Notes under the pieces: generated by a model
The model's database searches: none
Seen by the model: only the letters and a program-made list of their open reading frames with translations
Told to the model about the DNA's origin: nothing
In this document: positions 1 through 39,010 of the stretch, one piece after another
Position numbering within the stretch: the stretch's first letter is position 1
Layout of the letters: the number at the start of each line of letters is the position of its first letter
Program-made: the position numbers and the translations under genes
Assembly: GCA_017628235.1 (NCBI GenBank)
Contig: JAGBZM010000050.1
Coordinates: 1-39,010, forward strand
Origin: Lentisphaeria bacterium
GTDB taxonomy: Bacteria; Verrucomicrobiota; Lentisphaeria; Victivallales; Victivallaceae
Length of the DNA stretch: 39,010 nt
Reading direction: 5' to 3'

Positions 1-3000
1 CTGTTTTATATCGACGGCGAAAGCACCGTGCAAATCGATGATGCCACCGGCAGCAGCTACGCTTTACGCGTTAAAGATGGTGCTACTTTGAATGATTCCT
101 ACATCAAAGCCAAAGATAACGCCACTCTCCGTATGCTCGGCAGCATGACGGTCAATGGTGGATTGAGTGCCGCTTACCTGCAGGGGGCTTCGGCTGAACA
201 AGGGGGTGTCGGCGGAACATTCAAAATCGCCGATGATTCTACAATCAACGTTTCTTACGGAGTCGAATTCTCCAATGATTACACTCTTGACGGCGGTAAA
301 ATCGTTTTAAGCGGCGGTAATACAAGTAATAAATTCTGGGGATTTGTTTTCCAGAATGGTTCTTTTGATATCAATACCGATATTGAAATCAAAGGCAATG
401 GTACTGCAGTTCCGCTTCATTTTACCAATGCCAACGCAGTTGTCAGATCTGATATATCCCAGAGCAACTCCGGCGGTGAAGTGATCTACCTTAAGAACAG
501 TGCTGTTGAAGTCGCAGGCGGTTCTCTTTCCAGTACCGCCGGTCTTCATGTCAATGGAAACAGCAGCCTGGTTGTCGACGGCGGTTCCATAGACAGCAAT
601 ATCAGCATAAACAGTGGCTGGGCGTATTTCAACGACGCCGATGTTACCGCCAAGAGCATTCACAATGAGCAGACCATCATTGTCGGCGGCGATACCAATA
701 TGGCGTTTGACAAGATTTCCGCCAGCAGCAAAACTGCCAACGGTGTATCTGTAAGTGGCAAACCGGAAACTTACCTTTCCCGGTTCATGGTTGGCTTTGC
801 TCCGCAGGACAATCAGGACGGTCTCGGCGTAAACGGCAATGGTTTGATGGCCGAACCGGAAGAGTGGACCAATCTGACTCTTGACAGTGTCAGCAAAAAA
901 GGCATCACAATTGATACTTTCCGCGCCGCTTTCTTCAACACCAATCTGACCGTCAAAGATGATTTGACCATCAACATCAAAGATAATACCACCTACGGCA
1001 ACAGCTATGTGCAGTTCGGCGGTAAAATCGATGGCGAATACGCTCAACTCGACCTCGGCGGCAAAACCATGACCGTCAACGGCCAGTTGAATATCGGTAA
1101 TGCGGATATCAAGAACGGTGAATTGGTCATTGATGCGAAAAACGGTCAAAGCAATGTGAATTGTGTCACTTTCGCTACCAATACGAGCGATACCGACTAC
1201 CTCGCTATCGCCGAAGATGCCAAAGTAACGGTCAAATCTGCCTCCGGATTCAATATGTATGCGGATAAAGTAGTTATCGAAGGACAGGTAACTGCGGATG
1301 CTATCTCTCACATGAATATCGGTTCGGCCAAAGATGCTTGGAACAGTGCGCCAGACGGTACGCAACTTATTGTTTCCGGTAACGGCGCATTGCTCGATAT
1401 CAAATCTGTTTCAAGTCATGTGACCATTCACGGTCTTGCCAACAGCCAAGAAACTAATGCAAACTCCAGCTTGACCATTGAGGATGGCGCGGAAGTTTCC
1501 TTCGGCGGTGCCTTGACCAACAACGGTGTTATCAATACTGATGAAAATACCGTTCTCTCCGCCGGAAGTATTGTCAATGCCGGTAAATTCAACAGCGATG
1601 TTGACGGCAAGGCCGTGATCAATGGTTCTGTCAATGTCACCGGTAACTTCAAAACTGCGGATCTGACCCTCGCTTACGGCGCGGCTCTCTCCGCCGGAAG
1701 CATCACCGTTACCAACCTGACTTTGACCATCGGCAGCACCCTCACCCTCGGTGAAGGCAATTCCTCTGCCGCAAACATCACTGTCGTCGGTGATTTCAAT
1801 CCCGAAAACGCCGAGTTCATCCTCGTGGCGACCAACTTCGGCAAAATCACCGGTCATAACGGCACCATCTTCTATGATAAGGATGCTGACGGTATTGTCG
1901 ATGACGGCGAAACATACACCATCGGTACCAAAGGCGACGGCAACATCGTATTCAAAACCGATGAAGCCGGCAACCTTATCGCCAAAATCGAAAACGCCGA
2001 CATCAAGGCCGTTTACATCGGTGAATTGCCTGCCGGTGCTGTCGCCGGTGACAAAATCACCGTGACCGATTCCGACGGCAACAAAGCCACCTTCACCGTC
2101 GGTACTGACGCTTTCGCCAGTGCCACCGAGGCCGCCGGTGCCACCGGTGTTGATCTTTCCCGGCTTGAGGAAGTTCATCTCGGTTCCGGTGACCATGTCG
2201 ACCAGATCAGCGGCAACAGTCAATTCGACAGTGTCACTGATATCATTATTGACAAAAATGCCGTGATCCAAGATGCCAATGGTGATCACAATGCCGACTT
2301 CGGCAGCCGCAGCTTGAATATCGACAACGCCGGTCACCTCGAAGCCAATATCAAAACCACCGGCAAGATCGATATGGTCAACTCTTCCCGCAACACCTAC
2401 TTCGGTTCGATGGAAGCCGGTGACTTCGCTCTGACCAATACCGGTGTCTACGGTGATAAAACCGGTAACGTCCAGAGTACCATCACCGCCAACGATGTGG
2501 CAATTTACCAGAGTGCCGATGCGGAACTCTGGAATACCACCATCACCGCCAATAACGGTGGTTCAGTGCTGCTCTCTGACGGTATCTACTCCGATGTGGA
2601 TGTCAAAGCCGGTGTGCTGAATCTGAGCAGTGTCGATGAATTGACCCTCGATGCCGATTCAGTCATCACCGACAATGTCAACCTCGGCATTGATGCCAAC
2701 GCAGACCAGACCGGAGAGGCTGCCACACTGACTTTGAAAGGTGCGACTGTCAATCAGGTCACCGGCGGTGTCGATGCTTCCGGCAATGCCACCGGCAAGG
2801 TTGTCTTTGACGGTTCACTGCTGCAGAATACCACCATCGAAGACGTGGCCACCGTCACTCTTGCTTCCGGCAGTCACAGCTTCGGCACTGCCGCCGACGG
2901 CAGAGAGTTCTATATGGACAATCTCGAAATCGGCGCGGCCGACCTGACTTGGAACTTCAGCGATGGCGATGATGCTCTCTACAACATCGGTACTCCGTTG

Positions 3001-6000
3001 AATAATGATGAAGGCATGATCAAAGTTATCAGTACCAGTGACGATGCCAAACTCACTTTCGCTCAGAGTGGTGAATACAGCCTCGGCAACTTCGACGTCA
3101 GCGGTTTCGGTGCCGATGTCAAGGTCAACAGCGGTGCTGAATTGACCCTGAAAGAGACCACCGACTACTTCGCTGATTCTGCGGATCTGGCGGTTGAGGG
3201 AATCCTCAATCTCGATGGCAGCGCGAATGTGGCGTGGGACTTCGACGGAGCAGGTGCGATCAATGTCAATGATTCTCACAGCTTCACCGCTGCCGGAGCC
3301 ATTGACGGCTTCACCGGTACGGTCACGGTTGCCGATGAGAAGACTTTGACCCTCTCCGCTGTCAACACCACCACTGCGATCCTCGCAGGTTCCGGTGACG
3401 TGGTCGCCAGTGCCGACCTGACTTTGAATAACACCACCGCCGCCCAGCTGGACGGATTTACCGGTGATATCAAAGCCGACGGCGCAACGGTCACGATCAA
3501 GAGCAGCAACAATACTTCCGCCACTTTCAGCGGTGACGGCACTCTGGATATTCAGGCCGCACAGACCTTGAATGCCGCTAAAGCTCTCGATGAACTTGCC
3601 GGAACTTTGAACAACGCTTCGACCATCACCCTGACGGCCGGAAATACGGTTCAGGCCACTCTGACCGGAGACGGTTCGATCGTGGCCACCGCCGATCAGA
3701 GCTTCACCGGTGATGTCAGTGCGTATACCGGTTCCTACACCGCCACCGGCGCAGCGGTCACTTACACCGACGCCAGCACGCTGGCCGGTACGATGAACCT
3801 CAACGGCAATGGTACTTTCAACATCAGTGAACGCACCACCGCCGCCGAAATCACCATCAACAGCGATGACAGCGCGACCAACTTGAATATTTTCAATAAT
3901 CAGGTCACTCTCGCCACCGGTAAATTCGGTGATATCAATGGCGAAGCCGGTGCGGTCATCGTCGATGGCACCATTACCGCCGGAGATGTGAATGTGGCTG
4001 ATGTCACGGTCAATGATGATAAGACACTTGCCGCTGACAGCATCGCTGCCGGCGACCTGATGGTCAAAGGTTCGGTCACGGCCGGAAGCATCGATGCGGA
4101 TAATATTTCCATCTATGTCAATACCGGAGCGGCGATCAAGGTCAATGGAGTTAATGACTTCAGCGATACTGCAATCACCGTTTACAACGACAGTGCCGAC
4201 TTCACCAGTCCGTACACCCTGATCGATGCTGAAAACGGTTCTACTTACCAGGCGACCGTGAAATTTGATGTCAACGGTACGGTTGAATCCATCGATGTCA
4301 ACGGTGTTTCGGTCAAGATCGGTGATAAATTCGTTCAGGTCTATACCGAAGAAGGCGACCTTTTCATCGCCAACTTCGAGATCAAAAACAATGTCATCTA
4401 CATCAACAGCGACTGGAACGCTGCCGTCGGTACCAACGTTGTGTGGAACGGCAATCAGCGCATCGTCGGTATGGATGCTGCCAAAACCGTTGAACAGGCC
4501 GTCGAAATCGTTCGCGGCGAAGATAACAACGGCGTCAGAGAAGCCGAGATCTATGTGGTCAAAGGCGATACCTACACCACTCCGGCTGCGATGATGACCA
4601 GCACCAACGGCGTGCAGAAACTTTCACTGAAAGCCGACAATCAGGGCGTGGATGGTCCTCTGGCCAACGGCAATGAGATCGGTCGCGGTGCGGCCCAGCT
4701 GCGCGGTACGGTCGCGGCGGTCGAAGCCGGATTGACCGGTTCCTATGAGTTTGAATTGTCCAACATCAGCACCCGGGCCAATGTCCTCGGCGGTGCGGAG
4801 ATCAAGAACGGTGAAGCCGTTGCTTCCTCCACCACGCTGACCATTGACGGCGGCAACCACATGGGGTCGCAGGTCGTCGCGGGCAACTTCATCACCTCTG
4901 CCGGAGATTACGCCATCGATTCCAGCAAGATCGTTATCAAGAACACCACCGGTGCGACCATGAGTATCACCGGCCGTGTCTACGGCGGTTCGATGCTGGT
5001 CGGTACCGGAATCGCTGTTGCACAGGATAGCGCGGAAATCGTTATCGACAGCAGCAGCAATGGTCAGATCAGCATGCGCGGTGATATCTACGCTGCCGGT
5101 TCCAACGGTGTGGCCGGAAATACTCTGACGGTCACCAATACCAAAGTCACCTTTACCGGTGATGCGGCTAATCTGGTATTCACCGGCCGTGTGTCCGGTG
5201 GTGCCGCCGGTGAAACGATCGGAGCGATCGTGGCGGATGACAACCGTTTCAGCGAATTGGTCTTCGCGGACTTCAACGGTACTTTCAAGGGCTTGATCCA
5301 GGATATGGATGTTATCACCATCTCCGGCAACAGCGAAGTGGAATTCAGCCGTAAGCAGACGCTGACCGCTGATACCGATATCAACTTCGTGCTTGACGGA
5401 CGTACCAGTACTGAAGCGATGTTCACCGTCAACAAATTCGGTTGGACCTACGGCGATACCATCAGCGTGACTACTGGAAGTGATTTCGCCAATGATATGA
5501 ATTATACTTTGATTGATGTCAGTGATGCTGGAATTGATGTCAGTGGTTTTACTTTCAAACTGAATGGCAAAAATTACAGCATCGGTTCAGAGATCAGTGT
5601 CGGCAATTTCAATTTCAGTCTCAGCATTGCTGCTGATGGTGATTTGGTCCTTAATGTTGACAAGCTGGTTGTAGATGCCAACAATTCGGTTGAAGATGTG
5701 TATGCCAAAGCCGGTAGCGGAGCAACGATTGAAGTAGCCGCCGATACAGTTGTCGATACCAACAGTTGGGGCAAGAAAGTCACCTATGAAGTTGCTGAAG
5801 ATACTACCTTCACATTAAATCAGGGTGATATGAATAACAATACCTCCCTGACCCTGAACAACGGAAGTGTTTTGACTTGCGGAAGTGATGTTAATACCAA
5901 TATCAAATTCAATTCCGGCACTTTCACCTTGAAAGAGGGAGCTGATATTAATGCAAGTACCAACAACTTGATTCTCCGTTATGCAGCTACAATGGTAGCA

Positions 6001-6849
6001 GAGGGCGATAACGACATCAAAGTTAACATGTTGGAAAACAACAAAGGTAAGCTTAGTATCGGTGAAGATTCAAGCCTGTATGTCAATAACTATTTGAACA
6101 ATAGCGGCACGTTTACCCTTACCGGAGTCAATGACGGCGTTAAGAATGAACACGGTGTTGCGCAGGATGGTTATGGTATGTATGTTCAGGGTCAGAGTGC
6201 CAATACTATCAGCGGCGGAAATTTCACATTGGATGATTCCACTGCGAAAATCGCTGCCGGTGGTTTGAATATCACCGCCGGTAAGGTTAACCTCAAGAAT
6301 GATTCTGTTCTGGAAGTTAATGGCGGCATGAGTGTCAACGGCAATAATCTGACAGTTGCTTCCGGCAGTGCTGTTATCGCGGATATCACCGGTAGTGCCA
6401 ATGCAGATACTATCACGGTTGATGTGGATGGTATTCTTAACGGCACGATCGATCTTGCTTCCGGCAGCGATACGGTGACGGTCACCGGTTTCGATACCGG
6501 ACTTGTCGGTACCAAAGGTGCAGTTGCCATCTCCGGTGCGGTCAGCAATGTTGAAAACTTCCGTCTGGGTGACAGTGTTGATGATGCTCTGGCTAATGCG
6601 GTTCAGGTCCTCGGTGGTGATACTGCTTCCACCGATGATGATGTCTGGGCAAAACTTTCTCAGACTACCGATGGCAGCCTGGTTGTTGCCTGGCACAACG
6701 ATGCGACCAAGATCGATTCTGTCCTGACTGAATTTGAAAATCAGACCTTCGAGATCGGCAAGGCGTATCTCGCGGATACCGACAGCACAACGCTGTCCGG
6801 AATGGATCACGAGGACTTCACCAAGAAAAACAATGGTACTCTGGCGTAA
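1..6849 (+). CDS. Giant repetitive beta-strand surface protein, 5' end outside window
   Basis: The reading frame is open from base 1, so the true start lies upstream and 2282 codons are visible; a GTG at 28 is only an internal codon. The protein is low-complexity, rich in Asn, Asp, Thr, Gly and Val, with only two Cys, and is built of short alternating strands of the kind seen in autotransporter passengers and filamentous adhesins, which suggests a beta-helix or beta-solenoid exposed outside the cell. A calcium-loop-like D-x-D-x-D-G stretch is encoded at 1876-1905, and about four degenerate repeats of some 45 residues at 3289-3800. I see no C-terminal autotransporter barrel, LPXTG or PEP-CTERM signal; the last ~130 residues may be an unknown sorting or anchoring domain. 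Codon use is more A+T-rich near both ends than in the middle. The function (adhesin, S-layer-like or coat protein) is inference. Confidence 0.8.
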   Translation: MFYIDGESTVQIDDATGSSYALRVKDGATLNDSYIKAKDNATLRMLGSMTVNGGLSAAYLQGASAEQGGVGGTFKIADDSTINVSYGVEFSNDYTLDGGKIVLSGGNTSNKFWGFVFQNGSFDINTDIEIKGNGTAVPLHFTNANAVVRSDISQSNSGGEVIYLKNSAVEVAGGSLSSTAGLHVNGNSSLVVDGGSIDSNISINSGWAYFNDADVTAKSIHNEQTIIVGGDTNMAFDKISASSKTANGVSVSGKPETYLSRFMVGFAPQDNQDGLGVNGNGLMAEPEEWTNLTLDSVSKKGITIDTFRAAFFNTNLTVKDDLTINIKDNTTYGNSYVQFGGKIDGEYAQLDLGGKTMTVNGQLNIGNADIKNGELVIDAKNGQSNVNCVTFATNTSDTDYLAIAEDAKVTVKSASGFNMYADKVVIEGQVTADAISHMNIGSAKDAWNSAPDGTQLIVSGNGALLDIKSVSSHVTIHGLANSQETNANSSLTIEDGAEVSFGGALTNNGVINTDENTVLSAGSIVNAGKFNSDVDGKAVINGSVNVTGNFKTADLTLAYGAALSAGSITVTNLTLTIGSTLTLGEGNSSAANITVVGDFNPENAEFILVATNFGKITGHNGTIFYDKDADGIVDDGETYTIGTKGDGNIVFKTDEAGNLIAKIENADIKAVYIGELPAGAVAGDKITVTDSDGNKATFTVGTDAFASATEAAGATGVDLSRLEEVHLGSGDHVDQISGNSQFDSVTDIIIDKNAVIQDANGDHNADFGSRSLNIDNAGHLEANIKTTGKIDMVNSSRNTYFGSMEAGDFALTNTGVYGDKTGNVQSTITANDVAIYQSADAELWNTTITANNGGSVLLSDGIYSDVDVKAGVLNLSSVDELTLDADSVITDNVNLGIDANADQTGEAATLTLKGATVNQVTGGVDASGNATGKVVFDGSLLQNTTIEDVATVTLASGSHSFGTAADGREFYMDNLEIGAADLTWNFSDGDDALYNIGTPLNNDEGMIKVISTSDDAKLTFAQSGEYSLGNFDVSGFGADVKVNSGAELTLKETTDYFADSADLAVEGILNLDGSANVAWDFDGAGAINVNDSHSFTAAGAIDGFTGTVTVADEKTLTLSAVNTTTAILAGSGDVVASADLTLNNTTAAQLDGFTGDIKADGATVTIKSSNNTSATFSGDGTLDIQAAQTLNAAKALDELAGTLNNASTITLTAGNTVQATLTGDGSIVATADQSFTGDVSAYTGSYTATGAAVTYTDASTLAGTMNLNGNGTFNISERTTAAEITINSDDSATNLNIFNNQVTLATGKFGDINGEAGAVIVDGTITAGDVNVADVTVNDDKTLAADSIAAGDLMVKGSVTAGSIDADNISIYVNTGAAIKVNGVNDFSDTAITVYNDSADFTSPYTLIDAENGSTYQATVKFDVNGTVESIDVNGVSVKIGDKFVQVYTEEGDLFIANFEIKNNVIYINSDWNAAVGTNVVWNGNQRIVGMDAAKTVEQAVEIVRGEDNNGVREAEIYVVKGDTYTTPAAMMTSTNGVQKLSLKADNQGVDGPLANGNEIGRGAAQLRGTVAAVEAGLTGSYEFELSNISTRANVLGGAEIKNGEAVASSTTLTIDGGNHMGSQVVAGNFITSAGDYAIDSSKIVIKNTTGATMSITGRVYGGSMLVGTGIAVAQDSAEIVIDSSSNGQISMRGDIYAAGSNGVAGNTLTVTNTKVTFTGDAANLVFTGRVSGGAAGETIGAIVADDNRFSELVFADFNGTFKGLIQDMDVITISGNSEVEFSRKQTLTADTDINFVLDGRTSTEAMFTVNKFGWTYGDTISVTTGSDFANDMNYTLIDVSDAGIDVSGFTFKLNGKNYSIGSEISVGNFNFSLSIAADGDLVLNVDKLVVDANNSVEDVYAKAGSGATIEVAADTVVDTNSWGKKVTYEVAEDTTFTLNQGDMNNNTSLTLNNGSVLTCGSDVNTNIKFNSGTFTLKEGADINASTNNLILRYAATMVAEGDNDIKVNMLENNKGKLSIGEDSSLYVNNYLNNSGTFTLTGVNDGVKNEHGVAQDGYGMYVQGQSANTISGGNFTLDDSTAKIAAGGLNITAGKVNLKNDSVLEVNGGMSVNGNNLTVASGSAVIADITGSANADTITVDVDGILNGTIDLASGSDTVTVTGFDTGLVGTKGAVAISGAVSNVENFRLGDSVDDALANAVQVLGGDTASTDDDVWAKLSQTTDGSLVVAWHNDATKIDSVLTEFENQTFEIGKAYLADTDSTTLSGMDHEDFTKKNNGTLA
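3289..3800 (+). repeat. Degenerate ~45-residue tandem repeats inside the giant surface protein
   Basis: Phrases such as IDGFTG, LDGFTG, LDELAG and YTGSYT recur roughly every 115-155 bases. Each is followed by a strand resembling TLT..NTT..A.L.G.G.V.A. The pattern resembles autotransporter-associated beta-strand repeats. The repeats have diverged at DNA level, so this is an old duplication rather than a recent expansion. Confidence 0.6.
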
Positions 6850-6872
6850 TCGTCAGCAGTAACTGATATTTC

Positions 6873-6910
6873 CGGGGTGGCGGTAAGTAAATCGCCACCC
6901 CGTTTTTTTA
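6873..6910 (+). terminator. Rho-independent terminator after the giant surface gene
   Basis: A 10-bp perfect stem (6873-6882 pairing with 6893-6902) encloses a 10-nt loop and is followed by a run of seven T. It starts 24 bases after the TAA at 6847-6849, so the giant gene ends its transcript here. Confidence 0.92.
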
Positions 6911-6956
6911 TTATTCCAAACAAAGCAGTGGACACAGCCAAACCAGCTCAATGGGT

Positions 6957-7017
6957 GACAACGTAGAGCCGCGACATTTCGTTTTTCTTTGTTCCCCTTT
7001 CTTTTTTCGTAAAGGGG
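6957..7017. repeat. Direct repeat copy 1 with hairpin
   Basis: This stretch matches 7071-7138 almost base for base over about 57 positions, starting GACAACGTAGAGCCGCGA and running through a pyrimidine-rich tract. Its 3' end forms a shorter hairpin than copy 2: 7 bp, 6994-7000 with 7011-7017. It lies between the terminator of the giant gene and the AraC gene and encodes nothing plausible on either strand. Confidence 0.85.
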
Positions 7018-7061
7018 CAGTATTACCGCGACTGATTAGAGAGAATATCCGTCATCCTCGA

Positions 7062-7898
7062 TCAAGGCTCGACAACGTAGAGCCGCGATATTTCGTTTTT
7101 CTTTGTCCCCCTTTCTTTTTTCGTAAAAAGAAAGGGGGAGGATTGGCGGCGGAATTCGCCCGGGGATATGCCAAAGTGCTTGCGGAAGCTGTTGCCGAAA
7201 TAGAAGGGGGAATGCCAGCCGGTCAGGGCGGCGGCATCTTTGACGGAGCAATCGGGATTTTCCAGCAGTTCTGCGGCGTGTTCCAGCCGGATGCGGATCA
7301 GATTTTGCCGGATGCCCATACCGTTTTTGCGTTTCAAAAGTACATTAAGTTGTTGGGGTGATATTCCGGCGAAGCGGGCGATATCTCCGGCGCTCAAACC
7401 GGCATGGAAGTAGTGATTGCTCATATAATTCAGTACTCTTTCTGCCAGATCCCGGTGTTTGAAGTCATATTCGGCATACCATTGTAATTTTTCCAGGATC
7501 AGCTGGATATTGCTGATGACGGCCTGGGTGAGGTGGTGCCGGAATCCATTGAAATCGCTGTGCGGCGGCACCCGGGAAAGGGTATCGAGCAATTCCGGTA
7601 AAAAATTATATACATTTTCGTCGGCCGAAATATCCATGAACCACTCGGAAACCCGCAGATAACCGGGAGTGACGGCAAAGACATAATCATATCCGGTCGA
7701 GCAGTGGATAGTTTGCGGCGGATGGATATATAATATTTGCGGTTGAGTGCAGAATTTCAGTTCCCAATGCTTATGCAGATGATAATCAAACGCTTCTGCC
7801 GGGACTTTCCCATCCGGAACACTTTGAAACATGATATCTGTATCTGCATTTTTGAATTTTTCCAGATAAGCATATATCCGGTCGAAACATTTTTTCAT
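7062..7898 (-). CDS. AraC-family transcriptional regulator
   Basis: The protein has 278 residues. Residues ~1-130 form a cupin-like effector-binding region (HLHKHWELKF, then HPPQTIHC, as in sugar-responsive AraC proteins). The C-terminal ~100 residues carry the two helix-turn-helix units (LSAGDIARFAGISPQQLNVLLKR, then the second ending FYFGNSFRKHFGISPGEFRR). The ATG at 7898 has an AAGGAG site about 8 bases upstream. It reads divergently from the class III aminotransferase at 8076, its likely target, with the two promoters inside 180 bases. After the normal family end (PGEFRRQ) there is a basic tail of about 26 residues encoded by the repeat at 7071-7138 and flanking bases, so the original stop seems to have been displaced. 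The ligand is unknown, probably a carbohydrate. Confidence 0.9.
   Translation of the reverse strand: MKKCFDRIYAYLEKFKNADTDIMFQSVPDGKVPAEAFDYHLHKHWELKFCTQPQILYIHPPQTIHCSTGYDYVFAVTPGYLRVSEWFMDISADENVYNFLPELLDTLSRVPPHSDFNGFRHHLTQAVISNIQLILEKLQWYAEYDFKHRDLAERVLNYMSNHYFHAGLSAGDIARFAGISPQQLNVLLKRKNGMGIRQNLIRIRLEHAAELLENPDCSVKDAAALTGWHSPFYFGNSFRKHFGISPGEFRRQSSPFLFTKKERGTKKNEISRLYVVEP
7071..7138. repeat. Direct repeat copy 2 with 14-bp hairpin, overlapping the araC 3' end
   Basis: This is the second copy of the repeat at 6957, offset by 114 bases. It ends in a perfect 14-bp inverted repeat (7107-7120 with 7125-7138) with a 4-nt loop, so copy 1 looks like a deleted version. Read on the minus strand, it encodes the last residues of the AraC-family protein. 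Size, hairpin and intergenic position suggest a REP- or MITE-like dispersed element. The element family is not identified. Confidence 0.82.
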
Positions 7899-7922
7899 AA
7901 TGGAATACTCCTTTTGAGTGGT

Positions 7923-7950
7923 AATATATCACGGAAAACAAAATTTACAA
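7923..7950 (-). promoter_or_regulatory. Predicted sigma-70-type promoter of araC
   Basis: On the minus strand, TTGTAA (7950-7945) and TATATT (7928-7923) are separated by 16 bases, with the start codon about 25 bases downstream of the -10. The prediction rests on motif and spacing only. Confidence 0.55.
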
Positions 7951-8012
7951 GTGCGGGCATAGCGACTTTCATTTTTTATATTTTTTGCGGGATTTTTTAT
8001 ATTCGGATTTAA

Positions 8013-8041
8013 TTGTTTTTCCCTCCGGGCGGAGTTATATT
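8013..8041 (+). promoter_or_regulatory. Predicted promoter of the class III aminotransferase gene, with inverted repeat in the spacer
   Basis: TTGTTT (8013-8018), a 17-base spacer and TATATT (8036-8041) precede the ATG at 8076. The spacer contains an inverted repeat CTCCG-GG-CGGAG (8023-8034) directly against the -10, a plausible operator. The 13 bases GCGGAGTTATATT also occur in the promoter at 35944-35972. Confidence 0.6.
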
Positions 8042-8075
8042 ATCGCATAGTCAAATCAGGAAAGGAGAACATAAC

Positions 8076-9395
8076 ATGAATGATGCCCAACTTTATCAAC
8101 ACGCAAAAACCGTTATTCCCGGCGGCACCGGTCTTTTGAGCAAACGTCCGGAAATGCTTGCTCCGGAGGTTTTTCCGGCTTACTTCAAATCCGCTTCCGG
8201 CTGCCGGATAACCACCATTGACGGGCGTGAATTTACCGACTTTACCAGCTGTGGAATCGGCGCATGTCTGCTGGGCTTCAACGATGAAGATGTCAGTCGC
8301 GCAGTGATCAAAACGGTGGTTGACGGCAGTTTTTCAACGTTGAATCCCCCGGAGGAAGTGGAGTTGGCCGACCGGCTTTGCGGTATTCACCCCTGGGCAT
8401 CCTGGGCCCGTTTCGCCCGGACCGGAGGTGAGATCGGGGCGGTGGCGATCCGTATCGCCCGCGCCTGTACCGGACGGAGCAAAGTAGCGGTTATCGGTTA
8501 TCACGGCTGGCACGACTGGTATCTGGCTGCCAATCTGGGCGATCCGGATGCTCTGGGCGGCATGTGGCTCAAAGGACTTTCGCCCTGCGGGGTGCCGGAA
8601 GAATTGACCGGTACGACCATCTCCTGTATGCATGGCGATTTTGAAAATCTGGAAAACCTTTTCCGTGAACACGGCAATGAACTTGCCGCCATCATTCTCG
8701 AACCGTGCCGCCATGAAGTTCCGGCTCCGGGATTTCTCGAAGCACTGCGTAAAGGTTGTGACAAATTCGGCAGTCTGCTGATTTATGATGAGATCACGAT
8801 CGGCTGGCGTTACCGTTTCGGTGGTTCGCACCTTTCATTCGGCGTGGAACCGGATCTGGCGATCTTTTCCAAAGCGATGGGCAACGGTCATCCGATTGCG
8901 GCGGTTCTGGGGCGCAAAGAGTTTTTCGACGGGGCGTCCAGTGCCTTTTTGAGCAGCACCTACTGGACGGAACGTACCGGTCCGGCAGCAGCTCTGGCAA
9001 CCATCGGCAAAATGGAGAAGATCAATGTTTCCGCGCATGTCAACGAGTATGGCCGACGGGTGATGGAGATGTGGAAAAGTTCTGCCGATGCCGTCGGACT
9101 GCCGCTGGAATTGACCAGTGAATTCGGTTGTCTGGCAACTTTTTCATTCAAAACCCCTGCGCCCAATGCGATGCGGACACTTTTCACACAGCTGATGCTT
9201 GATCGCGGCTTTTTTGCCGGAACCGGCTTCTATCCGACTGCTGCACACGGCGAAAAGGAGTTCACCGCTTATGCCCAGGCGGTAAAAGAGGTTTTTGCCG
9301 TTCTTGCTCCGCTGGCCGGGGATGGTGAAAAGGCGATCCTGTCAGCTCTGCGCGGACCGGAAGCGCATACCACCTTTGCCAGACTGGTAAAGTGA
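8076..9395 (+). CDS. Class III PLP aminotransferase (glutamate-1-semialdehyde aminomutase-like)
   Basis: The protein has 439 residues, normal for the family. The ATG at 8076 is chosen over an upstream in-frame ATG at 8013 because 8013 falls in the -35 of the predicted promoter and AGGAAAGGAG (8058-8067) sits 8 bases before 8076. Visible marks are IPGGTGLLS near the N-terminus, IYDEITIGWR with the Asp that contacts the PLP ring nitrogen, and FSKAMGNGHPIAAVLG with the Schiff-base Lys266. Members transfer or move amino groups on short aldehydes or sugar-like carbonyls. True HemL is unlikely to be the role here, because the gene lies next to AraC and GntR regulators and a sugar operon and not among haem genes; a sugar- or amino-acid-semialdehyde aminotransferase is more likely. 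The exact substrate is unknown. Confidence 0.88.
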   Translation: MNDAQLYQHAKTVIPGGTGLLSKRPEMLAPEVFPAYFKSASGCRITTIDGREFTDFTSCGIGACLLGFNDEDVSRAVIKTVVDGSFSTLNPPEEVELADRLCGIHPWASWARFARTGGEIGAVAIRIARACTGRSKVAVIGYHGWHDWYLAANLGDPDALGGMWLKGLSPCGVPEELTGTTISCMHGDFENLENLFREHGNELAAIILEPCRHEVPAPGFLEALRKGCDKFGSLLIYDEITIGWRYRFGGSHLSFGVEPDLAIFSKAMGNGHPIAAVLGRKEFFDGASSAFLSSTYWTERTGPAAALATIGKMEKINVSAHVNEYGRRVMEMWKSSADAVGLPLELTSEFGCLATFSFKTPAPNAMRTLFTQLMLDRGFFAGTGFYPTAAHGEKEFTAYAQAVKEVFAVLAPLAGDGEKAILSALRGPEAHTTFARLVK

Positions 9396-9413
9396 GCGAA
9401 ACGATAAGATATT

Positions 9414-9437
9414 GCCCGGTGGGAACTTTCACCGGGC
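9414..9437. terminator. Hairpin between convergent aminotransferase and GntR genes
   Basis: An 8-bp perfect stem GCCCGGTG/CACCGGGC (9414-9421 with 9430-9437) lies in the 60-base gap between two convergent genes. There is no U-run on either side, so termination here would be weak or Rho-assisted. Confidence 0.4.
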
Positions 9438-9455
9438 GGTACGACCGTTATTGAA

Positions 9456-10187
9456 TCAGTTATTGGAATCAAATTCAATATTGAATGCAGTGTATTTGCG
9501 GCGGGCATCAGCGATGTGCCGCCGCATCAGATTTTCCGCCAGATCATCCCAATGGCGGATGATCGCATTGTAGATCATGGTATGTTCTTCAAAGACCCGG
9601 GTCTGTTCCGCCAGATCGCCAGGCATTTTGCGCCCCAGAATAAAGGCGAATGTGATTTGGGATTTAAGCATGGACAAACGCTGTTTGAGCAGCTGATTGC
9701 AGCTGGCATCCGTGATGGCGGCATGGAAATCCAGATCCTCATAAAAGGTCGGCAGCACACCGTCCGAGTGTTGTCCGGCAGCTTTTTTCAGATAATTTTC
9801 TTCAGCATCCAGTGAACGCTTTATCTTTTCCAGATCTTCCGGTCTGGCTTCTCTGGCCGCCGCCGCCGCCGCCATTCCTTCGAGCATTTCGCGCAGCTGG
9901 AATAATTCATCGATATCCTTGCCGGTGAATTTCCGCATGAAACATCCCTGATACGGACGGCTCTGCACCCAGCCTTCATATTCCAGACGGCGGAAAGCTT
10001 CGCGTACCGGAGTGGCACTGATACCGAACTCTTCAGCCAGACGCTCTTCGCGCAAAGGAGTTCCCGGCGGCAGTTGTTCCGCCATGATCTTCTGCATTAT
10101 TTTCTCATAGGCAATGCCCATTGAAGTCGATTTTTTTGATGCACACATAAAATCAAGAATACCCCTCAGTGCGTTGTTGCTTTTCAT
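9456..10187 (-). CDS. GntR-family regulator, FadR/FCD subgroup
   Basis: From the ATG at 10187 the protein has 243 residues. An N-terminal winged helix (IMAEQLPPGTPLREERLAEEFGISATPVREAFRRLEYEGWV) is followed by a helical FCD ligand domain with the metal-site-like residues of the family (EDLDFHAAI, EEHTMIYNAI and a late HIADARRK). FCD regulators usually sense organic acids or sugar acids. The start is uncertain: GTG 10202, ATG 10187 and ATG 10148 are all in frame and none has an ideal ribosome binding site (GAGGGG lies 13 bases before 10148). The gene is divergent from the SDR-led operon at 10408, so control of that operon is the obvious inference. Confidence 0.88.
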   Translation of the reverse strand: MKSNNALRGILDFMCASKKSTSMGIAYEKIMQKIMAEQLPPGTPLREERLAEEFGISATPVREAFRRLEYEGWVQSRPYQGCFMRKFTGKDIDELFQLREMLEGMAAAAAAREARPEDLEKIKRSLDAEENYLKKAAGQHSDGVLPTFYEDLDFHAAITDASCNQLLKQRLSMLKSQITFAFILGRKMPGDLAEQTRVFEEHTMIYNAIIRHWDDLAENLMRRHIADARRKYTAFNIEFDSNN

Positions 10188-10336
10188 ATTAATATATCGC
10201 ACAAGGGAAAATTTTTCAAGTGATACCGGGTAATATTATTGCCGGGAAATATCCCGAAAAATAAAATATTCTATAGATTATTCTGATTTTTCGGAGGGAA
10301 TTTGTAAAAAAAATTAAAAAACAGCAATAAATTCTA

Positions 10337-10364
10337 TTGAATTTACTGTTTTCGGGTGTATATT
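10337..10364 (+). promoter_or_regulatory. Predicted promoter of the 13-kb glycan operon
   Basis: TTGAAT (10337-10342), a 16-base spacer and TATATT (10359-10364) precede the SDR start codon by 44 bases. A weak inverted pair ACTGT/ACAGT (10345-10349 and 10366-10370) brackets the -10 and could be a regulator site. The rest of the 10188-10336 gap is A+T-rich with no other signal I can name. Confidence 0.55.
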
Positions 10365-10407
10365 TACAGTGCGATACCGGAAAAATAACACACAAGGGGG
10401 AATTACC

Positions 10408-11229
10408 ATGAATGGAAATGATCGCACATTAGCCGGACTCCGCGATCTGCAGTCTTTATCCGGACGGATCGCACTGGTTACCGGCGGCTGCCGCAACTTC
10501 GGTGCGGAAATTGCTTCCGGTCTGGCAGAGGCCGGAGCAGTGGTGATCGTGACCGCCCGGGAACTGGAACGGGCAGTCAGAGGAGCAGCGGAATTGTCGG
10601 AAGCGGTCGGATTTGATTTTATTCCAATGGAACTGGAATTGACCGATGAAAAATCGGTTACAGCTCTTTTTGCGGAGGTGAAAGAACGTTTCGGCCGTTT
10701 GGATATTCTGGTGAATAACGCCGGAGGTCATTCCAAAAAGGCGTGCGGCCTGCTGGAAAAAGAGTCACTGGAAGGATGGCACGAATTCATTGAACCGAAT
10801 ATGACCGGAACCTTTCTGATGATCCGGGAATTTGCCAGACTGATGATGCCGCAGGGAAGCGGTTCGATCATCAATGTGGCGAGTATGGCTGGTATGGTCG
10901 GGCGTGACCGTAAAATCTACGGCGATGATATGACACCCAATCCGATAGCTTATTCTGCGGCCAAAGCCGGAGTTATCGGTATGACTTATGATTGCGCCGC
11001 TTATCTCGGTGAGTACGGTATCCGGGTGAATGCGATTTCTCCCGGTGGTTTTGCCAGAACCCAGCCGGAACACTTCATAAAGGATTATTCTCAACTGACC
11101 ATGCTCAAACGCATGGGGAGAGCCGGATATGATCTCAAAGGGGCGGTCGCTTTTCTTGCTTCGGATGCAGCGGCATATATAACCGGGCATAATCTGGTGA
11201 TCGACGGCGGATTCACCCGGTATAAATAA
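10408..11229 (+). CDS. SDR-family NAD(P)-dependent oxidoreductase
   Basis: The protein has 273 residues, a classical short-chain dehydrogenase length. The ATG at 10408 follows AAGGGGG. An in-frame GTG at 10369 is rejected because it falls at the predicted transcription start. A Rossmann dinucleotide site TGGCRNFG lies near residue 30, NNAGG near residue 105, and the catalytic set is Ser159, Tyr182 and Lys186 (YSAAK). The Ser-Tyr gap is about 10 residues longer than usual because of an insert around GRDRKIYGDD. The C-terminal GHNLVIDGGF is typical of gluconate 5-dehydrogenase/KduD-like enzymes. It is the first gene of the operon and probably oxidises or reduces a sugar or sugar-acid carbonyl; the substrate cannot be read. 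Confidence 0.92.
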   Translation: MNGNDRTLAGLRDLQSLSGRIALVTGGCRNFGAEIASGLAEAGAVVIVTARELERAVRGAAELSEAVGFDFIPMELELTDEKSVTALFAEVKERFGRLDILVNNAGGHSKKACGLLEKESLEGWHEFIEPNMTGTFLMIREFARLMMPQGSGSIINVASMAGMVGRDRKIYGDDMTPNPIAYSAAKAGVIGMTYDCAAYLGEYGIRVNAISPGGFARTQPEHFIKDYSQLTMLKRMGRAGYDLKGAVAFLASDAAAYITGHNLVIDGGFTRYK

Positions 11230-11245
11230 TATAAGGAAAGATAAG

Positions 11246-12205
11246 ATGTTGAATTTCGGCATGGTCGGCATGAATGAGGGCAACGGTCATCCATACTCTT
11301 TTTCAGCGGCATTCAATGGTTTTGATGACCGGGCGCTGGAGAAGGATTGTGATTTTCCCATCATCCGGCAGTATTTGCGGGCGCATCACCGCAATCAGGA
11401 ATTTATTTCCGGCGCCCGGATCTCTCATATTTACACTCCGGACCCGGAATTGTCGGCCAAAGTAGCCCGGGTGGCCAATATCCCGCATATTGCCGGCAGT
11501 CTGGAAGAATTGGCGGAAAAGACCGACGGGATCATTTTTGCCCGGGATGACATGTGGAACCACTGGCCGATGGCCGGAAATCTGTTCCGCACCGGAAAAC
11601 CGGTTTATATGGATAAACTGTTGGCACATACGGTAGAAGATCTGAAAAAATTTATCGCTGCCGCCGGAGAGGATTATCCGCTGCTTACCGCATCAAGCTA
11701 CCAATTCGCGCCGAATATCCGCCAGGCCGCAGCAACCATGCCGCTGGATAAACTGATGCTGGTACGGGGAGTAAGTCCGGTGATCTGGATACGTTATGCC
11801 CCGCATCTGCTCGGTGCACTTTTCCGGGTTTGCGGCAATGATATCGTGTCGGTACAGAATTGCGGATGTGACCGGGCAGATACAGTGGTGCTGACTTACC
11901 GCAGCGGTTTGCAGGCGGTGATGCAGGTGTTCGAGGGGATATCGCTGCCGCTGGGATTGGATTTTCACTTTCATTCACCGCAAAGTCCGATATCAGTACC
12001 CTATACGGATGAAACTCTTGAATCATATTTTTTGAGTATTGTGGAGATGATGCGCGGGTTTACCGTTATGGTGCAAAACGGTACCAGGGCGGTATCTTGG
12101 CAGGAAACTTTGAAAACCAATGCCATTGTACTGGCGGCGGTCAGATCCCGTGAGGAGCAGGGCAGAAAGATTTTTGAAGATGAATTTATGGAGTGTATAA
12201 GATGA
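11246..12205 (+). CDS. Gfo/Idh/MocA-like oxidoreductase
   Basis: The protein has 319 residues, somewhat short for the family (about 330-390). It opens with a Rossmann-like FGMVGMNEGNGHPYSF and has the expected order of elements, including KPVYMDKLLAH where family members usually have KP-x-x-x-EKP. The catalytic-type Lys124 is kept but the flanking Glu and Pro are Asp123 and Leu125. The C-terminal half has the alpha/beta sheet pattern of the substrate domain. AAGGAAAG precedes the ATG. Its last bases overlap the next gene as ATGA, indicating translational coupling. Members oxidise or epimerise sugars, inositols or their glycosides with NAD(P). Assignment to the family is likely; activity is less certain given the altered motif. 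Confidence 0.78.
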   Translation: MLNFGMVGMNEGNGHPYSFSAAFNGFDDRALEKDCDFPIIRQYLRAHHRNQEFISGARISHIYTPDPELSAKVARVANIPHIAGSLEELAEKTDGIIFARDDMWNHWPMAGNLFRTGKPVYMDKLLAHTVEDLKKFIAAAGEDYPLLTASSYQFAPNIRQAAATMPLDKLMLVRGVSPVIWIRYAPHLLGALFRVCGNDIVSVQNCGCDRADTVVLTYRSGLQAVMQVFEGISLPLGLDFHFHSPQSPISVPYTDETLESYFLSIVEMMRGFTVMVQNGTRAVSWQETLKTNAIVLAAVRSREEQGRKIFEDEFMECIR

Positions 12206-13365
12206 AAATAAAAAAACTTTATCAAAGCACGGTATACCGCGATCCGGAATTTTTTGCCAGTTTCCCGGCGGTGACTGCGCTGCCGGACGGCAGGCTGCTG
12301 GCGGTGTTCCGCCGGGCACCGAACTATTGCCGGATGCCGGGGATCGCGGAAGATAACGTGCTGCATCTGGATTATAATTCCAAACTTATGGGGGCTTATT
12401 CAGCCGACGGCGGCCGTACCTGGAGCGAACCGGAACTGCTTTATGCCCCTCCTGCGGGAGCCGCGCAGGACGGCGGGGCATTCTGTGACGGGAAATATGT
12501 TTATGTCAACAGTTTTGTCTGGGGTTATATTCCGGAACGGACTGCCGAAGCCTTGAAAGAACAGGGCAAAGATGAATACCTTATCGGCCGGCGTCCGCAT
12601 CCGGATTGGCTCACCGCAGTTCCCTACGGCAGTGTCATGCTGCGGCGGGAACTTACGCAGGAGAAGTGGGAAGGACCGTTTTTTCCGGAACCGCTGCCCG
12701 ACGGCAGTGAAGTTCTGCCGGGCAGACCACGACTGATGCACAACCGGGCGAATATCTGTCGCGGTATCGACGGATCATTGCTCTGGGCCGGAGAATATTA
12801 CAGTTACCGCAACGGTTTTCATGCATCATGTGTTCTTTACCGGAGCATTGATGACGGCAGAACTTTTCAATATCTGGCCACCCCTGCTCCCGATAACGGC
12901 AGCGGGGTTTATGAAGAACCGTTTCTGTATATCACTCCGGGCGGTAAATATGTCATGCTGATCCGCTGCCATCAGGATGATTTTACCGGAGAAAAATATG
13001 AGCGCGCCATGCTTTATATCACGGAATCTTCAGATCAGGGAAAAAGTTGGAGCCGGTTGAAAAATACCGGTATCCACGCCGAACCGGCGGCAGCGTACCG
13101 GTTGGACGGCGGCGAATGTCTGCTGGTGTACGGTTACAGAAATGAGCCATTCGGAGTGCGCGGCCGGATTTGCGATGCCGAATTGGAAGATATCCGGGCG
13201 GCGGAAGAATTCATCATCCGGGATGACGGCGGCCGGATCGATACCGGTTATCCCTGGATCGCGCCTCTGGGCGGAAACAGATATTTTGTCATTTATTATA
13301 ATAACCACATCCGCCACCAGGGAGCCGGCGGAGTGGAGGGAACAGTCTTGGAAATTGTAAAGTGA
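12202..13365 (+). CDS. Sialidase-fold (BNR/Asp-box) protein, cytoplasmic
   Basis: The protein has 387 residues from the ATG at 12202, which overlaps the preceding TGA and has GGAG at 12190-12193. Three Asp-box motifs mark a six-bladed beta-propeller: SADGGRTWSEP, SIDDGRTFQ and SSDQGKSWSR. An early YRDPEFFASFPAV and RPRLMHNRANICR could supply part of an arginine/aspartate active site. There is no signal peptide, so any hydrolysis would occur inside the cell on an imported oligosaccharide. Sialidase-superfamily members act on sialosides, uronides or other glycosides, and some are non-catalytic; no nan genes are nearby, so sialic acid is not implied. Confidence 0.8.
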   Translation: MKIKKLYQSTVYRDPEFFASFPAVTALPDGRLLAVFRRAPNYCRMPGIAEDNVLHLDYNSKLMGAYSADGGRTWSEPELLYAPPAGAAQDGGAFCDGKYVYVNSFVWGYIPERTAEALKEQGKDEYLIGRRPHPDWLTAVPYGSVMLRRELTQEKWEGPFFPEPLPDGSEVLPGRPRLMHNRANICRGIDGSLLWAGEYYSYRNGFHASCVLYRSIDDGRTFQYLATPAPDNGSGVYEEPFLYITPGGKYVMLIRCHQDDFTGEKYERAMLYITESSDQGKSWSRLKNTGIHAEPAAAYRLDGGECLLVYGYRNEPFGVRGRICDAELEDIRAAEEFIIRDDGGRIDTGYPWIAPLGGNRYFVIYYNNHIRHQGAGGVEGTVLEIVK

Positions 13366-13374
13366 GGATGAAAA

Positions 13375-14526
13375 ATGAAAAACTGGCGGATCGGCAGTAA
13401 TGAATTGGCTTATGTGACGGAACTGCTCAACGGCGGATTTCCCGGACGGCAGTCCCGGGGATTTGTCGGAGAACTTGAGAAAAATTTTGCGGAGAAAACC
13501 GGCTCAAAATATGCTATAAGTTTTACCAACGGTACCGCAACTTTGCATGCGGCACTGGTCGCTTGCGGAGTCGGTCCGGGCGATGAAGTGATCGTACCGC
13601 CGCTGACGATGAGCAGTACCAGTCTGGCGGTGCTGCACGCCGGAGCGAAACCGGTTTTTGCCGATGTCGATCCGGATACCTTTGTCCTGACCTGGGAAAC
13701 GGTCAAACCGCATATTTCCAGCCGTACCAAAGCGGTCATGCCGGTCAATCTTTACGGATTGCCGGCCGTTACGGAGGAGTTTGTCCGTCAGGCGGACAGC
13801 TGCGGATTGCCGGTCATTGAGGACAGTGCCCAGTGCTTTCTGGGAAAAGCTGACGGCCGTTATGCCGGTACCATCGGTAAAATCGGCAGCTTCAGTTTTC
13901 AGAATTCCAAACATATGACCTGCGGCGAAGGCGGGATGACCGTTACCGACGATCCGGAACTGGCTCAGAAACTGCGCCGCTTCTCCAGTCTGGGATATGG
14001 GCAGATCAGTGCGGAACCGGGTAAATCCAAGATCGATAAAAATGTTATTGCAGCTCCGGAAACCATCCGGCACGTGGAATATGGATTCAATTACCGGCTC
14101 TCGGAGATCTGCGGGGCGGTGGCTCTGGCCCAGCTGGAACGGTTGGATGAATTTACGGCCCGGCGTATCCGGTGCGCCGAAGCATTCATGGAGGTCATCG
14201 ACGGCTGCAAATTTCTGAAAGTACAGAAAACTCCGGCCAATACGGTCAACAGTTACTGGGCACTGGCAGCGGAACTGGATCAGAATACAGTCAGCTGGAA
14301 GGAGTTTCAGCAGGAGTTCCTGAAACAGGGCGGCGACGGTTTTTACGGTGCCTGGCGTCTGGCGTATCAGGAACCATTCTTTGCCGCACTTTATCCGCAG
14401 GTCTCCTGTCCGGTGGCAGAGAGACTGCAGCGCAATATGATACAATTCAAAACCCATTATCTTTTTGAGGAGGAAATGCCGTCACAATTGAATGCCTTGA
14501 AGTCTGTTATCAGTAAGTTTTCCTGA
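13375..14526 (+). CDS. DegT/DnrJ/EryC1-family PLP aminotransferase
   Basis: The protein has 383 residues, the usual length for fold-type I sugar aminotransferases. It shows [12 protein letters not shown] (phosphate-binding region), [11 protein letters not shown] (Asp that pairs with the pyridine nitrogen) and [14 protein letters not shown] with Schiff-base Lys179. Members transfer an amino group from Glu or Gln to keto-sugars or cyclitol ketones such as scyllo-inosose; some run in the deaminating direction in catabolism. The gene starts 10 bases after the sialidase-fold gene with GAGGA before its ATG. With the SDR and Gfo/Idh neighbours it fits a keto-sugar or keto-cyclitol amination or deamination step. 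The direction and substrate are inference. Confidence 0.9.
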
Positions 14527-14554
14527 CATAAACCCAAATATAGGAGATGTAAAA

Positions 14555-15340
14555 ATGAACAGTTCCAAATCTTTCACCCTTTCCGTCCGGAAAGTAAACC
14601 GCATGCGGTTTACTTTGATCGAATTGCTCGTGGTTATTGCGATTATCGCGATTCTGGCGGCGATTTTGCTGCCTGCGCTCAATTCGGCCAGAGAACGCGG
14701 CCGCACGGCCAGCTGTGTCAACAATCTCAAACAGATCGGTCTGGCATGCAATATGTATACTCAAGCGTATGATGATTGGATCGTACCGGGCAATGCGGTA
14801 TACGGCTCCAAGAGTTACTATTGGTACAATTTTCTGAAAGATGTCGGCGGTTTGCTGTTTGAGGATGATCAGAAAGGGACGAAGGAGATGGGAATATTCG
14901 CCTGTCCGTCCGAAAGTGTCGGCGGCGGTGATTATAAAGATAATTCTCCGTCTAAATTCCGTCATACTCATTATGGAGTCAATGGCAAATTAAGCGGTTA
15001 CTTTGACGGAACCCAATGGCTCGCCAGCCGTCAGCCGCAGAAACTCGGTATCATCAAGAATGGCAGTTCCGTTATGCAGGCAATGGATCTCAACGGCCGC
15101 AGCCACATGTTCATCGACAATATGTGGTATGCCGCATTCCGGCACGGGGCAGCTGATCCGCGTCAGACTACTACTTATGAAACGGTTTTGTCCACTTCAC
15201 CGGGGGTTGCCGCGCTGAAAGGCAAATCTAATATGGTCTTTGTGGACGGCCACGTGGAGAGCAAGAATGGTTACGACGTCTACTATATGTCCGGAACCGG
15301 CGGCGGCGACAAATTTCTCACTTTCGGAATATCTTTATAA
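14555..15340 (+). CDS. Prepilin-like protein with N-terminal methylation motif and H-X9-DG-type C-terminus
   Basis: The protein has 261 residues with TAGGAG upstream of the ATG. Residues 19-41 are a type IV pilin/pseudopilin leader, [16 protein letters not shown], with Glu23 at the +5 position. The residue before Phe19 is Arg18, where prepilin peptidases normally need Gly. After the helix come [22 protein letters not shown] and, near the end, MVFVDGHVE, the end of the H-X9-DG-type domain of Planctomycetes/Lentisphaerae secretion proteins. It is probably a membrane-anchored pseudopilin-like protein. Its place in the middle of a glycan operon is typical of these phyla, but its role (surface display, secretion or substrate capture) is unknown. 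Confidence 0.88.
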
Positions 15341-15355
15341 ACAGGAGAATGTTTC

Positions 15356-18307
15356 ATGGATAAGAAGATAAAAAGATGTTTCCTCTTATACCTTCTGTTT
15401 TCCGCAGCGGCAGTATTATCCGCAGCGGACGGCGGGGTTTGGAAATTCAATGACGGTACTGACCGGAAACTTGCCGAATCCGGTAAAAGCGGTGTGACCG
15501 GAATCGTTCACGGAGATAATTTCGGTTGGGGCAGTGAAGATGACCGGGGAATTTTTCTTGCATTCAACGGCCGGGGCGAAGGTTTTGCTGAATTTCCGGC
15601 TTCTCCGGTCTTTGTCCCGCAGGGTGATTTCCGTATCGCGGTACGTTTCGCCTGCGATCTTGCTTCGGTAAAAGGAGTTCAGCCGCTGCTGGAGAAAAAA
15701 GGTGCATATTCGGTGGCTGTCCGTCCATCCGGAGAGCTGACAATCGCTTTCCCCGCCAACAACGTGGAGCTGACCGGTAAAAATCTGCAGATCCAATCCG
15801 GGGTCGATTGCGACCTGAGCATGACCCGTACCGGCAATAAACTGACGGTGAAACTCAACCGGCAGAGCGTGGAAACTTCTTTCACCGGAGAAATTCCGGT
15901 TACTGATGCGCCGCTGTATGTTGGCGGTGTCCCGGGGAAGTTCTGCAAAAGTCACTGGTTCAAACTGGAATTCGGCAATCCGGAAAAAACTGCCGCTGTA
16001 CAGAAAAAATCTGTTCTGCAGAGTGATCCGCCGGGAACGGTCATGTTTTATGATTTCGTTAATATGGAACCTGCCGGTTCGGTTGCTGCTTACACTTTCA
16101 AAGTGGATAAATGGGTGCTGCGTAAATCTCCCATGCTTCTGAACCGCACCCATATTCTGCATCCGCCGGCAATGGGCGGCAACGATATTACTTTTGATCC
16201 CAAGGTCAAAGGCAGATACGATCTGTATGTCGGTATGCGTATGACCGATACCGCCGGTCAGATCCAGGTGCAGGTCACCGGAATGGATGATTATTACACG
16301 GTGGAAACTCCCGCCCGGGGCACCAAACACACCAATTGCCACATTCTGCTGGAGAAATCTCTGGATATGACCGGTAAAAAAGTCACCCTCCACAGCGTGG
16401 GCGACCGGGTCTATTTCGACTTTATCAAGCTGGTTCCGTCAGAAGCAAATATGGAATATCCTCTGCCGGAAGGCAGCGTGCCGGTGGTGACCAGGGAAAA
16501 ACGCAAGTATCCCGCCGAAAGGGTCGCGGAAAGACTTAAATCCAACCCAAAATACCGGAAACGGATCTATATCAGCAACAAAACTATGCCTGCACCGGCA
16601 AAAGAAAGTGTGGAATCCGGATTTATGATTTATCCGGTGAATTATATGGACATGATTTTTCCGGAATCATTTCCCGCTGCTGATACGGCGGTGCCGGAAT
16701 TGAAAATTTCTGCTGCCAAAGGCGAATTTGAACCGGGAAGCTTCTGCATTATCCCGCTGAAAGACGGTGAAAAATACTCCTTCTCCGTTGGTCGTTTCCG
16801 CAATGGTTCCAACGAGATCCCGGCGGAAAATCTCAAACTCGGCTATGTCCGTCATCTGCCGCGCCGTACGATCGCCTGTTACGGGGCAAGTGAATACATG
16901 GACGGTCCTCAGTATATCGAAGGCAACATTCCGCAAAAATTTCCCGCCAAACAGATTTCCCAGTTTTTCCTGACGGTGAAAGTTCCGGAAAACGCGGCAC
17001 CGGGGGTATATTCCGGCAGCATCACCATTTCCGCCGGGAAAAACAACCGGGTCCTGCCGGTGAAATTGACGGTATATCCTTTTGTTCTTGACCGGACATT
17101 CGGCTACGATATCGGAATGAGTACCGCCATGCAGAATATCGGTTTTGACGATGATGCCGCTGAAATAAAAGATTTGCGGGATCACGGGATCAATACACTT
17201 TTTATTCAGACCGGAATCGGCGGTGATTATGTGGAAATTTCCGGTGACACTCCGGAAACCATCAAGGTCGATTATGACAATTCCCGTCTCTTCAAGATCA
17301 TGAAAGAGATGAAACGTCTCGGATTTGAGGGGCATATCCGTATGGAGTGCGGCTTCGCGTTGCGCTATGCCCAAAAATTTCTGCCGGATAAAAAGGCTTA
17401 CGATCAGGCTATTGTCAATATCATGGCACAGATCAACAACCATGCCAAAGAAAAAGGTTATGCGCCGATGTGCTTTCAGTTGTATGATGAGATTGTTTCC
17501 CATCCGCACATGCTGGATGCTTATTACGAGGGCATCAAACGTTTGAAAGCTGCCGGTATCACGATCATCGGCAACCATATGTGGAAAAAGACTACCAGGG
17601 CCTACCCGGAAAAAGTTGCCCGCTGCATACCGTATATCGACATTTTCAGTATGCGTTACAACAGCCGCAACCTCTGGTATGTTGATGCCTGGGATGAGAT
17701 CGAGGATGCCTGTAAAGAGGACGGCAAAGTGCTTCATGCTTACAACTCCAATAACGCCGTCACATTCACTCAGACTGCGACAATGCGTTATATGGTCGGC
17801 TGGTTTTTCCGTACTGCCGGCAAGGGGACCAGAGGTCACGGTACCTGGTGTTATCAGTGGCCCAACGGCAATCCTTATGAAGAATTTGACTCCTCCGGCA
17901 GCGACTGGATCTATTTCTATCCGCCGAATCCCAATGAAAATATCGCCGGAGGCCCGTCGATAAACTGGGAATGTATGCGCGAAGGTATTGACGATCTGCG
18001 CTATATCCTGACATTGGAAAATCTGATCGCCCGGGCCGCCAAATCCGGCAACACGCAAGCTGCGGCATCGGGAAAGAAGCTGTTGAAAAAATTGCAGAAT
18101 GCTTTTGATATCGAGGAGATGTCCCGCCGTTGTATCTTTCTGGAGCAGAAATGGGAGAAATCCGGTTCTCTGCCCGACGGCACGCTTTATGCTTCAGGGG
18201 AATTCAATATTCCCAACGGAGTGAAACTTGCTGATTACAACCGTTTCCGTGAAGCTATCGCCCTGGAGATCATCAAAATCAGTGCCGAATTGAGTAAGGG
18301 AAGGTAA
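15356..18307 (+). CDS. Large secreted GH123-like (DUF4091) protein with LamG-type N-terminus
   Basis: The protein has 983 residues with ACAGGAG before the ATG. Residues 1-23 are a signal peptide (basic MDKKIKR, a hydrophobic run, then LSA-AD). Residues ~24-205 look like a concanavalin/LamG sandwich (WKFNDGTDRKL to LYVGGV) and ~215-365 like a second carbohydrate-binding-type sandwich. From ~420 onward is a GH123-like region: a beta domain and then an (alpha/beta)8-type barrel with FQLYDE at Asp711-Glu712, the position of the Asp-Glu pair used in substrate-assisted N-acetylgalactosaminidase catalysis. WECMREGIDDLRYILTLENL near residue 870 is a hallmark of DUF4091 proteins. It is probably extracellular or periplasmic and acts on an acetamido-sugar or related glycoside. 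Catalytic assignment is by family resemblance only. Confidence 0.82.
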   Translation: MDKKIKRCFLLYLLFSAAAVLSAADGGVWKFNDGTDRKLAESGKSGVTGIVHGDNFGWGSEDDRGIFLAFNGRGEGFAEFPASPVFVPQGDFRIAVRFACDLASVKGVQPLLEKKGAYSVAVRPSGELTIAFPANNVELTGKNLQIQSGVDCDLSMTRTGNKLTVKLNRQSVETSFTGEIPVTDAPLYVGGVPGKFCKSHWFKLEFGNPEKTAAVQKKSVLQSDPPGTVMFYDFVNMEPAGSVAAYTFKVDKWVLRKSPMLLNRTHILHPPAMGGNDITFDPKVKGRYDLYVGMRMTDTAGQIQVQVTGMDDYYTVETPARGTKHTNCHILLEKSLDMTGKKVTLHSVGDRVYFDFIKLVPSEANMEYPLPEGSVPVVTREKRKYPAERVAERLKSNPKYRKRIYISNKTMPAPAKESVESGFMIYPVNYMDMIFPESFPAADTAVPELKISAAKGEFEPGSFCIIPLKDGEKYSFSVGRFRNGSNEIPAENLKLGYVRHLPRRTIACYGASEYMDGPQYIEGNIPQKFPAKQISQFFLTVKVPENAAPGVYSGSITISAGKNNRVLPVKLTVYPFVLDRTFGYDIGMSTAMQNIGFDDDAAEIKDLRDHGINTLFIQTGIGGDYVEISGDTPETIKVDYDNSRLFKIMKEMKRLGFEGHIRMECGFALRYAQKFLPDKKAYDQAIVNIMAQINNHAKEKGYAPMCFQLYDEIVSHPHMLDAYYEGIKRLKAAGITIIGNHMWKKTTRAYPEKVARCIPYIDIFSMRYNSRNLWYVDAWDEIEDACKEDGKVLHAYNSNNAVTFTQTATMRYMVGWFFRTAGKGTRGHGTWCYQWPNGNPYEEFDSSGSDWIYFYPPNPNENIAGGPSINWECMREGIDDLRYILTLENLIARAAKSGNTQAAASGKKLLKKLQNAFDIEEMSRRCIFLEQKWEKSGSLPDGTLYASGEFNIPNGVKLADYNRFREAIALEIIKISAELSKGR

Positions 18308-18310
18308 AAT

Positions 18311-19642
18311 ATGAGTGGAATGCGTAAATTGTACTTGAGTATCTGCTGTGCGGTATTCACATTGACTGTTTGCGGCGCGGAAAAAATCGTCTTTGCCGGT
18401 GATTTGCTCACTTACAGCGGCGATTACCGCGCGATCGCCCAGGTTTATATGGCTCTGCGCAAGCCGGAGCAGAAACTTTATCTGCTCAATGCCGGGATCA
18501 TGGGTGAAACAGCTGCAGATGCCTTGAGAAGAGTGGATTGGGATATTTTACATCATCAGCCGTCAAAAGTGTTTCTGCTTTTCGGTTTGTCTGATGTCAG
18601 AAAAAACATCCGTTATACCAGAAACGGGGCGGTGGTTGATCCGGCTTCGATCCAGTCATACAAAAGTGCAATGGAGCAAATGACAGACAAACTGCTTGCC
18701 GCCGGATGCAAAGTGGTGCTGGTCTCCCCATTTCCCTATGATCAGGAGAGCGATATTGCCGCTTACAATGAAAAACTCAACGGTGATCCGGGGTTTGCCG
18801 GTTTGACTGCGGTGCTTAAAGATATTGCCGCGCAGAAGAATGTGGAACTGCTTGATGTTCACACGGAATTGAGCAGAATTATTGCGGCCGGGGATGGTGA
18901 TATAAATTTGTTCCGGAAAAATTCCCGGGTCGATCCCAGCCGGACCGGTTCTGTCGCGCTGGCCATGCTGATTGCAGAGAATCTGGGAGCAAACATTCCT
19001 GTCGCGGAAGTGAAAATCGATGCCGCCGCCGGTAAATATGATGCCAAAGGTGCCGAATTACGCTACTTCCGCGCTTCAGACAGATCGGTTCGTTTCACTT
19101 ATCGTCCGGAACGTCTGCCGCTGCCGGTCGATCGTGATTACCGTGCCCTTGCTGAAGTTATGGAACTGGATAAAAAACTCAACTCCGAAATGCTGAGTGT
19201 TACCGGATTGGCAGAGGGAATGTATGAGTTCAAAATCAACGGTATCACGGTTAAAACATTTTCCGCATCCGATCTTGCCGGAGGTATAAATCTGGCTCAT
19301 ATCGATACTACTTCCAACCGCACTGCTAAAGAGTTGTCCGGATTGGTCCCCCGGCTGATATCTTCTCCGGGGGCATTGCGTCGGCTCGCTGTTGCCGGGG
19401 ATATCATCCGCCGCAGCGGCGGAGAACCGGTTGATAAGGCAGCCGGGATGAAGATCCTTGAGCAAACTGCCGCCGGGAGCAAAGATAAAATATATCTGGC
19501 CCAGGTGATTACAGAATATCAGAAAAACATTGATAAAAAAGATGTTCTGGAAAAGCAGATTCTGACTCAGATCGATTCTCTTTACTCCCGGGCGGCACTC
19601 CGGCAGTTCAGCGTGGAAATAACTCCGATGGCAGGGAATTGA
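18311..19642 (+). CDS. Secreted SGNH-fold protein, catalytic residues replaced (predicted pseudoenzyme)
   Basis: The protein has 443 residues, starts 4 bases after the previous stop and has AAGGGAAGG upstream. Residues 1-23 form a signal peptide. The SGNH/GDSL blocks are recognisable but altered: block I reads F-A-G-D-L (Leu32 where the nucleophile Ser belongs), block II keeps N-A-G-I-M-G, block III reads G-L-S-D (Ser94 for Asn), and block V reads S-R-V-D-P (Ser205 and Asp208 where Asp and His belong). So Ser, Asn and the Asp/His dyad are all missing, although the fold seems kept. The remaining ~230 residues have no family I recognise. A binding or accessory role in the locus is more likely than esterase activity. 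Confidence 0.75.
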   Translation: MSGMRKLYLSICCAVFTLTVCGAEKIVFAGDLLTYSGDYRAIAQVYMALRKPEQKLYLLNAGIMGETAADALRRVDWDILHHQPSKVFLLFGLSDVRKNIRYTRNGAVVDPASIQSYKSAMEQMTDKLLAAGCKVVLVSPFPYDQESDIAAYNEKLNGDPGFAGLTAVLKDIAAQKNVELLDVHTELSRIIAAGDGDINLFRKNSRVDPSRTGSVALAMLIAENLGANIPVAEVKIDAAAGKYDAKGAELRYFRASDRSVRFTYRPERLPLPVDRDYRALAEVMELDKKLNSEMLSVTGLAEGMYEFKINGITVKTFSASDLAGGINLAHIDTTSNRTAKELSGLVPRLISSPGALRRLAVAGDIIRRSGGEPVDKAAGMKILEQTAAGSKDKIYLAQVITEYQKNIDKKDVLEKQILTQIDSLYSRAALRQFSVEITPMAGN

Positions 19643-19646
19643 GATC

Positions 19647-21968
19647 ATGAGTTTCTGGGATTGGCTGATTGTTCTGGTGCCGCTGGCATTTATTATGTAC
19701 ATGTCGTACAATTCACGGCGTTATATCCGGGGGGTGGCGGACTTTCTGGCTGCCGGCCGGGTTTGCGGCCGTTATGTCATTGCGGTGGCCGGAGTGTCGG
19801 TAAGTTTGTCGGTGATGAATCTGGTGGCGAATGCCGAAGTATACTATAAAACCGGTTTTGCCATATCATTCTGGAACAACATCCTGCTGCCGGTATCCAT
19901 GATCCTGGCATTAAGCGGATTTTGTTATTATCGTTTCCGGGAGACCAGATCGTTGTCGCTGGGACAGTTTCTGGAGTTGCGCTACAATCGCCCGCTGCGG
20001 GTTTTTGCTTCCGGGTTGCGAACTTTTTCTGAGATGGTGACCAATATGATCTGTCCGGCGGTCACGGCGCGGTTTTTCATCTATCTGCTGGATCTGCCGG
20101 AGTATTGGGAGGTCGGAAGCGTCAGAGTGTCGGTGTTTGCGCTGGTGATCGTCATTGTACTGGCGATCTCACTGACGATCATTTGTATGGGAGGGACGCT
20201 GGCACTGCTGATTTCCGACACTATCCAGTCGCTGATCTGTTATCCGGTATTTGCGGTATTTGTGATTTTTATTCTGTACCGTTTTTCCTGGAACAATGAG
20301 ATCGTTCCGGTGATGACCGACCGGGTGGCGGGGGAAAGTTTCATCAACCCGTTTGATATAAGCTGCCTGCGGGACTTCAATATTTTTGCTTTGATCGTCA
20401 CGACTCTCAGCACGATCCTCAATCATGCCAGTTGGATCGGGGCAAGTACATCAACCGCCGGGCGGACTCCGCATGAACAGAAGATGGCTGGAATACTCGG
20501 TACCTGGCGCAACGGGTTTTCACTGCTGTTTTACTTCATGGTCTCCGCGATGCTGCTGGTGGTGCTGAACCATCAGAATTATGCGGAAAAGGCCAAAAAT
20601 ATTCGGGATCAGGTGACGGTAAGGATCGCTTCCGGAACTTTTCATGATCAGGATGTGCAGGAAAAAATCAGCCGAAGTGTGACCGGTATCCCGGCGCAAA
20701 AGCATATTGCCGACGGTACTTCGCCATTGTCGCAGGAGAAGAATCTGGAAACGGTCTATTTTGAAAAGGTACACGATGCTCTGGAACACTCTCCGGAGGG
20801 GAATCGCAACTTTCAGGAGTTTCGCACGTTATACAATCAGATGTTGCTGCCGGTGACCATGCGGCACACTCTGCCGGCCGGGTTGATCGGGTTGTTTGCA
20901 CTGCTGATGGTCATGCTGATGATATCCACTGACAGCACCCGGATATTCAGCAGTTCGGTAACGCTGGTTCAGGATGTGGTACTGCCGTTTATGGCGGATA
21001 AACAGCTTTCTTCGCGCAAGCATATCATGCTTTTGCGGTTGATGTCACTTGGGGTGGGGGTGTTGTTTTTCTGCGGATCATTTTTTATGGCGCAGCTGGA
21101 CTACATCAATCTTTTCTGCATTATCATGACTTCGATCTGGCTGGGTGGTGCCGGGCCGGTGATGGTATTCGGGTTATACAGCCGCCGGGGAACTTCCGCC
21201 GGAGCGTTTGCTTCACTTTTTACCGGGATGTTCATTGCGGTATCGGGGATATTTCTGCAGCGGAATTGGGCGGATCTGATTTATCCGGCGTTGGAAAAAT
21301 ATGGTATGGTCGAAATGTTTGACCGCTTTTTACGCAACATTTCTGCTCCGTTTGCCCCTTATATCCAGTGGCAGATGGATCCGGTGAAGTTTCCGGTCAA
21401 TTCGATGGAGATATTCTTTATCGCCATGATATTGGGGATCACGGCATATTGGGTGGTGTCACTGCTGACCTTGAAACAGCCATTCAATCTGGACAGGATG
21501 CTGCACCGGGGCAGATATGCAGATGCGGCAGAAGCCGTTGAAACTGCTGATGGACAGAAAGATTCACTTTTTCAGAAGTTTCTGCAGAAGATCGTGGGAA
21601 TTTCCCGGGATTACAGCCGGTCGGACAAAGTGATCGCCTGGTCAGTTTTCGTATTCACCTTTGTTTACCAATTCGGTCTGACTTTTCTGGCGGTGCTGAT
21701 CTGGCAGAGTATTTCGCCGCTGCCGGAAAAGTGGTGGGGAGATTATTTTCTGATCGTATTTCTGGTGGTTCCGGCAGTGGTGGCGGCGATATCGACGGTG
21801 TGGTTCACCATCGGCGGGATCGTGGATCTGCGGCAGATGTTCCGGGATCTGCGTAAACGGACAGACAATCCGCTGGATAACGGCCAGGTTTCCGGCAATG
21901 TGTCAAAGGTGGATGCCGGAGCATTTGAAAAAATCGACAGTGCGGTCAATGGGAAAGAGGAAAAATAA
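19647..21968 (+). CDS. SSS-family sodium/solute symporter
   Basis: The protein has 773 residues against about 450-600 in typical members. It starts as an extracytoplasmic N-terminus plus first helix (WDWLIVLVPLAFIMYMSY), followed by VADFLAAGRVCGRYVIAVAGVSVSLSVMN, the standard helix 1-2 region. At least a dozen hydrophobic segments follow. A hydrophilic insert at residues ~306-408 separates two membrane segments, and the C-terminus has extra helices plus a ~45-residue soluble tail. The gene starts 4 bases after the SGNH-fold gene and its TAA overlaps the next ATG (TAATG). It is the only transporter of the operon and so is presumed to import the released sugar or oligosaccharide with Na+. Confidence 0.9.
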   Translation: MSFWDWLIVLVPLAFIMYMSYNSRRYIRGVADFLAAGRVCGRYVIAVAGVSVSLSVMNLVANAEVYYKTGFAISFWNNILLPVSMILALSGFCYYRFRETRSLSLGQFLELRYNRPLRVFASGLRTFSEMVTNMICPAVTARFFIYLLDLPEYWEVGSVRVSVFALVIVIVLAISLTIICMGGTLALLISDTIQSLICYPVFAVFVIFILYRFSWNNEIVPVMTDRVAGESFINPFDISCLRDFNIFALIVTTLSTILNHASWIGASTSTAGRTPHEQKMAGILGTWRNGFSLLFYFMVSAMLLVVLNHQNYAEKAKNIRDQVTVRIASGTFHDQDVQEKISRSVTGIPAQKHIADGTSPLSQEKNLETVYFEKVHDALEHSPEGNRNFQEFRTLYNQMLLPVTMRHTLPAGLIGLFALLMVMLMISTDSTRIFSSSVTLVQDVVLPFMADKQLSSRKHIMLLRLMSLGVGVLFFCGSFFMAQLDYINLFCIIMTSIWLGGAGPVMVFGLYSRRGTSAGAFASLFTGMFIAVSGIFLQRNWADLIYPALEKYGMVEMFDRFLRNISAPFAPYIQWQMDPVKFPVNSMEIFFIAMILGITAYWVVSLLTLKQPFNLDRMLHRGRYADAAEAVETADGQKDSLFQKFLQKIVGISRDYSRSDKVIAWSVFVFTFVYQFGLTFLAVLIWQSISPLPEKWWGDYFLIVFLVVPAVVAAISTVWFTIGGIVDLRQMFRDLRKRTDNPLDNGQVSGNVSKVDAGAFEKIDSAVNGKEEK

Positions 21969-23623
21969 TGTCGTTCAAAGTAAAATTTGTCAGTTCTCTG
22001 AGTAAAGTTTTTCCGGACAGGGAGCCAGAAGGCGGATACCGGTCAGGAAGTGCGTTGAAAAATGAAGTTTTTTCATTTCAGGCAGCCTTTTGCTGCAGTG
22101 AACAATGGCTGGATGTGGAGGTGAAAACAGATTCGCCTCTTGCCGGATATATTACTGTAAGAGAAGTATCTCTGGTTCCGGTGGAACATTTGCCGGAGGA
22201 GCTTGATGATGATGCTCTTTTGCGGACTCCCGGGTTGGCTCCGGATCTGCTGCGTCCTTTGTGGAACAACAAAATAATGACCGATGCCGGAGTATGGCAG
22301 TCGCTTTGGTTTACGGTAAAGATCCCGGCGGATTTTCCGGCCGGCAAAGCTCCGGTCAGAATCACATTCACCGGCTGCGATCAACAGCAGAAACGCCGTT
22401 TCAAAGTGACCTCTGTTTTCAATCTTAAAGTGATCGATGCGGTGCTTCCGGAACAGAAATTAAGTGTTTCCCACTGGTTTCACGGAGATTGTCTGGCCAC
22501 ATTTTACCGGGAAAAAGTCTTCAGTGAAAAACATTGGCAGATCTGTGAAAACTTCATCCGCAATGCGGTCGCTCACGGGATGGACACTCTGCTTACTCCG
22601 GTTTTCACTCCGCCGTTGGATACTCAGGTCGGCGGTGAACGTCCCACGATCCAGCTGGTCGGGATAAAGAAAGACGGTCAGAAATATTCCTTTGACTTTT
22701 CCCGGTTGAAACGCTGGGTGGAAATGGCGGAATCCTGCGGGATACGCTTTTTTGAAATGGCACATTTATTCACCCAGTGGGGGGCGGGATTCACCCCCAA
22801 GATCATGGCTGAAACAGCGGAGGGAGAAAAGCGGATTTTCGGCTGGGATATTCCGGCAGATTCACCAGAATACGAAAACTTTTTAGCGCAGTTCCTGCCG
22901 GAATTGTGCGCATTCCTGGATAGATTGAATTTGCGGGAAAGGGTGATATTCCACTGTTCGGATGAACCGCGCAAACACCATTTAAAAAGTTATGCGTATG
23001 CTTCCGGACTTATCCGTAAATATCTGCACGGATTCAAAATCGTTGATGCCATGTCCAGAATGGAACTCTTTGAAAGCGGTTGCGTCGATATCCCCGCTGT
23101 ATGCGAACATCATTATGAACCGTTCCGTAAAATCGATCTTAAAGAACGTTTCATCTATTACTGCTGTGAACCGTTTTCACGCTATCCCAACCGTTTCATC
23201 CATATGCCGTCCTGCCGGAACCGGATTTTCGGAACGTTGATGTATTGCTATAACATCGACGGATTTATGCATTGGGGATTCAATTTCTACTACTCCCGTT
23301 TTTCCCGTTTTCCGGTCGATCCTTTCGGCGGCACGACAGCGGGACATGCTTTCCCGGCCGGAGATGCATTTCTGGTCTATCCCGGAGATAATGGCGAAGT
23401 TCTGGATTCGATCCGGCATGAAGTTTTTTATGAAGCGTTGCAGGATATGCGGCTGCTTCAGTTGTTGGAAACATATTATTCCCGCAGTGAATTGCTCCGG
23501 GCATTGAACCGTTTCGCAGCCGGGAAGGAGCTGGATCTGCTGGACTATCCCAAAACGGAAAATATGGTACTGAAACTCCGCAAAAAACTGGAATCGATGC
23601 TCCGTAAGGCTTTGAAAAAATAG
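21968..23623 (+). CDS. Cytoplasmic GH123-like (DUF4091) protein
   Basis: The protein has 551 residues with no signal peptide or binding modules. It matches the catalytic part of the DUF4091/GH123 type: an N-terminal beta region (KNEVFSFQAAF), a barrel with IFHCSDEP placing an Asp-Glu pair at 332-333, and a late EALQDMRLLQLLETY that parallels the family mark EGIDDLRYILTLE in the large secreted paralogue. GGFMHWGFN-type aromatic residues line the expected pocket. Translation is coupled to the symporter through a TAATG overlap. Probably it hydrolyses the imported product. It is the last gene before a strong terminator, so the operon ends here. Confidence 0.82.
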   Translation: MSFKVKFVSSLSKVFPDREPEGGYRSGSALKNEVFSFQAAFCCSEQWLDVEVKTDSPLAGYITVREVSLVPVEHLPEELDDDALLRTPGLAPDLLRPLWNNKIMTDAGVWQSLWFTVKIPADFPAGKAPVRITFTGCDQQQKRRFKVTSVFNLKVIDAVLPEQKLSVSHWFHGDCLATFYREKVFSEKHWQICENFIRNAVAHGMDTLLTPVFTPPLDTQVGGERPTIQLVGIKKDGQKYSFDFSRLKRWVEMAESCGIRFFEMAHLFTQWGAGFTPKIMAETAEGEKRIFGWDIPADSPEYENFLAQFLPELCAFLDRLNLRERVIFHCSDEPRKHHLKSYAYASGLIRKYLHGFKIVDAMSRMELFESGCVDIPAVCEHHYEPFRKIDLKERFIYYCCEPFSRYPNRFIHMPSCRNRIFGTLMYCYNIDGFMHWGFNFYYSRFSRFPVDPFGGTTAGHAFPAGDAFLVYPGDNGEVLDSIRHEVFYEALQDMRLLQLLETYYSRSELLRALNRFAAGKELDLLDYPKTENMVLKLRKKLESMLRKALKK

Positions 23624-23634
23624 TTGGGATGGAG

Positions 23635-23658
23635 CAGCATCGGGAATTTATTCCGGTG
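23635..23658 (+). repeat. Short dispersed repeat, copy A
   Basis: Twenty-one of 24 bases match the reverse complement of 36022-36045. Both copies lie in intergenic DNA just outside a gene end. Two copies in one window hint at a family of short intergenic elements; the evidence is thin. Confidence 0.4.
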
Positions 23659-23700
23659 CAGGTGAAACTTTCTCCACCGACAAGAACAAAATACAAAAAA

Positions 23701-23744
23701 CGATCGCGGCTCAACAAGGAGAGCCGCGATCGGTTTTCTTTATT
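23701..23744. terminator. Bidirectional terminator between the glycan operon and nrdD
   Basis: A 12-bp perfect stem (23701-23712 with 23721-23732) with an 8-nt loop is followed by a T-rich tract on the plus strand (GTTTTCTTTATT). It is preceded by an A-rich tract that gives U-richness on the minus strand. It sits between two convergent genes and can serve both. Confidence 0.9.
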
Positions 23745-23754
23745 ATTCTGCCGG

Positions 23755-25047
23755 TCAGCGATCAGCGGGAACCAGCATATCGATGTATTTGCGGATGGCA
23801 GATATTCCGGTGAATTTCTCCACATTTTTGCCATTGACCGCGACCAGAGTCGGAGCCTGACTGATGGCGAATTCGCGGGCTTTTTCCGGTTCCTGATCGG
23901 CCACGACTACGGAGTAGACGATTCCGGCCTTATCCAGAAAAGTTTTCGCGATCCGGCAGTTGGGGCAGGTCGTGGTGGTGAAAAGGATCAACTCTTCTGA
24001 AGCGACAGCCGGAGCGGCTTTGGCGGCCGGAGCCGTGACCATTGCCGGAGTGCAGGAACATCTGCCGCCTTCACCGAATTCCCGTTTGATCGCGGTGTAA
24101 GCGTTGTAAACCTTGCGGTCTTTGTATTCCTGAGTTTTACCGTCGTTCCAGTTCTGCACCGGGCGGTAGTATCCGGTGATCCGGCTGTAAACCTCGGTTT
24201 TGCTGCCGCAATCCGGACATTTGAATTGTTCACCGGCGATGTATCCGTGATTGTGACAGATGGAGTATGTCGGTGACATGGTATAGTACGGCAGCCGGTA
24301 ATTTTCCGCAATTTTGCGGACAAGGTTGGCAGCGGCCTGCCAGTCGGGGAGTTTCTCTCCGAGGAAGGCGTGGAAGACGGTTCCACTGGTGTAGAGGGTC
24401 TGCAATTCATCCTGCACATCCAACGCGGAAAAGATGTCATCAGTAAAGCTGACCGGCAGATGGGAACTGTTGGTGTAATACGGGGTGCCGTTTTCATTGG
24501 CGGTAACGATATCACCGAAACGGTTTTTATCATGTTTGGCCAGACGGAAGCTGGTGGATTCGGCCGGAGTGGCTTCGAGGTTGTAGAGATCCCCGTACTG
24601 TTCCTGATAATCCGAGAGCCGTTCACGCATGTGGTTGAGAACATCTTTGGTGAAGTTCTGAGCTTCGGCATGGATAAGATCTTTTTTGATCCATTTGGCA
24701 TTGAGACACGCTTCATTCATGCCGACCAGACCGATGGTGGAGAAGTGGTTGTCGAATTTGCCCAGATAACGTCTGGTGTACGGATAGAGACCTTCATCCA
24801 GCAGTTTGGAGATAACTTCACGTTTGATTTTCAGTGAACGTGCGGAAATATCCATCATGTGATCCAGGCGGTTGTAGAAGTCAGCTTCATTTTCCGCGAG
24901 ATAGGCGATACGCGGCATATTGATGGTGACTACCCCGATGGAACCGGTACTTTCACCGGAACCGAAGAAACCGCCGGATTTTTTACGCAGTTCCCGCAGA
25001 TCCAGACGCAGACGGCAGCACATGGAACGGATATCGCTGGGTTCCAT
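23755..25047 (-). CDS. nrdD: Anaerobic ribonucleotide reductase NrdD, C-terminal part with thioredoxin-fold extension
   Basis: This is the continuation of the N-terminal part beyond the in-frame TAA at 25084-25086. The coordinates run from the first downstream Met, but that ATG has no ribosome binding site and homology (GTPYFSNYVNSD) continues up to the stop codon. Visible are DMEPSDIRSMCCRLRLDLRELRKKSGGFFG and GSIGVVTINMPRIAYL, a zinc-site pair (SICHNHGY and KCPDCGS), and the glycyl-radical loop R-I-T-G-Y-Y-R, where the Gly would carry the radical made by NrdG. After the normal NrdD end (FKDRK-like EYKDRKVYN) come a GGRCSC segment, an Ala/Pro linker and a ~80-residue thioredoxin/glutaredoxin-like domain with C-P-N-C and a cis-Pro-type QAPTLV. 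The extension may serve as a built-in reductant. Confidence 0.85.
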   Translation of the reverse strand: MEPSDIRSMCCRLRLDLRELRKKSGGFFGSGESTGSIGVVTINMPRIAYLAENEADFYNRLDHMMDISARSLKIKREVISKLLDEGLYPYTRRYLGKFDNHFSTIGLVGMNEACLNAKWIKKDLIHAEAQNFTKDVLNHMRERLSDYQEQYGDLYNLEATPAESTSFRLAKHDKNRFGDIVTANENGTPYYTNSSHLPVSFTDDIFSALDVQDELQTLYTSGTVFHAFLGEKLPDWQAAANLVRKIAENYRLPYYTMSPTYSICHNHGYIAGEQFKCPDCGSKTEVYSRITGYYRPVQNWNDGKTQEYKDRKVYNAYTAIKREFGEGGRCSCTPAMVTAPAAKAAPAVASEELILFTTTTCPNCRIAKTFLDKAGIVYSVVVADQEPEKAREFAISQAPTLVAVNGKNVEKFTGISAIRKYIDMLVPADR

Positions 25048-25083
25048 ATCGCTGTTGACGTAGTTGGAGAAGTAGGGAGTGCC

Positions 25084-25086
25084 TTA
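25084..25086 (-). other. In-frame TAA interrupting nrdD
   Basis: On the minus strand the codons read ACC AGT AAA TAA GGC ACT CCC TAC, i.e. T-S-K-stop-G-T-P-Y. Family members have a Tyr or other aromatic residue at this place (T-[SA]-K-Y-G-x-P-Y), so a single third-base change from TAC or TAT explains it. TAA is the normal stop of several other genes here, so genome-wide reassignment is excluded. Confidence 0.9.
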
Positions 25087-26160
25087 TTTACTGGTCATCT
25101 CAAAGAGCAGTTTGTTGTTTTCCGTTTCGCTCCAGTCGAAATCCCGGGTGATGGAATAGGTCGGGATCGGATACTGGAAGCCCCGGCCCTGTGCATCACC
25201 CTCGATCATGGTTTCGATGAATGCGCGGTTGACCATGTCCATCTCTTTTTTACAGTCTTTGTATTTGAAATCCATCTCTTTGCCGCCGACGATGCAGTTC
25301 TGTTCGGCGAGGTCAGCCGGGACGGTCCAATCCAGCGTGATATTGCTGAAAGGAGCCTGCGTACCCCAGCGGGAGGGGGTGTTGACACCGAAAATGAATG
25401 ATTCAATACATTTTTTGACCTGATTGTAGTCCAGATTGTCCACTTTGACAAAGGGAGCCAGATAGGTATCAAAACTGCTGAAAGCCTGAGCGCCTGCCCA
25501 CTCATTCTGCATGATGCCGAGGAAGTTGACCATCTGGTTGCAGAGGGTGGCCAGATGTGAAGCCGGGGCGGAAGTGATTTTACCCGGCACACCGCCGAGT
25601 CCCTCCTGGATCAGCTGTTTGAGTGACCACCCGGCGCAGTATCCGGTCAGCATGGAGAGGTCGTGCAGATGAATATCAGCATTGCGGTGGGCGTTGCCGA
25701 TCTCGTCATCATAGATCTCCGAAAGCCAGTAATTTGCGGTGATCGCGCCGCTGTTGGAGAGGATGAGTCCGCCGACGGAGTAGGTGACGGTGGAATTTTC
25801 TTTCACGCGCCAATCGTTGATTTTGACATAGTCATCGACCGTCTTTTTGAAGTCGAGGATGGTGGACTGGGCGTTGCGGAGTTTTTCGCGCTGCCGGCGG
25901 TAGAGAATGTAGGCTTTGGCAACATCGGCGTAACCGGCCTGTACGAGGACGGATTCGACACTGTCCTGAATATCTTCAACGGCGATCAGACCTTCTTTGA
26001 TTTTGGGTTCAAAGTCGGCAGTTACTTTCAAAGCGATAAAGTCGATGATCGACTGATTGTACTGTTTTTCCTGGGCCTCAAAAGCCATTCTCACGGCATC
26101 TGAGATCTTTTTCAGATCGAAGTCGATATTTTTGCCGTTACGTTTCTGCACCTGATACAT
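25084..26160 (-). CDS. nrdD: Anaerobic ribonucleotide reductase NrdD, N-terminal part, ending at an in-frame stop
   Basis: The part has 358 residues from an ATG with AGGAGG (26174-26169) 8 bases upstream. Residues ~1-95 are an ATP-cone (VQKRNGKNIDFDLKKI and later YADVAKAYILYRRQREKLR), the allosteric activity site. The catalytic barrel follows, with HLHDLSMLTGYCAGWSLKQLI carrying the thiyl-radical Cys, then NFLGIMQNEWAGAQAFSSFDTYLAPF. The product is class III reductase, which makes dNTPs from NTPs without oxygen. The frame stops at TAA 25084-25086 and continues in the same frame for 442 more codons, so the full protein would be 801 residues. It follows nrdG by 55 bases. Either the gene is freshly broken, the stop is read through, or the base is a sequencing error. 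Confidence 0.88.
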   Translation of the reverse strand: MYQVQKRNGKNIDFDLKKISDAVRMAFEAQEKQYNQSIIDFIALKVTADFEPKIKEGLIAVEDIQDSVESVLVQAGYADVAKAYILYRRQREKLRNAQSTILDFKKTVDDYVKINDWRVKENSTVTYSVGGLILSNSGAITANYWLSEIYDDEIGNAHRNADIHLHDLSMLTGYCAGWSLKQLIQEGLGGVPGKITSAPASHLATLCNQMVNFLGIMQNEWAGAQAFSSFDTYLAPFVKVDNLDYNQVKKCIESFIFGVNTPSRWGTQAPFSNITLDWTVPADLAEQNCIVGGKEMDFKYKDCKKEMDMVNRAFIETMIEGDAQGRGFQYPIPTYSITRDFDWSETENNKLLFEMTSK

Positions 26161-26215
26161 TTCCGGTTCCTCCTGTTTTCTTTATCTTTTTTTACTCTGC
26201 ATTCTGTATAAAATC

Positions 26216-26905
26216 TCACCTGCCGCGAACTTCCGCTGCCGGAATAAATTTTTTCACTTCCGTCAAAAAGTCATTCAACTGCCTGTCGGTAACTTCAAAT
26301 TGTTTCGCCCGGCCGCCGAGGATCGCCCCCGAATCCTTGAATGGCTGCAAAAAATAATGTTCCGCCCCGGCAAGTTCTCTGCCGATAGCCGCGAAATCCG
26401 CCGTTTCATGCAGATTCCCGGTCACCGTAGTGCGGAATTCATAATCCACCTTGTCGCCCATGAGCAACCCGGCAGACTCTTTAACTTTTTCCCAGCAGTC
26501 CATGCCGCTGGTCAATTCATACTTCTGCGGCGAATTTTTGATATCCATCGCCACATAATCCACCGCTTTTTCCCGGAGCAATTCAGCCAGCAGCTCCGGA
26601 AATGAACCGTTGGTATCCAGTTTCACCCGGAATCCCATCGCTTTGGCCGCTTGTATCAGCAGTACAGTATCCTCATGCAGCAGCGGTTCGCCGCCGGTGA
26701 CACAAATACCATCCAACCGGCGGCCCCTGGTCTCCAGAAACTCCAGCACCTCTGCAAAAGAGTATTCCAGATCCGCCGTCCTGCCATTCACCAGAGCCGG
26801 ATTGTGGCAGAAAGGACACCGGAAATTGCACCCGCAGGTGAATATCGTACACGCAACCAGACCCGGATAGTCCAGCAGCGTCAATTTGTGCAGACCGAAA
26901 CGCAT
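26216..26905 (-). CDS. nrdG: Anaerobic ribonucleotide reductase-activating protein (radical SAM)
   Basis: The protein has 229 residues. Its radical-SAM cluster motif C26-x3-C30-x2-C33 (CNFRCPFC) is preceded by LTLLDYPGLVACTIFTCG, which is typical of the NrdG2 type. VTGGEPLL is the SAM-binding GGE motif, followed by KLDTNGSFPELL and DYVAMDIKNSP. It reduces SAM to a 5'-deoxyadenosyl radical and places the glycyl radical on NrdD, encoded immediately downstream. The ATG has an AAGAG site. Two NrdR-box-like sequences lie 49-96 bases upstream of the start codon. Confidence 0.95.
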   Translation of the reverse strand: MRFGLHKLTLLDYPGLVACTIFTCGCNFRCPFCHNPALVNGRTADLEYSFAEVLEFLETRGRRLDGICVTGGEPLLHEDTVLLIQAAKAMGFRVKLDTNGSFPELLAELLREKAVDYVAMDIKNSPQKYELTSGMDCWEKVKESAGLLMGDKVDYEFRTTVTGNLHETADFAAIGRELAGAEHYFLQPFKDSGAILGGRAKQFEVTDRQLNDFLTEVKKFIPAAEVRGR

Positions 26906-26953
26906 ATTTACTCTTTTTTTATCTAATCAGGCTCTTGTTTACGTGCCTGATCA

Positions 26954-27001
26954 CCACAATATATAGTAAACAGCGTAAAAAAAGCGCACAATATCTTGTT
27001 G
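26954..27001 (-). promoter_or_regulatory. Two NrdR-box-like operators upstream of nrdG-nrdD
   Basis: The published NrdR-box consensus is about ACACWATATATWGTGT. Bases 26954-26969 match 13 of 16 and 26986-27001 match 12 of 16 by eye. Their starts are 32 bases apart, about three helical turns, as expected for paired NrdR boxes. They sit just before nrdG, an expected NrdR target. A 7-bp inverted repeat (26926-26932 with 26945-26951) lies between the boxes and the gene. Confidence 0.65.
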
Positions 27002-27129
27002 TTCTTCAATATATCACCTATATGGAATATTGCAAGTATTATTTTGAAAAAAAACACTATTTTTTCCGGGCTGGCGGCATGTTCCGGAGAAATAAAACAG
27101 TTTTTTTGACAGGTTTTGCGGTCGGCTCC

Positions 27130-27158
27130 TTGAAAAAATCCATTCAAAGCGTTATTCT
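27130..27158 (+). promoter_or_regulatory. Predicted promoter of the rseP-ispG operon
   Basis: TTGAAA (27130-27135), a 17-base spacer and TATTCT (27153-27158) give a start site near 27165. This places the in-frame ATG at 27161 upstream of the transcript start and supports 27203 (or 27185) as the real start of rseP. Confidence 0.6.
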
Positions 27159-27202
27159 ATATGGATGTCAACAAACCTGATTATATGGAGTACAATATTT
27201 TT

Positions 27203-28861
27203 ATGGATATACTGCTGGAATATTTGAGTATCGCCGGGTCGGTGATCTTTGTTTTTATTGCGCTGGGGTTCTGTATTTTCTCTCATGAACTGGGTCACTT
27301 TCTGGCCGGCAAACTCATGGGGCTGCACATTGATGCTTTTTCGCTGGGGTTCCGTCCCATCTGGCGGAAAAAGTACAAAGGTGTGGAGTACCGCATCGGC
27401 TGGCTGCCTTTGGGCGGTTATGTGGAATTGCCGCAGGTGGATGCATCCGATGATATTCCCAAAAGTGCCGATGGTACGGAATTGCCCCGGGCCACTCCGG
27501 AAGCACGGATAGTTACTGCGGTGGCCGGTCCGCTTTTCAATATTATTTCCGGTCTGCTGCTGGGATGCATCGTCTGGTGGGCGGGGATTCCGGAAGCCAC
27601 TCCCAGAATGAAGGAGATCGGGGTTTTGAGTGTGCCGGAAACTTCTCCGGAATATCTTGCCGGTCTGCGGCCGGGAGATGTGATCGTCAAACTCAACGGC
27701 AGTGAATTTCATGACACCTGGGAAAATTTTGTCAAAAAGGTGCTTTTCACCATCAATGAGGTCACTCTGGAAGTCCGCCGGGACGGTCAGCTGCTCACTA
27801 TCAGCTATCTGCCGGCTGAGAACCCCAATGCTCCCGGCGGAGAAAAGATTGCTTATCCGTTTTTCAAGCCGCTGCTGCCGATCAAACTTTATCCGGAAAA
27901 AGGCGGTATTGCCGACCGGGCCGGTATCCGGGCGGGAGATATCGTCACTGCGGTTGACGGCAAAGCGGTGTCCGGAGTGGAGAACTTCCAGTCGGCATTG
28001 AATTTTTCCGACGGTCGTCCCCTGAAGATCGCTCTGCTGCGGGATGGAGAGAATGTCGAAGTGATCGTCACTCCGCAGGCAGTGGAAAATTTGAAAAATG
28101 AAGAGCGTTTCCTGACCGGTATCAGTATGGCTCCGGGCAATGAGAATGGAGTGATAATTGCTTCACTGATGGCCGGCGGAGCTGCCGCTGAAGCGGGGGT
28201 CAAGCCCGGAGATATTCTGGTAAAGGTGGATGATCTGCCGGTGACGGCCGCCGGAGATATGCAGAAATATATTGCCGGGAAACGTACTGCGCCGGTAACG
28301 CTGTATCTCCGGCGCGACGGCAAAGAGTTGACCGTGACCCTTGCCGCCCGCCGGTTTGCCGCTTATACCATCGGGGTTTCGCTGGCCGCCACCAACCATC
28401 CCAATCCGGTGGAATTATTCATCGACACCATTGACATGAGCTGGAAAAGTCTGCGCGGCATTGCCACGACCATCGGCAACAAACTTCATCTGACCGGCAA
28501 CAGCAGTTCGCTCAAGCCCAGTCACATGTCCAGTACTCTGGGGATCGGCATGGTATTGTATACATCGATCCGGACCAGCTGGTCATATGCGCTTTATTTT
28601 GTAGTGATCATCTCTTTTGCGCTGGCGATATTCAATCTTCTGCCGCTGCCGGTACTTGACGGCGGCCACATCCTTTTCGGCATCCTTGAATGGGTGACCG
28701 GCAAGCGCATCCCGTCGGCGGTGATGAAAGTTATTTCGGTGATATTCATCACGTTCCTGATCCTGTTGACCTTGTACATAACCTTTTTTGACGGCAAGCG
28801 GCTGCTCCGGAAAATCTCCGCCAATACACCGCCGCCGGTGGAGCAGAGTGATGCGCCGTAA
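27203..28861 (+). CDS. rseP: RseP-type site-2 zinc metalloprotease with three PDZ domains
   Basis: From the ATG at 27203 (GGAG 12 bases upstream) the protein has 552 residues; 27185 is an alternative start. The first membrane helix carries the zinc site H28-E29-x-x-H32 (HELGHFLAGK). Near the C-terminus NLLPLPVLDGGHILF supplies the third zinc ligand. Between them are three PDZ-like units, around LSVPETSPEYLAGLRPGDVIV, IADRAGIRAGDIVTAVDG and AAAEAGVKPGDILVKVDD; the well-known RseP has two. Two further hydrophobic segments follow the second motif. The family cuts membrane-embedded substrates in envelope-stress and signal-peptide clearance pathways. Its end overlaps ispG by 11 bases. Confidence 0.92.
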   Translation: MDILLEYLSIAGSVIFVFIALGFCIFSHELGHFLAGKLMGLHIDAFSLGFRPIWRKKYKGVEYRIGWLPLGGYVELPQVDASDDIPKSADGTELPRATPEARIVTAVAGPLFNIISGLLLGCIVWWAGIPEATPRMKEIGVLSVPETSPEYLAGLRPGDVIVKLNGSEFHDTWENFVKKVLFTINEVTLEVRRDGQLLTISYLPAENPNAPGGEKIAYPFFKPLLPIKLYPEKGGIADRAGIRAGDIVTAVDGKAVSGVENFQSALNFSDGRPLKIALLRDGENVEVIVTPQAVENLKNEERFLTGISMAPGNENGVIIASLMAGGAAAEAGVKPGDILVKVDDLPVTAAGDMQKYIAGKRTAPVTLYLRRDGKELTVTLAARRFAAYTIGVSLAATNHPNPVELFIDTIDMSWKSLRGIATTIGNKLHLTGNSSSLKPSHMSSTLGIGMVLYTSIRTSWSYALYFVVIISFALAIFNLLPLPVLDGGHILFGILEWVTGKRIPSAVMKVISVIFITFLILLTLYITFFDGKRLLRKISANTPPPVEQSDAP

Positions 28862-29972
28862 CACCCGTAACTTTTTTCTCGGTCCGGTCGGTATCGGACA
28901 CGATCATCCGGTAAGCATCCAATCCATGTGCAACACCCGGACTGCGGACGTGCGTGCCACTGTTGCGCAGATCGAAAGTCTCGCTGCCTGCGGCTGCGAT
29001 ATCATCCGGGTATCGGCAGATAATCCGCAGGATGTGGCAGCTTTGAAACAGATCTGTCAGGTTTCTCCGATCCCGGTGATTGCAGACATTCAGTTTTCCG
29101 GCGAATCTGCACTGGGGGCGATCAGCGGCGGCTGCGCCGGTATCCGGGTCAATCCGGGGATCATTCATGACCGTAAATTGCTCCGGGAGATCGCGGCAGC
29201 AGCGGTGATTCACGGAACCGTGATCCGCGTGGGGGCCAACGGCGGCAGTTTGAAACTGCACCGGCTGCCGGAACTGCTTGCCGGAGGCGTCTCCCGCGAA
29301 GATGCAATGGCTCAATTATTGTGTGAAGCTGTTTTGCAGCAGTGTGAAATGCTCAGTGACTCCGGAGTTTCCCGGATCAAGGCCGCTGTAAAAAGTTCCG
29401 ATCTGTCTGTTACTTTGAAAGCATACCGGAAACTTGGTGCGGCGTGTGATCTGCCGCTGCACCTCGGTTTGACCGAAGCCGGAACCGCTGTCCGGGGCGA
29501 ATTGCGTTCAGCGATCGCCATCGGGGCCTTGCTAACCGAAGGGATCGGCGACACTGTCCGGGTGAGTCTGACCGCTGCTCCGGAAGCGGAGATCGCAGCG
29601 GCCAAAAGGATTCTGGATGTCTGCGGCATGGGAAAAGAGAGCGTGGAGATCGTCTCCTGCCCCACCTGCGGCCGGACGGAAGTGGATTTGATCGGCCTGG
29701 CCGGAAAAGTTGAAGAACTCATTGCCCGCATGCGGCAGGAAAAATTGCCGGTGCGTTGGAAAAAGATCGCCGTAATGGGCTGCCCGGTCAACGGACCGGG
29801 AGAAGCGCGCAGTGCCGATATCGGTATCGCCGGCAGCCGCAACGGACAATTGATCATCTTTCAGAACGGCAAAGTTACCGGAGCATATCCGGAAGCTGAA
29901 GCATGGGCGATTTTCACCCGGATGCTGTCCGGCGGTGATGATATCCCGGATTTTTCCGGCAAAGCACAATAA
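28851..29972 (+). CDS. ispG: 4-hydroxy-3-methylbut-2-en-1-yl diphosphate synthase
   Basis: The protein has 373 residues from an ATG with GGAG 8 bases upstream, inside the end of rseP. The N-terminal TIM barrel shows GHDHPVSIQSMCNTRTADV, DIQFSGESAL and IRVNPG, and the C-terminal [4Fe-4S] domain SCPTCGR and MGCPVNGPGEA, with the expected Cys ligands and Glu. The enzyme converts MEcPP to HMBPP in the MEP isoprenoid pathway. Length and motifs are normal for the short bacterial form. Confidence 0.96.
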   Translation: MRRNTRNFFLGPVGIGHDHPVSIQSMCNTRTADVRATVAQIESLAACGCDIIRVSADNPQDVAALKQICQVSPIPVIADIQFSGESALGAISGGCAGIRVNPGIIHDRKLLREIAAAAVIHGTVIRVGANGGSLKLHRLPELLAGGVSREDAMAQLLCEAVLQQCEMLSDSGVSRIKAAVKSSDLSVTLKAYRKLGAACDLPLHLGLTEAGTAVRGELRSAIAIGALLTEGIGDTVRVSLTAAPEAEIAAAKRILDVCGMGKESVEIVSCPTCGRTEVDLIGLAGKVEELIARMRQEKLPVRWKKIAVMGCPVNGPGEARSADIGIAGSRNGQLIIFQNGKVTGAYPEAEAWAIFTRMLSGGDDIPDFSGKAQ

Positions 29973-29996
29973 TTTCCTTTTTTTCGGTAAAAAAAC

Positions 29997-30042
29997 TTGA
30001 AATATCTGTGATTGCAGGCTATAATATATCAGATATATTATA
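29997..30042 (+). promoter_or_regulatory. Near-consensus promoter with a 23-bp palindromic operator over the -10
   Basis: TTGAAA (29997-30002), a 17-base spacer and TATAAT (30020-30025) make the best sigma-70-type promoter of the window. Bases 30020-30042 form an inverted repeat with 11-bp perfect arms around one central base, covering the -10 and start site. A second possible promoter (TTGAAA 30115-30120, TACATT 30138-30143) lies closer to the MFS gene. The 5' leader from the first promoter is about 145 bases long. Confidence 0.7.
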
Positions 30043-30179
30043 TTTAATGTGAAACCGGGGGGCTGCTTGGGAAAATGGTCTCTGCAATTAAAGATGATTT
30101 TATTTTTTTTCTGCTTGAAAAGAGCATTCCAGTCAGGTACATTATATAAACGTCGCAAAAATACAGGAAGGATGTAAAA

Positions 30180-31406
30180 ATGCCTCGCGTTTCATGGAAG
30201 GTCAATCTGGCAGCATTATGGTTCTCGCAACTGGTGATTCTGGCCGGATTTCAGGCACTGATCCCGTTTATTCCCTTATTCATCAAAAACGAATTCGGAG
30301 TGACCGATCCCGGTCAACTGGCGTTGGCGGTTTCATCTTTCAACTTTTTCGGAACGATGGCCTATGCGATATTCAATCCGATCTGGGGGGTGCTGGCAGA
30401 CCGTTTCGGAGTCAAACCGATGCTGTTGCGCGGCACATTTCTCACGGCGGTGCTTTTCCCGCTGATGGCGTATACTCCAAATGTTTTCTGGCTGGTGGTG
30501 GTACGTTTCCTTTCTGCCGGCTGTGCCGGTACGACGGCAGCATCCCAGACAATGATCGCCCGGAATACACCGGATGAATATCAGGGATTCGCGCAAGGGG
30601 TTTTGAGTACTGCCATCTGGGGTGGTGCGATGCTGGGTTATGTTGTCGGCGGATTGATGATCCACTACTTCAATTACAAAGTGGCTTTCTGGTTTTGCGG
30701 TATACTTTACATTCTCGGCGGTATAGCAGTTCTTTTCACCCGGGATAATCCCATCCGCAATATTCCGGTAAAGCATCACCGTATTTCCAACGGTTTCTGG
30801 GAAAAGCTACTGCCGCGATTTACTCAGGCGGTATGGGTGATGCTCTGGCTTTTTCTGCTGATGGGGCTGGTTCGCGGCTTTGAAGTCGGTTATATTGCGC
30901 TGCGGGTGGAGGAATTGACCGATCCCAAGACAGCGGCTCTCTGGACCGGAGTGGTCAGTGCGGTGGTGTGCGGTGCGGCGATTGCTTCCGGGGTATGTTC
31001 CGGTTATCTGGCCGACCGCTGCACGCCGGTGAAAATGCTGATCCCGGTGATGCTTATTTCGGCATTTTCTCTGCTGCTGCAGGGGTGGGCGGACAACCTT
31101 TGGGTATTTGCTGCCGGCCGGGTGCTGCTGTACATTGCCGCCGGCGGCTTGCAGCCGCTGCTGCAGAAGATTCTCTCTTCGGTGACTCCGGCACGCAAAC
31201 GCGGGGCGGTATTCGGTTTTGCCTCATCCAGCAGCTGTCTCGGCAGTATGGCAGCGGCGGTATTCAGCGGTATTGCCATGACTGCATTCGGTGTATCCGG
31301 AGTATTTTACATCGGCGGAATACTTTTCATCATCGGTCTGCCGTTATTGATACACGGCATTATGCTGGCGACCCGTCCGTTTGTATTCCACCGGGCGCAT
31401 CATTGA
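30180..31406 (+). CDS. Major facilitator superfamily transporter
   Basis: The protein has 408 residues with AGGAAGGA before the ATG. About twelve hydrophobic segments are visible in two halves. The family motif A appears after helix 2 (GVLADRFGVKPMLLRG) and in degenerate form in the second half (SGYLADRCTPVKML). WLVVVRFLSAGCAGTTAASQTMIARN resembles the motif B/C region of drug/H+ antiporters. It is probably an exporter of drugs or metabolites, although sugar transport cannot be excluded. It is transcribed alone from a strongly palindromic promoter and converges on the helicase gene with only 9 bases between stops. Confidence 0.9.
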   Translation: MPRVSWKVNLAALWFSQLVILAGFQALIPFIPLFIKNEFGVTDPGQLALAVSSFNFFGTMAYAIFNPIWGVLADRFGVKPMLLRGTFLTAVLFPLMAYTPNVFWLVVVRFLSAGCAGTTAASQTMIARNTPDEYQGFAQGVLSTAIWGGAMLGYVVGGLMIHYFNYKVAFWFCGILYILGGIAVLFTRDNPIRNIPVKHHRISNGFWEKLLPRFTQAVWVMLWLFLLMGLVRGFEVGYIALRVEELTDPKTAALWTGVVSAVVCGAAIASGVCSGYLADRCTPVKMLIPVMLISAFSLLLQGWADNLWVFAAGRVLLYIAAGGLQPLLQKILSSVTPARKRGAVFGFASSSSCLGSMAAAVFSGIAMTAFGVSGVFYIGGILFIIGLPLLIHGIMLATRPFVFHRAHH

Positions 31407-31415
31407 GCGTGCTAT

Positions 31416-33470
31416 TCAGAAGTATTCCACTTTATAGGGCAGAGAATTTATAAAATCCCGCCCGTATTTCCGGGTGACGATCCGGGAATCAAGCACTGCG
31501 ATCTTTCCCCGATCCTGCCGGGTGCGGATCAACCGTCCGGCTCCCTGCCGGAACTTCAACACCGCTTCGGGCAGAGAGTAGCAGGTAAAAGAACTTTTTC
31601 CGGCATTTTCCAGTTTCTCCATCCGCGCCGAAGTCAGGGGCGAACCGATGGAAGCAAAGGGCAGCCGGGTGATGATGACCAGACTCAGATTTTCACCGGG
31701 AACATCCACCCCGGTCCAGAAACTGTCCGTCCCGAAAAGAACGCAGTGCGGAGTCGTCTGAAATGTCCGGAGCATGGCTGAACGGGTCATCCCGTTGCCC
31801 TGAACCAGCAACGGCAGATCCTTTACCGCAAAGCAATCCTGCAAAGCATCCTGACAGTATTTCATACTCTGGTAACTGGTAAAAAGTACAAAAGCACAAC
31901 CGTTATTGCTGATGACCAGTTCCCGGATGGTTTCCGCCAGACGCGGCAGATAATTCGGGGCATTGGGTTCCGGCATCCGGTCAGTCACCAGCAGCCGGGC
32001 CTGTTCCGGGGAAAAGGGAGAATCCAGTTTTATGACTTCACCTCCGGTAAAACCGGTACGGGTAAGAAAATGATCAAAACTTCCGGCCACAGTCAATGTC
32101 GCACTGCACAGCATGACCGGAATATCACCGTTGAAAAGCAGTTCTTCCAGCAGTTGGGCGACATTCAGCGGGGCGGCACAGCAGTTGACGGTATCCTGTT
32201 CATCCTCGATAAAATAGACGGCATCCGGGATCGTCCGGCCGGTGAAACTGACCAGAGCATCCGCGAAAAACCGGCACTTTTCGCAGTTGGCACTCAATTC
32301 GGTACGGAAATTATCATCATCGGCATTTTCGGCCAGCCGGTCAAGTTTTTCTGCCAGTTCAGTAAAGACATTGACGGCAGTTTCCGGCAGTGGATCAGCT
32401 TGTTTTTCATTCAGGCGCAGCGAATGGCTGCCGCTTTTTTCCAGCATTCCGGCATAGTCGGCAAAAAAACCGTAACTCTCATCTCTGGCCCGTTGAACCA
32501 GAGCCCGCAACTCCAGTATTTCCGCCCCCGGCCGCATCAGAAGTCCTTTGGCCCGTTCCGAATTGAAAAGCCGGTTGAGAGTACTGGTCAAGGCACTGCG
32601 TGAGAAGTGCAGTCCCAGATGGGAAGCGGCACTGTTTTCCAGCGTGTGAGCTTCATCGATCATCACAGCTCCGTAATCCGGCAGCAAAGTTCCGCCGCCG
32701 CCATGCTCTCTCCGGATGGCGATATCGGTGAGAAACAATGCGTGATTGGCGACAACGATATCGGCTTCATCCCATTTGCGGCGGGCCTTGAAGTAGTAAC
32801 AGCTGCGATAAAATTCGCACTTCGGCCCGGCGCAGTTACCGCTTTCGCAGCAGACCAGATGCCAGATACGGCTGTTATCCCGGACTCCGTCGATGTAATT
32901 GCAGTCGCGGCCGCTTTCCAGATCACTGATAAGTTTTTCGGTTTCCAGTACCATTTGCGGAACCGGCAGCAGCTGGTCGCGCTGTTCACCTGAGAGCAGT
33001 GCCAATCTCCGGCGGCACAGGTAGTTGCTGCGCCCTTTAGCGAGTACTGCGCGGAAATCGGTGCCGGTAAGTTCCCGGAGAAACGGTAAATCTTTTTCGA
33101 TCAGCTGGTGCTGCAGATTGATGGTTTCAGTGGTGATCAACACCGGGCGGCGGCTGTTGACTGCGAAGCGGATCAGCGGGATGAGATAAGCAAAGCTTTT
33201 GCCGACTCCGGTGGGAGCTTCCACGCAGAGATTGCTGCCGGATTCCAGAGCGCGGGCAATGGCCAGCGACATGGCAAGCTGCTGGGGGCGTTCTTCACAC
33301 GGTGAATTGTTGATGGCACTGGCCCCGGCGAGAGTACCTCCGGCGGAGAAAAATTCCCGGCAGAATCCGGCAATATCCACTGCATCGTGCTGATCCGGTT
33401 CATAACTTACGGAAAATTCATCCAAGCTGAAATCTTCCGCCGGCATCTCTCCATCACGGTCAATAATCAT
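31416..33470 (-). CDS. dinG: DinG/XPD-like ATP-dependent DNA helicase with iron-sulfur cluster
   Basis: The protein has 684 residues from the ATG at 33470, whose A is the last base of the preceding TGA (TGATG) and which has GGAG 8 bases upstream. Walker A is APTGVGKS (residues 85-92) and Walker B is MIDEAH. The Fe-S Cys set appears in YLCRRR and CCESGNCAGPKCEFYRSCYYFKAR. Domain 2 motifs are DSFWTGVDVPG and QGAGRLIRTRQDRG (motif VI). SF2 helicases of this type unwind 5'-3' and act on R-loops, forked or G4 DNA in repair. The gene is translationally coupled to the AlbA_2-type gene upstream. Confidence 0.92.
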   Translation of the reverse strand: MIIDRDGEMPAEDFSLDEFSVSYEPDQHDAVDIAGFCREFFSAGGTLAGASAINNSPCEERPQQLAMSLAIARALESGSNLCVEAPTGVGKSFAYLIPLIRFAVNSRRPVLITTETINLQHQLIEKDLPFLRELTGTDFRAVLAKGRSNYLCRRRLALLSGEQRDQLLPVPQMVLETEKLISDLESGRDCNYIDGVRDNSRIWHLVCCESGNCAGPKCEFYRSCYYFKARRKWDEADIVVANHALFLTDIAIRREHGGGGTLLPDYGAVMIDEAHTLENSAASHLGLHFSRSALTSTLNRLFNSERAKGLLMRPGAEILELRALVQRARDESYGFFADYAGMLEKSGSHSLRLNEKQADPLPETAVNVFTELAEKLDRLAENADDDNFRTELSANCEKCRFFADALVSFTGRTIPDAVYFIEDEQDTVNCCAAPLNVAQLLEELLFNGDIPVMLCSATLTVAGSFDHFLTRTGFTGGEVIKLDSPFSPEQARLLVTDRMPEPNAPNYLPRLAETIRELVISNNGCAFVLFTSYQSMKYCQDALQDCFAVKDLPLLVQGNGMTRSAMLRTFQTTPHCVLFGTDSFWTGVDVPGENLSLVIITRLPFASIGSPLTSARMEKLENAGKSSFTCYSLPEAVLKFRQGAGRLIRTRQDRGKIAVLDSRIVTRKYGRDFINSLPYKVEYF

Positions 33471-34684
33471 CAGCGGCACTCCAGAAAATCACGGATGGCA
33501 CTCTCATAACGGTCGATCTCCCGATCCGGCAGCCGGAGCTGTTCACCGAGCCGACGGAGCAGACGGGCGGCATGATTTTCTTTGCCGCTGGCCAAATCGG
33601 CAGCACTGCGGTGGATTTCAGAAGAGATCTCTTGGGCCGGCGAGTGATATTTGCCGTCAATGATCATTTCTGTTACCGGAGAGAGTGAAAGCCGGAGAGA
33701 GAGCAGCTCCTCGCTGAGATTGAGCGAAGTTCCCAGATTGCCGGCAAAAGCGGCCGCTTCCGCACAGAACCGGGCCAGATCCTCCAGAGAAAGCTGGCTG
33801 CTGTCAGTGTAGCGGAAGTAACAGAATGAACCATTGTCAAACATTTGCCACATCAGCGGTTTATCCTGCGCCAGAAAGCGGAGTGAACCGGGAGTTTCCT
33901 GACCGCTGACCATATCTTCGCGGCTCAAAAATTGCGGTTTGCTGCAGGGAAACAGTGAATCGCGGAGCAGCGGCAGCCACTTTTGAGTATCGGCGGGCAG
34001 AGCCGGAAAAGCATCGGGAACAATGGCAAATTTCAGCAAAATCCCCTTTCTGCCGGAACCGCGCCGACGGCGGAAGTAGTTGCCGGCATCAAGGATCAGA
34101 TCATTGACCTGCCGGACATCGCCGGGGATATTTTTGCCGGATTCATAGAGAATGCCGCGCAGAATGCGGCCGAGCTGTTCTCTTTCGTTACGCATACATC
34201 GGCGGAGAAGTTCCTGCATCTCGTGAGCGCGGCGGGCCGGGCGGCTGGAGGCTTCAGCGGTACGGATGTAAAAGATCCCCTCCTGCAATTCACCCTCGAT
34301 CCCGCGCGAACAGACATGCGGCAGATTCTTAAAAGGTTTGACCACAAAGATCACGTAACGTTTTCCGTCGACCATCGGACGCTCGATGATATAATCCAAT
34401 GGCGGTTCGATATGGGAGTTTATGAAGTTGCCGACCGGAGTCGGATCAAAAGTTCCGGCCTGCTCTTCGGAAACCCCGGTAAGAACACCGGGAATACCGG
34501 AAGCATCTTCTGATACTCCGATGACCAGAAAACCGCCCCGGGTATTGGCAAAAGCGGTCAAATGGCGGACGATCTTGCCCTTTTCCTGACGGCTCATGGT
34601 GCGCCAGGACATGGCAGATTTGTAGTCGAGTTCATCGGATTCGACTTTTCGCGTTATCAATTCGGCAAAATCATAGGAACGCAT
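33470..34684 (-). CDS. AlbA_2/Schlafen-type putative nucleic-acid-binding protein
   Basis: From the ATG at 34684 the protein has 404 residues; an upstream in-frame extension to 34942 overlaps the aminotransferase gene and reads like its shadow. Residues ~15-150 are an AlbA_2 (Schlafen AAA_4-like) domain: LDYKSAMSWRTMSRQEKGKIVRHLTAFANTRGG, a glycine-rich FLVIGVSEDASG, then YVIFVVKPFKNLPHV and GIFYIRT. The C-terminal ~250 residues have no family I recognise; an HEMQELLRRC segment and a late heptad-like region are visible. It starts 25 bases after the aminotransferase and is coupled to dinG, suggesting a shared DNA- or RNA-handling role. AlbA_2 proteins are often transcription regulators or RNases. 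Confidence 0.82.
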   Translation of the reverse strand: MRSYDFAELITRKVESDELDYKSAMSWRTMSRQEKGKIVRHLTAFANTRGGFLVIGVSEDASGIPGVLTGVSEEQAGTFDPTPVGNFINSHIEPPLDYIIERPMVDGKRYVIFVVKPFKNLPHVCSRGIEGELQEGIFYIRTAEASSRPARRAHEMQELLRRCMRNEREQLGRILRGILYESGKNIPGDVRQVNDLILDAGNYFRRRRGSGRKGILLKFAIVPDAFPALPADTQKWLPLLRDSLFPCSKPQFLSREDMVSGQETPGSLRFLAQDKPLMWQMFDNGSFCYFRYTDSSQLSLEDLARFCAEAAAFAGNLGTSLNLSEELLSLRLSLSPVTEMIIDGKYHSPAQEISSEIHRSAADLASGKENHAARLLRRLGEQLRLPDREIDRYESAIRDFLECR

Positions 34685-34709
34685 AGCGGCAGATCTGCTC
34701 CGGCGGTTG

Positions 34710-35900
34710 TCAGTTTTTACAGGCTGCTGCTGCCTTGATGAAAGATTCCGCACTGTTAGCGATAGTCTTTTCGGAAACGCAGAAAGCCAACCGGAAGTAA
34801 CCGGGCAGACCGAAACCGCGACCGGGTACCGCCAGAATCCTCTCTTTGAGCAGGGCATCGACAAAAATGCGCTCATCAGCAGTGGGGGATTCCGGGAAGA
34901 AATAGAACGCCCCTTTGGGCATGACGAACCGGATACCGGCATCGGTCAGAATCTGCGCCATCAGATCGCGGCGGCGGCGGTAAACATTCAGATCGATCCG
35001 GGCATGCGGGCAGCGGGCGATCAATTTCTGGGCGACTACCGGAGCATTGACAAAACCGAGGGTACGGTTGGTCAAAGTCAGGCCGCCGAGCAATTCGGCA
35101 GCATTTTCCAGAGCCGGATTGACGGCGATGTAACCGATTCTTTCTCCGGGCAGCGAGAGAGTTTTGGAGAATGAACCGATAACTGCTGTGCCATCGTAAA
35201 TATCGAAAAGCGAAGGCACTTCGCAATCATCATAATTGAGAAATCTGTAAGGTTCATCCGAAACGATGTAGATCATCCGGCCGTATTTTTTTCTGGCTTC
35301 ATACAGCAGCGAAGCAACTGCCGAAAGTTCCTCTTTACCGTAAATTACCCCGGTGGGGTTGTTGGGGGAATTGAGAATGATCGCTCTGGTTGCCGGGGTG
35401 ATGGCTTGAGCGATATTGCCGATATTCAAAGAGAAATCCTTATTGGCCATGACCGGTTTCAAAATACCGCCGAAGTTTCCGGCATAAAAACCGTATTCCA
35501 CGAAATACGGAGCGATACACAAAACTTCATCACCGGCCGAAAGGGTGGCCCGGAAAAAGGCATTGATTCCTCCGGCGGCTCCGCAGGTAACGATGATATT
35601 TTCCGGAGGGACCGGGCAATTCTGTTCTCCGGAAATCAATTCAGACAGGGCGTTGCGGGCGGAATTTTCTCCGGCATTGGGCATATATCCGAAAGCGAAA
35701 GGCCGGTCGCTTTCCTCCGCGATCTCAAGCATTGCCTGCTTGATTTGCGGCGGCGGCGGCAGATCAGGATTGCCCAGACTGAAGTCATACACATTGTCTT
35801 CGCCGTAAGTGCGTTTCAATTCGATACCGGCCTCAAACATCCGGCGGATCATGGATGAATTGCCGAGAAATCCTTTTACTTCATCTGATAAAAGCTGCAT
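34710..35900 (-). CDS. Class I/II PLP aminotransferase (aspartate aminotransferase fold)
   Basis: The protein has 396 residues with AAAGGA 9 bases before the ATG. Motifs are SLGNPDLPPPP near the N-terminus, CGAAGGINAFFRA (phosphate loop), NSPNNPTG, SDEPYRFLNY (Asp and Tyr contacting PLP) and SFSKTLSLPGERIGY with Schiff-base Lys246. A late YFRLAFCVS replaces the usual arginine-bearing strand (FRLAF keeps the Arg). The family includes aspartate, alanine and aromatic aminotransferases; a broad-range amino-acid aminotransferase is the safest call. It is first of three minus-strand genes and has a near-consensus promoter. Confidence 0.92.
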   Translation of the reverse strand: MQLLSDEVKGFLGNSSMIRRMFEAGIELKRTYGEDNVYDFSLGNPDLPPPPQIKQAMLEIAEESDRPFAFGYMPNAGENSARNALSELISGEQNCPVPPENIIVTCGAAGGINAFFRATLSAGDEVLCIAPYFVEYGFYAGNFGGILKPVMANKDFSLNIGNIAQAITPATRAIILNSPNNPTGVIYGKEELSAVASLLYEARKKYGRMIYIVSDEPYRFLNYDDCEVPSLFDIYDGTAVIGSFSKTLSLPGERIGYIAVNPALENAAELLGGLTLTNRTLGFVNAPVVAQKLIARCPHARIDLNVYRRRRDLMAQILTDAGIRFVMPKGAFYFFPESPTADERIFVDALLKERILAVPGRGFGLPGYFRLAFCVSEKTIANSAESFIKAAAACKN

Positions 35901-35943
35901 TTGTCAAATCCTTTGTATTATTTACGGAAAAAGTCTGCACATA

Positions 35944-35972
35944 AATATAACTCCGCATAGCGGATTTGTCAA
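35944..35972 (-). promoter_or_regulatory. Consensus-like promoter of the aminotransferase-AlbA_2-dinG operon, with inverted repeat in spacer
   Basis: On the minus strand TTGACA (35972-35967), a 17-base spacer and TATATT (35949-35944) form a near-ideal promoter. The spacer holds TCCGC-TAT-GCGGA (35964-35952). The 13 bases GCGGAGTTATATT are identical to those in the promoter at 8013-8041. Confidence 0.7.
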
Positions 35973-36163
35973 TGACCATGCCGCCGATTGCCCGGATAAA
36001 ATGGATTGCCGGAGGGCCCGGGACCGGGATAAATTCACGGTGCTGTTTTTTATTCGGACCAATAGAGGTAATTGCAAAAGTCAATCAAAACATACTGAAA
36101 AGTCTCTTTTTTCAGATTGCAGCGGGAATTTTCAGGAGTTTTGAGAACTATTGTAATTGCTTC
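35973..36163. other. Remainder of the 334-base gap between two minus-strand operons, non-coding
   Basis: The gap runs from 35901 to 36234. Apart from the promoter at 35944-35972 and the terminator at 36164-36215, it holds a G+C-rich stretch near 36010-36030, the short repeat at 36022-36045 and an A+T-rich stretch with a weak CTGAAAA/TTTTCAG inverted repeat. Small open frames on both strands lack ribosome binding sites and recognisable similarity. No RNA gene was recognised. Confidence 0.5.
36022..36045 (-). repeat. Short dispersed repeat, copy B
   Basis: On the minus strand 21 of 24 bases match 23635-23658. It lies in the non-coding gap upstream of the aminotransferase operon. Confidence 0.4.
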
Positions 36164-36215
36164 AAATAAAAAAGGATCGTTGTCCACCTTTTTCTGCAAG
36201 GTTTGGCAACGATCC
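36164..36215 (-). terminator. Rho-independent terminator of the trehalase-SGNH operon
   Basis: On the minus strand a 9-bp stem GGATCGTTG/CAACGATCC (36215-36207 with 36182-36174) encloses a nested CCA/TGG and CCTT/AAGG helix. It is followed by TTTTTTATTT. It begins 20 bases after the stop of the SGNH gene. Confidence 0.9.
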
Positions 36216-36234
36216 ATTCTTACCGGGTCCGGTT

Positions 36235-37692
36235 TTACCGGGCGAGGTATTCCAGATACTTCAATGCGGTCATCCGGTGTCCGGCCGGAGAAAGGTGGAT
36301 CAGATCGGAGTTGTACAATTTCAACTTTTCATCATTGGTGAATTTGGCAAATTCACTGTAAATGTCAAAATATTCAACTCCGTGTTTTTCTGCCGCTTTT
36401 CTGGCACAATCATTGTATTGACTGATCAATTCCGGCACGCCGAAACGAACACTTGTATGATTATTCACCGGTGTGGAAAATCCGGAAACCAGCACGATCC
36501 GGGCATTGGTTTTCTTTTTCAGAGCAGAGATGATCTCATCGAAAAATCCGGGGATCCAGCGGATGGGCAGCTGCGGATCTTTGAAGTTGCTCCGCGCAAA
36601 GGTCACGGTATCATTGTGGCCGACGGAAATGAAGATGATATCAAATTCTTCATCCCATATCGCATCGTACATATACCGGCGCATACAGACCTGTTTGGCA
36701 GCAGCAGTATTCAATCTCCAGTTGATATATCTGGTCAGATCGCCGCCGATACCGGCATTGCGGCAAGTTACCATGCCGGGGTTGTATTTTTCGAGCATCC
36801 CGACGGTGATCGCGGCGTGATTGTGGTCGCGTTCAAAGTCGGTCAGGGAGTCGGCCAGATAACATATGCGCAGCGGTTTTCCCTGCAGATCCACCTTTTG
36901 GGCGGCGGCTTCCAGCGCATCGACTTCTGCGGCGGGAGCGACAACCACATCCCGGAATGCACTGACTCCGCCGGTGGCAAACGTTATCCGGTAGAACCCC
37001 TCTTTTTCCGCAGTGAAGCCGGGGAAGGAAACTTTACCCAGATAAGAAGCCGCCGGAGTGAGCTGCGGAGCATTGAGTTTGCCCGGTTCGGAAAAGAGGA
37101 AGTTGCCTTTCAAATCACGCGGATAAACTTTGAAAACCTGTTCCGGTATCGCGACTCCCGGTTTGACGGTCAATGCTCCGGCGGGCGGAACGATGATGGT
37201 ATCGGAAACCGTTGCGGTAATGGTCAGATCATCCAGATCGACTGCGGCATTTTTGCCGTTTAAGTAGAGATAGATGACATTGAAAAGTTCATTGTTGTTT
37301 TTGGAACAATCCAGTGTCAGATCATAGATTTTCCACTCATTGCTCAAATTTGCCCATGCGGTGCGGATGGAGCTTTTGTCCCTTTCAAACATGATCCGGC
37401 CGGAACCTTTGGCCCGGAAGCGGATTTGGAACTTCAAGCCGCAGGGGGTCTTTACCGAGTTGTAGAATTTGATGGTGGCCCGGCCGAAATCGGCCCCCTT
37501 GTGCAGTTCCACATGCATAAAGCCGTCGGCTTCATTCCATTTGACAATGGTTTTCATACTGGGCGAAAAGGTGGCTGCTCCGTAACCGTAAACCCCCTTT
37601 TCAGTGAAATCCCCGCCACCGAAAAAATGGACACTTTCGGCGTGGAGTGTCAAAACTGTCAGTGCTGAAACGCACGCGATAAATTTATTCAT
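36235..37692 (-). CDS. Secreted SGNH/GDSL hydrolase with N-terminal carbohydrate-binding-like domain
   Basis: The protein has 485 residues with AAGGAAG before the ATG, which overlaps the previous TGA as ATGA. Residues 1-18 are a signal peptide (MNKFIACVSALTVLTLHA). Residues ~20-165 form a beta-sandwich resembling CBM4/9-type or discoidin-like modules (FGGGDFTEKGVYGYG to AAVDLDDLTI), followed by a linker or Ig-like stretch to ~255. The catalytic domain is intact: block I L-A-D-S with Ser282, block II NAGIGGD, block III VGHND, and block V D463-x-x-H466. Such enzymes remove acetyl or other acyl groups from glycans. It contrasts with the residue-poor SGNH protein at 18311. Confidence 0.87.
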   Translation of the reverse strand: MNKFIACVSALTVLTLHAESVHFFGGGDFTEKGVYGYGAATFSPSMKTIVKWNEADGFMHVELHKGADFGRATIKFYNSVKTPCGLKFQIRFRAKGSGRIMFERDKSSIRTAWANLSNEWKIYDLTLDCSKNNNELFNVIYLYLNGKNAAVDLDDLTITATVSDTIIVPPAGALTVKPGVAIPEQVFKVYPRDLKGNFLFSEPGKLNAPQLTPAASYLGKVSFPGFTAEKEGFYRITFATGGVSAFRDVVVAPAAEVDALEAAAQKVDLQGKPLRICYLADSLTDFERDHNHAAITVGMLEKYNPGMVTCRNAGIGGDLTRYINWRLNTAAAKQVCMRRYMYDAIWDEEFDIIFISVGHNDTVTFARSNFKDPQLPIRWIPGFFDEIISALKKKTNARIVLVSGFSTPVNNHTSVRFGVPELISQYNDCARKAAEKHGVEYFDIYSEFAKFTNDEKLKLYNSDLIHLSPAGHRMTALKYLEYLAR

Positions 37693-38939
37693 GATAATTC
37701 TTCCTTTTTTTGTTGATGGTTTTCAAGAAAATCTTTTGCTGTCAGATAAACTCCGGCGGTCCAGCCCATCATTTCCGGCATCTCATATTCGGCGGTGACT
37801 CTGGTTGAACCGTCTGTGACATTGTATTTTTCCCACAGCGAATTGTTTTTTTCAAAATTTTCTCTTACGGTATTTATATATTTCCGGGCGATTCTTGCGG
37901 CATCATCCTGATAACCGTATTTTGCCAGTGCTTCAAAACATATCAGCTGCAGACACGGCCAGCCGTTGGGATAATCCCATTGCCAATTGCCGGCAGCATG
38001 TTCCCGGCAAGCGGCAGATATGCCAAAGGGGTATTCCAGTTTTTCCAGACACTCTTTGCGTGCGGCGTCGGCATCTGCGGCATTTACTATGCCGCTCCAC
38101 AGCGGATACATGGATGCGGCACTGAAAACACTGCACAACCGGTGTTCGCGCAAGTTGTAATCAAAAAACACACCATCCTGCCGGCGGCAGTATTTGTGAA
38201 TATTCCGGTTCAACTCATCGGCGCGCGACTGCCAGAAATTTTCCTGACCGCCGTACGGGGCGGAAAGCTTTGCCAACATTTTGAATGAAAAAAACAACAG
38301 GCAATTAAGGTCTATTGCCGCACACTCATGGCAATCGCCCTCAAAACGGGGGGTGAAATCCCATCCGGATTCTGCTTCTGCGAGAGTTGCCAACGCAATT
38401 TCCCGGCGGATTTGCGGATCATTCTCCTGCGGATCGGCTCCGCGCCTGGCAACCGCGACTTGAAAAAAATCAGAGATATCCTTTTCCGATGGATCGCTGC
38501 CGTAATGATACAAGCCGGTTTCCGGATCGCGGCGGTGAGTGTCCCAGAATGATATTTCCAGCTGCAGAGCTTCTCTTGCCTGCTCTCTTAAACACCGGTC
38601 ATCCGGATACAACTCCAGAATCAATCCGGTCAGTACGCCCAGAAACGGCGGCTGGGAACGATTAAGATAAAAGGTCCGGCTGCCGTTGGGGATGAAACCG
38701 AATTTTTTTACTTCATAAAAAAAGTTTTCCGCATTACTGCGGACAAGCTCTTTGCGGCCCTGCAGAGCAAGTCCCCGGCAGGCGAAGTACGTATCCCAGT
38801 AATACAGCTCCTGAAAAGCATTTTTGACCGACGGGACGATATATTTTTCCGGCAGGCCGAGCAGAGTGCCGTTATCATCCGGATTATATCTGACCGTATC
38901 ATCCCAGTGGTCAGATATATACTGACTGATTTTATCCAT
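37689..38939 (-). CDS. Trehalase-like glycoside hydrolase (GH37 type), cytoplasmic
   Basis: The protein has 416 residues, shorter than the ~540 of typical trehalases. It has both family signatures in altered form: PSVKNAFQELYYWDTYF (first signature, normally PGGRF-x-E-x-Y-x-WD) and WQWDYPNGWPCLQL (second, normally QWD-x-P-x-GWPP). DCHECAAIDLNCLLFF, as in related (alpha/alpha)6 enzymes, carries the likely catalytic acid region. There is no signal peptide. The ATG has no clear ribosome binding site. Its stop overlaps the SGNH gene. The substrate may be trehalose or another alpha-glucoside; the missing PGGRF makes plain trehalase uncertain. Confidence 0.85.
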   Translation of the reverse strand: MDKISQYISDHWDDTVRYNPDDNGTLLGLPEKYIVPSVKNAFQELYYWDTYFACRGLALQGRKELVRSNAENFFYEVKKFGFIPNGSRTFYLNRSQPPFLGVLTGLILELYPDDRCLREQAREALQLEISFWDTHRRDPETGLYHYGSDPSEKDISDFFQVAVARRGADPQENDPQIRREIALATLAEAESGWDFTPRFEGDCHECAAIDLNCLLFFSFKMLAKLSAPYGGQENFWQSRADELNRNIHKYCRRQDGVFFDYNLREHRLCSVFSAASMYPLWSGIVNAADADAARKECLEKLEYPFGISAACREHAAGNWQWDYPNGWPCLQLICFEALAKYGYQDDAARIARKYINTVRENFEKNNSLWEKYNVTDGSTRVTAEYEMPEMMGWTAGVYLTAKDFLENHQQKKEELS

Positions 38940-38962
38940 TACTTTGCAGTTTTTATGAGATT

Positions 38963-39000
38963 ATGCACCTCAAAAGCCAGACTTGTCTTTTGAGGTGCAT
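38963..39000. other. Strong 14-bp hairpin upstream of the trehalase-like gene
   Basis: ATGCACCTCAAAAG (38963-38976) pairs perfectly with 38987-39000 around a 10-nt loop. It lies 24 bases before the trehalase-like start on the minus strand and at the window edge. Flanks have only short T-rich bits, so it could be a terminator of a neighbour outside the window or a leader structure. Confidence 0.6.
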
Positions 39001-39010
39001 TTCATTATGA

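Follow-up and report, generated by a model that had tools for sequence, protein, structure and literature searches.

An SGNH-fold pseudoesterase of the BT4096 type encoded in a GalNAc-related gene cluster of a Lentisphaeria bacterium

The window, i.e. the whole stretch of DNA that was analysed, is 39,010 nucleotides long and derives from a Lentisphaeria bacterium. Amid what resembles an operon for sugar degradation, it carries an open reading frame at positions 18311-19642 on the plus strand, with an ATG start, 443 codons plus a stop, no internal stops, and a codon usage that resembles that of its neighbors. It is the seventh of nine co-directional genes (10369-23623) that either overlap or are separated by gaps of at most 28 bases, and lies only 3 and 4 bases away from its two neighbors. 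The description in the first-pass annotation of an intact gene inside an operon agrees with this uninterrupted and tightly placed frame. The cluster and its immediate surroundings are as follows.

9456..10202, minus strand: divergent GntR/FCD-type regulator, upstream (PF07729, PF00392)
10369..11229, plus strand: short-chain dehydrogenase, at the head of the cluster (PF13561/PF00106)
11246..12205, plus strand: weak GFO/IDH/MocA-like oxidoreductase (PF01408 at 21.8 bits, under the cut-off of 24)
12193..13365, plus strand: BNR-repeat sialidase-like protein (PF13088, 46 bits)
13375..14526, plus strand: DegT-type aminotransferase (PF01041, 278.6 bits)
14555..15340, plus strand: pseudopilin-like / DUF1559 protein (PF07596, 42.7 bits; TIGR02532, 22.6 bits)
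15356..18307, plus strand: 983-residue protein with a GH123 N-terminal-like stretch (PF22680 at 25.7 bits, just under the cut-off of 27) and, by eye, a signal-like N-terminus
18311..19642, plus strand: SGNH-fold pseudoesterase gene (PF13472 match, AlphaFold2 model, 7br2 match)
19647..21968, plus strand: sodium:solute symporter (SSF), 773 residues (PF00474, 44.4 bits)
21968..23623, plus strand: GH123 beta-N-acetylgalactosaminidase (PF13320, 347.5 bits), with no signal peptide evident by eye
23701..23732, no strand assigned: terminator-like stem-loop of 12 bp behind the cluster

The region holds 18 terminator-like sites against 16.7 expected by chance, the one behind the cluster having the longest stem. 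The GH123 assignment is strong: the protein matches 8k2l (E 2e-142) with its S-D-E-P stretch in line, the catalytic pair of GH123 enzymes being Asp-Glu, and scores 478 bits against a beta-N-acetylgalactosaminidase that releases monosaccharide. Beyond the cluster, nrdD for anaerobic ribonucleotide reductase (23755-26160, minus strand), with a glutaredoxin-like domain at its C-terminus, is split into two open reading frames in one frame by an in-frame TAA, possibly a single-base error in the assembly, though it may equally be real.

The protein encoded at 18311-19642 reaches 35.2 bits with the Lipase_GDSL_2 profile (PF13472), for which the curated cut-off is 32.9, the alignment spanning only profile positions 32-154 of 178; such a partial and near-cut-off match is as expected where blocks I and V are degraded. 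From its N-terminus, which by eye has a basic start, a hydrophobic core and C-G-A ahead of E24, the protein is probably exported. Its parts, and the codons at the four catalytic positions, are these.

18311..18379, plus strand: putative Sec signal peptide, residues 1-23 (by eye; helix 4-19 in the model)
18380..19000, plus strand: SGNH alpha/beta/alpha domain, residues 24-230 (AlphaFold2 model and structure matches)
18404..18406, plus strand: Leu32, codon TTG, for the nucleophile Ser of block I (alignments A1 and A4)
18590..18592, plus strand: Ser94, codon TCT, for the oxyanion Asn of block III (A1 and A4)
18923..18925, plus strand: Ser205, codon TCC, for the Asp of block V (A1; the column falls on N204 in A4)
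18932..18934, plus strand: Asp208, codon GAT, for the His of block V (A1 and A4)
19001..19309, plus strand: beta domain, residues 231-333 (model; the part most similar to relatives with an intact site)
19310..19639, plus strand: helical C-terminal domain and final strand, residues 334-443 (model)

Structure prediction, which the first-pass annotation had proposed as a check, was run with AlphaFold2 on the protein and 25 relatives and returned the complete SGNH fold followed by the beta and helical domains (mean pLDDT 89.1, pTM 0.88). By Foldseek the best match of the model is BT4096 of Bacteroides thetaiotaomicron (PDB 7br2; E 5e-26, TM 0.83), a GDSL/SGNH hydrolase reported to act as a diltiazem deacetylase (PMC8808336). 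VIA-align of the model with 7br2 gives Z 38.2 with 413 residues aligned of the 442-residue chain, an rmsd of 2.5 and 22% identity, a full-length match to the layout of SGNH, beta and helical domains that the two proteins share. The next entry, at Z 22.8, matches the SGNH domain alone, and the SGNH structures ranked below 7br2 (Z 17 to 23) mostly cover residues 21-228, in keeping with the SGNH fold. At the sequence level, phmmer detects 7br2 at E 1e-22 over residues 24-333, and where BT4096 has S, N, D and H at the four catalytic sites, its alignment pairs them with L32, S94, S205 and D208.

The first-pass annotation held that all catalytic residues have been replaced while structural glycines and block order are retained, and both halves of that claim are borne out at exactly the residues it named. 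In alignment A1, comprising the protein and 23 full-length relatives, the relatives have Ser in 21 of 23, the exceptions being L008, which has Asp, and L004, which is frameshifted at block I; Asn, Asp and His are each present in all 23. Alignment A4, of 25 relatives from named records (about six proteins are common to A1 under other locus ids), has S, N, D and H at the respective columns in every one of the 25. The Asp column falls on S205 in A1 and on N204 in A4; there is no Asp at either position, and S205 is favored by the constant D-x-x-H spacing. A table of 49 relatives has Ser in 46 (exceptions L004, L008 and L016), and Asn and His in 48 each, L016 being the exception for both. The block I Ser, block III Asn and block V Asp-x-x-His of active SGNH enzymes are thus missing from the protein; the block II Gly (Gly62, invariant in A1) is present, as are G30, G65, G92 and G213 and the order of the blocks. 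TTG, TCT, TCC and GAT are at least 1, 2, 2 and 1 base changes away from any codon for Ser, Asn, Asp and His, respectively, and since at least six concerted changes at catalytic sites would be needed, sequencing error is not a credible cause. An intact Ser-Asp-His set elsewhere in the protein, which would have told against the loss, is not found by sequence: there are only four His residues, at 81, 82, 184 and 330, and H184 aligns in A1 with a second, non-catalytic His of many relatives. As far as sequence can tell, the protein is confirmed as a real pseudoesterase whose canonical site is gone except for the block II Gly.

Orthologues were sought in 34 genomes of the genus, 137 of the order, 197 of the class and an even draw of 387 from the phylum, in addition to GTDB contigs, viral contigs, phages and plasmids. 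Across all these sets, and leaving aside the protein itself, no match spanning the greater part of it had more than 33% identity; shorter stretches reach 35%, and 41% over 49 residues. The genus-to-phylum searches used E-value limits, outside which weaker relatives fall, and at order, class and phylum level at most 12, 8 and 4 first-look candidates, respectively, were scored in some genomes. L043, the best-scoring relative, keeps the catalytic residues, and no orthologue with the same replacements was found in the genus, order, class or phylum-draw searches.

An alternative, which we consider unlikely, is that the gene is decaying, with catalysis lost and a relaxed remnant of no present function being carried along by the operon. 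That the other 33 genomes of the genus yielded no close orthologue is in its favor, and so is the end branch of the protein, which at 1.77 changes per column is long when compared with a median of 0.61. Six rows of the tree (L199, L183, L017, L042, L008 and L039) have longer end branches still, and five of these keep Ser, Asn and His, the sixth being L008 with its Asp for Ser; divergence alone therefore does not remove the site. (In A4, L183 departs from the consensus at 11 of 37 conserved columns, all of them outside the catalytic set.) Full neutrality of the end branch predicts about 33 stops, and neutrality of a fifth, a tenth or a twentieth of it 6.6, 3.3 and 1.7, with the probability of encountering none being about 0.001, 0.036 and 0.19 for the last three. 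The 443 codons without stop or frameshift consequently exclude long-standing neutrality, though a recent relaxation would be compatible with them.

Which columns have been lost is also pertinent. Conservation among the A1 relatives reaches 90% or more at 37 columns, of which the protein keeps 26 and has lost 11, a loss that is itself in line with decay. All four catalytic columns are among the 11 (hypergeometric p about 0.005, a post hoc value as the loss itself drew attention). The other seven are H35 in block I, M93 in block III, Y101, N158, L162, H214 just past block V, and P285, and are counted against the best explanation as they also fit partial decay. The SGNH domain has 25 of the conserved columns and has lost 10 of them, whereas 11 of the 12 that follow it are kept and 1 is lost; the difference is suggestive only (Fisher p = 0.064).

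The same tendency emerges from identities by domain. The comparison set is of 20 relatives chosen as intact by residues alone, with L004, L008 and L039 left out, although L004 is counted among the 23 relatives of A1. In the 190 pairs among these 20, identity is 42.2% for the SGNH domain, 37.6% for the beta domain and 22.9% for the helical domain, and the beta domain is the more similar in 45 pairs. For the protein against the same 20 the values are 28.5%, 34.2% and 18.0%, with the beta domain exceeding the SGNH domain in 20 of 20; the helical domain is poorly conserved throughout, here as in the intact relatives. The mean beta-minus-SGNH difference of +0.057 lies above that of each intact relative (-0.129 to +0.043), two of which are also positive (L038 at +0.043 and L050 at +0.007). 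L008 is reversed likewise (+0.064, beta higher against 19 of 20), and L039, which has an odd block I with its Ser kept, is not (-0.037, beta higher against 2 of 20). A divergence concentrated in the catalytic domain, with a beta domain about as conserved as in intact relatives, argues, at the level of sequence, for a non-catalytic role and against general decay. The high-confidence fold points the same way, though models can look sound for a decaying protein.

Other departures from the canonical site within the group are of varied kinds. L008 (G018:C58:1091-2668, minus strand), a three-domain SGNH protein from the same genus, has GDDGTH in block I, i.e. Asp for Ser, with Asn, Asp and His kept; across 78 genomes of the family no other match to it at E<=1e-40 exceeds 32% identity. 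The tree resolves the position of the pseudoesterase only as far as a clade of 18 rows, where attraction between its long branch and that of L008 is possible; the losses in the two proteins may thus go back to a common ancestor or be separate events. A second pseudoenzyme lacking block I was at one stage seen in L004 (G023), and was rejected on finding GDSITHGG just upstream in another frame; a frameshift or assembly error (L051:9300-9700, G023:C7) accounts for it, and it was dropped as support. The idea that such loss is common in the genome of origin was likewise rejected: its 11 other PF13472 matches, a partial count given that the genome is 54% complete, all keep the block I Ser by eye, and none has all sites replaced. 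For one of these (L254) block V is trimmed off, in the second domain of another (L258) Asn takes the Asp position of block V, and some are members of subfamilies in which block III has different residues. The window itself encodes a second SGNH protein (36235-37692, minus strand, 485 residues), in which Ser, Asn, Asp and His are present by eye and which has no significant BLASTP similarity to the first (E 0.2).

A complete loss is, however, found elsewhere in the order. In the protein designated L016 or L278 (G052:C4:153323-154198, minus strand) the catalytic sites read T, S, N and F, so that all four residues are replaced as in the case under consideration; the protein differs in that its frame of 292 residues is too short for the two C-terminal domains. 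A search of its genus (4 genomes, 3 with a match) gave two proteins from other genomes, L279 and L280, that are 70-71% identical to it and keep S, N, D and H, and with which it has no neighbor genes in common. By the Nei-Gojobori method, dS and dN are 0.97 and 0.20, and 1.10 and 0.21, for the dead protein against the two intact ones, and 0.78 and 0.11 for the intact pair, i.e. dN/dS of about 0.20, 0.19 and 0.14, rough values as dS is near 1. On these pairwise values L278 has thus largely been under purifying selection, in part perhaps at a time before the loss. Though not an orthologue of the pseudoesterase, it shows, on this sequence evidence, that members of this order can tolerate and retain a complete catalytic loss. 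Further afield, two Latescibacterota proteins of 477 residues among 80 loci, L212 and L230, have Thr or Ala where the nucleophile Ser aligns, and Glu at the Asn position; they are possibly another pseudoenzyme group, on the evidence of blocks I and III, which the alignment covers.

Loss of the canonical site need not mean loss of all chemistry. Other residues, e.g. the conserved D31 and H184, or a metal could support a new activity in the old cleft, where D31, T34, G62, G65, G92 and H184 remain, and rearranged or reduced triads are described for some SGNH esterases, namely CE20 (PMC12313940) and the CE2 dyads and NanS (PMC9487903). Here, however, the nucleophile, the oxyanion Asn and both the acid and the base of block V have been replaced, and with four His residues only, of which H184 matches the additional one of many relatives, an unusual catalytic mechanism seems improbable.

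What the neighboring genes convey depends on how far the arrangement extends to relatives. An operon in common with relatives was not found: a GH123 match is present in one of 20 stretches surrounding relatives (L066), several of these stretches being cut short where the contig stops. The SSF family of the symporter has undergone expansion in the class, with matches at E<=1e-60 in 113 of the 197 genomes and multiple copies in many of them. The genes from 10369 to 18307 correspond to a recurring Lentisphaeria cassette (L159, L161, L162, L164-L168) of dehydrogenase, oxidoreductase, BNR protein, DegT aminotransferase, pseudopilin and the 983-residue GH123-N-like protein, in varying subsets and orders. 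With 12 SGNH queries at E<=1e-4, no SGNH match was found in these cassette loci, a further point for those who would see decay. The same scan of 60 loci around homologs of the symporter or of the 983-residue protein gave some SGNH-like match in three (L126, L140 and L156), none close to the pseudoesterase. With surroundings not common to relatives, and a cassette that occurs without a detected SGNH gene, the functional link of the protein to the cluster rests on one locus.

This is relevant to a more specific proposal, that the protein serves as substrate-binding protein for the symporter encoded 4 bases downstream, with the SGNH cleft as capture site outside the membrane. The two genes adjoin, the protein would be exported judging by its N-terminus, and its cleft is dead; but a single one of the 60 loci (L126) has an SGNH-like match directly beside the SSF gene, a weak one of 22% identity, and SSF symporters are not known to require binding proteins. 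We regard such a partnership as highly improbable. The broadest claim, that Lentisphaeria repeatedly convert secreted SGNH esterases to binders with an abandoned cleft, whose beta domain is the conserved functional part, the present case being a glycan-capture partner of the SSF symporter, is more doubtful still.

The reading that we consider on balance probable is of a secreted SGNH-fold pseudoesterase, kin to BT4096, that no longer has any of the canonical esterase chemistry and is retained as a binding protein. The first-pass annotation had proposed selection for a non-enzymatic role such as glycan binding. Its non-catalytic part fares well, being argued over general decay by a site that is gone, a gene that is intact and a divergence concentrated in the catalytic domain; that the ligand would be a glycan we infer from genomic context and precedent, and counted in its favor is the strong GH123 gene two genes downstream. 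The secreted protein would bind a glycan, or a partner protein, via its beta domain and the old cleft, leaving the acyl groups of a bound glycan in place. A GalNAc-containing oligosaccharide might in this way be held or presented to secreted enzymes and the symporter, after which the GH123 enzyme encoded downstream would free GalNAc inside the cell.

Precedents come from several directions. The OSK domain of insect Oskar is described as an SGNH fold that is catalytically inactive and has acquired a new role (PMC2848206, PMC12247748), with Ser and His disrupted according to one of these sources (PMC2848206). An inactive SGNH fold with a new role is what is proposed here too; the insect, RNA-related setting is unlike that of the present protein. 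The OSK domain is not known to have C-terminal domains of the BT4096 type. Some plant GDSL proteins are reported to persist although they have no lipase activity, 3 of the 116 of A. thaliana being termed dead enzymes (PMC4757993), again in a different setting, as they are from plants and without a glycan operon. Closer in kind is the C-terminal domain of PgaB, described as a CE4-related pseudoesterase that binds rather than cuts glycan (PMC7828330): from bacterial carbohydrate-esterase kin, it provides a precedent for a glycan-binding pseudoesterase, although it is related to CE4 and not SGNH and forms a tandem with a second domain, likewise CE4-related, of a deacetylase. Beetle GH28 is a further described case of pseudoenzymes at work in glycan pathways. 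SGNH pseudoenzymes and glycan-binding pseudoesterases are thus already known; among the top-ranked entries of a literature search of open-licence papers there was no earlier description of a BT4096-type pseudoenzyme, and what is new is a three-domain member of that type that has every catalytic residue exchanged and is encoded within a GalNAc-related gene cluster.

A Pfam scan labels the protein a GDSL-like lipase/acylhydrolase; if the present reading is true, it is instead a binder in a Lentisphaeria GalNAc-glycan system, and the beta domain of BT4096-type enzymes would be a ligand-binding module. The reversal of domain conservation, with the accessory domain more conserved than the catalytic one, is a simple computable sign that may find other pseudoesterases among the SGNH proteins of the phylum.
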